Below, in pieces: positions 1-64,000 of a stretch of 64,000 nucleotides of DNA (within the stretch, counting starts at the first letter, position 1; each line of letters opens with the position of its first letter). Made by a program: the position numbers and the translations under genes. Origin of the DNA: Astropecten irregularis (taxonomy: Eukaryota; Echinodermata; Asteroidea; Paxillosida; Astropectinidae); assembly GCA_963971285.1 (NCBI GenBank), contig OZ020244.1, forward strand, positions 21,514,001-21,578,000, given 5' to 3'. The notes under the pieces are model-generated. The model had not been told where the DNA came from, did not search any database, and was given only the letters and a program-made list of their open reading frames with translations.

Positions 1-1858
1 ACTTTTTCTTGACGATGACAACATTTGTGAGGGAAATATTTCACAGGCAGATTGGTATTTCTATCAATTTCATAAGGATAATTAAGCTTTTTCCCAATGA
101 AACTGAAGAATTTCTAAGGGTCATTACAAATTTCAAACTATCTATTAAATATCAATGTAATTTGTGTTCTGTCTGTTTAAATAATTGGGTAGATGTACAT
201 GATACATGACCTACAGTACTGTGATTTTGCTCAGAGATTCATAGGTTGATACAAACCAAAATGAACCTTTCTCCTACCTATGTACATGTACATCAGCTGT
301 ACGTGGATGCACGCAAGTTCATCGAAAATGACTCTTTTTTAAAGAATATCTTAGAACTGAACATGAAACACACTGACAATGCAATGTGAGCTGCCCTGAT
401 GGAGTCACGCCCACGTACAAAGGTTCATGATCCATGTGACGCATGTTCTGCTCAAGAATCACCTGTCACATTAACTCATTTATAAACCAAAGTACCTCTC
501 ATGACTGCAAATTGTAAGTGGAGTGAGCATATTAAGCAGTACTACAATGTGCATGTGGCAAGCCCTTTAGCATAAATTATTTTCAACGATTTGGCAAATG
601 TATATAATGGTTGCAAAAAACAAAAACGACCAACTGAAATCGCAACATCAACACTGATCAAGAGTGCACAAATAATGAAGTATGTACAATTAGGGTATGT
701 AAGGTTGCTCCAAAGTCTAAGACATTTGAAGCAATTTACCGGTTGTCTGGTCGAGGACTTTTTGTGATGATTTTGTTGTCCTGACGACTTTTATGTAGCC
801 CAGGGCAACCATAATCCAGTAATAGGATAAATAATAGCAGTAGCCAAGTGCATGAGGCATGGAGACACCAGTACGATATGCATCATTAATGTGCACTGCT
901 CAGTTGTACGCTCAAAGATGAACAGCCATTTTATACATAAAACATTTTTTGTTTAATGTTTAATTAATTTTTCCAGCTATTTCTGACAGAGAAATCCTGA
1001 CTTGTATAAATTTATGAAGAAATTGTCAACCAGGCTTGGCTGCACAAAAATTGTACTGAAATATTATGCATGAATTCAAGTTCTTATACACTGAATGTTT
1101 GTTTTTATTTTCCCGATTTCAAGAAAAAATTCTCTGAGGACTTTCAGGATTGTTTTTCCTTATTAAAAAAAGGAACTAATATTATAAAGCTAACCCTCTC
1201 AATTGTCCCTGGCTGCATGTAAACTCACAATGGCTAATCTATAGATGCAAGTACATGTAATAAACTGATCACTATAAACTGCTCATCAACAAAAATATTG
1301 ACCTGAAATATATCAAATGTTTGGAGTTAGGAGGGCCTGACGTTTTGATCCAAGCAGGATCATGACATCATGTACATCTGTACATACATGTACATGGTGA
1401 GTAAAGATACACATTATGGATGACAGGATTAGAACAAAGGGGGACATAATAGTGACCAGGGAGACAGGCAAAGCACGTAATTACAGTAATAAGGCTGGGA
1501 AACCACGTTCAACCACATACTTAACTTTACCACAATATTGATCTAATATATCCATCTATAACCCAACAGATACCAATTTACTACTGTTGTCTGACATGTC
1601 TGACTGACACGGCTACCCATAATTATATTCAATTTACTCCTGGGTGAGAGGAAAGCATACTGACAAAGGGTCAAGGTCAAGAATGCAATCACAAGGATTG
1701 ATGATCCTAAAGATGGGTTGGAACCTGCAATTTGTGCAATTCACCACTTGTTACACACTTTGGGGCTAACAACACCTAACCACTGACAACCATTTGCATT
1801 CAGGAGAGGGGATGCTGAGAATGATTTCCAGGGATGAACTGTACATGTATGTACCCAC
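1..1858. other. No gene recognised; may hold the C3orf18-like 3' end
   Basis: Apart from the repeat at 1278-1372 I see no exon with family similarity. The 3' coding exon and UTR of the C3orf18-like gene should be here if the exon 3 donor at 1858 is used. Confidence 0.5.
1278..1372 (-). repeat. Dispersed repeat with hammerhead-like core, copy 1
   Basis: On the minus strand: a GATCC/GGATC stem, AAAACGTCAGGCCCTCC, then CAGGTCAATATTTTTG and TTGATGAGCAGTTT. The same order of motifs occurs on the plus strand at 42716-42818. It resembles the end of a retroelement. Confidence 0.45.
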
Positions 1859-3588
1859 CTTTGTCGTGTTGAGCGGTGTATGGCTGCTGGCTCTGGGTTC
1901 TGTCAATAGTTCCGTCTCCCAATCCTCGCCCTCCTGAGGGTCAAAGTTGTACAATGGCAGGAGCTGATGGCGTAGCTTGTCCAATCTGGAAGGAAACCAG
2001 AAATACATAACATTGTCTGCATGTGACTCACAACCTCAAATTATGAGCTGAGTTGACTACTACAGCAAACCTGGACTAAATAAAGCAGTGTTTGGACTGG
2101 GCTACACAAATGATGAAAATTAACTGGCACGGTACAGTCACTGTAGTTATTTAAAATACTTATAAAAATCATGATGAAGCCTGCACAAGTTTGGACTTTT
2201 TTGACGTGCACAATACGGGCGTTTCACAATTAAGAGACTACCAAGAGGGCAGCAGGGAGAGGCCGATTTACGCGGTGCATGATGGGATATTGTCGACATG
2301 AGAGATTTTTCCCCTATACGTTTAACGTTATTGCTAATTCTTGGGTCGTTTTGTGCCTTTATTTCACGTGTTATCACAATGGTTTATGTTTGCGAATCTT
2401 TCCGCTGCACAGCACACACATCCAAACTGGAAAACATTGAGAAATACCTATGGATGAAAGATATACGGTGGGTTAAATGGCGAAGATGATTGAACGTATA
2501 GGGGAAAAATCTCAGATGTCGACAATATCCCACCATGCACCGCGTAAATCAGCCTCTCCCTGCACTGCCCTCTTGGTGGCGCTCTAAATTGCGAAACGCC
2601 CGTATTGAAACAGATAAAGGTTTAAGTTTGCAAGCTGGAAAATCCATCTGGCTATTATGAGAGGAGCAGCCTGTGAAGATACCAAGACATGTCAAAATGG
2701 ACAGTATAGATAGCAAATGGTGACAAGATGTTTCAATCCAATCTCAGACGTACATGTACATGTAGGTGAACTTGACTAATCAATGAATAGGCAGTGGTTG
2801 GCAGCTTGCTTCATACCACAACAAGTTTAAGCAGTACTTAAGCACCTAAGAGGAACATTTGGGCTGTTTGGACTGGACTTAACATTAAAGTTAAACCATC
2901 ATTTTCATGAATTTTACCCAATTCTTATTACCCAATTACATTTGGGTTATTAAGAAACCGTTACTAACCTGATTCTCTTCCTTAGGTATGATATGATTAC
3001 AACCATCAGACCAACTCCTACTATAACAACCACAGGCAAGAGAAGATACACAGCAATGCTGCCAGATCCCTGCGTAACATTCCGGCCGGTCGGCGTCACT
3101 ATGTCGCTTGCTTTTGTCGTTGCTATAAAGACAACTGGGCTCTGGTGCTTTGTTGGATGTGGCTTCGGAGGAGCTTCTGTTGTCACAGGTACTTTGGGTC
3201 GCGTGGTCGGCTCTGGAGTTGTAACTTGTGGAGGAGATGGAGATGTTACCATGGTGACTGGCATTGTCAAGGGCATCTCAGATGTGATCACGGTGTACAT
3301 TGCTGCTGTTGAGGCCGGTGTGTTAATATTGTAATCTCTGGTTGCATTTGGCTCTGCGTCTGTCGTGTGGATTGTCGTTAGGGAAGAATTTCTCTGGGTT
3401 ACCGATGCTGTCGTTGCATTTAGGGATGACGGTGAGGTCACCCGGGCCGTGGTCAGTGGGAAAGAAGCCGTGCCGTCCGTTGTTAGTAATGTGTCATTCT
3501 GAGTCAATGCAAAGCCCAGAAAAGCTGCCAGCATTGTCAGTCTCCAGAGCAACCAGCTGCCATACTGTCTGGGTCCTTGGGCCATCAT
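1859..3588 (-). CDS. C3orf18: C3orf18-like single-pass membrane protein with a mucin-like ectodomain (3' end unresolved)
   Basis: Coding exons are 3588-2969 and 1985-1859 on the minus strand, 747 nt or 249 complete codons so far. The start has a perfect GCCACC context before two tandem ATGs. Seen: a signal peptide of about 29 residues, then a Ser/Thr/Pro-rich stretch (about 30-165) with many N-x-S/T sites, one hydrophobic segment (about 177-201), a basic RKR stop-transfer motif, and a short tail. Exon 3 encodes the tail, which carries LDKLRHQLLPLYNFDP followed by an acidic ETELL motif. This tail resembles vertebrate C3orf18 and SMIM29, small membrane proteins of unknown function. The acceptor at 1986-1987 (CCAG) restores the frame as R-L-D-K. 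The last exon may lie below 1859, or translation may run on to a stop at 1766. Orthology is supported by the head-to-head HEMK1 neighbour, the same partner as in human. The long mucin-like ectodomain is larger than I recall for the human protein. Confidence 0.8.
2211..2607. mobile_element. Fold-back element with ~115-bp inverted arms
   Basis: The left arm (2211-2330) and right arm (2490-2607) are inverted repeats differing at roughly one base in ten. Both start CAATACGGGCGTTTC and run through ACCAAGAGGGCAG, TTTACGCGGTGCATG and TTTTTCCCCTATACG. The ~160-bp centre has no recognisable gene. It sits in the C3orf18-like intron between exons 2 and 3. Confidence 0.75.
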
Positions 3589-3823
3589 GGTGGCTCTTGA
3601 ATGCTTAGCCAGCTTGCAGCTTCAGGAATTCATCCAGCACCTGCAAGGATTTGAAAATTGATTCAATGACTTGGACACGGATTTGTATTCAGGTTGAGGT
3701 ACCAGTTGGTGGATTTAAAGAGTTCCATAAATGGAATCAAGTCACTAGACTGACTACATGGACTTAGGCCATCTCCCAAATCAAAAGTCTACACAATGAG
3801 AGCAGACACTAGACCATATTATC

Positions 3824-4022
3824 GTTCTGTGCGTCCGTGAAAAGTCGCATAGGCCTATTCGTTACCATTTTTAACCAATAATTTCCCTCAAAAATCAAAG
3901 TCCTGCCCTCTTTCCACAATTTAACCTTGCTAATAATATTGAAGAGGACACCACGAATGTATCTTAAACTACAAAAAGTTGTTTTACTAATTTAGGGCCC
4001 CTTTTAGCCTAGGTATCGTACC
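3824..4022 (+). repeat. Dispersed repeat, copy 1 (paired with 8740-8950)
   Basis: Shares with 8740-8950 the motif order TTTCCCTCAAAAATCAAAG, CTCTTTCCACA, ATATTGAAGAGGACACC, AGTTGTTTT and ATCGTAC. The class is unknown. Confidence 0.6.
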
Positions 4023-4086
4023 CGTTAGTGAACCCTTACCCGTTAACCTTCTAATTAGAACAAGGTCCATCTTTAAACAAGTTTAT

Positions 4087-4341
4087 GGAAAGAATTCCAC
4101 TGATGACCATAATTTGTGCACAACTCTATGGAACCAACAGAGGGCGTTTTTAGCAAGATGGCTGCCGCTATATTGGAAGTGTACAATTTGTAGGTAAAAA
4201 ACCCTGTAAAACTCACTTTTCAGATATGCTTCCCAAGTTTTCCACACCTGAGATTGAAGTTCATCATAATTTGTATCCAATAAGTTAACTCTTGGAGGAT
4301 TTAATCCTTTTTCCATAATGGTCATCAGTGGAATTCTTTCC
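4087..4341. mobile_element. 255-bp MITE with 24-bp perfect TIRs and 9-bp target duplication (MULE-like)
   Basis: Terminal repeats GGAAAGAATTCCACTGATGA... (4087-4110 and 4318-4341) are perfectly inverted over 24 bp. The direct repeat CAAGTTTAT flanks the element at 4078-4086 and 4342-4350. A 9-bp duplication is typical of Mutator-like transposons. No transposase is encoded. It lies in intron 1 of the C3orf18-like gene. Confidence 0.8.
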
Positions 4342-4598
4342 CAAGTTTATTTTGTGCATGCATTCACTCAGGCTGATGACAGTGTGACGCTGACATTAGT
4401 CATTAGCCTGACTAGCACTAGCACTAGAGCCAGCATGCATGAATATGCAGCACAGTCCAGCCTCACACACACACAGCACAGCAAATTTACTGCAGCAGAA
4501 CTCTTCGTTAAGTTCGACCATGGAGGAAGCAAAAAGAGACGTGATTGTCTGTATTTCGGTACACAGAGCTGTAAGTGTAAAATCTGAGAACGACTTAC

Positions 4599-4740
4599 CT
4601 TCCTACCAGAAATTCTAGTCCAATTTTTGGATCTTCAACTCCGCCGCCATAGCTTCTCGAGCCTTCATCACTCCTCTCAATTCAGTCTCAGCTCCTCAGC
4701 CCACAAAGCCGGTACGAATCGATGGGCTGCGGCTAGAAAT
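4599..4740 (-). other. C3orf18: Probable non-coding 5' exon of the C3orf18-like gene
   Basis: On the minus strand a consensus donor (AG|GTAAGTCG) ends an exon at 4599. The next acceptor (CCTTGCAG, ending at 3641) opens exon 2, which has 52 nt of leader before the start codon at 3588. The upstream boundary near 4740 is a guess; the transcription start cannot be read directly. Confidence 0.5.
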
Positions 4741-4969
4741 AACACACAGGCCTATGGGAATTTCCTGAAGCTGCTATTTAGCGGCTTCCATTGATACACG
4801 TGTAATTACAAGCCGTAGCCGTGCAGTTCGGATCCAGTCTTGTTTATTATTTTTGTCTGGATAGCGCCACCAATTGGTGGACGTTGGACGTGACATCTGT
4901 TTTTGTTTTAGTTCACACAGCTCACAGTGCATGTAGTGTGCATATGCAGGATATCAGCATAGTTTTGGG
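4741..4969. promoter_or_regulatory. Putative bidirectional promoter of C3orf18-like / HEMK1
   Basis: This is the short interval between two divergent 5' exons. A 14-bp perfect palindrome, CCACCAATTGGTGG (4867-4880), presents a CCAAT box on both strands, as expected for a shared promoter. A plus-strand donor at 4970 (GGG|GTAAGTTT) suggests a HEMK1 leader exon ending at 4969, spliced to an acceptor ending at 5371 just before the coding exon. No TATA box is obvious. The promoter role is inferred from position and motif only. Confidence 0.5.
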
Positions 4970-5449
4970 GTAAGTTTGTTGAAATGCTACACTACTGGCT
5001 GCCACCACTGGTGCGTTTTTTATGTCTCCGATTTAGATTTATTTATGTTGTGAAAGACGTCTGTTTTCAGCAATGCATCATCATGCATGCTGTCTGTAAA
5101 GTCACTTAATTTAAGTGGCATTAAAATTTTTTTTTTACAGTACGTGTGATGCATGATGATGTTTGAAGTTGAACAGTACTTTAAGTTCAATTCGATATTG
5201 ATTAGTGTTCATTTTTTTTTAGGCAGTTATGGCTCAACTCAGACTCCACAACGTCATACAAAAACTAATATAGAATTTCTTCAAATTGGACTCTTATAAA
5301 TTTTATAATCGTTCCATTCTGATAACTGTTGATAAGTAAAAGTACACATTAACTGTTTTCAATATTTTCAGATTGGCCATCGGACAGTAAGGGAAAGTCT
5401 GCACGAGTTTTACTGAACAGTGAAATCATCGCGGAACCAACAGCAGCAA

Positions 5450-5457
5450 ATGTGATG
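5450..5457 (+). promoter_or_regulatory. Start-stop uORF overlapping the HEMK1 start codon
   Basis: The sequence reads ATGTGATGG: an ATG at 5450 followed at once by TGA (5453-5455), whose final A is the first base of the HEMK1 ATG at 5455. The upstream ATG has a weak context (C at -3, T at +4); the main ATG has a good one (G at -3, G at +4). Start-stop elements are known to hold ribosomes at initiation and lower downstream translation, with leaky scanning or reinitiation allowing some output. A regulatory effect here is inference. Confidence 0.45.
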
Positions 5458-8400
5458 GCTACTTTAAAAACTCTCTTGTGTTCTCCTGTACTTTCCAATT
5501 TTAAAAGAAGAATGTTTCATGCCACAGGTTCAGTGTTGATTTGTCAAAATTGGAACTTTTCTGGATGTCAGCAAATGAGGCGGATGATGCATTGTTGCTA
5601 TGGAGATTCTAAAGCAGACCCATCTTTGGTTTCCGAGTTAACCAGTCAAAATCACTTGAGTTTGTTGAAGTTTACAAGATGCCATCATTTACCAAACCAG
5701 CTCATCAGAAGTTTTCCAGCTTATCCATTTTCCACATCGGCAAGTATCTGTGCTGATGAGGACAAAGAGGGCTGCATCCCACCCAGGAATGACACAACCA
5801 CCCCTGTTTTGGATGGACCAACCTTATCTGAATGTGGCTCCCCACAGGCTGCTGTGAGGTGGTGGAGCGCAGCATTTTCTTCGAGGGGTGTTCCAGGGGC
5901 ACAAGTGTCGGCAGAGTTTCTTGTGGCTCATGCTCTGGGATTGAAACAGGTTAATATCAACTAACTAAAAAGCTTTTAGTATGTTGCACTATGAAGTTTA
6001 TTTTGTGGACCTCAGGAAATCATATGGGTCCTAGCATTGCAATACTGCTGTTATTTTGTTATTTTGACGGCTTGACTTCACTTTCATCCACAGCTGCATG
6101 AGTTGACAAATCAAGTCCTCTCTAGTCCTTTGACCCAATCACAGCTTGCTTTGATCAACAAACTCTGCTGCAGAAGACAAGAAAGGTGCGTCAGTTGTTA
6201 TTTTATGTGTGTTATCTGCTGCCATGCGCGGTATGCACCCAGGTTCGAATCCCTCTCAGGCTGACATGGAGTAAGTTTTCACTCTCTCATCTGATTCACA
6301 GCGAGAACTATGACCCAGACATGTTGGATAATTGAGAATTACTCACAGCTGAGACAAAGACAAGAGAGACAGTCCTAGTCCCAGCAAGTCAGTTTTGGAA
6401 GTTTGAAAGCTTTGGAGATTTAGTTTACAAATAGCTTAATTAATTATGCCACAGGAAACATACAATCAAATATCCACCTTCAAACCTTGTTAATGTTTGT
6501 TATAAAACTCTGTCTATTTAAGATGTTAGTAGCTTGGCTAAAATTTGATAACCATCTTAACAGAATCCTTCGTTCTGCACATTTTAGGATCCCAGTGCAG
6601 TACATTCTTGGTGATTGGGATTTCAGGGACATAACGTTGATTGTTCGACCGCCTGTCTTCATCCCAAGACCAGAAACTGAGGTTAGAAAACAATTTTTCA
6701 TCTCGATTGTTTTGGGAAAAGGGCAGTTCCGTAATTCTGTCAACCAAATGGTCAAAATTCAAAAATTGTTGAAATACTTTAATTTTAAATCATATTGAAG
6801 GTCAAAGCATCTAGTTTCTTATAATTATATGCGTTTTTATCAAACATTCATGTTTTCTCATTTTGTAGGCTGTAATGACTCAAAATGAGTCAAAATACCA
6901 ATTTTTTGAGCAAAAAGTACATTTAAGATTTTTGTTGCGGATGTACACTCCCAAAACTTCCAAGTTCAATGACCTTGCTCAGAGTCTTCTTTTTATTTCA
7001 AACAAATAAAGTTTACATTTTTTGAAAGGTGGTAACTGAGTGTCTCTGTTTGATATGTCTTTACTTTCCACCCCCTATTCAGTATTTAGAAATGATGTCA
7101 TTTTATCGTTGCGGACGTACAAATTGAATATTTTCACAGTGCACATCCGCAACGTACATCCGCAACAATGAACATTGAGAAATTCTAACCTGAAGGTAAA
7201 GGTTGAGGTTAATTTCTCTGCTGGTTTTCTTTAGTTTCTTTTCTCTTCCAAACAAAACTCTATCAGTTTCGATCAAAGGTCTGTACACTTCAGAGCAATT
7301 GTGATGAAAACGCAAGCACATGAAAAGTACACTTTCTGTGAATACGTCCGCAACGGGGGTGTTTTTGTGATGTGCTGCGCAAACCGAGAATGGGATTGGA
7401 ATAAAATGTTCAGGTTTTATACTTCTATCAGAGATACTTAAAATACAACTGCTCAAAATCCAAAAGCCTCAATAAATCTGAAGTTCTGGGTTCTCAAATT
7501 CTCTGAAATGCACATTCGCAACTACAGAACTGCCCAAAAGTGGCAACTACTCGCATATGATTACACATCGGAGTTCATAAATGCCCAAATTTGCTGCTGC
7601 CAATTCTGGAGCAAACTTTTATAAAGATCCTTAAACTTTTTTTTCTGTCTCAGATGCTTGTTGACATCGCAATAGGACACTACCCAGAGGACAAGAAACT
7701 TCATTTTTTGGAGGTTGGCTGCGGAAGTGGTGCCATATCCATCTCGGTTCTCATGGAGTTGCCCTTGGTATGTCCTGTAACACCTAGCCAGGCTACATCT
7801 ATTATAAGAAGATTCTCAACTTTTAGGGAGAGTTGATGTTGACAAGTTTTTAAATAAACTGTTTGTGGAAGCTGGAGGCCGGGCGCAGTCAGGTGGACAG
7901 AAATTGAGCATTTGAGCTGCCTGCATTAGTATAACTATTTGTTTGAAGACAACACCTGACCTTGTGGTCATCTTGTGAGGAACGGGCCATTCTGGTCCAA
8001 CCTAGATTAAAGCCTATAATGTGCATAATTGTGTCACCTCAACAGAAAAATAGGCTAATTTAAAGGACCAGCTTAATCTAGTTATTGGTAATTAGTAATA
8101 AGTAATTACTAGCAATAACTAGATTAAGCTGGTCCTTTAAATGGTTATCTTTGTATTGTTTGTAGGCCCAGTTGACTTGCATTGATCGCAGTGAAGAGGC
8201 TGTACAACTGACAATGGAGAATGCAAGAAGGTAATAATTGTAGATGTGACACAGCCACATATTGTATCTGTTCTTTTGGGGTTTTCATTGAGGAGTTTCT
8301 TAGGCGAATCTAACAAAATTTGACATAACAATTGACTGGAATGGGATTGGGGGGGGGGGGGGCCTGGGGGCACGTGCCCCCCCACAAATTCTGCGTGCCC

Positions 8401-11400
8401 CCCCCCAGGTGCCCCCCCCCCACCAAAATTGTGGGTAGGAAAAAAGTTTAGGTGTTAGGGCCTATCTGTAGGGTATGATAGATATAAAGGAAATAAAAAC
8501 AACTTAATAGCTTCTGCTGTTCCAAATAATACTTTTGACTTTCAGCAAATGTTCCCGAGTCCTTAAAACCCTATACAGTGAAGAAATCTGTGCAACATTT
8601 CAGTGTAAAAATACAATTTTCTTACACGCTTACGGTTGCAAACAGCCCGTCTGTCATTTTGTCTGGTTTGACTAGTCTAGTTAGTCTGGTCCCCTGACAC
8701 AAAAGAGTCCTCAAAATGAGAGCCGCAGGAACAAGACTATATTCTTGTCTGTGGACGTCCGTGCGGCCGTGAAAGTCATGAAAAATCGTTTTTACCCCAA
8801 CATTTCCCTCAAAAATCAAAGCCCTGCTCTCTTTCCACACAATCAATCTTGCTTGTAATATTGAAGAGGACACCGCAAAGGTATATTAGGGTAACAAACT
8901 TTGCAAGAAGTTGTTTTTATTTCCTTTAGGCCTATATTTATCGTACGCGGGGGGCATAAGGCTTACCAAAAAAAGGAGGAACTTAAAAGTAAATTTTGTG
9001 AAAAATCATGCATTACCTCAGCTCACGGTCACCCCACGAAATGGTAAGCTCCCCCAACTCAATGTAGCTATGCCCTGTATACCTATGTCTTGTGAACAAA
9101 GTTCTATTATAAAATTATCACCGCTCTCCCACTTGAGAGTGTTGGATTAAATAAAATAATGAAGTAATAATATAAATAAATGAATAAATTTATCGGAACA
9201 AATGCTTCCAAAATAAGGCTCAGATTGCACCAGAGAATATCTAGAACCCCTGAGCTTCCAGGGCCCTTAGGCGGGCCCTGGACCCCGGCCACAAGGACTT
9301 CGCGCTTCGAGCTCATTTTCAGGAGCGGATCAAGGATTTTCCAAAAGGGGTGGGGGCGTTGAAATTAAATGCGTCAATTGAATAACGACGGATGCACTAA
9401 AAGGCGATCAAAGCTATAGCCAATTTTGTCTCCCCCTCTTTTTCTGCTCTTTTGGAGTCTTTCTGCCTCACTATTATCGTTTTTTTCCTTTTTCTTTTTT
9501 GCTGGAAGAAAAAGGGGGCGTGCGCTTCCACGCCCCCTGGATCCACCCCTGCATTTCTCATATTGAAAAAAAAAAAAATTTGGGTGCCCCCCCCAATAAA
9601 ATCCAAGGCCCCCCCCCCCGCTGAAAAAATCCTAGCTACGTCGCTGCCGTTACTCTACCAACTAAACTATCCAGCCCTATAGGTGGTGTCACTAATACAT
9701 GTAATAGTCAATAATTATCCTTGTTCATTTGGTAGCCAGAAGCCATGAAACCACACACATATACTGCTATATCCCAAGGATCATTTTATTCATACACGCA
9801 ACATTGCTGCAACCTCAGAAAAGCCGCATCCTCTTTGAGTGATCCCACATGTATTGTTTCTTAAATGGTAATTTTTCAATGACTAAAATTCAGTCAGTTG
9901 ATGATTATTCTGAATGGAAGAGAAACTGTATATATGCATTCATGAGTTTGCTGATGCTGTACTTGGATATATACTGCCCAAATCCTAGCCCAACCATATG
10001 TGGAGTAATTCATGTATGAATGATGTCTTCATTCTGTAATAAACTCTCGTGATTTTAATCTTTAGACTTGGAGTCCAGGACAGGCTGACCGTCCACCATG
10101 CACGCATGACCTCTGACCTTCCTCCATGCCTGCATGGACAGCGAGGTTCATTTGATGCTATCATTAGCAATCCGCCGTATGTGTCCAATCAAGACATGGA
10201 TGAACTGCGTCCTGAGATCAAATTGTAAGGATATCAGACTCACTGTGGCTAGTAAAGCACTGTTCATAGTTCATGCAGATTGCCAAGCAAGCAAAATACA
10301 ACGTCATAAATTTGCGGCAAACTGGCTATATTACCGTATTCATACAACTAGTGGAAATCTGCTTGAAATTCTTTGTAGCATTTATTGCAAAATATTCAGT
10401 GGTGAATGTGGTGATAGTTTTGCTCTGCATGGAGCAGTTTGCATGAATGGAAGACTTTGGAGAACCGGTCTTCCAGTCAACAGTGCACGCAATTGTGAGC
10501 ATGCGTGCGTTGTTTTGCGCGTGCGTGCGCGTGAGCTGTTGACTAGAAGACCAGGGGCCGATTTCACTAACGCTTTGCGATCATAAAGCCCAAATCCGTC
10601 GCTAAACGGAAAATTGCTACGCAAAGTAGCGATCGATTTTCCGTTTAGCGATGGATTTGGGCTTTACGATGATCGCAAAGCGTTAGTGAAATCGGCCCCA
10701 GTTCTCCAAAGTCTCCCATTAGACTTGCGTGTTGCTGTTAGGCATATGATGTAAATAACTATGATTTTGATGACTTGAATTCTATCAATACAACCAGAAA
10801 TTTTCAGTGAAAGGTGACATATCATTGATTGGCATATTGAGAACGGAAGATGCGTTGATATTATTTATCCTGAGCATGTGACACGGTATAGTCTGAGTAT
10901 CACCCATTCTACTCCGTGTCACTACGTACGAACGTCTGATACATACGTGCATGCAAATTTTATGTAACACAGAAATCAACCAATCAGATCTGTTTTGAAA
11001 ACATTTCCGTCAGGTTTCGTGACGGAGGATATCAATTGGTTAATTTCGCACGGCAGCAGCTATCTTCGTGATAGACGCACTCGCCATACGGTACGATAGT
11101 AGATGCCCAAATTGATTGGTCAAAACTTAGAGCAGCCAATGCTAGGTTGGCTTGCATAATTAATCAGGAAGTCTGCACGCATGTGATAGACGCTTGCTCG
11201 CTGTACGGTGAGTCGGTGAGTGCATCTATTCACATAGACTAGTGACACGGCTGCAATATACAAAATAAAACTTCAACAAAGATGGAGTCTATTGCAAACC
11301 ATGATCTGTTGTTGCTGAATAATACACTAATAATGGGAGAGAATGCTGTAATCATTATAGATGACCATGTTGGTGCTTGTTGCTTCTCTGACCCAGGTAC

Positions 11401-12681
11401 GAAGATCTAGGAGCTCTATGTGGTGGTCCAGATGGCATGGACATCATCAAGGACATCCTTCATCTTGCAAGAGATCTTCTGAAACCCGGTGGGTCTATCT
11501 GGCTGGAAACAGACTGTAAGCATCCTGAGGACATCCAAAAATGGCTGGGGAACAACCAACAGACAGGTGTCCAGTTTATCAGGATGTATAAGGATTACAA
11601 TAACAAGTGAGTGACCGATATTCAGGTCTGCTTGATAATCTATTTAACTTCCAGCGCACTAATGGAAGCCATTTCAAACTTAGACCAGGTGCCGATTTCA
11701 CTAACGCTTTGCAATCATCGCTAAAGCCCAAATCCATCGCTACTTTGCGTATCAATTTTTCCATGTAGCGATGGATTTGGGCATTAGTGATGATCACAAA
11801 GCGTTAGTGAAATCGGCCCCGGGTGCTCAAAGGCAGTATCATATTTTGGTAAGAAACCAAAACAGAAATATTCACAGATATATGTATAACTTACAGGGTA
11901 AGATGGTGGTGGTAGAAACATACCGTTAAAATGTTTCCAGAAATGTTATCCAAAAATTAGTAAAACAACGACCGAAAATCTTTTAAAAGATCAGAAATAA
12001 AAGAGGAAAGACTTAAGAAATACTGTGGCCGTTTTTCACGGTTTTCTCAAAAAGTGGGCACCGTACGGGACTGAAATTTTCACAGATGACTGTTACTGTA
12101 TCTGTCTTGATATTTTTGCCCCTAAATCTGTATTTCTTTGATAAAAACCAAAGTATGATATTACCTTTAATTCGAGCTAATGTTCATTACATTGAAAGCA
12201 CCATATACAGTGGTCATGTCCCAAGTAACTGGCTGTGGTCCCAAATGCATGCAACACGTGCTCCTGTGGCAGTCACTAGCCAATGACTCCAGCTATTCCC
12301 AAGGAATCTTGTGTATGAACACAGCCAGTGATTTTATTTTTGCAATATGCAAAGTACAATATGGTGCTGCAGCTGTCATTCCCCAGGTTGGAGCACGGTT
12401 TACGGTGTAATCGTTCATACTCAAGTAAATCTATCTTTACACATGTGTGGTTTTCTTTAGATGACAATAGAAATTAGAACCAATGAATATCTGCCCCTTA
12501 ATAATAGCAAAATATTTTACGGCAAGCTGAGCCAAAAACATGATGAAAGTTGGCTGTAATGAAATTACCGGAATACAGCTTCTTACAACAAACAGGGCAT
12601 GAATAGGAATTAATATTTGGTTTTTGATGATTCTCATTTTTCCACAGGCCACGATTTTGTCATCTGAAGTTTCAGCATTGA
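5455..12681 (+). CDS. HEMK1: HEMK1: mitochondrial release-factor glutamine N5-methyltransferase
   Basis: Eight coding exons: 5455-5949, 6094-6185, 6588-6681, 7654-7767, 8166-8230, 10066-10224, 11397-11606, 12648-12681. They join in frame to 420 codons plus TGA. Family knowledge: PrmC/HemK enzymes methylate the Gln of the GGQ motif in class I release factors using S-adenosylmethionine; HEMK1 acts in mitochondria. Seen: a basic, Ser-rich N-terminus that could target mitochondria; [11 protein letters not shown] and IPRPETE of the substrate-binding domain (about 198-227); SAM motif EVGCGSG (247-253); the acidic CIDRSEEAV strand; and catalytic NPPY (322-325), followed by a Y-E-D-x-x-A-L-x-G-G-x-x-G-M-D block. 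The C-terminus K-P-R-F matches human HEMK1. The N-terminal 100 residues are longer and less recognisable than in human (338 aa). The ATG at 5455 has G at -3 and +4. Confidence 0.95.
6207..6400 (+). repeat. Possible tRNA-derived SINE fragment
   Basis: The B-box-like AGGTTCGAATCCCTCTC near 6240 is preceded by a poor A-box region and followed by non-tRNA sequence. It lies in HEMK1 intron 2. Confidence 0.3.
8058..8142. mobile_element. 85-bp near-palindrome (minimal MITE or hairpin)
   Basis: Perfect 30-bp inverted arms (8058-8087 and 8113-8142) beginning ATTTAAAGGACCAGCTTAAT, with a 25-nt AT-rich centre that is itself nearly palindromic. It lies in HEMK1 intron 4, 23 nt before exon 5. No clear target duplication. 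Confidence 0.7.
8349..8420. repeat. G/C homopolymer-rich inverted repeat
   Basis: A long G run, CCTGGGGGCACGTGCCCCCC, then several C runs. GGGGGCACGTGCCCCC is palindromic. It resembles the ends of short dispersed elements near 9315-9650. Homopolymer lengths may be unreliable. Confidence 0.5.
8740..8950 (+). repeat. Dispersed repeat, copy 2 (paired with 3824-4022)
   Basis: Same order of conserved blocks as 3824-4022. It lies in HEMK1 intron 5. Confidence 0.6.
9315..9560. mobile_element. MITE-like element with AGGxGxGGATC ends
   Basis: The left end CAGGAGCGGATCAAGGATTTT faces an inverted right end (CCCCCTGGATCCACCCCTG). Flanks are CATTTT and CATTTC, perhaps a decayed target duplication. It lies in HEMK1 intron 5. 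The hAT-like class is inferred from end sequence only. Confidence 0.45.
9638..9850. repeat. tRNA/SINE-like dispersed repeat, copy 1
   Basis: Shares with 52285-52470 the ordered blocks ACTCTACCAACTAAACTATC, CCAGCCCTATA, GGTGTCACTAATA, TTGTTCATTTGG, AGAAGCCATGAAACCAC and GCAACCTCAGAAA. Read on the minus strand, the first block resembles a tRNA A-box region (GTAGCTCAGTTGGTAAGAGC in the other copy). Confidence 0.55.
10555..10698. mobile_element. Palindromic MITE, GATTTCAC family, copy a (CAG duplication)
   Basis: The 144-bp element begins GGGCCGATTTCACTAACGC and is nearly palindromic throughout (the ATTTTCCGTTTAGCGA halves meet in the centre). CAG occurs directly on both sides (10552-10554, 10699-10701). 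CWG duplications mark the PIF/Harbinger superfamily. It interrupts an older inverted repeat, 10446-10551 plus 10702-10720. Located in HEMK1 intron 6. Confidence 0.8.
11689..11819. mobile_element. Palindromic MITE, GATTTCAC family, copy b
   Basis: Same ends (GCCGATTTCACTAACGC and its inverse) and the same AAGCCCAAATCCATCGC core as copy a, shortened in the middle. Left flank CAG, right flank CGG, so the duplication has decayed. It lies in the last HEMK1 intron. Confidence 0.75.
11826..12166 (+). mobile_element. ~340-bp TIR element (AAAGGTAGTATCAT ends), copy 1
   Basis: Starts AAAGGCAGTATCATATTTTG and ends with the inverse of AAAGGTAATATCATACTTTG. The interior (AACAACGACCGAAAATCTTT, AAATACTGTGGCCGT) matches 43426-43789 closely. 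It lies in the last HEMK1 intron. Confidence 0.7.
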
Positions 12682-13176
12682 TTGCAAGACTAGTGGGATT
12701 TGATCTTGGTGAAGTAAAGCCATGTTTGAATTAATGGTCCCATTAACTGCTGGATGTTTCTATGTGTAGCAGTCTGTTTAATTGCTTGCCAACAGATATA
12801 CTAAGCTGTAGTTGTAGCCATTACTTTGAATTGAGCCTCAAAAGGAGCAGCAAATTGAATGCGACATAAGATTATTAAATAATCACAGAAGCAAATGTTT
12901 ATGTTTGGCAGCTGACTATGCAATAATTAGATTTTATTTTCCTTTTTTTGGTTTTATAAGTAATCAAGTGAGAAAACATTTGAGCTGTTTTCCCAAAGTT
13001 ACTGAAATTATACGCACATACATAATATACATATTGAGATGGTGAAAGTAAGCTTGTACATTCAGCTAGAAAATGTCTGTACAAAGTTGACGATGTTGTG
13101 GTAGCGTGCTTGGCACAGGAGAAAAAACACATTCACATTATAAACATTCAAACTAATCATGACAATATCTGAATTG

Positions 13177-13182
13177 AATAAA
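13177..13182 (+). terminator. Candidate HEMK1 polyadenylation signal
   Basis: This is an AATAAA hexamer about 500 nt downstream of the HEMK1 stop codon, the first good plus-strand one I noticed. Another lies near 13245. The cleavage site cannot be placed from sequence alone. Confidence 0.35.
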
Positions 13183-16100
13183 TCCATTCTGAGGTATTCC
13201 TGTAATGACTACCGGTTTTGAGCATTAATTTTTTTCTAAGTGGTAATAAAAAATGGGCAATTTTATTTTATACCCTACATGATTTACAAAAATTTTTAAT
13301 ACAATATTTTATGTAAAGCAGTTCTAAATTTTTTAAAACAATTATGTCATAACTCAATATAGACACTATTCCAATGATGACAGAGTAAAAAGTTAGATTC
13401 CATTCACTTCACTTTGACAAAAGTCATCATTAATGTATTCCTCCTTGGTTTCTTGGCCAAGTTTCAAACATGAGGTCAATAAACATGATGGTGCTGCATT
13501 GTGCGTGAAATCATTTGTAAATGGTGTTTATTATTTCATTAGCTTTCCCCCTACAATTAGCAAAATATGCATTGTGCAATTTATTTCTTTTCGTTTTCTG
13601 TATTGGGTCGACGGATACAAAAGATTATTAAGTGTCGGTAAATTACCAAGTTTTTAGACTGATAACAGACAATGACAGACTTTCATGATGTAAATCCCTC
13701 AGTTGAACTTGTCTTGTAGTGTAGAAATCATAGCAATAAGCTTTTTTTTGCAAGACAAGTTTGGTACAACTAACTTTACTGAGCCAATTATGTACACCCA
13801 AAACTGGAATTTCCCCAGACTGACACTTGATGCAAAAAACATCATTCAAGGCAAGTCATTGCATTGATCAGATAATATGAGAAGGCCAATGCATCAACAT
13901 CATTCACAACGGGTTTAAATGGCATAAAGGCCACAAGATTATCCCACTGAGTGATGGAGGTACAATGTGCAAGAGCTTGCCTCTCAATGTGCTGTGCAGT
14001 GAATTCAAGTAGGTATACAATTACAAGCAATTATTCATATCAGTTGTAAAATAGGTTGAGGCCAGACCCACACTAACACCGTAACAGCTATGGCTACTAC
14101 AGTTGCTAATGGTATTTCTACATGCAGAAAAACACATGCTGACCAAGTCATGTAGCCAAAGTTCTGTAAAAATAACACATGGCCTTATTTCATGAATTGA
14201 TTTACATTATCTTCAGTTCTTATAAATAATAACTTGCTGAGACAAAAATATGGCGTTCTACAAAAGGTGAAGTATGGGAAAATCATATTTGAATTTCCGG
14301 AAAGTGGATGGAGGGAACTGGTATTAAAGTTACTGCAGTACCCCTGATCCTCTGGGGAACTACTAGTATGCTCAATCCACACCCAATGGTTTAAATAGCT
14401 AGACGCATGCACCTGAATGTGGGAGAGTACAGGCTTAAATCTGAGCAGTAGTTGAATCAGTGTTAGGACACCCAAAAGAATCCGGAAGCAATGCCATGCT
14501 TGGAAAACAAAATCTCTAAATAGTAAATTCTGCTATTTTGCCATTAGGTATTAATTTTGGAACAGAGAATAAAAATAAAGAAACCAAACGTCACGCACTG
14601 AATTGCCGTTTGAAAACTACCTACATCAGTTATTTCAAAGAATAATGTAAAACAAGATTTCACATTGGTTGTCATAATATTATACTAGAACGGAAATGCA
14701 AATCAAGGTATGTGCAGTAGGGACAGTCAAGTAAAACATGAAGCCATTACACACTCAATATGACGGCACAGATGCACACTGATTACATGACCATAATAGA
14801 TGAAATAAATTAAATCACGCTAGGAGTCCAAGAAGTGGATAAAAATCACAAAAGGAATAAAAATGCAAGACGGTGCTGCCAAATGCCAAAAAATTACAAA
14901 GCCAACAAACAATCTTCAAAACAAATGAAAACACAAACAAACAAAGCACCCCAAGAAAACCAACATGTTTTTGGACAAGTGCACTAAAACATTTGGCAAA
15001 AAGCAAAAATAAAAAGTATCCAACATAAAAACCAGCATTAGTACAAACAACACACGGAACCCTTTGTGAGTCAAAAACCAGGGGATACAGTACACGTATA
15101 GGCGCCTTTTCAATTTGCAATTGTAATCTAAAATGAAAATCTCATCCTCCGCTGCAGGTCTCATTGTGTAAGGAGTAAATAGCTGATGAGACATGATTTA
15201 CATTAAAAAACCAGCTTGAGTGCACTTGGTGAGGGTAGTATGATGAGGCCATTCTATTGTCACAAGGCTGTGCATGAGAAATGCTTCTATGAACCACACA
15301 TATTATTTGACGTTCATGAATTTCGTCTTCATTTTATCAGACTGGTGTGAGAAAGACACATCAAGACAAATGATACAGCACTGAATCCCCAAGAGGACTG
15401 AGCTCTGTTGAAGTCTATGACCCTCTTCAATAATAGTGGCTTAACTTGCTGTTCAACTGAAAAGGCCCTTGGCATTTATCAGCCATGTCTGTGAGAAAGG
15501 TCAGTGAAGCTTGGACCACTGTGGTCCACCAACATGCTGAAATCAGTTGAATGTGTACATTTAAGTCAAGTCAACATTGGTATTTCGAGGTGTGTACTGT
15601 CTAATCGCCAAGTATTCTGCACACCAGCTATTTCTCCTGTCTAATATGATTGTTATGATGTATCCTCACAATGGTGACCTTTCAATCTAACCCTACAAGT
15701 ACAAAATGCATCATACTCATAACCAACCCCACTAACTCTCTCATTGTGCCTTATAAAACAAATGCAGCTTGAAATAAACTTGCAGCTTTCTGTGTTTTAC
15801 AAAATACAATGTGCACATTTCATGCACACATTCAAAACCAAAAAAATAAGAAAAAAAATCTGGAAAACAATTTCTGGACCTAAATTGTTTTTGTTTTCTA
15901 GAATGCTACTTTACACACATACTGTACAATTTGTTTTCCTTGTTTACATACTTTAAAAAAAGAACCTGGAAAGGGGCGGAGCTTGTGCCATCCTCCCAGT
16001 TTGAGGTTCTAAAGCCCTAATGTATACACCTCACCAGCTTTATATACAGCAACAAAAAAAGGTGTGTTTTTTATATACAATAAAATTGTTTGATCTTTCC

Positions 16101-16237
16101 TTAAAAGATTTAAAACAACATAAATTGTCCGTGGGAAAATCTCAAGTTAATTCTGTACAATCCGCTCTCGCTTGATTTCTTCTTCTTGCTTGTCAATCAG
16201 ACTAAGACAAAGAATTTGATCAGGGTACTGAATGTGC

Positions 16238-16243
16238 TTTATT
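16238..16243 (-). terminator. Candidate NR2C polyadenylation signal
   Basis: TTTATT on the plus strand reads AATAAA on the minus strand, about 550 nt past the NR2C stop codon. Further candidates exist closer to HEMK1 (for example near 13523 and 13580), so the true 3' end is uncertain. Confidence 0.3.
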
Positions 16244-16795
16244 TCCAAGCTGATGAAATTCCTATGGCAAGTGGAACTTTGAATTTCAAACTGTCTGACT
16301 GCAAATGCTCTTCAGGCATGTCCATCTATCAAAACCAGAGTTCCCAATACATCTTGAAATATATATCATGATTTGTTAATATTCTTTGTTATTAAAACTC
16401 CACTGATTTGAAGCAAAATTTAAAACCCCTGGCTTTAGAAGGAACAAAAATTTAAAGCACATGAACAAATTACTTACATCCTCTGGTTGGTTCAATAGCA
16501 AATACATCGAAATAAATTGTGAGTCATCACAATTGTGGCCAGATCCCTGAAAATCCCTCATCAAAAACCAAAATTCACCTGCATTATCTATACAAAGAGA
16601 CTGGAGGTCGAGTCTACTTCCCACAAAACTTCAGCTTCTACCATGAGGTGGCAAAAGTTAATATACAACTTCTGTTTCTGTTTCCTTGAAATCAGAATGA
16701 AGAGGAAAAATGTAGAACTCTTATACAGTGCTGCATGATGATACTAACATATCTTAATCTGCATGCCCTACTTGGATTTCATGGCTCCTCCTCAT

Positions 16796-19700
16796 TCACT
16801 GTCCGGCACTTGTGGCTATCGTGATCTGTGCATTGTAATCTGTTGTCTCCATCCTCAGGATGTACGGGATGATGCTGTCGATCTGAACGTTACCGATCAG
16901 GCCGGCAAAGAAGAGCTCTTCCATGATACCCGGGTTGAGCAGGCGCAGGGCAGGTAGGCGGAGGAGGAGCTTGCCGTAGCGGTCGGGGTCGTTAGGGTAG
17001 GTCTTGGCCTCGTACGCCCTCAGCTCGCTGATGGCCTTGTCCTGAAACCGCTCAATCTGTCTGGGGTTAGTCAGGCCTGGGTGGTCTGCAATAGAGACAT
17101 TGAAAGATTGTAATGTCTTACCTGCCCAAAATGTCTTTGTGACGAGTTGACTAGACCTTTTATTAAAGGGGCACCATTCATGCCAGGTACACTGAGGCAC
17201 CTGTCTTTGTTTACTTCACTTCGTGTATTGGACTCATGTGAAATACATCATTAGACACTCCGGCTGCAACATCCATTACCTTGACCTGATAGTTTTAAGT
17301 CACATGATCTTATTTTTCTAAATGCAGCAACGAAAAAAAAAAAGGATTTCACGAAATCTTCTTCACAGTATATTAGTCATATTCATGTTTTGATGTTACA
17401 AGAACTTGGTCATCTTTCAGCCTGTGTGAAAGCAATTTGATGAAAACAGGTTTGAAGATCCAAACTATCTCAATGATTTACCTTTCTTATGTATACATTA
17501 TGTATCATACTATTGCTTCCAATATTAAGTCAGTTTCCTTGATTTTTTAAACAAAGTTCAATTTCACACAAGACATGACCTGGTTTTGCTTTTCAACCAA
17601 AGAGGTTTTTCTTTAACTTGAGCTACGTGACTCAAGACAAGAAATGAGATGGAATTCAGACCAACACCAGAAAGAAAAGCTGCTATGATTTCGGACATGG
17701 GGTGCATTGTCTTCTGCATCAAGCATTTCTTATTTTACCTGGGCTGAAAAGGACGGCAGCCTTAAGGTAGGCAAACTCAGAGGAATCCACCTGCAACTTG
17801 GTGGTGACCGACACAAACTCCTGCAGCTTCCAAATGTGCTCCATGACTGCTTTGACCCTGTCTGCAGAAAGCTTGTCTGGAAAGAACGGGCAGAATGGGT
17901 TTATGGAACTGGGGCCTCATGGGTTAGCAGACACGGGCCCCATCATACGGACACAGTTGAAATCCCTTCAAGATTCAGTAAGGCACTAGTATCTAACATC
18001 TAACTGTATTCCTGTGAAATCTGGTCACATAGATGGAAAGTCAAATGTGGTAATGTTTCTGAGAACACGCTCATGCTGCAACATCATTATTTGTGTGTGT
18101 GGTGTGATTTAATAAATGGAGCTGATTGATCATAGTAATTCTCAACCTCTTTGCTTCTCAGTTCCTTGTTAACATTTGTCAAACTGATCAAGTCCACTGT
18201 CACGATAATGTGACAAACTACTGTGGCTAATAGCAGTGTGGTATGTCCTACTTCCTTCACATGAGAGCTCACAGGAAGTCAACACTGCCTCGATCGGATG
18301 CTGGATATGCCACTAGCCATTGTCAACTGTGCCGACTAGGAAGAGTGGTATTATGGTAAGATGGGCCAGTTTGAGGCTTAAACTACAAACCCAAGGCTTG
18401 TCAGGTACAAATCAATTTGAAAGATTTTGAGGGTTTAATTTTCATGAGGTTTTCCGGTCCATAAGCTTTGAAGTACTGTGTAATCATATTTCCTCTGTGG
18501 CCATTAAGAAGAAAAATGACAGCCCGGAAAGAATTTGAATCTGCAAGTACTGCTCTTCTAGTGCGGATAAAGTGTGACCATTTTAAACACTGAGCTAGCC
18601 ATAACACATTTGAATGGTAGCAGTTAACATACTATTTTCTATAGATGTTAAGATGCATTCAATGCTACATGGATAGGTAGGAGTGAGCAACACCACCCAG
18701 TCGATAATTTTTCTTTTAAAATGTTGCAGCATGTAATTTGATAAGATTCAAATGATCACCAAAAGGCTGTTACATGGATTAAAGCTGATGGATTCTGCAA
18801 TGTGTTTCACAGGGGGTGAAATTACGTTAGAAGCCTAGCAACTAGCATTGCAATTACTAAGAGTGTAGTGATAAACAGTTTTAAAACTTTTATATTGCCT
18901 GGTGGAAAATTTATAAAATTTGACAGCTTTTCCCAGCCTTGTCATTTCTAAAAAATCTATGTCTGTTGTCTTGAGATCCTGAATTAGTTCAGAGGAAGGA
19001 ATGTACACTGCATGAAAACAGCTTGTATGATTACAAACTTAAGAAAATGGAGACGAACTATAAGAGAAGAAAACAGGATGCCAAGAAAAACATGAAACGC
19101 CTTGATCAACAGACACATTGTAATAATGTTCTTCTGAAGGGGGAAAGGTATCAGAGTATAGGAAACAATGGTGAACTACATGTAATTACCTAATTGTCTA
19201 TTTAAACATGCATTACTTCATTAAAATTCATATTCAAAACATTGTCAGTCATGATTGAATTTACCTTGTGCATTACAGAGACATACTAGCCAGGAATAAA
19301 AAGAAGGTCAGCAGCTTGTTTGAGCAAAGATAAATTCAATCATGCGTTAGAGAAGGATTAGCTTCTGCAGTGATGTGGTGAGCATGCTCTTTTTTTTTTG
19401 TCCGTCGGAGTTTTGAATAGTTCAACATCAACAAAAATAGGAGAGAGAAAAATGGAACAAACTGCAACTGTATCATGCCAACATATATCCAAGGTCTGCT
19501 TTTGTACTTTTGTAGCATACCAGATATTTATTGAATGTTATTGTACGCCTCCGAGTACAGTGGGATACTAATGGATCTTTCTCCTCTTGTGAACACTGAA
19601 ATCAGCGTAAAATTTGCATTCTTTTAGGGGTAATTTTGGGCACCTGATAAAAACCTCAAACCTTCTTCACTTGGCTGGACATCACAAGATCAAGACGGTA

Positions 19701-22700
19701 AACTGTGTCATTTCTCAAACAGTCAGCAAAGGCAAAGTGATTTTTCAACTAACAATCTCCTTACCCACTCTCTTACAATGGCACTTTCCTGTGGCATGGA
19801 TGCGATTTAGCAGAATTTGACAAGGTTTTTTTTATCTCATTTCCAGGGTAGCATTCTTTTAAAGTCTACCATTGCGCAGACTGGCTTAAAATTCATGGAC
19901 GTTGATATGAAAACATTAAATGGTTAAGACTCTCGTTGAGGCAATGCCTTCATGCCCATGGTCAATGCCTAAGTGTCCCCGGCCAATATCACCCGATAGC
20001 AATAAAGTTAATTCATAAGTGGCCGCAGTCATTGCCTCGTTGTCATTCAATGTAATGGATGGAATGAAGGTGACTGCCTCAGTGCCCTTCATCATGTTGA
20101 CACTGCCCTCCACGACCTATGAAACTGATTCCCATAGTCATTGCCTTTGGGCCCCTTCAAATGATCCAGTAGAAATTTCAGTTTCTATTTACACAGTGGT
20201 GCCATGAGCCAAAGAAAAATTACCTTGCCCCTTAAAGAAAAAACAAGGACCTGATAAAGATTTCCATTCTTTTTTCTTCAATTAAAAAAAAAGATAATGA
20301 AAATGGATTCTGTACAAGACATGCTTCATGTCTTTAAAAACTTTTTTAATTTTGACAGGGCACAAGGCAAAAGATTTTGTTTCATGATGCACCTAATCTT
20401 ACCATGCCTTTTGAGATGACGTATTGAAAACATGTATCAATCTCTTTCTGCTTTTCATAATAAGATGGTTTAAAATGTGCCTTTCATGATTCATGCATTG
20501 AACATTTTAAATTATTGTAGTTTTTGTTCATAGGAATGGATACATACTTGTGTATATATTCTTAAAGCAATTAATTTCTTAAGTGGTTAAGATAATGTAT
20601 TCTGAATTGGGAAGGCATTAAATGATACATGCTTGAAGCTAGAATGTAATTCCGTACACAATATCTTCTTTAACAGACCCAACAGAGCTGTAGTAAAGAT
20701 GGTTTGAGGTTTTCTCAGAGCCACAGAGAGCCTGCTCTATTGAGGCTTTGCTGAATGGCCGAGGAAATTAGTATTGCAGATATGATTTGTGGGAGTAAAT
20801 ATTCCGACTAGAATCTAGGATGATATGAGGCATGCACATAAATATTCATGAATTGAGGGGGCGGGAGGGGAGACAGGAAAAAACAGCATGCACGTCAGTT
20901 CGGATTGGTCCAATTTCAATGTTGGGAGGGGGGAAAAACAAACAAAACGAAAATACTCGGAATTTTTTTTTGTCACCGAGGGACAAAAAATGTCATCCTG
21001 CAGAAGCTACCTTGCTCAAGGGGCACGGCACACAAATTTGCTGCGGTACCTTGCTGCAGACTGGTCTGAAGGTGGTTGACGATCGCCGTCAGGATGGTGG
21101 AGAGCGCCATCGTCTGGGAACACTGGGCCAGGCCTAAAGTGAACAGCTCACTCCAGCACTTTTGGACCATCGTCACGTTGGATTCAGGACTGCAGGGTGA
21201 AAAGGGTCAAGACTGAGTGATTGGCCTGTTGTCCTGAATACAATTCCAAAGGCAGCACATTGCTTTTTATTTTGATAACAACATGACTATCAACCCATCT
21301 AGATTTCTCTTGTGAAATGTTCATTTAAGGAGGCACAAGGACAGCATCATAGCTCTACCAATTCTCATAGCTCTGCACTTACCCAAGTAGCTGGAAGGCC
21401 TGGATGTTTCTGGCCCAGTGCATAGACAGGAATAAGAGCCTGGACGCTGACTCACAGATGTAGTGGACATTGAGAAATTGTGGCATGGGAGACGGGGTGG
21501 TCAGCTTGAACTGCATGTGGGACTCGTTCAGCATGTTGCCCTCGATCTTGATGTACTGCTGCTCCCCAGTGCCACCCTGGCTGCCGCCGCCGTTAGCTTG
21601 GTCCGACAAACTGGAGAGGGGAACACATTACGGTCATTCTCAATGATGTTCTCAATTAAGGAATTAAAAAGTTGTGATCTTCACACACACATCTCTTCAT
21701 CAAGCCTTGGTTGTTAAAATTTCACCGGTGCTCACCGACTGTAAAATATCACCCCAGAGATTCACTTTGATTCAATTACAACTTTTGAAAATGAAAAAAA
21801 GGGAAGAATATTTTAACCAAGGTAATAAAGTAAACCATTCAGATTTCTAGGTCATGCATTTTGTAATTCACAACCATCAGAGCTAAGTGCACAATAAAGA
21901 GAATTTAATAGTATTGACATTACACCCCTGACTAAAAGGTCACCCAAGATCCCGGTTGCAGGCTTCAAAGAGACATACATTATTCAAAGGGGATGTAACA
22001 AAAGTATGACCAACCTGATTTCAAGTGCTGAGGTGCCGTCTCCACCCTCCCCTCCGGGTGCCAGCGCCTTGGCAAGAGTATCAAAGGCTTTTGAGATCTG
22101 GTTTGGTGTTTGGTTGATTCCCTGCTGAACTGATGTCTCCCCATTCGATACCATCTAGCCACACACACAAGGAAGGAAAGACAAGAATTCTTTTAGACAT
22201 TCTGCTTTCAACTTGGTTCATGTGTATCAGTGAGAGTGTGTTTGTGTAGGACACTGGGGGGGGGGGTACAAGTAGACAACACAGCAAGCATACAGCAAGT
22301 CTTCTTTACTCCTTACAAGTACAATGTGTGCACTACTGTGATGTTGGGTAATGATAAAATACAAAGGATGCATATATGTGACTGCCTGAGTGGATGTTGA
22401 GGACAGATTGAATTTTTGTTTTTTCCAATTCAGGAAAGGCTGCAAAACAGACTAATTGAGAAATCTTCAATCTTTCCTTTCCTAACAACGTAACATACCA
22501 CAATACCTATTTACAATGTTGACTTGGAATGTTAGATAGATTTCATTGATAGAAATGTTAAGCACACAAATCTGCTAAACACAAATAAGAATTACAATAG
22601 CAAACAAAGAAATTACCAAATTTAAACAAAACTAATGTTTGCAAGTTGTCATTATAACCAAGCAATATCTTCAGCTAAAGCAAGTCCTATGAGACCAGTT

Positions 22701-25700
22701 TCTGATAGCTGATGAAGGTGCTTACCGTCTGGCCATCGCCCATCTGTCCAGCCTCACCGGCCTTGTTCATATTGGCCAACGACGTGACTACACTGGCCAA
22801 TGTGCTCAGGTCGGTAGTGGTGTCTGTGGATACTGCCTGCGAAACCATTGTGGGGGTCTGTACATTGAGCAGGAGGCCCTCCTCAAACAGTTTGGTCTTC
22901 TGCATGGGGTAGGTTGGACTTCTGTCTGCAGCTGTTGGAAAGGAAATGAGGTGGACCTGTTAACTTGCTGACAGCCAACAAGCCTACAAACTTAATACAC
23001 AGACAATATGCAGTGGTATTGGAAACGAATTTTTCTGGCAATGTTGATGATCCAACTTCTGTCATTGGCCACAAACGAAGTTACAGGATTCATTCCTACA
23101 TCACGCCAAAAAATGGTTGTAAATGTACAATTGTTTGTGGTGAGGCATATGGAGATTGTGTACAAGTAAAGGCTGAAATTCAATTTCTTCTATATAGTGG
23201 AACGCCACTGTAACAAACACCCCTATACTGAACATTTGGCTATACTGAACATCATCCTTGACTCCCAATTTTTGTGTACAATACGTACCGAATATGGTTC
23301 TTTAATTCACTATAATGAACAACCACTATAACAGACAAAATTTGTGCATCCCGCCATATTCGTTATAGCAGTGTTCCATAGTACTAATAAAAAAGCTCTT
23401 CTAAAAAAAATTCTTACTTCTATTCTATGACCAGTGTAATGTCCATTTGCACCTTCAGCTCCACAAAGCATCTCCTTATTTAAACCCATTAATCTAACCA
23501 CTGAGACACAAACCTTGTTGAGGCCGCATTTTCCACAACAAATTTCAATGGGTTTTGTGTAATGTTACCGCAACAGGAAAGTTATGTCATATGCATCTGT
23601 TCAATAAGTTAGTCGTAATTTGTGCTGGTCACAAAGCAAGTTTCACTTGCAAATTATTTTTCCAACTATCTCCCAGCATTAAACAACAGCATAGGAAAAT
23701 GTGATAAGAGTACAGTGCACACCAATGATTTTTTGCAAGAAAAGCTATTTTTTAACAGAACTAGAGAAAGCAGACACCAATTAGTTGGCCCACAGCAAAA
23801 AGTTTTTCTAGTTATTCTGGTGCTCCATGGACACTTGTGCAATTAGAAACACTTCACAAAAGTAAGGGAAATACCAGATCTGGTTAATTCAACATTTATG
23901 GCTGAGGATCCCAATCATTTTATTGGAGTCATTTACTTCTCATTAGACCATTCTGATTTCTTGACATATTAAATAATTTGAATTGGCCCCATGTAAGATT
24001 TAGTTCTACTTTCAGCCAATAAATTCAATCTGAATTGCAATTTAACGTATGGACTGGTTATCAGGTGTTTATATGAGAAAATGAATACACTAGGTCTGGG
24101 CGATAAGTGCTTTTCACTAATCGATTAATCGCTGAGGAACTAATCGCGATTAATCGATTAATCGCGATTACCCGGAAGTGACTATACAAGCAGCACATAC
24201 CTTGTTTTCATCATAGCGACACTGCAGTAAGCTGCACTAGCGTAATGCATTGATTCTTACAAGTTTAAACAGCGATCAGTTCCGATTTCCCAGGCATTGA
24301 GCAATGCCATTTTTGTTCTGATATTAAAGGTATAATGCAAAATTCGTGAAGCTAATATCATCCATAATTATTGGTATTCCTTCAGAAAAGTAGGGTAATT
24401 TTGCGAAGTGTTGGCCGACAAGGCATGCAGTAATTACTGCCTCACGTACGTACACCCAGACGTGGTCCCATACATGCATGTACAGGTCAATGATAGTACA
24501 CGATGACACATTATGTACACCCCATGTAGGCTGAACAGTGAACACGATTATTACACAGTTCACGATTACTGAACAGTGAACACGATTATTATACAGTTCA
24601 CGATTACTAAACACACCGCGATTATTTTACATTTCACGATTACTCCACATGTTCTAGGTACGGTGTGCGTGTTCACATTACACTGTGTACGTCCTGCATG
24701 ATATCCAACATGCGGGGACGCGACCGCGGTACATATACACCCTCGACCCCTTTGACGGGCGGATGGACAAAACACGAATGTCTAACGACTCGTCATCAAG
24801 TCTATGCAGCTGCTCCATGCAACACACACGGCATGATCGACTGAGAATAGTACAGTCAAACCTGTCTATAAAGACCGCTCAAGGGAAACGAGAAAAGTGG
24901 TCTTTATAGACAGGTGGTCTTTATAGACAGGTTGGCAATATTTGACCACCCGATGTGTATATTGAGTCGAATAAACCTATACTGTACCGTAATATAGCGA
25001 CCACTGCATGCGTTATGTCACCAATGAAGTGATTAAATTGCTTTAGATTTTTGTTTATTGCTTTAAATACAGTTTGTAAATTTGTAAAACTTAAATAGGC
25101 CCTAGGCCTATTTTATTATTAAGGAATTTAAATATTTTTTTATAAGAAGACTACAGCCCACTATGTATACTGCCTACTGTATTGTACATGATCATGTACC
25201 AATGTGAAGCACAGTGACCAAAAATAATTGTGGGGGCCATGTATTTTTTTTTTTTTTACCTGGGAATGTCAGTTTTGGAATTGTCCATGAGAATCAGCTA
25301 CGCTGCCGCAGCGCATTACCAGCACAAGTCATGCACTGCTCACGACCGTCTGGTCTTCCCAGCGGTGACATCGCATTCCCGATCCCATGTAGGCTCTCGG
25401 CGATCGCACGACACCACAGCTCATCCTTTCTCGTCGTACGGTCGTACATTTTAAATTTTTAACCACCTCCATTTTCGGGTCCCGCGGAAGGTGTAAAGAA
25501 AAAACATCCTTAGCCATGTTCTTTCTTCTTTTCCGACTGTAGTGATGGAACAAAGTCGCTTAAGAATCGGCAAAGCGAATACGTAAACTTCCATTGTAAC
25601 GCAACGATGTGTATAAAACCGGCATGCACATGACACAGCATGCATGCACTTCCGGACTCGATAGTATGCGCACGCGCAGTAGCCAGACATCTGACAGTTC

Positions 25701-28700
25701 ATCGCAGTGTTCTAAAATGGAAGACTTTTGTTTGCAATTTTAAAATTCAATTGAACAAAATCTAATTTAACAAAATATGACCTGTTTATAAAAAAGTTTT
25801 ATAAATCACAACGTGTTGTGATTTTTTTTAAACCTTATTTATTTCATTTATTAAACGATTACAATAATGAACGAGGCTACTGAAGGCCAAAGTTCATGCA
25901 TAATGTAGACCTGTCGAAATGGTTTGCATGTTCGTTGTATACATGTGCACGCATCGCGCTACCGGTACCGCGTTCAGAAGTTATGCTTGAAGAAGTCGAG
26001 TCTAGTGAGTAGTGAATGCGAACACGAACAATAGCGTCATGTTTAATCTAACCGCAGATTGAGGATATCTTGGTCGTTGATTTACTAATCTCTTAAATGC
26101 TTTTTGGGGCTTTGAGAAAGAACACAAGTTTTGTAACACATTTTCAATGGTCGTTAATTGTTTTTTGCATGACTCAAGTTGTTGCGGTCGTTCTATACAG
26201 GCTTCAGCGACCGCACGGGTGCAGAAATGGGTGGTCGCTGGTCGCGTTAGACAGTTGGTCGCTATACACAGTATACAAACTACAGGTTTTTTCACAGGGG
26301 CGTTTTTAAGTGGTCGTTATGGGCAGGTGGCCGTTATACACAGGTGGTCGCTAAGGCAGGTTTGACTGTAGTAACTCATGGAATTAATCGCAACTCGAAG
26401 GCACTAATCGCGCTGGCACGATTAATCGAGTAGTTCAGAATTTACTAATCGAGTAATCGACACAGGAATGCAATCGCGATTAATCGATTAATCGAGTTAA
26501 TCGCCCAGGCCTAGAATACACATCAATGCACCACAGCTTGGATAAGCAGAAGAATAGTCAAGATACATCTAAAGCGATTTGCAGTTGACGTCAATAAACA
26601 ACTGTCAATATTGCCAGGCAACATGTACCTGTAATGAATGTTGGCGTGGCCGCCAGTGGACTCCGAATGTCCTTCCGGATGTAGATCTTCTCTGTGGATG
26701 CGGCACAATTACCTGGTGACTTCTCTCCACGAGCTTTGAGCGGTGTCCTTTCACACTGCACTACTGGGGGAAGGAAGAGTCCCAAGAAAGTGACCAATTT
26801 TCAAAAAGGGCTGCAAACTCAAAATTCTTCTTGCCACTGTTACTTTTTGACTTGTCAATGTCTTTTCTTTCCTTGCCGCCACAATTATGCCTGTATACAA
26901 GCTAATGACTACTTATTTGTACTGGCCCATCTTTGAAGATCTTAGCATTGTTCACATGATGATTAATAAGACAGAACCATTCTGCTTTGCACCAATGACT
27001 TGATGCAATCTTCAAGAATTGTAGATCCTTGCAGAGGACATGTGACAAAGGAGTTAAACTGCCAACATACATTTGGACATATGTTGACTTGAATTCATGA
27101 TGTACAATCCACCTATTAAATTGCAGTTGCAAAGGCTATTCTATCAACAAACAACGGTGGGTCCGTTCTTTGAGAGTTACAAAAGGTCAAAGGGAACCAC
27201 CTGCGGGCATTCCAGCCTAACATCTTGGCTACTCACATTCCGATTTCATACCGACGAGGATGCACTTCTGCAGCCGACAGAACTGGCACCGGTTGCGATG
27301 GTGCTTGTTAATTGGACAGTCCTTGTTCCCGCGGCAACTGTAGCCGAGGCTCTTTCGGATGCTCCGTTTGAAGAATCCCTTGCAGCCTTCACAGCTGATG
27401 GCTCCATAATGGCGACCTGGAAAGCAAATTCAAGTTCAAGTTAGTAGGAATAAATTTTGAATAGCTAACAAAAATCATATACATATACACGAATCACATG
27501 GAATTCTGAACGGATATCAGTTTTTGCCAATGACAAAAAAAACAGAAGAAAAAACTGGGCTTAGCTGGTATGCTTCTTTGTTCTGCTAACAGCTTAAAGA
27601 AACTGCTTCCTTGTCTACAGATAAAAACATTGATGACCAAATACCCACCAGATGCATTGTCTCCACACACCATGCATGGTTCAATGGGGCGTTGCTGTGG
27701 CTTGCGATCAACACCCATTGTCTTGAGCGCCATCTCATCAATGGTAGCTTGGGGGTCCACCTTGACCAGTTGTTCCACTGTGTGCTGGTTGATTTGCACC
27801 TGTTGAACCTGTTGGGCAATGCATATACTGAGAATTTATCTCCTGCACAGTCTCTAAGTAGACTGCTGTCCAATTTTCCAAACACAAAGCATATAAATGA
27901 AATGAAGCCCAGAGTAAAACTGAACTACTGAATCTCAAACCGATGCTTCAACCAACCCTAGTCCTGCTGTTATTGCATTAGCCTGGCAGAATGCACCTGC
28001 AGTAAAAATGTTGTACCATTTAGCAGTCTACACAACCAGGTCTCCTGATCTGATCAGTAGGTTGCATGTAGCTAGCTTAGCTGTTGGTAAACATCTGGAC
28101 CAGTTCCACAGTACCTAAGCTGCTGTGTACATTTTAGTTCACTTTACTCCTGTTTTCTGTCATGTCTGTTGCATTTCTCAAGGTACATATTTGGTACCAA
28201 GGATGGCAGGTGTTCTTGGAAGAATTCTGAGAAAATACGACCTGGGGATTAGGTTTGAAAGGTCCATTTTTCTCCAGGGATCATATTTTCAGGGAATACA
28301 TCTGCATCAACTCCTAGGTGGAATTTACCTTGTATGTGTCGATTTGTACAGGATGACCAGGTATGTGTCCCACAGAATGACCCTGTGCCACTACATGAGT
28401 GGGCATTTTCACAACCTGTTGGACTGTTCCAGCCGGCATCTGTTGGACTATGTGTTGAACAAACTGCGGTGACACCTGAAGAAATGACCAAAAAGAACAA
28501 AGTTTTTGAGGATTTAAGTCGCACTGTCCATAATATTGTCTCATTTGTGAATGACTATAGATTTGAATGGTGAATCTGATGGTGAGGCTTGCAGGGTAGC
28601 GTGTAAAATATCTCTCTTTGTAAGCAGTGGAGATTCTTAGAACCAGAGGTTTCAACTAGACATATTGGCTTGTATATGTCAAGTTATGTTCAGGAGCCCC

Positions 28701-31700
28701 CCCCCCCCCAAAAAAAAAAACCCTTTCTTTTTTTAAGAGCTGTTTCCATCATGTCCATACACAAAAGAGATTTCAATGATTTTGCTTTTTAAGTGAAAGA
28801 GAAATATAATTGCCATCAAAAGGATTTTTGCGGAATGCGAGGGCTCACTTTACTTCCTTCCTGGCCCAAGTAGGATTTTTCATCAACAAGAACAACAAAC
28901 GTTTAACAGGACATTACCTGATGGACCTCTTGTACTTCTTGTATCTGGTTGGCTTGGGAAACCTGTGCAATTACAGACAAGCAAACAAACAATTCAAACA
29001 ACAAATTCTGCTTGAATGTAATTAATTCCACAGCTCCAGGTGCAAGAGAAACAAATGAATAAATTTGTAGATGTCAATGTTCACATTCAACGTTTGATAT
29101 AATGTGAAATACCGGTACAAATAAATAATATAATATAAATCAGTGCATATGTAAAACAATTTTCCAATTTCTTCTTATAAGGGATGTTGATTTTCTGCTA
29201 AAACAGAAAATGGATGAAATTAACAGCATTACCCTTCTAAAAACACCCAGCATTACTCTTTTGAAAAAAACCCCACAGCATTACCATTTTGTAAAAGAAT
29301 AAACCTTTAAAAACTAAAAGCAATGAATCAATTATTATGCACTTAAAAGAGAACACAAACAGTGAGTGGGATGAAAGTATTCACAAAAGTCATCAAAATT
29401 CAAGCACATGTTTGAAGTACTTTGGTCGATCTTCTAGCAAAATTCTGTAAAACGTGTCTGAAAATTTATGTGAAAAAGAGAAAAAAAATTCACTTTAAAA
29501 AACAATAATTCATAGATTAACACTTAAAATATTCTGTTGAATACTGGTAAGCTATTTCACCTTTTTTTCAGCATTGGTTCAAATGGACTAAATGTCACGG
29601 ATCTGTTTGTATCATTTTTATATGCTAAGCAAAGACAAGCTGAGAGGAAATCAAAAGCAGTCAGCTTACAAATTATTCTGGATTGTAACTTAACAAATTT
29701 ATACTGTAAGGAATTGGGTCAAGTATTTCTTAAGGTTTAAATGCGTAAGTCAAGAGGTTACCATACCTGTTCAATAACATGCTGGACTTCTTGACTGCTT
29801 GTCTGAGGGACCTATTTTATGCAAAACAAAAAAGACAAATGTCTAGGTCCCTTTACATACATCAGAATACAGACTGCCAACCTTTCACACAAATACATGT
29901 AGCTCATGAATGAACGACTTGCTTAGAAAAAGACAATTCTGCAATCTCTGTGTAGTTTCTCTGCTTTCATTGTAGCGAAGTGCTGTGAGTTTGTCTGTGA
30001 TGTGACAGTAGTTTCTGCCGTTAGGTCAATGTCATTTGAGGGTACAGTGTATGTAACAGGAAAGGATTTACATGCAAAATATCAGCCTCTCAGATGTGCC
30101 ACAGATTTTGCCAACTTAAAACAGCTAAATCATAGTTTATTTCAAGGTTTGGGTTTGTAGGCTTAATGCATTTCCATTTATGACGCAAAATAATAAATTA
30201 TAAAAAAGCGCTTATCTATTTGATTTCTGCAAAGAAATGTTGGCAATGTCGAGCATGTTCTGACTTAAGTAACTCCTCACTAAATTGTCTTTCCTTTGTA
30301 AAATAAAAAAATGTTTTCCTTTCAATTGTTTAGAGTTATTTGATTCTTCAAACTATCTCTGTGGGCCCGGTTAGCACTTCGTATTATTGAGATTTTTTTT
30401 CAATCTACGGTAATACAAATGAATCAAATGAGCTGGAGTGGTAATGCACTGCAAAACCCCTTCAAGCCTTGAAGCATTCCTTGCTTGTTAATACTTGAGA
30501 ATAAGTTTGTCCTAATATTACCTACTCATACATTCTATAATATGTTAGAAAAATAAATAACTGTTATTTGCAAATTTTGGTCATTTTGGGGAAACCTTCA
30601 TTGGAAATTTGTGTAGTACGTGTATCATACAGATAAGATAGTATACAAATTACTTAATAAGAACTGGGGGTTTTGTTCACAAAATAGTAGAAAATGTTCA
30701 AATATTAAACACCATGTGTCTGTAACTCTGTATGTGTCGTGCATTTCCACAATGTATCAAAATGTTCCCTACAAATAAAAACTGTAACCTTAACATCAAA
30801 CATGATGGGTATGCCCATAAAAGACAAGGACAGAAATTACTTCCATACTGTCCATGGACAGTCTTCTGATATTCATCACCAGTTTTGCAGAACAAAAAAT
30901 TTTCTGTGAGGTTATCTAAAAATATTTCTATGCATTTTTCACCCCCGTATATGTATACGACCTGAACATGAGCTGTGATATGAGCCTCTGCTTAAATGTT
31001 TTCAGTGACCTTGGCAAACAAGGGTGCATGTAATTATTGAATTTCATTTGTTAAATGGAAATTCCCAATGCAACATAAACAAACTGAATGTCCATGCATC
31101 CCAGCAGTAATCTCCCTAAGTGTCAGCATCCTGTTCTACACCTTTCAGCTGGTACATTACATACATACTGTATGTACATGTATGTGTACATGCAGTTATC
31201 ATTCCTTGATTATGAAAATATGTAATGACTTCAGTATTAATTTTCTGTCAAAAGTCCTACAGTATTATTTTTCTCATACTAAATGCTTCTGATTTACATA
31301 CATCCTGTCAGCTTGAATCAATATTTTCGTTTGCAATAAACACGTTTCTCGAAGCAGACAGCATATTGCCATAGTGATAACAGATTATGTTGAGTATTGG
31401 TTCACTACACCATTATCTCCCATGCAATGCCATTAGTGGCTCATTTTTATTGCATGACAGAGGCAGCGTGTATGTTAATATGCACATGGGATGTACAGTG
31501 AAACCTAGATAATTAACTGTACATAATTTCCACTGTAATAGGTCATCTCTCTACTGCACGCTTGGCCTCTTTTCAAAGTAGCTTTTTTTGTAATTTCTAT
31601 GAAAAAAAAAATCAGTCATTTTTAACGTTCTTCCTTCAAACTGAGCTAAACACAATATCTGCCTAAACGTTTGAAGTTTTTCTTCTCCTTAATCGGTTAT

Positions 31701-33762
31701 ATCTGTGTTTGGGCAACTTTCAAATGGATCTTTTTTTAATTAATTTTTATCATGTACATGTACATGTTTGTTAAAATGAATTCCCAGGCCTTTTGAAAAC
31801 AGCCTTCATCTTGGGGCGCTTAATTTGTTTATTTTCACTTTAATTCATCATTTAAATAATGTGTGGGTTTTGGGTTTGTTTGTTTTTAAATGGGGAGAAT
31901 AAACGTCGATAGTGGAATGAAAGACACACACCATTGTAAACAAGTCTGATTGGAAAATATGTAAATTAAGTAGCTCAGGGGCTTTCATCTCACTTACATG
32001 TTCCATGTACATGACTTCTTGAAGCTGATTCTCATGAGGGATCTTGAGATGGGAAACACAGATACATCATTATGTTCATTGCAATTACATGTATGGCATA
32101 AAGGCAAGTCATGCTCAGTCAGTAGTTAGACATTGTTAATAATGCTGCACGGTCAATTAAGGTTTACAAAAGAAAAAAACAAGATGAAAAAAGGAATGAC
32201 AAGCCGAGGAGGTTAAAGCATGTGACTGTGAAACCAAAAGGACGTATCTAAGGCTTTTTCACCTTGTACACTGTCTGTGAATTCATAGAATGTCCTCAGT
32301 ATAACTGAATGGCAGCAGTGAGTCAGTTCCTTCAGGTCTTTTAATGTTGGCTGAGAGAAGGTGAATTCATGTCCCAGGTGTGTTATAAAGAAAACATCAA
32401 GTTTGGCACAATGTCATGGTAAAGGTATGCAGCAAGTTACTGTTATCCCATCAACTAATTTTGCGATAAGCTAATAGAGATGTGCTATCAGTTGACAGTA
32501 TGACTTAAATGTAAAATCTCCAAATGATTTCTTTTTAATGTTTCCATTACCTCTTGATGGATGACGTACATGTACATGTATGGATACATACAGGGCTCGA
32601 ATTTCGTGAAAAAAAGAGCATAATTGAAGCAAAAAAGTAATTGAATAATTTTACTAGACCTGAACTTTTTTCACTAGACCAGTGGCATTGCATAGGAAAA
32701 CCATAATTGTATTCAATATTGTGTCAAAAATCATCAATTTAGGCAACATTTTAATTGTGCAAGGAAAACAAAATTACTAGACAGCCGGACTAGTGCAGTA
32801 AACACTTTACTAGACAAAGACAGAAATCACTAGACTCGGTCCAAGGTCTAGTGGATATTTCGAGCCCTGACATATGAAATACATTTCCCAAAAGGATTTC
32901 TAGTGCACACATATATCTGCTGTAAGGTCCATGTAGAAACGTTAGTTGCAATTAATGACATGATAATTATTGCTGGCCATGTATGCAGGTAAAGTAAACC
33001 TGGGGCTGATTTCACTAATGCTTTGCGATCATCGTTAAGCCCAAATCCATCCCTAAACGGAAAATTGCTACTCAAAGTAGCGATCGATTTTCCGTTTAGC
33101 GATGGATTTGGGCTTTACGATGGTCGCAAAGCGTTAGTGAAATCGGCCCCTGCTCTCAGGGTTGGTGACATTAGAAGCCAACACAGCAAGTCTTGTTCCA
33201 CGGCTGGCTGACAGATGCTTGTGCCTCATTCATCAATGGCTTGTAGTCTTTTTGAACTAATCATTTTTGCATGAATTTATTTTGGGGGCTTAGTCAACAT
33301 AGCAAACATTTACATTTAGGTTCCTCCTAATTGTTCCTTAGTCCCTTTATTTGGTACTGAATGGATTCACAAGCTTTTTGTGAGCTTAAATGAAATATTG
33401 CAATTTTTGGGGCTTGTGAAAACAGAAATACACCCTGGAGGATCAGATTAGATAGATGGATTAGTGGATAAATGGGCTATATACCACCACCAACACTGTG
33501 GGCAATGGCTTGATTAAATATGTTGACACTGCACAACCCAAAACAAATGTGGACACTTTTACTGTCTGGCTGAAAGTGAAAGTCATGAGAACACCATGGT
33601 GTGAAGTGGTTAAAGAATGTGTTAAAACAGAATGAAGAATAACTCTGCAAGTGCATGGTCTGTCCTTACCTCCTCTGTTACTGTTTCTTGTATTATCTGA
33701 TGGTCAACAACCTCCATGACCGGTTCTTCTTCTACCTCTTGACTGACTTGGGTGCTGTCCAT
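16796..33762 (-). CDS. NR2C2: NR2C (TR2/TR4-type) orphan nuclear receptor
   Basis: Fourteen coding exons on the minus strand: 33762-33670, 32042-31998, 29811-29767, 28962-28918, 28475-28329, 27808-27649, 27416-27237, 26763-26629, 22925-22726, 22154-22015, 21610-21383, 21189-21050, 17861-17739, 17085-16796. Phases agree at every junction, giving 656 residues. Order: acidic/Gln-rich N-terminus (1-165), two-zinc-finger DNA-binding domain (about 170-235), hinge with [13 protein letters not shown], and ligand-binding domain from about 430 to the end. The DNA-binding and ligand-binding regions match vertebrate NR2C1 and NR2C2 nearly residue for residue over long blocks. NR2C proteins bind AGGTCA direct repeats in the nucleus as homo- or heterodimers. 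An invertebrate TR2/4 gene predates the vertebrate split, so the symbol means NR2C1/2. The start ATG has A at -3 and G at +4. The gene converges with HEMK1 and diverges from EOGT. Confidence 0.95.
17862..21049. other. NR2C intron (3.2 kb), no gene seen
   Basis: Only the degenerate motif array at 19915-20200 stands out. The rest is AT-rich without a convincing frame. Confidence 0.5.
19915..20200. repeat. Degenerate tandem motif, GTCATTGCCTYAGTG
   Basis: Four or more loose copies (near 19960, 20030, 20070 and 20138) of a motif like GTCATTGCCTCAGTGCCC, in a locally GC-richer patch of an NR2C intron. Spacing is uneven. No coding frame is convincing. Confidence 0.4.
23195..23380. mobile_element. 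Mariner-like MITE (TATAGTGGAAC ends)
   Basis: The left end TATAGTGGAACGCCACTGTAA faces an inverted right end (GTTATAGCAGTGTTCCATA), with internal CTATACTGAAC and CTATAATGAAC repeats. TA at the ends suggests Tc1/mariner. It lies in an NR2C intron. Confidence 0.55.
24533..24644. repeat. 38-bp tandem repeat, three copies
   Basis: Units at 24533-24570, 24571-24608 and 24609-24644 (36 nt, diverged), each with ACACGATTATT and TTCACGATTACT. It lies inside the hAT-like element. Confidence 0.8.
24853..26368. mobile_element. Nested 1.5-kb element, CAGTCAAACCTG ends, TA duplication
   Basis: Ends CAGTCAAACCTG and inverted CAGGTTTGACTG, flanked by TA (24851-24852, 26369-26370). Subterminal arrays of GTGGTCTTTATAGACAGG (left) and GGTGGTCGCTATACACAG variants (right). 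TA duplication is typical of Tc1/mariner-type elements. No transposase seen. It inserted into the hAT-like element, so it is the younger of the two. Confidence 0.75.
27237..27808 (-). other. NR2C DNA-binding domain exons
   Basis: Exon 27808-27649 ends in the first zinc finger ([10 protein letters not shown]) and exon 27416-27237 continues [18 protein letters not shown] through the second finger to CRLQKC. All eight zinc-binding cysteines are present. The P-box is CEGCKG, the type that reads AGGTCA half-sites. The intron splits the Gly codon of ASGRHYGA. An Asn occupies residue 176 where NR2C proteins usually have Lys (CGDKASG). Confidence 0.93.
29812..31997. other. NR2C intron (2.2 kb), no gene seen
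   Basis: AT-rich, with a TACATGTATGTGTACATG cluster near 31165-31190 and 31745-31765. No exon-like or structured element detected. Confidence 0.5.
32591..32869 (+). mobile_element. 279-bp TIR element (CAGGGCTCGAA), 5-bp duplication, copy 1
   Basis: Ends CAGGGCTCGAA and inverted CGAGCCCTG; ACATA on both sides (32586-32590, 32870-32874). The interior has repeated CTAGAC/ACTAGAC motifs. 80% or more similar by eye to 39912-40191 in the opposite orientation. Superfamily not assigned. Confidence 0.8.
33003..33149. mobile_element. Palindromic MITE, GATTTCAC family, copy c (CTG duplication)
   Basis: 147 bp, GGGCTGATTTCACTAATGC to the inverted GCGTTAGTGAAATCGGCCC, flanked by CTG at 33000-33002 and 33150-33152. 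Nearly identical in its centre to copy a. It lies in the first coding intron of NR2C. Confidence 0.8.
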
Positions 33763-36700
33763 GATTACTGACTGGGTATATCACCAAGCTAGATGGGCAG
33801 ATGGGATAACAGTTGGGGCCTCAACGACCCAAACCCTACATGAAAATAAAGATGCAACACATAAATTTGTGTCTTCCAGATGAAACTCAAACTCAAAGCC
33901 CAACAAAGACAATTGAGTGGAAAATTCACACACTATTCTTGATCCATGGCTCAGAATAATCATCCCCCTCCCACAATAACATATTATTTTATGGTCTTTG
34001 ATCAGTTTGATGTCTACAAGATATTATACTTCATTGAGAAAAAAACATGAGTTCAACCCCCCCACCCCAGGTCAGCTTTTGTTGTATTTTAAATGACAAA
34101 CATGTTATTGACAGGAAACTCTGTTATAAATGCATTTTCAAATGAAAAATTTTTTTTGTTACAAAAGGAAACAAATCTTGAGAAACCAAAATAATTCTTA
34201 TTTTCAATGTAAGGAGATTTTGAATGAAGTCATTAAAACTCATTATCCATTTTGTTTCTCTACAGTGCACTATCGCCAGCATAACTTCATTTTGGGAGGG
34301 ACACCTGCTTTTCTTTTCAAGAGATACTAATAATCTTTTACCAAACAGTCCAACAAATATGGACTCAATCTTGAATGAAAACTGGCTAGAGAGAAGCCAC
34401 TATTGGATTAATCATTAATTATTTTTTTTTTCTCTTCCTATGTGTGTAAAGGTCAAATGCAAAGTGCATAGTTGAACGATAACTTGTGACTACAACAAAC
34501 CTAGTAAACGAACAAAGCAATTTACATACGTACATGTACATGTGTGAACAGGGTCAACCAACATCAAATCCAGGATGACTTTAACAGTTTGACCCCAAAC
34601 TCAATACTGGAATATTTGCATATGAATAACTATAGAGAGGCTTTGTGTGATTGTAGAGATCCAAGGATGGATGTTTTACTGTTGGAGTTTTAAATGGATG
34701 TAAAAAAAAAAAACCACACACACAAAACAACCCAGCAGTTTCAGCATTATTAAAAACAAAACAAATACAAGCAAATAAACACTGCTAACCTGGCCTATCA
34801 TTGTGTACCATTTATAAGTATGTACATGAGTACTTTGCTACAATGTTTCAGTAAGGAAGTAACCGACCCAGATTTCAAATCTCTGTGTATTATCTAACAG
34901 TACTGTCGAATGATCATGAAATAAGTCAATAGTAATTTGAGACATCTGCTGTTGCAAAACATTGTTGTTACTTAGCTCTTGTGATGTTTATGTATAGGAA
35001 GGCAAGACTAAGGTTACATTGTCAATTTAAGAAGGTTGCATGTGTACATGTCACTAGTGTGGTGCACTTAGTTATATCCACTTGTTACATTCAATGTTTG
35101 TTTCGGGACAAAAAAGGAAAACGAACGTTTATCTGTTCAATTAAAACTCAGACACTATGCAAATGTGCTTGCTTGGAACCTACATCTGGTAATTTATACT
35201 ACTTTCAATTACATGTACAGTGTTATTTCCAGGAAATCATTTCATCACATCAACATAATTAAAGTTGGCATAAGAAGAAGTACATTAATCTAACCATGAT
35301 CCAACAAACAAAACTGGGAATGATTTTGAATGTTGAACTTGAACCTACAAACAAATTTCTTGAGGCAAAAATACAGCACATTCTTTGAGGTTACATCTTT
35401 TTTAACAAGAGTCATTTCTTGATTTAATATCCTGTATGTTGTCTTACAGAATAAATCTTTTTTCACCCTGTTTACACGTATATTGCACACACACGAAGTC
35501 AAGTCAAAAACTAAAATACCTTTTCCCCTTCTGTTGAATGGTATGAACCTCGTAAATATGCAGCCTGCATTCAAAAATGGTTTCACCCACAGAACTGTAT
35601 GTACAGCTATGGCATTTCTAGGGTTCAGCGTAAGCATGCGAGTGAAGTGAAAGGTCACACGCGATTCAGTGTACAGTATTATATGTGCTTGTATAAACTG
35701 CCACCATCATTAGTGACCCCTCAAAATAATGAAACAACCAACACATACAAACCATCTAACCGGAACTTTGCCTTATGTCAATAGCCAAAGGAAGCTGTAT
35801 TAAATGGGAATTCAGATTTTTTTTTTTGGCTTCCCAAAACATCAATTGCTTTGGCAGAGTCTTTTGCTCAGAGAATTTAAAAAATGTATTACTGTTTCCA
35901 ATAAAAAAGAAAGTTGTCATAAAAGTCGTGAATTTAAAAATCAATGTTTGCAAAGATCTTGCACTAGTGGGTGCAGGCAAGTACAAATGTTCAGGAAGAC
36001 AACTATTTCTTGTTAGGTCATGTACATGTAGTACTGGTAGGCCTACGTAAAAAAAAAAGAGTGAACCATGTGCATTATGGTAATTTCTAAATCAGGGTCA
36101 ACAAATCATGTGACATTTTAGTGTTCGGGCCCCATTATGCATAGGACCATTTAGTTATTGGCGTATATTTGCATTTTGGCCAAATCAATAAAACATCTTG
36201 AAGATTAATGTTTCAATTTTAAGTTATAACAATATCATGTGAAATACACTGAATGGTTAAACAGGTAATGGTTTAAATGGCAATAGTCTAAGGGACACCG
36301 AAATGTCACAAGTCTAGACTCATCGTTTAAAGAATCACCTTCAATATACAAACACAGAAGATGTGCATGTTTTTATTCTAAGAACTGCATATCAACTGGA
36401 ACAACTGGAAAATTTCTGCATACGTCATAGCCACACGTCTGTGCCACACAGCCTGACAGGTGAAACCAGAGAAAAAGCCTTTCAAAAGCTATCTCAGGAC
36501 CGGGGGTCAACAGTTCACCGTAAACTGAGATCTGAGCCTTCTCATTGGTAGCTACAAGCCTTGCTTTTCTACAGCAGCGCTCGCTGGGTCATGCATGCGA
36601 TTAACCTCAGGCAGGCTCGCATACAGCTAGCTTCCTGCAGATGTACACATCCATTAGGCTGGCTGGACTGCACATGTGTGAATACAGTAGTAATAATAAT

Positions 36701-39700
36701 GTGCGCATCCAAAGTCCTGTATTTTAATGTCAACGTCGATTTACGCTCAGACATGTTTGGGCATTTCATTACTCAGCCAGTGTTTCCATGCTCTTGTATC
36801 AGTTGTCAATTAACAACATGCTATGCTATTCTATTCAATCTAACAACTGTGTGATGTAAATATAAAGAGCTGTGAAAGGTAGAGAATAACTTAGGCAGAC
36901 TTATTTTCTATGAGGATTCTTTTGTTTTACAATATAATGCAGATTAAAATACACAAAGGATTTTCTGGTCTCATAATCAAAAATACATAAATTATATACA
37001 CTTGTACACCTCCAGGAACTCATAATACTGGGAATAAAAACACAACAAAGAAGAAGAAATGGTCTTGTTTCATTTTGTTTCAAAGTTACATTTTATGAGA
37101 GCATGAAATAAATTTTAACTTTTTATATTAATGCTTTCATCCAACAAACATCATATGCCATTCAAAAACAAAAATCTATTTCATTCCTGAAAACTCGAAA
37201 AAAAAATATTGGGGTCACAAATATTTCTATGCCAACATGATACATGTAGGAGCATTGCCCATTTTTTATTACAAGATTTGGAGTGTGAATGTTTGCCAAA
37301 TGTTTTTAACAGTTAATAATATAATAAAAACTAAGGCCCTTTTATGGTAAATGTTTATTCTTTCCAAAAAATTGAACCAGCATGATAGCCAACTATTCTA
37401 ACCTCTGAGTTTACACTAAATTTGCAAGGAAAAAATAAAATAAATAAGCGTATTGAATGCTACAAAAAGAATCACTAAATGCAACTGCCAACAAGTTCTC
37501 TTAGTGTTCCTGAATACCCTAATATACATGTATGTGTAAAACTGAGAAATTAGGGCCACATGTATTTAAACTCCATATTTTGGAACCAGGTTTTCAGTGG
37601 AAGCATGCATTTGAGATGGTTCTTTTTTCCAATACATTGGAAAAAAACCCTTGAAAACATCACTTTTATTTGTGGTTTTAGAAATCTGTTAAAAAGTGTC
37701 ATCACTGAAAATAATGCCAACTGAAAAATCATCTTCAATGGACTCCAACAAAATTTTTAATTCCACAGAATTTTAAAAACAAAAATGCCCCCCAAAATCC
37801 CTTTCAAACTAGTTAGATAATAAATTAATAATTGCCGAAATATTTTGACTATTTCACTTGATGACTGTCTGCTGTCTACACAAATACAAGGAAACTTGTT
37901 TTCATACAAAATTGGTGATTCCTTCATTCCTGCCCCCCCCCCATTTTTGTGACTGGCTGTTCGTGCCTGCATCACTGGGCCAATACATGACAATTATCAT
38001 AAAGAAGTGCTTCTAATGTTATGGATGTGATGATGTGATCTTTACTTCATAAACAAATACATGTATAAGCCTAAGTATTGTACTGTACGTGGCATGGAAG
38101 CCCTATGTGGTTTAATGATTTCCAAAATGAGATGTGCATGTGTGTGGTTTGCAATATATTTTTTCTTCAGTGTATGATAACAATTGTTTGTTTGAGACAT
38201 ATGAATCTAAAAAATGAATGAATAATTGCATAAAAATAAGGGTACACTACACTTAAATTTGAACAGAAGACAGGGATACCATAAAAAATTATTCCCTCAA
38301 AAGAACATTTTTGGCCGAATATCTTAAGACACAGAAGGCACCCGATTTCAATTATGCCATTCCTTATAATTACAAATTAAAGAAGTACCTGACATGCAGA
38401 TTCTTTAAAGGTAGGCTGATGAGGAGGAATATGTAAGAATGTAGTACTCTAAAAGCCATACTAGAACTAATATTATATTTCATTATATTATATTGCATTC
38501 TGTGAATGTAATCATTCTTCTGATATGTCGTCATGGTGACATATTCTTGAAAAAAAAAAACATGAACATTTTCATTATTTTCTTGAAAACACTTAAATTG
38601 ATTTCGAGGAAATTTTTACAGACAATTTTTTGCAATTCTTATTTGGCAAACTAGGTCACTGAAATGAATGAGCTTTCTTCCACAAAACTATTAAGGACCA
38701 AACGAGACGTGTTTTCGGTATCAAGTGTGTTTTTAGAAATCAGGGGTGTCTTTATAGTACACAAAGATAAAACTACCGACAATTTCATGAATTTTTTCTT
38801 TTTTTTAAAAATGATCAACCCAGACGGTACACTAAAAGATGCACAGTAGTACACGTTGTTCAATAATTTTTTTTACTACGGCAGAAGCAATTATTACAAG
38901 ACTGATCAGAAAAAAATGCACAAATTATGCAGTTTGAAACAAGTGTAGGGATTTGTACATGTATGCACCTTTCAATTGTATGTAACTTTGTAAGCAAATG
39001 CAAGTCACACCTATGGGCAATGGGATGTTGATGTTGGATATTCATCTTATCGCTAAACCGCAGCAAGTTATATGAAATTGGGGGTGTGCCTGACTGAGAC
39101 AAATCAGACTTTATCTGTGAGAGAAACCCTTTACATCCTGGTCCAGTGGGTATTTCAAGCCCTACAATTTAGCTTGTGGCAGGGCCTTTAAATCTATTTG
39201 GCCATAGAAGCATGAATCACATACAGATCTAGATCCCCCGAAGATGTTCACAATTCTGGAGAAAACAACACCTCAAATGGATACCTCGGCAGCTGGAATT
39301 GTTGTTTGTCAAGTAACGTTGATCTCCATGGATTACATATCAAACCCATCTTTTAAACATCAGCTGCCGACTGAGCAATAAGTGTATCGCATGCATCCAA
39401 GATAAGAATATTTCAAATGTTACCAGGTAGATCTTTTGAGAACAAATTACTTGTATTAACTTCATGACGGCCTTGTCAGTTATGCTCATGATTGGAAACA
39501 AAATGAAGCATTGACAGAAGAAATTACATGTACCCTGGTATAATGACAGTCATCTCTTAATAAATTTGTAAGTCCCAAACAATACATCACTTTATCTCCT
39601 CTGAATCTACCGAGCACCTTTATTCAATGTAAGTTTCAATTGCCTACTTTAGCAGCGCTATGCATTTCACGAAAAAGTGTACCCCGGTAACAATATTCTT

Positions 39701-39911
39701 TATACATCATAGAATATCATTATCAATATAGAATATCAGAATATCACGTTAGAACATGCATTCTGAGGTTATGCCATTTATTTATTGTAACCATTTTTAA
39801 CATGCACATGCTTCCCATACCCGTTTTTTTTTTTTTTACTGTGCATTTCATAAACCATTCTTTAATTTGAATGAATATATAATCTAACTTCTAAGATAAT
39901 TTCTGTTCCTT

Positions 39912-40191
39912 CAGGGCTTGAAATATCCACTAGATTTTGGACCGAGTCTAGTGATTTCAGTGTCGGTCTAGTAAAATGTGTACTGCACTAGTCCGGCTGT
40001 CTAGTGAATTTTTTCCTTGCACAAATAAAATGGTGCCTAAATTGATGATTTTTGACACAATATTGCATACAATTACGATTTTCCTATGTACATGAATGCT
40101 ACGCGTCCAGTGGAAAAAGTTCAGGTCTAATAAAATGCTTCAATTACTAGACCTGCTGTCCAGTGCCTTTTTTCATGAAATTCGAGCCCTG
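39912..40191 (-). mobile_element. 280-bp TIR element (CAGGGCTCGAA), 5-bp duplication, copy 2
   Basis: Inverted copy of 32591-32869, flanked by TCCTT (39907-39911, 40192-40196). A further fragment lies near 39138-39165 (AGTGGGTATTTCAAGCCCT). Located in the first intron of NR2C. Confidence 0.8.
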
Positions 40192-40352
40192 TCCTTAGTT
40201 GACAACTTTCTAAGTGGAAAGACCAGATATCGAAATATTTGCTTTGAATTTAAATGCTTGTAAATTTATCTAAACAGATGTTTAACTGAATCTTCTGACA
40301 ATGTTTCTGACAATTACTACTACCGATACCAGTTTAAAGACCTTCAAGTTCA

Positions 40353-40690
40353 AGAAAGGAAGATGGTGCTGGGCAAGAAGATGGTGCTGGTAGAAACATC
40401 ATTAAAATATTTCCGCCTGAAACGCTGTTTATTCAGAACTAGAGTTAAACTTAATACCAAAATCATTTTTGATTTTGGCAAGATCAAAAATCTTTCTTTA
40501 TGTTTTATGGCAAGATCAAAAATCTTTCTTTATGTTTTACAGCTGTATAAGAAAAATTTAGTCCGGTTTTCGGTATTTTCTCTGGACTCAAGATGTCCAA
40601 TTGAGCTCAAATTTTCACAGGCTTATTATTTCACATGCTGGATTAGACAAAGTGTGAGTGCTACTGACGATGCACCAAGTACTAAGATTG
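40353..40690 (+). repeat. Related dispersed repeat (GAAGATGGTGCTGGTAGAAAC), copy 1
   Basis: Contains GAAGATGGTGCTGGTAGAAA, ATTTCCGCCTGAAA, ATGTCCAATTGAGCTCAAAT and CAGGCTTATTATTTCACATG. A 30-bp segment around GGCAAGATCAAAAATCTTTC is tandemly doubled (40478-40540). Also at 44612-44920 (minus), 52795-53070 (plus) and 57580-57790 (minus). Confidence 0.6.
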
Positions 40691-42076
40691 ATCTTAAACC
40701 ATGAATCAATCTTAATTGCTAAGCAAAGTGTGACGTCAAAATATAAATACCGGTTCTATGGTAACAGTGACATCTCAAAGTTGAAGATTAATCTTAGCAT
40801 TTCGTGAAATTTACCGCACTGTTCTGTCACCCTTACCAACGTTGTACACGCCCTTTAAAGTATTTGTGGCAAAAAAATCTCCTCCCAACAAATTTTTAAA
40901 ACATAATTAAAGGTAATAAAATAACGAAGCATTTATATTTAGCCTACTTAAGTAGCTGACTAGGCTATAGATTTTAAACAAAAATTCAACTTGCATTGCA
41001 TCTTGTCATGCTTGTAGGCCCCCTAAATATATTTAGGCCTAATCGACTAATCGATACTTAAACAAAAAAACATGAAATGGTCCTAATCAGACTAATATAA
41101 TGCTGTGTACAATAAATAATAAATGGCCAAATTTAGTCAAAATAAATTGCAAGTCTCTTGCTTTGAAGTTGCACTAAATTTACAGTAGGATACTGTAGCC
41201 TGTACTGTAGGCCCTACACTGCACTGTTCCTTCAAAAACCACAATGTCAAATTGCAGTTAGTCTTAACCAACTCATACACCGAAAAAATGAAGCACGAGT
41301 AAGGCCTACAACTTTACAAGTGCCCCTTACAAGTACAAGTAGGCCTACACGCATATCATGTTCACGAATTCACAGCCCCGAAACCGCACCCTTTTCCGAT
41401 CCCCCACGTAGAGCCAAAGCCTTTTGGCAGGAAAGCACAACTAGCGTGACTAGGAAACTCATCCATTTACTCATCAGAAATCAATGGCCTAAATGCTCGA
41501 TAATGGCCATTCCTCAATGTGATGACCTAGCGGAAGCAGATATTAACGTGCCTTGAACATAAGGGGACAAGTCAGAGGTAAATACAGGGCCTATCACAGG
41601 TAAACGAGGGGTCATTTTTGGTGCACAAAGAGTGCCGCTTCGCGCACAAAGGTCAACATGTCAAAGTTAAAATGGAAAAGGACATGATCCAACAACAACA
41701 AATAGCCCGGACACGTTTTTCTCTCGACGAATGAATCACCATTCCCATCATGTAAATCACACGAGTATCTCGACAACAGGCAGGATGGTGATTTACATCG
41801 CAAACGGCTTTGATAACTTGACTCATTGGGTGGACAAATCGTTGGGCATTGTCGCGACAAACAGCGAGACACTTCGGCTAGCAAAACGGGCAGACACGAC
41901 GGCGCATTTCAACCGTGTTACAACGCAAGCACGCTTCGGCGTTGCCTGCGACATATGCCTTTCAAAACTCACCAGAATTCGCACTTTTCCAGGTCCCTTT
42001 CCACGTAACTAAGCCACCACATGAAACATCATAAAGTAGAGAACGTAAATATGCTGAGAAAATGTAGTAAACCTAC

Positions 42077-42180
42077 CTTTTGGAGGTAAAATTCGACAAA
42101 AACAGCGGCAGAAATGTGAATTAAAAGGTCAGAGTTCGTGACCTCCTTTGAAACCTGAAATTTTGCAGCGGGACAAAAAT
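42077..42180 (-). other. Probable 5' UTR exon of NR2C
   Basis: A minus-strand donor (AAAG|GTAGGTTT) ends an exon at 42077. The next minus-strand acceptor that opens the coding start exon ends at 33772 (ATACCCAG). No other obvious leader exon lies between. The upstream boundary near 42180 is arbitrary; the transcription start is not visible. Confidence 0.45.
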
Positions 42181-42224
42181 TGGCTGCGTAGAAAAAATTT
42201 GCATGGCTGATCCATTACGCGAAG

Positions 42225-42290
42225 CTGATTGGCTGTCGGTGACGTCACGGCTAGCCGACGCACTTGGTAATATTCTGATTGGTGCGCTGC
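42225..42290 (-). promoter_or_regulatory. NR2C promoter candidate: CRE and two inverted CCAAT boxes
   Basis: A full palindromic CRE, TGACGTCA (42240-42247), sits between two ATTGG motifs (42228-42232 and 42278-42282), which read CCAAT on the minus strand and are 50 bp apart. They lie just upstream of the likely first exon of NR2C. CCAAT plus CRE is typical of TATA-less promoters. Activity is inferred. Confidence 0.45.
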
Positions 42291-42715
42291 ACTACAATGT
42301 AAGCAGACGTTTATGCTAATTTCATGGCCGAGAATTATATTCATCACAGGCGAACAAAGTACACTTTTTTGTAAGAAAAAATCAACACTGATTTGGGATA
42401 ATGGTAAACGCGCCAAAAATTTGCACAATGAACAACAGTGGATAAAATTGGACCCGTGTAAAAGCATTACAATTTTACATTATAAATGTATTTATTCCCA
42501 AATGGAAGCGAAAAATGAACTAAAATCGAACTTACCCAAAAATAGTTTCGGAGTTCGTGTATTTTATTTTATTTTGAATAATTATGATTATCTTTGTTGT
42601 GTTGCTTCGCTAAAATCAATGATGATTGATGATTATTTGTTTATTTCCCATGACTTCCCAACAATATAGACTGTACATGTACAGGGCGAATGTGTTGTGA
42701 TTGGACAAAATAATT

Positions 42716-42818
42716 CTGCCTTCGATAAAGATCCGTGTGGATCGAAACGTGTCAGGCCCTCCTATAGCATTTTATAAATTCCAGGTCATTATTTTGGCTG
42801 ATGAGCAGTTTGCAGCAG
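42716..42818 (+). repeat. Dispersed repeat with hammerhead-like core, copy 2
   Basis: CGATAAA, a GATCC-gtgt-GGATC hairpin, GAAACGTGTCAGGCCCTCC, then CCAGGTCATTATTTTGGC and TGATGAGCAGTTT. The layout (degenerate CTGANGA, stem, GAAA) recalls the hammerhead motifs known from Penelope-like elements, but the first core block is mutated. Paralogous to 1278-1372. Confidence 0.4.
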
Positions 42819-43425
42819 TTTATTACTTAAACAAAAAATACGATCAGCTATAAGTAAACCCTATCAAATGATTAAATTGTGTGATTTGTAATAGCCTCAA
42901 ACAGCACCTTTCCAAACTATTTTTTTTTTTTATCAAAATTATTATAATGTGTCGTTTTACGGTTTTGAATCTGTTTTTCCTCAATCATTAAATCTCCAGA
43001 TCAATGTAAGCCCAAGATCAATAAATCATGATAAATCAATCCATAAGATATTGATAAATCTGCAATAACTAATTTCAATCCCAAATCAGGATCAATCAAT
43101 GCTCACGGTTAATCAGTCCCACTTCGGTCCAAAGATCAGTTAAACAATCCCATCAACTTAGCCTCAGTAGCCCCCAGCCTGAGAGAATTTTCACGTCGGA
43201 TGAAATCTTGCCGCTACCCGGTAGGCCTATACAGGGGCCTATTTTGATTAGTTTCAAAACGAAAAATATTTGTCTGGGATTAATTACTGTTTTAAACGAA
43301 GTTAACAATAATTTAACGGCCGTGCCTCGTAAATTTGAAATTTAAGGGTAGGCCTATAGGCCTATATATTGTACTTTCATTGTTCATGCATGGAGCATAA
43401 GTCGGGCACTTACTTCCTTTAAAAG

Positions 43426-43789
43426 TAGCATCATACTTTGGTAAGACACCAAAACAGAAATGTTCACAGATTTACGTATAACTTAAAGGCTATGAAGATG
43501 ATGATGGTAGAAACATAGGCCTACTGTTAAAAATCTTCCGCCTGAAATGGTGTATTTATCCAGAAATTAGTAAAACAACGACCGAAAATCTTTTTGATCT
43601 TTTAAAAGATCAAAAATAAAAGAGAAAACACTTAAGAAATACTGTGGCCGTCTTTCGCTGTTTTCTCAAAAAGTGGGCAACGTATGGGACTGCAATTTTC
43701 ACAGAATACTTTTACTGTATCTTCCTTGATATTTTTGCTCACGAATCTGTATTTCTTTGACAAAAACCGAAGTATGATACTACCTTTAA
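43426..43789 (+). mobile_element. ~360-bp TIR element (AAAGGTAGTATCAT ends), copy 2
   Basis: Left end AAGTAGCATCATACTTTGG, right end the inverse of AAAGGTAGTATCATACTTCG. Same interior as copy 1, with extra sequence around CATAGGCCTACTG. Intergenic between NR2C and EOGT. Confidence 0.7.
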
Positions 43790-44611
43790 CTATTATATTT
43801 ATAGGCCTTAGGCCTATAAATTATATACTTGCTAGAATTTGTTTTATTTTTTCAAAATGTCCATTTCCTACAAAATCAAATATTTCATACTCCATTATAC
43901 TATTTCCCTCCATGGAATTACACATTTTAATCAATAATTAAAAAGAGTTAAATGAAAAGCAGTTTCGGAAATATGTTACTTGGCGGAACATTCGCGGTAT
44001 GGCCGATAATTTAAGACCGCGGTTTCTATCAGATCGTCATAATGGAATGCTGTCACAATAAAACAAAATGTGCCTTTCAAATGTTCAGGCAAGGCAGTAC
44101 CAATATAGGCCTACATCAAATTATTACATTTTTGCGCGCACATACACACACAATGTGATTGTAGAACATTTATTGTGTTTTCTGTTTTCTAAAATTACGC
44201 TGGAACGCAATATCATTACAGAAGTGCATTGCACGTTGTTTCTCTAAATAATCCATACAATGGATCTAGGTATAATACATGTAGGCCTATATAGGACAAT
44301 GAAGGTCATAATATAGCACGGATGCGACATCACTGTGCATAACAGTTAAATGGCAAACCACGCATACCCGATCCATCAAGCCAGTTGAATACACTATAGT
44401 CTGATCTTAACAAATAAAATGATTATGCACCTACATGACTGGAATAGCAAAAGTAATTAAGTAATAGCTTTGAGCTCATCATCCCCTTTGCGTCACGACT
44501 CTGAAAGTACAAATTAATCACTGATAATAATCATGACAAAAAACACTCATTTTATGATAAAATAATTCCAATCTAAAGAAAGGGGCATTTCAGGCAAACA
44601 TTTTTTTCAAG

Positions 44612-44920
44612 GTATAATACATGATTGGTAAAGGTCACTAGAAAAGCACTCATACTTCTTTGTCTGATCCAGTATGTACATACAAATAATACACCTGTGA
44701 ACATTTTGAGCTTAATCGAACATAAGTCACGAGAACATTAAAGCGAAAACCTGACTCAATTTTTCTTTTAAAACATAAAGAAAGGTTTTGATCTAACCCC
44801 CAAGTTCAAAATTGTTTTCGGTCTTTGTTTCACTAATTTCTGGATAAATACACCATTTCAGATGGAAATAAATTTCAACAGTATGTTTCTACCAGCACCA
44901 TCTTCGCACCCTGAAAGTTA
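44612..44920 (-). repeat. Related dispersed repeat, copy 2
   Basis: On the minus strand GATGGTGCTGGTAGAAACAT and ATCTGAAATGGTGTATTTAT match the 40353 and 52795 copies. Intergenic. Confidence 0.6.
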
Positions 44921-45999
44921 ATTGTAAATCTGTAAACGGCATTTCTGGTTGGGAATGTTACCAATCCCGTACTGTACTAAAGGTTATTAATCTTTTGAAG
45001 AAGACATATCGTGATTTTTTCTTTATCAACATAATCTTTTCATCCGGAAACCTATTTCGTGGGATGAAAGTCGTTAAAAAAAAATTATCTATTGACATAA
45101 TAATTATTCTCATTATGCAGACAATAGTCATACTTATAGATAGGCCTACCCTGCATCAGTCAAAACAGTACCCTAGATGACTCTGTTTTCGTTTTGATTG
45201 GCTCCGGCTACCGGCACGACTTACTGTGCTGTTGAGTGGTGTATCATGGGCTGACGGCTAATTAAAGTTAATGGATGCACCTACTATAACATTCTACCTG
45301 CCTAGGTAATTGAGGATGATTTCTCTACCTATATAAAATCTCTAAAATTCTCTATCTAAAATCATCTTTGATGACCAAAAGACCATTCGAAACTTTCACG
45401 AAAAAAATGATTGAAAATGTCTACAAAACAGGCCCAATATTCCCTTTGTTAAGCCGGATTCCTGCACCCATAACGTTACCATGGCAATTTATGGACGTTC
45501 ATAATACGGTGAGCTAGGATAACCATGACGATATCACACCATTCACATTCAATTTGGAACCATTGATTCGTACTCATTTTAAAGGGGCGTGGTTTTAAGA
45601 TTGAAATAATGCAGGCTTGATGCGAGTCATCTTTTTAGGGTGAGGACATTTTGGATTGCATGTTGACACGAAGATCGTCGGAGAATTTGGTGGGTGGAAA
45701 AAAGGGGCACCAACTTGAGATAGTCTCCATAAAAATGAAAAAGTTGTAGACGTTCCATAACAAGCTGGGCCCAGACATTGGATAGAGGGCGCTATTACAA
45801 TTTGCTGGAGGCCCGATGCCTGGTCTGGTGATTTAGGTTATTTCAACATCTTATGGATAGTGCATCTGGCAGGGTGCCTGTCTGTCTGTCTCGTATGGCG
45901 GCATACGATGACAACAAAACTGTATGCACGGCTGGTGCAGCTAGCTAGTTTCACACACACTGACACAGCACAGTGAGAGTACACGGTCGTGCCTAGTTC

Positions 46000-46131
46000 T
46001 TTTGATTAACTTGTTGCTTTCTGTCCTTGCTCTATGTTTTATTTTAAGTTTAAACATGGTTTAGCCTTACATGTAGTTGTACGATTGTGTCCATGCGTGC
46101 GATCATCGAGTGGACCATTGCACTAACAGGT
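46000..46131 (+). other. Possible EOGT 5' UTR exon
   Basis: The first coding EOGT exon starts at an acceptor (TTTTCAG, ending at 48627), so an upstream leader exon is required. A good plus-strand donor, AACAG|GTGAGG near 46131, between the NR2C promoter and EOGT, is a candidate. Its start is unknown. This rests on one splice-site match. Confidence 0.2.
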
Positions 46132-46471
46132 GAGGACAAGGGCAAGGCACGACAAGCAAGCAAGTCAAGTGAATTGTGTTTACTCAATTACTGTTTCTAG
46201 ACTAACAAAATGAGTTAGTAGTGTAGCCTGGGTATAAAAAATAAGCCTTTTAATTATAGGCATAGCCCCATAATTATTCTAGTTCTACACTATACAGGAT
46301 CCGTGCGGCCGAGTGGGAACAGGTAATAATTTAAAAATATAGGCCTAAATAAACAAATAAAAAGTTTAATTTTAATAACCAAATCCTGAAATACATCAAA
46401 GTATGACTGTGACTATGACTAATGAGGCCTAGTTCATCATGTAAGCCTGGATGTGGTCAGGACGATTACAA

Positions 46472-47505
46472 GTCAACTCGCCCCCTAGCCGAATCGCCCC
46501 TTACCGACTCGCCCCTTACCAACTCGCCCCCTCCCCGACTCGCCCCCTGACCGACTCGCCCCTTACCAACTCGCCTCCTCCCCGACTCGCCCCCTCCCCG
46601 ACTCGCCCCCTCCCCAACTCGCCCCCTCCCCAACTTGCCCCCTAATTTACTCAGAAATGAGATACAAAATGTGAAGTTAATTAGGCATCATAATTAATAA
46701 CCAAATGCTTCTGACCCTTTTGTAGGGCCTACTATGTGTCTATGTCAAACATTTTATGATTGAGAACGAAAGATGCACAAAGACCACACACAAACTCCTG
46801 CACGGTTTGATTGCAGTTCAAGCAATTTAATGTTTCCTTCGCAGAACCAAAAACATCAAAATTTAAAAAACGCAACCTCAAAACAAGAAAAACAAGTGAA
46901 CAACAACACTTAAAACAAACCATAGAACAAAACATCGTCATAATAAAAAGAAGTCTACAAAAAATGTCAACAATAACACTTGAAGTTAAAGCAAGACATT
47001 TTAAAACAAAATGATAACAAAATATGTTCAAAATATGTTCAGAAAGAACATCGAATAATAAAACAAAAAAATTGTTATTTTATCTCAAAGAGTCACAAAA
47101 ACTCAAAAACATCGTCATAAGGACAAAAACACAAAATTTTGGGGAGGGGGTGAGTCGGTAAGGGGCGAGAGTCGGCTAGGGGGCGAGTTGACCTGTTTCC
47201 CTCAGAACATCAGTCACAAGACTGATTCCTTCCCTCACAAGATGTTAGACCCAGTCCCCCCCCCCTCCCAATAGGGAGTGATGGACTCGCCCCTTACCAT
47301 GTGGCCCCCTGATCGACTCAACCTTGAGTTAGGGTGCATTCGTTTAGCTTCCTCGGGTCAGCCCTTATTGGGAATGGTCGTGTTATACTGCACAAAACAA
47401 GCGAGAGAATGGTGATGAGGTTGACTAGTGTCGACCCGGGGGAGCTAAACGAATGCACCCTTGGTAAGGGGCGATTTGGCTAGGAGCCTGGTGAGTTGAC
47501 CTGAT
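46472..47505. mobile_element. Fold-back element built on ACTCGCCCC minisatellite arms
   Basis: GTCAACTCGCCCCCTAGCCG (46472-46491) opens a run of 15-16-bp ACTCGCCCCNTNCC units to about 46640. The inverse, GGCTAGGGGGCGAGTTGACC, closes near 47193. Another inverse-like end lies at 47463-47505. The centre (46740-47140) is strongly A-rich on the plus strand and codes for nothing I recognise. A separate 129-bp element sits inside at 47332-47460. Confidence 0.6.
47332..47460. mobile_element. 129-bp MITE, GGGTGCATTCGTTTAGCT ends
   Basis: GGGTGCATTCGTTTAGCTTCC and its inverse GGAGCTAAACGAATGCACCC bound the element almost perfectly. Flanks TTGAGTTA and TTGGTAAG may be a decayed 8-bp duplication (hAT-like). 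Inserted in ACTCGCCCC repeat sequence. Confidence 0.65.
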
Positions 47506-48673
47506 GTTACTGTTGAATGCAATTTGGGCTCCGGCGCAAGTTTTAAACTGGGCCGTTCGCAATTTTAAATGTAACATTCATTTGGATTTTTTTTATTTTA
47601 ACCCCGGCACGTGGCTACCTTTTCTTCAGTTAGGACTAGGTTAAGAAAACTTAGTAACAGACTACAGTACATGTTTGTAAATGCGGTACATTACTCTTGA
47701 TTTTCATAAACTTTTGTAAAATATTGTATTTTCATATTTGAAGTTTTTTTTCAGTAGTTACATTAATTTAATTTAAGACTTCAGATCACCGTACACTACA
47801 GGACAGTATTGACTTTTTGTGAACTTTTCTCTGTATTAAATTATTTTTTGGTGAAGAAAAAATGGGACATTTTAAAAATAAACTTTTTGGGAACTAATAT
47901 TACTTAGGTTTTACAGGAAGGAATGACAAATAATGTAGTTTTGTACATAAATGCTTGACTTTTTAAATGATCTGAGCTTCTTAATTGTTTGATTCTGTTC
48001 AACTATTCAAGTTCAGTTCTGTATTTAGATAACACTAGGCCTTGACGGCATTGAAGTACATGTATATAATATGCAGTGCACAATGTGTATTTTAATATCA
48101 TTACTATCACTTGAATGGTTTTGTTGTACCTGTTGACATCAATATGGGCTTTGTATGCATACTGTAGTTACACAAAACCAGTACAAAGGTAATTATTGAA
48201 ATTTTCCCCCATGCTAATGATAACACAATGCTAATATTTTATGAAAATCAATGTTTTGATGGCAAGTATATTCACTTGGTGTCATTTGCATTGTGTCGTC
48301 TTTCATTGAATGGAACAAACATGACAGAGAAAAGAATTTTTACAGACAGTTCAAGGTTACAGAGTATCATTGTTGATTTTGCAATTTACGGCTGATTTAC
48401 GTCAAAGAAATAACAATTGATTTTTGGCAAAGTGTTTTTGCGCCAGCAATATGACTGGGTAGTTTCTGGTTGTTCACTCTGGGAAGGATTGTTCACGGTA
48501 GAATAGATATGGATATTTTCTACCCAACTAATATTTTAAACCAGATAAATTGCTGCTATAGTGTGTTTAGACGTAGTGCAAACGTGGAGTGTTAAAATAT
48601 AGTTTGTTCATTTTTTTTTGTTTTCAGATTTACGCAAGGATTGATCATAAATGTGCTCTGTAACTGGCCTCGG

Positions 48674-51600
48674 ATGTTCGATACCATGTTGTCCCTCTTA
48701 TTATTGGTGTTATGCACCATTCCAAATGGCCGCTCTATGGATTCAGCCGACATCCAAGTGGACGGGGTCTCTATAGACTCCCAGATCGTCTCCCCTCTTG
48801 GGTCAGAGGACGCCAGACAAGACCCGGGGGCCACGGTCGAACGGGTCCGCTTCCATGATCCCAATCTCCACCCAGATCACTACCGCTTCTACTTCAACAG
48901 ACGGCCTGATGAAGCCCGAGCTTGCAGACTAGATCCTTCTTGTCCTTATAAGGTAAAGTAAGAAACGGTTTCTGAGTGATTTTGATCTTTGAAAGATGAA
49001 TGAAGACAATTTGACTGGGCCAGAGCGGAATTTGAATCTGCAACCTCCAGAATACCTCTACCAACAGTATCCAGTCATGTTGTCAGTTTCCTCATTTGTC
49101 AGTTTATCATTCAATTGTGAATTGTCATTATTTCTTTGGTTTTGATCATTCTGAGGTTGTCTGATTGGTGGATGTAAACAGCCATCCAGAATGATCTAAT
49201 TGAATTTGAATCCTCAGTTGTTTGTTGACAAAACATTCATTAATTCAAAATAGCAGTTGCTGAAAGCCTGAAACTGTGTAAATTTTGTTTGAATTTGACA
49301 AGGAGTAAATAAGCCTTTGGCAAAGAATTCCCATTTGAAAAGGTATCAAAGCATTGTCAATGAGTTTTCTGAATGAGTGTTCATGATACTGAGAAATCAC
49401 CGTACCGGTATGTCATTTCACATGGGATGAGCAATAGGTTCTTGAAGTTCTTAGGGTACCCATTAAATTCCATATTACAGTTTCTATAAGAAGTCATGCA
49501 ATAACGACAATTTGTGGTATTCTAGAACTTGTTCCTTACACATATCGCTTTGTGTTTTTGTTTTATCAGGACCAACTGGATACTTCGTCATGTTGGGGTT
49601 ATGAGAAAGGCTGCACCATAGAAAACATGTCAGGATATCCCAAAATGGAGAAACGTGCCGAAGCATGGTAAGGAGACCGCTTTCCTTTTCTGGAAATCCT
49701 GAAAAATCCATATTTCGGCTTCTTGCCAAATTTCTTAATTTTGACAGTGAGTCTCTGATTCACCAGGATGCCGTCATTTCAATTTCAAGTTGTTCAGAGG
49801 TCTCGAGGGTGGGCTCCAAGCAAAGTTTTGTTAAAATCAACTAGGTACATGGTCAAGAGTCCAAAGTCTTTTAAATTGTCTGAATTGCACTAGAACTCTC
49901 ACTTTCTGATTGTCCATTTTGTACAGTCTTTCCCTTGGAAAGAGTAGAATCTTCCATGCGTGGTTCTACGGGGGGCTAGGGGGCTTGAGCCTTCAACAAT
50001 TTTTGTCTAGCCCCCAAAAATGCAATTTGAAACAAAACAATCTGGAAAATACTGGATCTTTTCAGTTATTAAGCGCCAATTACATAAAAAATGTGTTGTG
50101 TAGGCTATAGGTGCATGTTTTTGTACTCCATAAGACATACATGTAGCAGAAGGGTCTAGCCCCCCAAAATATTGGGTCTTCTAGTCCCCCCCCAAAAAAA
50201 ATAATGGCTCTTCTAGCCCCCCAAAATAATATTGGATCTAGAACCGCGCCTGGAATCTTCATTAGACTAATATAAGGCATGATAGCCTGACTAAGTGTAT
50301 TTATACTGCAACAAAAAATGCGTCATGGATATTCTGCACTTTCTGAAATGGGTAGGAAATGGATGCTGGACTGTGCTGGATTTCACAAACGCTTTACGAT
50401 CATCGCTAAAGCCCAAATGCATTGCTTAACGGAAAATCGATCGCTACTTTGCCTATCAATTTTTTGTTTAGTAATGGATTTGGGCTTTAGTGATGATCAT
50501 GAAGTGTTAGTGAAATCGCCCTCTGGTACTGTAACTTTACTTGGGGCATGGGCTTGCTTCCCAGACCCGGTATATAAAAAAAGTTACGGATTGTATACTG
50601 TATTTAATTTCTCAGTTTGCTAATGGTATCTAAGGACAAAAATAGTTTAGGGCAGGTACTTGCTTACAGGTACCTAGTTACATACATAAGTTGTGGTACT
50701 TTTCAAGGCTGCAGCTTTTGTACACGTGTGTATTTACAGGCAAATGCAGGTCTCCCTTTGTACTGCAGAGAAAAAAAACAGCTTCAAATCGGCTTCAAAT
50801 AAAGGAAATTGGCTGTTCACCTTGCTGCACCTTTTGAATCTGACTGAAAGAGAAATTACCAGTAGTCATTCAGGGTTGATTCCGGCTTTATGACATTTGT
50901 GTGTAGGGGGCGAGTTTGTACTGGCTTTCAAACTGTGGACTATAACAAAAAGGGACACTATGGTGCACGATTGGAAATAGGTCTACGATTGGAAAGCATA
51001 GTGTACAAAACCAATGTCCAGAGCTACTGCCAAAAAGTTTTAAGTGCAAACGAAAGAGGAACAATCTGACAATAGGGGGTCCACAATTGCAGGCAGACGT
51101 GGGTGTGTGTTTGTGTGGATAGCATAACTTAAAAAAAAATATTCTGGCCCTTTTGAAAATGGCTCAGTGTTTTGTTGAAGTGTTGTTGGAGCTTTTCTCC
51201 TAATGCAGACTCGCTATTGTTATGGTCTCTCTCGGAAGAAGTCAGCTGTTAAAAATGCCTCTGGCAATTGTGTAATCCCTAACCGCTGTGCGCTTAAATG
51301 TGCAACAGGTGGAAGCACATTTCCTTGAACATTTGAAGTGATATAAAGTGTTCCTGAACACCTTTAAATCTCTGCGGGGTATGAAGAAAAAAGGGGAATG
51401 AGTTTACATTTGTACATATTGCTTATAAATCCTAGTTCGGTGAATAAAACTTCGTGCAAAATGTTCTTCTCCCAAAACCTTTCATAAACTTGGCAAAACA
51501 AACTTCTTCAGAAAGGCTGCAATTCTCTTGTCAGTGGTGTCATCATACTCCCAAAAAAGTCCACAGTGATTTGCAAGGCACTTGCTGACATGAACACATT

Positions 51601-54600
51601 GTGGGGGACAGAATGTCTGTCAGTCTATGGTTTGGCTTTTACTGGCAAACCTAAACCACTGAAGCCAAGGTCTCAGTCATCTTCAGAAAATGTGATTGTT
51701 CAAGCTCACCAAAACCATGGAGCTATACAAGACTAATCTTGATCTTATTTTGTTGTAGTTTATACATGGAAGTTGCCGATGAAAAAATGGCATCCTAAAA
51801 CATGTAAAACAAGAAGTCTAGTTGCCCCTGCAAACATGAAGACTGAGTGTTAACATTGTCATTTTAATAAATGAAAGTGATGTTAAATGATCGGCAGTAG
51901 CAATTCTACATCATAACTGTGCTCTACTTTACCCCATCATATCAAGGGTTTCATCTGAGGAGGAGCAACTGAAGATGTTTTGGGATGATGCAGACTTTGG
52001 CTATGTCAAGAGGAAACTGGATGAAGGGTGGCACCCGATCTGTACGCCGAAGATCCAGGTATGAAATATAAATAGACATCCATCGTTAGATCAATTTATT
52101 TTGCCATAGAGGTGACCCTCTCTCCTAGGCAATAGGGGATCTATCTCACACTACAAGAACTCTCCGGGTTGTGTCTGGGTCAATCCTGTGTAAAAGTGAC
52201 TAACCTGTTTACAGTGTTATCATCAAATAACCACAAGTGAAACTGACTGATTTTTTTTAGTCATTGAAAAGGGAACAAAGTTTTGGAATACCATACTAGC
52301 GCTCTTACCAACTGAGCTACCCAGCCCTATATGTTGATGGTGTCCCTAATAGTCAATTGTCTTTGTTCATTTGGCAGTCAGAAGCCATGAAACCACTTAC
52401 ATACCGGTACTGCTTTAATGCAACCTCAGAAAGAGGGGATCACTCAAAGAGGATGCAGCTTTTTAATATATTAATCATCAAATAACTGGCACGGTATTCT
52501 GGAGGTTGCTGGTTCGAATCCCGCTCAAGTCAGTTTTTTTGGCTTTGTTCACTTTTCATTGACTATTTACATTGTAAGATTTTAACCCTGCTCTGGTGGT
52601 GAGTGACTTGGTTGACTTGTGTTGAAAATGTTGACGTGTGGTTGGGAGTAGTGGTCTTGAAGTGCATTTTATTATGTGAAGTGTGAATGTAGGGCATTAT
52701 TATATTGACCCGGGTTGAAATTTTGGAGGAGGTGACATGGTGTGGATCGGACCTGTGTAAATTTTGAAACCAACATTTTGAAGAGAATTACGTATATAAC
52801 TTTCTGGGTATGAAGATGGTGCTGGTAGAAACCTACCGTTAAAATATTTTCGCCTGAAATGGTGCACTTATATCCACAAATGAGTCTTGAAAACAAAGAC
52901 CAAAAACAGTTTTTATCTTGGGGTAAGATCAATACCATTCTTTATGTTTTATAAGAAATATTAAGTTGGGTTTTCACTAATTTCTTGTGACTTAGATGTC
53001 CGATTGGGCTAAAACTTTTACAGGTTTATTATTTCATGTACATGCTGGGCAAAGCGTGAGTGCTGTTCTGTGACCTTTACAAACCATGTATTAGGGGCCT
53101 ATACCTTTCAAAGTAGATTTGGAATATACAATGTAGTAGCATATCACAAGGGAGATATTTCATCTAAATATTGAACTTTGTGAATAGAAATGTTTTAGAC
53201 CGGAACTAAACAATGAATTGGCTTATCCTAACCACTCCTGTACTGTGCCTTTCATGTGTGATTCTATGATCAACCCTGACGAATGGTGAATGCCTATTTT
53301 GTTTAAATGTCTATCGAAGCAGAAATTTGTTGGGGGACTTCTCATAACCATTCTCGTTTGGTTTTGCTGACTTGCTGTGTGCTGTTATAGGTGTATGTGA
53401 TGGGGTAGCATTGTACAGACCAGTGGACCAATTGATTGTTGGTCATACATCTGGGCTGTCTGCTATTTGACATCAGGAATTGGCTGCCTGAAGCTACTGT
53501 ATTATGGGGCATACTTTGCCCAATTTCATGGCCTATTACATTATGGCCTATTTTTGTGCTTACGGGCACTGCTTTCCATGCATTTGAAATTTATTCCATG
53601 GAATCCTGAGTTTTTCACACTGCAGAGCCAATCCCCGGGAAATAAATCCCCGGTGATTTTTTACCTCACCAACACCCCAGCAACCACTCACACAAGACCC
53701 ATGGAAACTCCCGGGGACACTTTTGTCACTAGTTGCTTTTCCCCTGGAAAACGTAAATCCCCAGGGATTTCGGCTTTAACCCTACTTCTGAACAGGAGTA
53801 AACATTCCCCGGACTCAAATAGCTAATCCCGGGGATTTTTTTGGTAGTGTGAAAGGTCCGACTAAAATACCCTGACATTGGCAATACCCCACCAATTCCC
53901 CAGGGATTTTGTCGAGTGTGAAAGCCCCTATAGACATGTATTCTGCAGGAATTAGTCCTTGCTTACCTTGACCCAAAAGAAATGAAACTCTCTCGTGAAA
54001 TACGCTAAGTTTAAGCAAAACAAATCTGTTACCGTAAGCAAAGATTTTTTGCTTACGGTAACAGATTGCATGAAGTTGGGCCCAGGTTGGACTTCTACGC
54101 TGTCATTGATGGCAGCTTCTTTCTCTACTGAGAGCAAAGAATGTTTACTGACAAAGCCTTCATAGTTGGCAAAAGATAACCCCAGAACACCATGACCCTC
54201 ACACATCAGACCACCTTACAGTATGGCATCAGTTTGAATAAGAATCACTAAATCACTTTGTGTCAAATTTTACTGTTCAAAACTTCAAATGGACTACCGG
54301 TAGATTGTCACCCTGCACACCCTGCGCAGTTTACAAATCATGATACAAAGCACTGCTTGAGCACTTCATTTGTGCATGTCGTACTGTGTGATGAATTATT
54401 TTTCACTGTCTCAGCATAAATTCAGTTCACTGTGAATTGTATGAGCAGTCTTTCATCATGCAATGGCATGGGTTCTGGGCACTGTTTTTATTGTCCTTTT
54501 CACACTTGTGTTCCAAGTGAACGTTGATGTTTCTGTCTTGCCCACCATGGCTGACTAGCATGAATTCTGGAAAACAATTAAATTTGGACAATAAGAGCGA

Positions 54601-57600
54601 GAGAGCAAACTGCTGTAAAATGCTTATCAAGTGAAATGACCTGTACATGTAATATATTTTCTTTTAAACTGTTAAATCCAAAAGTCAAGTCAGTTGTCTG
54701 TTTCGATATACTAGCCACTATATCAAGCCAGTTTTTGATTTCACCAAACTCGCTGTAACTTACTATCAATCGTATATGACATTTGATGCATTGTAGCCCT
54801 GCGTAGGATACGATGGGTTATCCTTCGAACCTGAAGTCACGATCAATCGCAGTATAGGACTTTGTGAAATCGACTCCAGATCTTACTTTGGAAAGCAAAA
54901 TGACCAAAAAAACCTAAAATGCCAAATGAAATGATGGCAAACAGCTTTTTGAAGCAGTCGTGTCAAGTGCTGCTTTTGAAGCGAAAATGTAACCTTTGTT
55001 TTACACAAGATTTTTTTGGGAAGAACAAGTCAAATGTTTTTATCATTTGTAATGTCAGATTTGTTCCACTTTTTGACATGTGTACATGTATTTGTAAGGG
55101 ACTGTGTGTAGCTCTTCCTTGTAGATAGATAAGTCAAGTTTCCCCATGAATCTTGAGTTGAACAGAATACCTGTGTAATAATATTCTCCTTTTTGTACAT
55201 TAGGCCTATAGTTGCTTATTTTAAAACCGCCATTTTGGCAGATACATGTATGTATGAAGAAAGACGAGCCCAACCTAGCTTTGGAAATGATCCCCTTATA
55301 GAACCTTCTTATATGCCCCCAAACCTGAATGGTTGACCTGTATATTGTTTGTCTGTCTCACGGTGCAGTTGAAAAAGCAAATTAACTTACCTTTTTATGT
55401 ATAGGTCTGTTTTTCATGATTGCAGGGCCTAGTCCTAGCATCTCTGTAGTTGAGATTGATTTTGTTAATCCACTTGGGATTATGATATTGATATTTTGAA
55501 ACCAGTTATTTGATCCATCTCATAATATTATTTAAATCCAATTTTGGTTTATAATACAGAATGGCTCATCGCTGTCGTGCACCAACAACCTCAACGCCTG
55601 CAAAGCCAAGCATTTCCTCTTGGATCTGACCAACTTAGGGCTCCCGTCAACTTACCGGGGAAGGTAAATATCTGTACAGCTGAGGCTAGAGCTGTGGCTA
55701 GAGCTGAGGCTAGAGCTGAGGCTAGAGCTGAGGCTACAGCTTGGGCTAGAGCTTGGGCTAGAGCTGTGGTTACAGCTGGGGCTAACGCTGAGGCTACAGT
55801 TGAGGCTAAAGCTCGGGCTACAGCTGAGGCTAAAGCTCGGGCTACAGTTGAGGCTAAAGCTGAGGCTAAAGCTCGGCCTACAGCTGAGGCTAAAGCTCGG
55901 CCTACAGCTGAGGCTAAAGCTCGGCCTACAGCTGAGGCTAAATTCGGGCTAAAGCTCGGGCTAGAGCTGAGGCTTAAGTTTGGGCTACAGCTGAGATAGC
56001 TCGGGCTACAACTTAGGCTGTAGGTTTGCAAATTTGGTTATTTTATTTTCTTGCTTACTAGCGGGAAACTGCAGTGCAGTGTACACCTGTAGTGTACATT
56101 GCATGGTGATTTTGGTTGGCAATATTCAAAATCCAGTGTTAAGGCACTATAAGCACGTATCATTGTGCTCTAGACAACCAAGCTACATGTACAAAGCTAC
56201 ATGTACATGTAAGGTTAAAATGTAAATCACTTATTTCCCTGTCTGCGGTCATTTTTTACTCATATTTTCACGAGTGTTTTTGATCAAATGATGGCAGTGT
56301 AAAAACTGAGTGTAAAGATTACAATTTGTCATACAGTAATTTTTTTGAGCAAAGTTTGAAACCTTTTCCTAAAAACCCCAACACAAATCTATCTCTCATG
56401 GCATGTGCACAGATTAATGGAGAGAGGGATGAAAAGATTCGCTGTAGCAATAAAGTTATAAAACATTTTATGGATCTGAAAGGACCAAGGTTGTTGCATT
56501 AGCCACAGTTGGCTGATTTTTTTTTTTACCAAGGTGTGTCATTTTTTTTATGATCAGTATGCCAACCAAATCCATTTATGAATGTTATGCTTTAGCATGA
56601 ACAATGACCGAATACAAGTCAAAAGTAGTAAACATCACATGAACATTTGGTCGGCAATCCTGTTTGAACAAGGAAGACTTTTCATGCTTAAAGAGTGGCC
56701 GCAATGGGTGTTTTTTGCTTATATATTGATATGATATGAATATAAAGTCTTTAAAACGCAGTTGTGTGGCTGTCGTAGTTTTAGCCTCCCTTGTGTTGGT
56801 GTTAAAATCATTTTATTAACTGGGAGGGTGGAAAGTCGTGACATCATCTCGGGAACCGGCTAGCTGGTTCACAAGCCATCGAGTAATGCTAAGCTGGTTC
56901 CCGCGTCACTGACGGCAATCAAAATCCCGTACTAGGGGGTGGGGTGTGGACACAAAATACTAATGGGGTGCGGTCTATTTCGAGAAAACAAAAAAAAAAC
57001 CAGATGCGGGGGAAAACAATAAACAAACTTTAATGAAATTTAATATATTTTAAAAAAGTTTATTAAATTATTTTGATGGATTTTATTAAATATCATTGCA
57101 GCCAGCCACCCTTTAATCAAATGTTGTACTTACATTATAAGCAGCTCTATGGTAGCTCTAATTGGCCTCAGGTTACTTGGTGTATCAGAAAGCAGTTATC
57201 ATAGTTGGTGCACCATAGTCCATGATTCAGACAACCTGTACATTTTCCTTTGAAGAACTGTATGTATGTTCAAGTGACTTCCCCAAGTGACCGCCATCAG
57301 AACATTAAAGCTGCTTTGAGGGATTCAAATCATGGACTTCTGCATCCAAGTGCAATGGTCTTCTTTTTCTCCTGGCACCTAGATGTATATCATTTGGTTT
57401 TTGTTCAGGCTTGACGTGGACTATTTTGAAACACCTGGACAAGTTGGCGGCCATTGTAATGTTGACAAAGCACTGCTGAAAAAACATTCTTCACAATTCG
57501 CCTCCCTTCAATCTTGGTAAGTGAAGGTTTTTTGACATGACAAAGAAACAGGTAGAAATTTGAAATTTAAATGTATAATACATGATTGGAAATAGTCACA

Positions 57601-60600
57601 GAACAGCACCCACAATCCAGCATGTACATGAAATAATAAGCCTGTGAAAATTTGAACTCAATCAGACATCTGAGTTCCTAAAACAGAAAACATAACAAAT
57701 GTTTTTGATCTTGCCAAGACGCAAAATATTGTTTTACTCATTTCTTAACAAATATAGCATTCCAGGTATAAATTTTATTTGTTCCAGACAATTGACGAGA
57801 GATGCTAGACTGTAGTGTGGTTTTGTACCCATTGCAAGATGCGGTGGTCGCCATGACACATGACACATGACACCTAGGCGCCCATGACATTATTCCCAGC
57901 GACGCAGCGTGAAATTAACTATGCATATCATGCACAAGATGGCAAAGAATGGTTGCGCAGGAGGGACATCGCATATCACAAATATCTTGGCAATGTTTGA
58001 TACATTGTACATCACAAATTCACAAATATCTGCCCATATTTTGTGATGTGCACACATGCATATTATGACGCGGGATACATCATACATCACAACTCTGTGC
58101 ACACTTTCTTTGTGTGCTTTTTATGTGTGGCATGATTTTTCTGAATAATCTTTGTTTGCTTATCTCTACGGTGTGAAGAACTCAAGTGAATGGACACACA
58201 AAGTTATTAAAACAGCGGTCAACTGCCACGACATGCACAATAACAGGGTGCAGTTAGTGATTGTGATTCGCACATTTTGTCATATGTCATGGCGGCCACA
58301 AAAATCTGCGAGGACACAATATAGGGTTGGAAAGCTAGTCCAAGAATTGTTTGCTTTTTGTGAAACGGCAGTTTTTAATCCAAATTTGACCCTGGCAGGT
58401 ATGGCGAGCTTCGGGAGTACACATCTTTAAACGTTGATCCTTTTGAGACGTCTGGCTGTGATGTCATCATTGAAGGAAGATCCTACTTAATGAAGATGGA
58501 TGCGGGTGAGATGAAATGATTCAGTCATCAATGCTATCTAGGGCCTATTTCATGGAGCTGTTAAGCGCAAAGAAATTGCTTAGCACAAAATGACTTGCTC
58601 AATAAAACAAACCCGCATTGAAATTCCATTTGATATTCATGGTCAGTGAACAACAGACAAAGAACAATCACAAGTGATTCACAACCCATTGAAATTTGGT
58701 TGTTAATCCTGTTTTCAAAAATTTCATGGTTAGCAAATTTTTGTGCTAAGTAGGGCCGTGAAATTGGCATGTAGTTTTGCAATATACAAACCTACCCTTC
58801 TCATTGCATTCCTCCAGCCCGTCATTTCGTAAAGCTGCTCAGCATGAAATCTTTTATGCTAGTAGAAATGGGCAGAGAACCAGTCAAAAGCAATACAATT
58901 ACATGGAATTTCAGTTGGTGCCCTGGGGGTACCGGCATTTACTAATAGCAAACAGATTTGATAACTTACCAAGCAGATTAAGCAGCTGAAACTTAACTTA
59001 TTGCTAGACGAGTCAGCCCAAGAGCAGAAAATATTTGCTTAGCAAATTTTATTAATGCTAAGCAAAAATCAGCTCAGAGCCAGTCATTAGCAGTATAGGT
59101 TGAGCTGGATTGTGGTTGGTATTAAACCTGTGCTTACAAGTTGCCATAAAGCAATACTTTGTCAGCCTACTTAAAGATTCTATGGATCTCTGAGGCACAC
59201 ATGCTTACAAACTGCAAACACCTTTGAACCTGCTTAGCACTTTTCAAACGAATCCTATTTTACTGAATTGTTGTCCAAACCTCCCTTTTCTTGTTTTTTC
59301 CTCACTAAGGCATCAACATGTTCCATCATTTCTGTGACTTTGTCAACTTGTACATCACCCGTCATATTATGAATGACTTCTCCTTAAATGTTACCATCGT
59401 TATGTGGGACATGGTGAGTACGTGAGTGAGTGAGACCATTTGATAGTGCACTGGATTACCCTGGTTGAGTGTTCAGCAGGGGCCAATTTCTTAGAGATGC
59501 TTAGCACAAAAAATTGCTTAGCACAAAAATGGCTTGCCCAGTAAAACAAACCACCATTGAAAATTTGATTTGATATATACATGGTATTAAAGCGAACAGC
59601 AGCCAAAGAACAATTGCAAGTGATACACAACACATGGACATTTTGTTGTTAATCCTGTTTTTACTAAGACAGAAATGTCATGCTTTTTGTTGTTGTTTAG
59701 TACTCAAGATTTTGTGGATACTTCCACAAATGCCAGTTGTGATGTGGACGGTTTGTATTGTATTATAATGTGGTAATTTAGCACATGATCGGTTAAGGTC
59801 ACAGAATAGCACTTACATTTTGTTATTGTTATCATTATCATTTATGGTAATGAAACCAAGGATTCCTCAAATGCATTTAGGTACTATAGCTGGAAAGCCT
59901 GATGAAACCTTTATGGAAAGACGATGAGGAGAAGATACAGTTTTAGAGGAAAACACCCAGATAAATGGGTATAATCCACGAAATCAGGAAGGAACAGAAA
60001 TCCAATCCCTTTGTGGACTTGAACACAGGCCGCCAGATGATGGAGGCGAGCAAAGAACTGCTACATCAACCTGACTACCCCCAAACGCATCCATCTGAAT
60101 CAATTTATTTATTTATTTATTTATTTCTGATATTTATCCAGGGAACTTATTCACCAAAGGGTGGTCTTCCATAAGGCTCTGACATAGGTTTAAAATAAAA
60201 TCAGATTACATACAGACATTTACAAGAAAACCAATAAAAATAACAATTAAACCAATTAAAAGGGGAAATTGTAAAAGATAAAACAGTCACGTAAAAATAA
60301 AAAGGGGAAACAGGAGAAATTATAGGTAAAACACGTTACGCAATCAGCACTTCACAAAAATGAATACATGTATTAAGATAATTATAAAACAGGGAAAAAC
60401 TACGGTAAAAGCAAAACAGTGATATAAAGCTGCAGTACAAACAATGCATCATACAAATAAATTTACATATAGGCATTGACAAGAAAGTAATACAAATTTC
60501 AATTAAACTAATTAATTAAAAGGAGAAGTATTTAAAAAACAAAACAGTCACTAAAAGTTATAAAGCGCAATAAATGACAACATATTGAAATCTAACAAAT

Positions 60601-63313
60601 GTGATTCAATTGCACAAAGGGAGATCACTCCAAAGGTTGGAAGCAACTCACATCTAACTGTGAGCTGATGAGGAATATCAGGTTTGGAGTTTGGGTAACA
60701 TAGAAATCTGTAGAGCATCAGAACAGCAACAGATATTGGCATTACACTAATAGAGAATGAGATCTGAGGTTGATTTCACGAAGCCCTCCGATCTGTCGTA
60801 ACTAAAGTTACGAAGGATAATCCATCGCATCCTACATAAGCACGTATGACTGCAATGCATCATTTAAGTCCTACTATTGGTAGTAAGTTACGATGAGTTT
60901 GGTGGAATCAACCCCTGTGCATTTTAATATAAACTGCACAGTATTTGTTATCCCATATTATCTTTGGTCTATCTATCTTCTGCTGCAGAGCAATATGATG
61001 TACATGGATCCATTCCAGGAGACCTGGGCGGCCTTCTCTGATCGTCCCGTGGCTCGGCTGAGTGACTGGAGCGGGAAAAAGGTGAGGGCACTGTTTCAGA
61101 TACGCTGGCTGCATTTCAGTAGCAGGTGGGAGAAATATTAGCATTAAGCGCGGTATAAATGCTTAAATATTTCCGGACCAAAATCATTTAATATTCATGA
61201 TTTACTGCGGTACCCGCCGCGATATTGGATTTGATTCACCCCGCTGACCCCAGCTAGCTCGGTGGCCTAGCGGTATGGCATCTGCACTAGTAAGCAGGAG
61301 GTCATGGGTTCGAATCCCACCTGAGCCAGCATGTGATTTGTTCATGTGCGCTAACAAGCACTGAGTATACATTGATCATCCATGTCGGTGAAGGACAAGC
61401 CTAATTTGCTTAAATATTGTTAAATTCTTATCTCATCTGTTTACTTTTCGTCAATGTCATTTCCCCCCCTTTTTCTATGTTTCTGGTTGCCATGGTTTCA
61501 GGTGTGTTTTCGAGATGCTGTCTTCACCTTACCTCCTCGTATGATCCGTGGTTTTTTTTACAACATGCCGATGGTACCTCACACATACCACAGTAGCCTC
61601 ATGCATTCCTTCTCCAATCATATCCTCCATCGGCTCGGCATCAGACAGAAAAAGCCTGTGGTGAGTGTTTGTTGCTATCATAGCTCTCTTATATACGATA
61701 CTGCCATGACCGTTGAGCTATGCAGGACTTAAAAAGCGTTTCCTTGTGACATTGTCTCGTTCTTAACCCTAACCCTCATGCCAGTCAAAAGAAAAATCAG
61801 ATAGTTTGGGAAATTTGGGAATCTTTCTTTGTTTGTTCATTGGATTAGATTTCCAATATCTTCAACAGTACAGCTACCTTTTTGATTTTGTTTAGCGGTT
61901 TTTAAAAAATGATGACCAATCTTTCTTGCCAATCTCTTCCAGAATACAGGCAAAGTGCGGGTCACCATTTTGGACAGAAAATCTGCCCATAGAAATATCA
62001 TCAACCAGGAAGAGGTGAGGTCCATTTAATCCCATTGGTTTATGATAATCAGAAGTGAAATGCAACTTAGGATCCTTTGTTGTTTTTTGTTAAGGCTTGA
62101 ATTTGTAGTTTTGTAGTTGAAACATTCAAATGTATTTTGCCAATATGTCAAATGGTCATGCATGTGTTGCCAACATTTGTTGCAATGGTACATGAACATT
62201 GATACTTTTGTTCTCTTTTTTTTTTCTTTTTGTTTAGTTTTTTGTTTTTCATCGTTACTTACTATCAATCGTCTTATCGATGCATTGCAACCCTCCGTAG
62301 TGTGGGCACCCTACAATGGGTTATCCTTCGTAACTCGAGTTACGATCGATCGTAGGGTTTTGTGAAATCTACCCATGGTCTTATTTTTTTATACTTTTTT
62401 ATTTGTGTTAGAATTGTCCAAACTTTGACTTTCATCAAGTTAGGAGTCATTCATGAATTCACAATCCGTTTTTGTCAAACTTTCCATACCTGTCTATGAG
62501 TACATCATACCTTTTCCCCTAAAAGACAGAAACTGTAGTAGATAACTCGAACCAATTGTCAACATTCACTCAGGTTTTTGGTTTTGTTTTTGTTTGTGTG
62601 TGTGTAACTGTGTACCCTCGTCTTTGGTTGTATTGTAGCTAGTGCATGCGTTGCAGCAAGATCCTAGTTATGAAGTGAAAGTGGTGGTGTACAAGTGAGT
62701 TTCGCCTAGTTTCAATTTTTAGATGTGTACATGTAATGATATAATCGTTTGACATTGCTTTAGTACCGTGGGTGTTACGTCCCTCTACCCATGTGAGCTC
62801 CATCCGAAACTATGACATTAACATGACCCTGTTTATGAAGAACCTTGATCAATCTGCCCAAATTCAGTTTTGTTTGATAGCGTTTTGGGTTCTAAAGCCA
62901 ATTCGAACCCGTCGAGAGATTCCTCTAAAGTTTCTGGATAAAGCTGTCTCACAAGCTTCCTTTCCTGCAAAACTGAGGATGAATTGGCAGGTTATCGTGC
63001 ATCTAACGATAACAACGTCTAGTACTCTAGACTAGGCATCTGCATGCACTTTAACATGTTTAAGTAACCAAATTCTGGGGACATTCCTCTGCCCGAACAG
63101 CAGTTTTGTCCCCCACGGTTGTCTCCACAATTTAAGGGCTCACTACAGAGATAAGTTAATAATGGGATTGGGGAGACATTCAGAACCATTGTCATTTATT
63201 GTTTGTGACTTGAAATACAAGTGCCTGAGACTGTCTCCAAATTTATAATACATTTCCCCCCCTTTTCCCTCCTCAATTTCAGCCATAGTCTGACATTTCT
63301 ACAACAGATGGAG
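48674..63313 (+). CDS. EOGT: EOGT: EGF-domain-specific O-GlcNAc transferase (3' part beyond window)
   Basis: Twelve coding exons: 48674-48952, 49570-49667, 51947-52058, 55560-55663, 57409-57516, 58399-58505, 59310-59413, 60989-61081, 61502-61660, 61943-62014, 62639-62694, 63283-63313. Phases agree, giving 441 residues. EOGT is an ER-lumenal GT61 enzyme that adds GlcNAc to Ser/Thr of extracellular EGF repeats, including Notch. Seen: signal peptide ([15 protein letters not shown]), DPSCPYK and CWGYEKGC cysteine motifs, [59 protein letters not shown] and [10 protein letters not shown]. All have close human counterparts. The HGAGL catalytic region and C-terminal ER-retention signal are expected further right (human protein 527 aa). 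The second in-frame ATG (48686, A at -3) is in better context than the first. An out-of-frame ATG at 48649 opens an overlapping uORF. Confidence 0.95.
49958..50252. mobile_element. MITE-like element with GCGYGGTTCTA ends
   Basis: GCGTGGTTCTACGGGGGGCT at the left faces inverted CTAGAACCGCGCCT at the right, with several CTAGCCCCCC(A) blocks between. It lies in EOGT intron 2. Confidence 0.5.
50379..50522. mobile_element. Palindromic MITE, GATTTCAC family, copy d
   Basis: 144 bp, GATTTCACAAACGCTTTACG to the inverted end GTTAGTGAAATCGCC, flanked by CTG (50376-50378) and CTG (50523-50525). More diverged than copies a and c. It lies in EOGT intron 2. Confidence 0.7.
52285..52535. repeat. tRNA/SINE-like dispersed repeat, copy 2, with a B-box segment
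   Basis: On the minus strand GGGTAGCTCAGTTGGTAAGA (around 52310) is a classic tRNA A-box arm. Near 52510 the plus strand has GGTTCGAATCCCGCTC, a B box in the opposite sense, so two fragments are joined. It lies in EOGT intron 3. Related sequence at 49013-49060 (AATTTGAATCTGCAACCTCC). Confidence 0.5.
52795..53070 (+). repeat. Related dispersed repeat, copy 3
   Basis: GAAGATGGTGCTGGTAGAAAC, TTCGCCTGAAATGGTGCAC and ATGTCCGATTGGGCTAAAAC match the other copies. It lies in EOGT intron 3. Confidence 0.6.
53625..53925. repeat. Repeat with multiple CCCCGGGA / CCCCAGGGATT blocks
   Basis: CCCCGGGAAATAAATCCCCG, ACTCCCGGGGACAC, ATCCCCAGGGATTTCG, TCCCGGGGATTTTTTTGG, and GTGTGAAAG twice. A compound short-element remnant in EOGT intron 3. 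Confidence 0.45.
54023..54067. repeat. Perfect 20-bp hairpin
   Basis: AATCTGTTACCGTAAGCAAA (54023-54042), a 5-nt loop, then its exact inverse (54048-54067). Flanked by GCATGAAGTTGGGCCC, similar to MITE ends nearby. It lies in EOGT intron 3. Confidence 0.75.
54732..54876. mobile_element. MITE, second GATTTCAC family, copy 1 (CAG duplication)
   Basis: 145 bp, TTTTTGATTTCACCAAACTC to GACTTTGTGAAATCGACTC, flanked by CAG at 54729-54731 and 54877-54879. The interior (GTAACTTACTATCAATCGTA, GGGTTATCCTTCG) matches 60767-60914 inverted and 62245-62375. Same size and duplication type as the first family. Confidence 0.75.
55678..56012 (+). repeat. 12-bp minisatellite (GAGGCTAGAGCT) beside an EOGT donor
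   Basis: About 28 tandem units of GAGGCT(A)(G/A)AGCT variants begin some 14 nt after the EOGT exon 4 donor at 55664. The 12-bp unit keeps long frames open on both strands (AEARAEAR on plus, [11 protein letters not shown] on minus). These are repeat artefacts, since the EOGT frame meets TAA right at the donor. Confidence 0.85.
57580..57790 (-). repeat. Related dispersed repeat, copy 4 (partial)
   Basis: Reads AATACATGATTGGAAATAGT, CAGAACAGCACCCACA and GCCTGTGAAAATTTGAACTC on the plus strand, the inverse of the 40353/52795 order. It lies in EOGT intron 5. Confidence 0.5.
58543..58770. mobile_element. MITE, third family (TTGCTTAGCACAAAA), copy 1
   Basis: Begins GGGCCTATTTCATGGAGCTG, then AAATTGCTTAGCACAAAATG, AATAAAACAAACC, AAAGAACAATCACAAGTGAT and TTGTTAATCCTGTTTT, and ends with the inverted TTTGTGCTAAGTAGGGCCGTGA. 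The same block order is at 59478-59690. It lies in EOGT intron 6. Confidence 0.65.
58800..59100. repeat. Further GCTTAGC-type repeat remnants
   Basis: Contains ATTTCGTAAAGCTGCTCAGC and inverted ATATTTGCTTAGCAAATT / AATGCTAAGCAAAAATC, motifs of the third MITE family. Boundaries are unclear. Confidence 0.35.
59478..59690. mobile_element. MITE, third family, copy 2 (right end truncated)
   Basis: GGGGCCAATTTCTTAGAGAT, AAAAATTGCTTAGCACAAAA, AGTAAAACAAACCACCATTG, AAAGAACAATTGCAAGTGAT and TTGTTAATCCTGTTTTTAC follow copy 1. It lies in EOGT intron 7. Confidence 0.65.
60104..60126 (+). repeat. TTTA microsatellite
   Basis: About five tandem TTTA/ATTT units in EOGT intron 7. Confidence 0.7.
60767..60914. 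mobile_element. MITE, second GATTTCAC family, copy 2 (CTG duplication)
   Basis: 148 bp, AGGTTGATTTCACGAAGCCC to GTTTGGTGGAATCAACCC, flanked by CTG at 60764-60766 and 60915-60917. It contains GTTACGAAGGATAATCCATC and the inverse of the 54732 interior. It lies in EOGT intron 7, ending 74 nt before exon 8. Confidence 0.75.
61256..61328 (+). tRNA. tRNA-Thr(AGT)-like sequence, probably a pseudogene or SINE head
   Basis: It folds as a cloverleaf: acceptor AGCTCGG with CTGAGCC (first pair A-C mismatched, one G-T), D stem GCC/GGC, anticodon stem TCTGC/GCAGG, T arm TGGGTTCGAATCCCA. A box TGGCCTAGCGG and B box GGTTCGAATCC match RNA polymerase III consensus. The anticodon loop is ACTAGTAA, 8 nt, with an extra A before the expected 7-nt CTAGTAA. 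That insertion and the open terminal pair suggest a pseudogene or tRNA-derived SINE. It lies in EOGT intron 8. Confidence 0.5.
62245..62375. mobile_element. MITE, second GATTTCAC family, copy 3 (diverged ends)
   Basis: TTACTTACTATCAATCGTC, GATGCATTGCAACCC, GGGTTATCCTTCGTAACTC and TTTTGTGAAATCTACCC follow the order seen at 54732-54876. No clear duplication. It lies in EOGT intron 10. Confidence 0.6.
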
Positions 63314-63355
63314 GTAGGTGTGATATAATATTACAATTGGGTATTAAAGATGGCC

Positions 63356-63508
63356 ACACCATGTATAACACTCTTTGTCCACGTAGTCCGGCACTCTCTC
63401 TCCTGAGGACGACCAGAGCACACTGGTTGAAATGTCGAGAACTTGACTCTCATCGGTCCTTCTCAGGACCACACACCTTTCAAGAAGAGTATGTGTTATA
63501 CATGGTGT
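63356..63508. mobile_element. Short element with inverted ends and a hammerhead-like core
   Basis: ACACCATGTATAACAC...CTCTT (63356-63375) is inverted at 63484-63508. Inside: CTGAGGA (63403-63409), a 6-bp stem ACCAG/CTGGT with a 6-nt loop, and GAAA (63429-63432), then GTC/GAC and a GGTCCT-TCTC-AGGACC hairpin. This is the order of a hammerhead ribozyme core. The pair next to GAAA is C-T and stem III is weak, so a working ribozyme is doubtful. Confidence 0.35.
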
Positions 63509-64000
63509 CTCCGCAAGTCGTACTCTTTCTAGTCTCTCCACCATGCAAAACTTCAAAATCCTGCTGATATAATGATTATTGTTTTGTTTCGTTTCCAGCG
63601 AATATAATGAACTTCAGTTGTAAATGCTTCAAATTTTTGAAAAAAAAAAAAAAGAAGTAAGAAAATACAAGTCAGGAATCAACAAATAATCCTGATCAAA
63701 TTTGAACCCAATCAAGGGTGTAGACCTAGGGGGGCATTTTTTTTGTTTTTTTAATTGCCATTGGCTTTTCACCGACTTTACTGCATATTTTATTATCCCA
63801 CTGGCTCTACTATATTGCACAGTTTATTAGCTCAGTGAGCTTAGGTAACGACACATTTTTACAAGTCCGTTGGGTTTATTTGGGATCCTTAACTACACGT
63901 TTTACCAGGCCTCCAGGCGAGTTGACTGCATATTTTATGAGCCTATTTTGCCAGGTAACTGCCATTGAACTACCCCAAGGAGGTATGGATTACGGATAAG

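Follow-up and report, generated by a model that had tools for sequence, protein, structure and literature searches.

Three similar 45-nucleotide exons in the N-terminal region of an NR2C-type nuclear receptor gene of the sea star Astropecten irregularis, and their possible origin by old tandem duplication

Three consecutive exons, each of 45 nt, lie in the N-terminal region of a nuclear receptor gene on the minus strand of the window, i.e. the 64-kb stretch of Astropecten irregularis DNA that was analysed. The 15-residue units that they encode, here termed A, B and C, resemble one another beyond what their composition accounts for and, judging from their sequences, the likeliest origin of the three exons, on balance, is an old tandem duplication of a single ancestral 15-residue exon. 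The array is probably a new instance of tandem exon duplication, itself a known process.

The gene is, from the domains that it encodes, an NR2C (TR2/TR4-type) nuclear receptor gene. Its DNA-binding domain, encoded by exons E6 and E7, gives a zf-C4 profile match over the cut-off (E = 8.4e-32), and among the best 60 of its 88 PDB matches the top three are NR2C2 (129.6-130.6 bits), with COUP-TF1 as the next-best receptor (110.1 bits). A Hormone_recep (ligand-binding domain) match (E = 3e-11) is located at 16796-17215, in the last gene block, and tblastn with approximate human TR2 and TR4 queries gives TR2/TR4-like blocks that reach the C terminus. The gene call made in a preliminary description of this DNA is therefore upheld, the DNA-binding domain being closest to solved NR2C2 and ligand-domain exons being present downstream. 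In its C4 DNA-binding domain and ligand-domain exons the sea-star gene is like the vertebrate NR2C receptors TR2 (NR2C1) and TR4 (NR2C2); SpSHR2 is presumably the sea-urchin receptor of the NR2C kind. The features of the gene, from its start, are as follows.

33670..33762, minus strand: start exon E1, 93 nt, phase 0 at its end, 31 residues, from a scan for ATG, open frame, motif and donor
31998..32042, minus strand: unit A exon, 45 nt, phase 0-0, splice-score rank 3 of 172
29767..29811, minus strand: unit B exon, 45 nt, phase 0-0, splice-score rank 4 of 172
28918..28962, minus strand: unit C exon, 45 nt, phase 0-0, splice-score rank 2 of 172
28329..28475, minus strand: exon E5, 147 nt, phase 0-0, its first 12 residues resembling unit B
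27649..27808, minus strand: exon E6, 160 nt, phase 0 to 1, in which the DNA-binding domain begins
27237..27416, minus strand: exon E7, which completes the C4 zinc-finger DNA-binding domain, from the zf-C4 and PDB NR2C2 matches
16811..26761, minus strand: further NR2C exons, for the hinge and ligand-binding domain, as approximate tblastn blocks

From the gene start, the exon sizes are 93, 45, 45, 45, 147, 160 and 180 nt, the lengths of the first five all being multiples of three, with phase 0; the introns between E1, A, B, C, E5, E6 and E7 are of 1,627, 2,186, 804, 442, 520 and 232 nt, respectively. E1 was the single candidate returned by a scan for an ATG with an open frame, a [QE][QE][VI] motif and a donor score above 6, and an in-frame stop lies 7 codons upstream of its start. 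A palindrome of ~130 bp at about 33012-33142, in the intron before unit A, looks by eye like a small mobile element.

Units A, B and C are present on the minus strand at the coordinates given in the preliminary description, each being 45 nt long, in phase 0 at both ends, preceded by AG and followed by GT, such that length and phase are the same in all three of these neighbouring exons (3/3 of 45 nt, phase 0-0). By a simple splice-site score they occupy ranks 2, 3 and 4 among the 172 frame-open AG-45-GT candidates on both strands of the 64-kb window. The Gln-Glu-Val (QEV) motif is, as had been described, common to all three units, with the QEV core of unit B located one codon earlier than in the others.

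Ungapped identity between the units is low, at 2, 5 and 3 per 15 residues and 19, 24 and 20 per 45 bases. The claimed resemblance is nevertheless borne out for the three units taken together, since their summed similarity exceeds that of codon-order shuffles, in which the interior codons are permuted, leaving the composition and both terminal codons unchanged (amino acids, p = 0.00065; nucleotides, reached in 0/20,000 shuffles); a frame-respecting codon alignment gives a comparable picture (sum reached in 0/4,000; the three pairs at 0.005, 0.012 and 0.029). At the level of single pairs the codon shuffles give, for amino acids, p = 0.031 (A-B), 0.0019 (A-C) and 0.11 (B-C), so that B-C alone does not stand out, and, for nucleotides, p = 5e-5 (A-B), 0.0057 (A-C) and 0.031 (B-C). 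Among 30,000 pairs of decoy exons, the fractions reaching the unit nucleotide scores are 3.7e-4 (A-B), 8e-4 (B-C) and 1.3e-3 (A-C), though one of 169 decoys compared with unit A scores 6.0, above the nucleotide scores of B-C (5.5) and A-C. Which pair is closest depends on the measure, i.e. A-B by nucleotides and A-C by amino acids, and the best A-B nucleotide alignment requires frame-breaking gaps.

Related sequence was also sought outside the three exons. The preliminary description had proposed a related motif in the start exon; E1 does contain the letters QEV, yet its similarity to A, B and C lies within that of the shuffles (p = 0.92, 0.71 and 0.20), and its kinship with the units is not supported. 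Of nine tests, one matches the first 12 residues of E5 to unit B (p = 0.003) and another gives a weak match of unit B to the beginning of E6 (p = 0.04); in a core scan, which ranks units A, B and C first by construction, these two exon starts score 15.7 each, as compared with 18.3, 16.3 and 15.7 at unrelated places on the same strand. Within 34500-27200 that scan, which disregards splice sites, placed nothing above the E5 and E6 starts other than the units themselves and C read in shifted positions. A search of both strands of the window, in which 1,285 open AG...GT stretches were 36-54 nt long, yielded no fourth 45-nt unit or remnant. Vertebrate TR2/TR4 N-termini, again in approximate form, have no significant similarity to the sea-star N-terminal region, and were rejected as homologues of the units (p = 0.20 to 0.39).

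Because the units are symmetric (phase 0-0), each can be skipped or included without a frame shift. All eight inclusion patterns of A, B and C (8/8) read through to the DNA-binding domain with no stop, giving 193 to 238 residues over the part examined; the eight in-frame isoforms envisaged in the preliminary description are, as regards reading frame, possible. It is quite possible too, if just short of probable, that the units are three constitutive exons that are always included and so provide no isoform diversity, a reading that fits either origin of the units and is to be judged separately from it. The unit donors (scores 8.7, 9.2 and 7.2) resemble those of E5-E7 (7.7, 9.2 and 8.3; E1, 11.2) and the unit acceptors (5.4, 3.7 and 7.9) lie on either side of that of E6 (5.1), as would be expected of constitutive exons, but E5 (11.2) and E7 (9.9) have stronger acceptors than the units, and 45 nt is short. 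Weak acceptors and short length are both usual in cassette exons. Neither a second copy of the gene nor a spliced (intronless) retrocopy was found by DNA and protein searches of the genome (475.7 Mb in 168 contigs; the DNA search may miss repeats), the 7 matches to a joined 567-nt query and the 5 to a 125-residue protein all being to this locus, exon by exon.

The introns that flank the units were aligned for traces of duplication, a check that the preliminary description had suggested, and gave no robust homology. Twenty-four comparisons were made with flanks of 40-400 nt, using random intron segments as controls; 21 of these were at chance and three gave P < 0.05. One of the three involves the 40-nt upstream flanks of B and C (P = 0.018), both of which are pyrimidine-rich. 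The others involve the downstream flanks of A and B, with P = 0.013 at 200 nt and a score at 400 nt that none of the controls reached, and that was reached in 1/300 shuffles and 2/300 random triples. On retesting the A/B downstream flanks with four scoring schemes, two gave P = 0.002-0.09 and two gave 0.15-0.49; because this hint depends on the scoring scheme, it was not counted. In a blastn comparison of the region with itself, no pair reached E <= 0.01, whether or not low-complexity sequence was masked, and none of the 11 pairs at E <= 10 links two units or their matching flanks. Homology of flanking introns is diagnostic of exon duplication only when the duplication is recent. It follows from the lack of robust intron homology that the duplication, if it occurred, was old. 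The earlier proposal of repeated exon duplication is thus retained in part, as the better explanation of the similarity between the units, whereas the introns give it no robust support.

The absence of a robust duplication trace in the intron flanks is also in keeping with separate origins of the three exons, which would have become alike by convergence, through splice consensus at their ends, a purine-rich enhancer (CAAGAAGT) and their location in a Q/E/V-rich region. Convergence is a possible, though less likely, origin. In a phase-0 exon the splice consensus favours V as the first residue (ag|GT.) and Q as the last (CAG|gt). Convergence is a real rival in that the V...Q ends of the units fit this consensus and CAAGAAGT holds an enhancer-like hexamer. 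The hexamer, AAGAAG, is common to all three units and is a classic purine-rich exonic enhancer. Core hexamers of the GAAGAA type occur exactly once per unit, at the QE codons, and five times in E1, with none in E5-E7; elsewhere they occupy 2/1,216 positions in seven other gene blocks and 10/5,781 in introns. Codon choice points in a similar direction, with CAA accounting for 17/31 of the Gln codons in E1-E6 as opposed to 5/32 in the other blocks examined (Fisher p = 0.0015), and GAA for 11/18 of the Glu codons as opposed to 5/24 (Fisher p = 0.011). The codon usage of the N-terminal region gives a probability of 0.064 that all three units contain the core hexamer, but with that of the other blocks the probability is 1.2e-4. 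Enhancers, moreover, do not account for the identical 45-nt length of the three units, and the shuffles already preserve composition and terminal codons, yet the units remain similar. The similarity also persists when the QEV codons are removed (summed, nucleotides p = 0.0011, amino acids p = 0.012), mainly between A and B, the only significant nucleotide pair (8e-4; A-C 0.13, B-C 0.14).

Within the NR2C gene, Gln and Glu codons are preferentially CAA and GAA in 27650-33762 (E1-E6) and CAG and GAG in the 16811-27417 blocks examined. Selection on the recognition of short exons and a shared origin could each, or together, produce the pattern of CAA/GAA and hexamers.

That one or more of the units is a chance AG-45-GT stretch and no exon is very improbable: although 26 other open AG...GT stretches (30-90 nt, both strands of the window), some of which are perhaps true exons, score at least as high as the weakest unit, only four of the 29 stretches reaching that score are 45 nt long and three of these are A, B and C, which, by reason of position (one 3.1-kb stretch), strand, phase with the flanking exons and mutual similarity, are unlikely to be accidental.

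On the preferred reading of an old tandem duplication, the N-terminal (A/B) region of this NR2C receptor would be built from short phase-0 exons rich in Gln/Val, one ancestral 15-residue exon having given rise to the three units while its introns diverged past recognition. Each symmetric unit may be spliced in or skipped with the frame kept, the purine-rich CAAGAAGT core presumably aiding recognition of such short exons as a splicing enhancer. The result would be a putative modular Gln/Val-rich N-terminal segment, the length of which is set by the number of units and which might in this way vary in activation strength. A more far-reaching version, in which duplicated 15-residue mini-exons form an array confined to asteroids or echinoderms and enable combinatorial tuning of the NR2C N terminus, with eight proteins from three cassettes and dose-like control of activation by unit count, appears improbable.

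Series of short, fixed-length phase-0 exons have a precedent in the fibrillar collagens, in which symmetric exons of 45 or 54 nt are repeated and their size is set by Gly-X-Y triplets; no such Gly-X-Y constraint applies to the NR2C units. Tandem exon duplication is abundant in coding parts and in untranslated regions, according to PMC9013439, and the sea-star units fit this kind in that they lie next to one another, share length and phase and are related in sequence. They differ in that their ungapped nucleotide identity is 42-53%, the search described in that paper having found no pair below 57%, and also in the lack of robust intron homology and in unit B being one codon out of register. A further parallel is provided by CREM/CREB; exon 4 of mouse Crem encodes a Gln-rich activation domain and can be deleted without shifting the frame, and altered use of this exon has been reported (PMC3834821). 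The likeness is that of a frame-preserving exon for a Gln-rich activation segment; by contrast with CREM/CREB, the sea-star gene is of another protein family, its unit is of 15 residues and is repeated, and skipping of the unit is hypothetical. A literature search that covered few subscription papers turned up none that deals with repeated N-terminal exons of NR2C genes, and such a paper may exist; in the main text of PMC7827873, which treats TR2/4, the words 'isoform' and 'splice' are both absent.

Combinatorial splicing of the units, if it occurs, would offer a compact natural series in which the length of a Gln/Val-rich N-terminal segment can be related to how active an orphan nuclear receptor is. 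Otherwise the array would illustrate, on a small scale, that in short exons the effects of old duplication, of residues set by the splice consensus and of enhancer-like codons are hard to tell apart.

Several other features of the window were observed. Tandem arrays are present at 55678-55995 (36-base unit, 8.8 copies, with a 12-base sub-unit), where several frames are open on both strands, and at 46474-46644, where the array is C-rich (47-base unit, 3.6 copies). A tRNA-like stretch at 61255-61330 scores 43.1 bits with the Rfam tRNA model, ARAGORN giving it no amino acid and a two-base anticodon. Two open stretches at 6424-7836 on the plus strand, for neither of which Pfam gives a match at E <= 0.001, read by eye like a HemK-type methyltransferase. 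An open frame of 223 residues at 2950-3621 on the minus strand, with a Pfam match below the cut-off only, begins, as judged by eye, with a signal-like sequence and has a body rich in Thr, Ser and Pro as well as a segment that resembles a membrane span.

Elsewhere in the assembly, a contig of 16,335 bases is the mitochondrial genome; a family search placed cox1 on it, with 10 TGA codons that the standard code reads as stops. Under the echinoderm code the translations of this contig read as cox1-nad4L-cox2-atp6-cox3-nad3-nad4 on one strand and nad1 and nad2 on the opposite one, the gene names other than cox1 being a matter of judgement, and this order points to an echinoderm, most likely a sea star. 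A cox1 without TGA is located at C131:32162-33484, perhaps in a bacterial contig, and a cox1-like stretch with 7 TGA at C25:9951047-9952018 is perhaps a nuclear copy of mitochondrial DNA. Contigs C8, C15 and C16 carry many nuclear-receptor DNA-binding domains, the matches to which are interrupted at about profile position 25, as an intron at that point would cause; the presence of these domains on the three contigs suggests a local expansion of the family.
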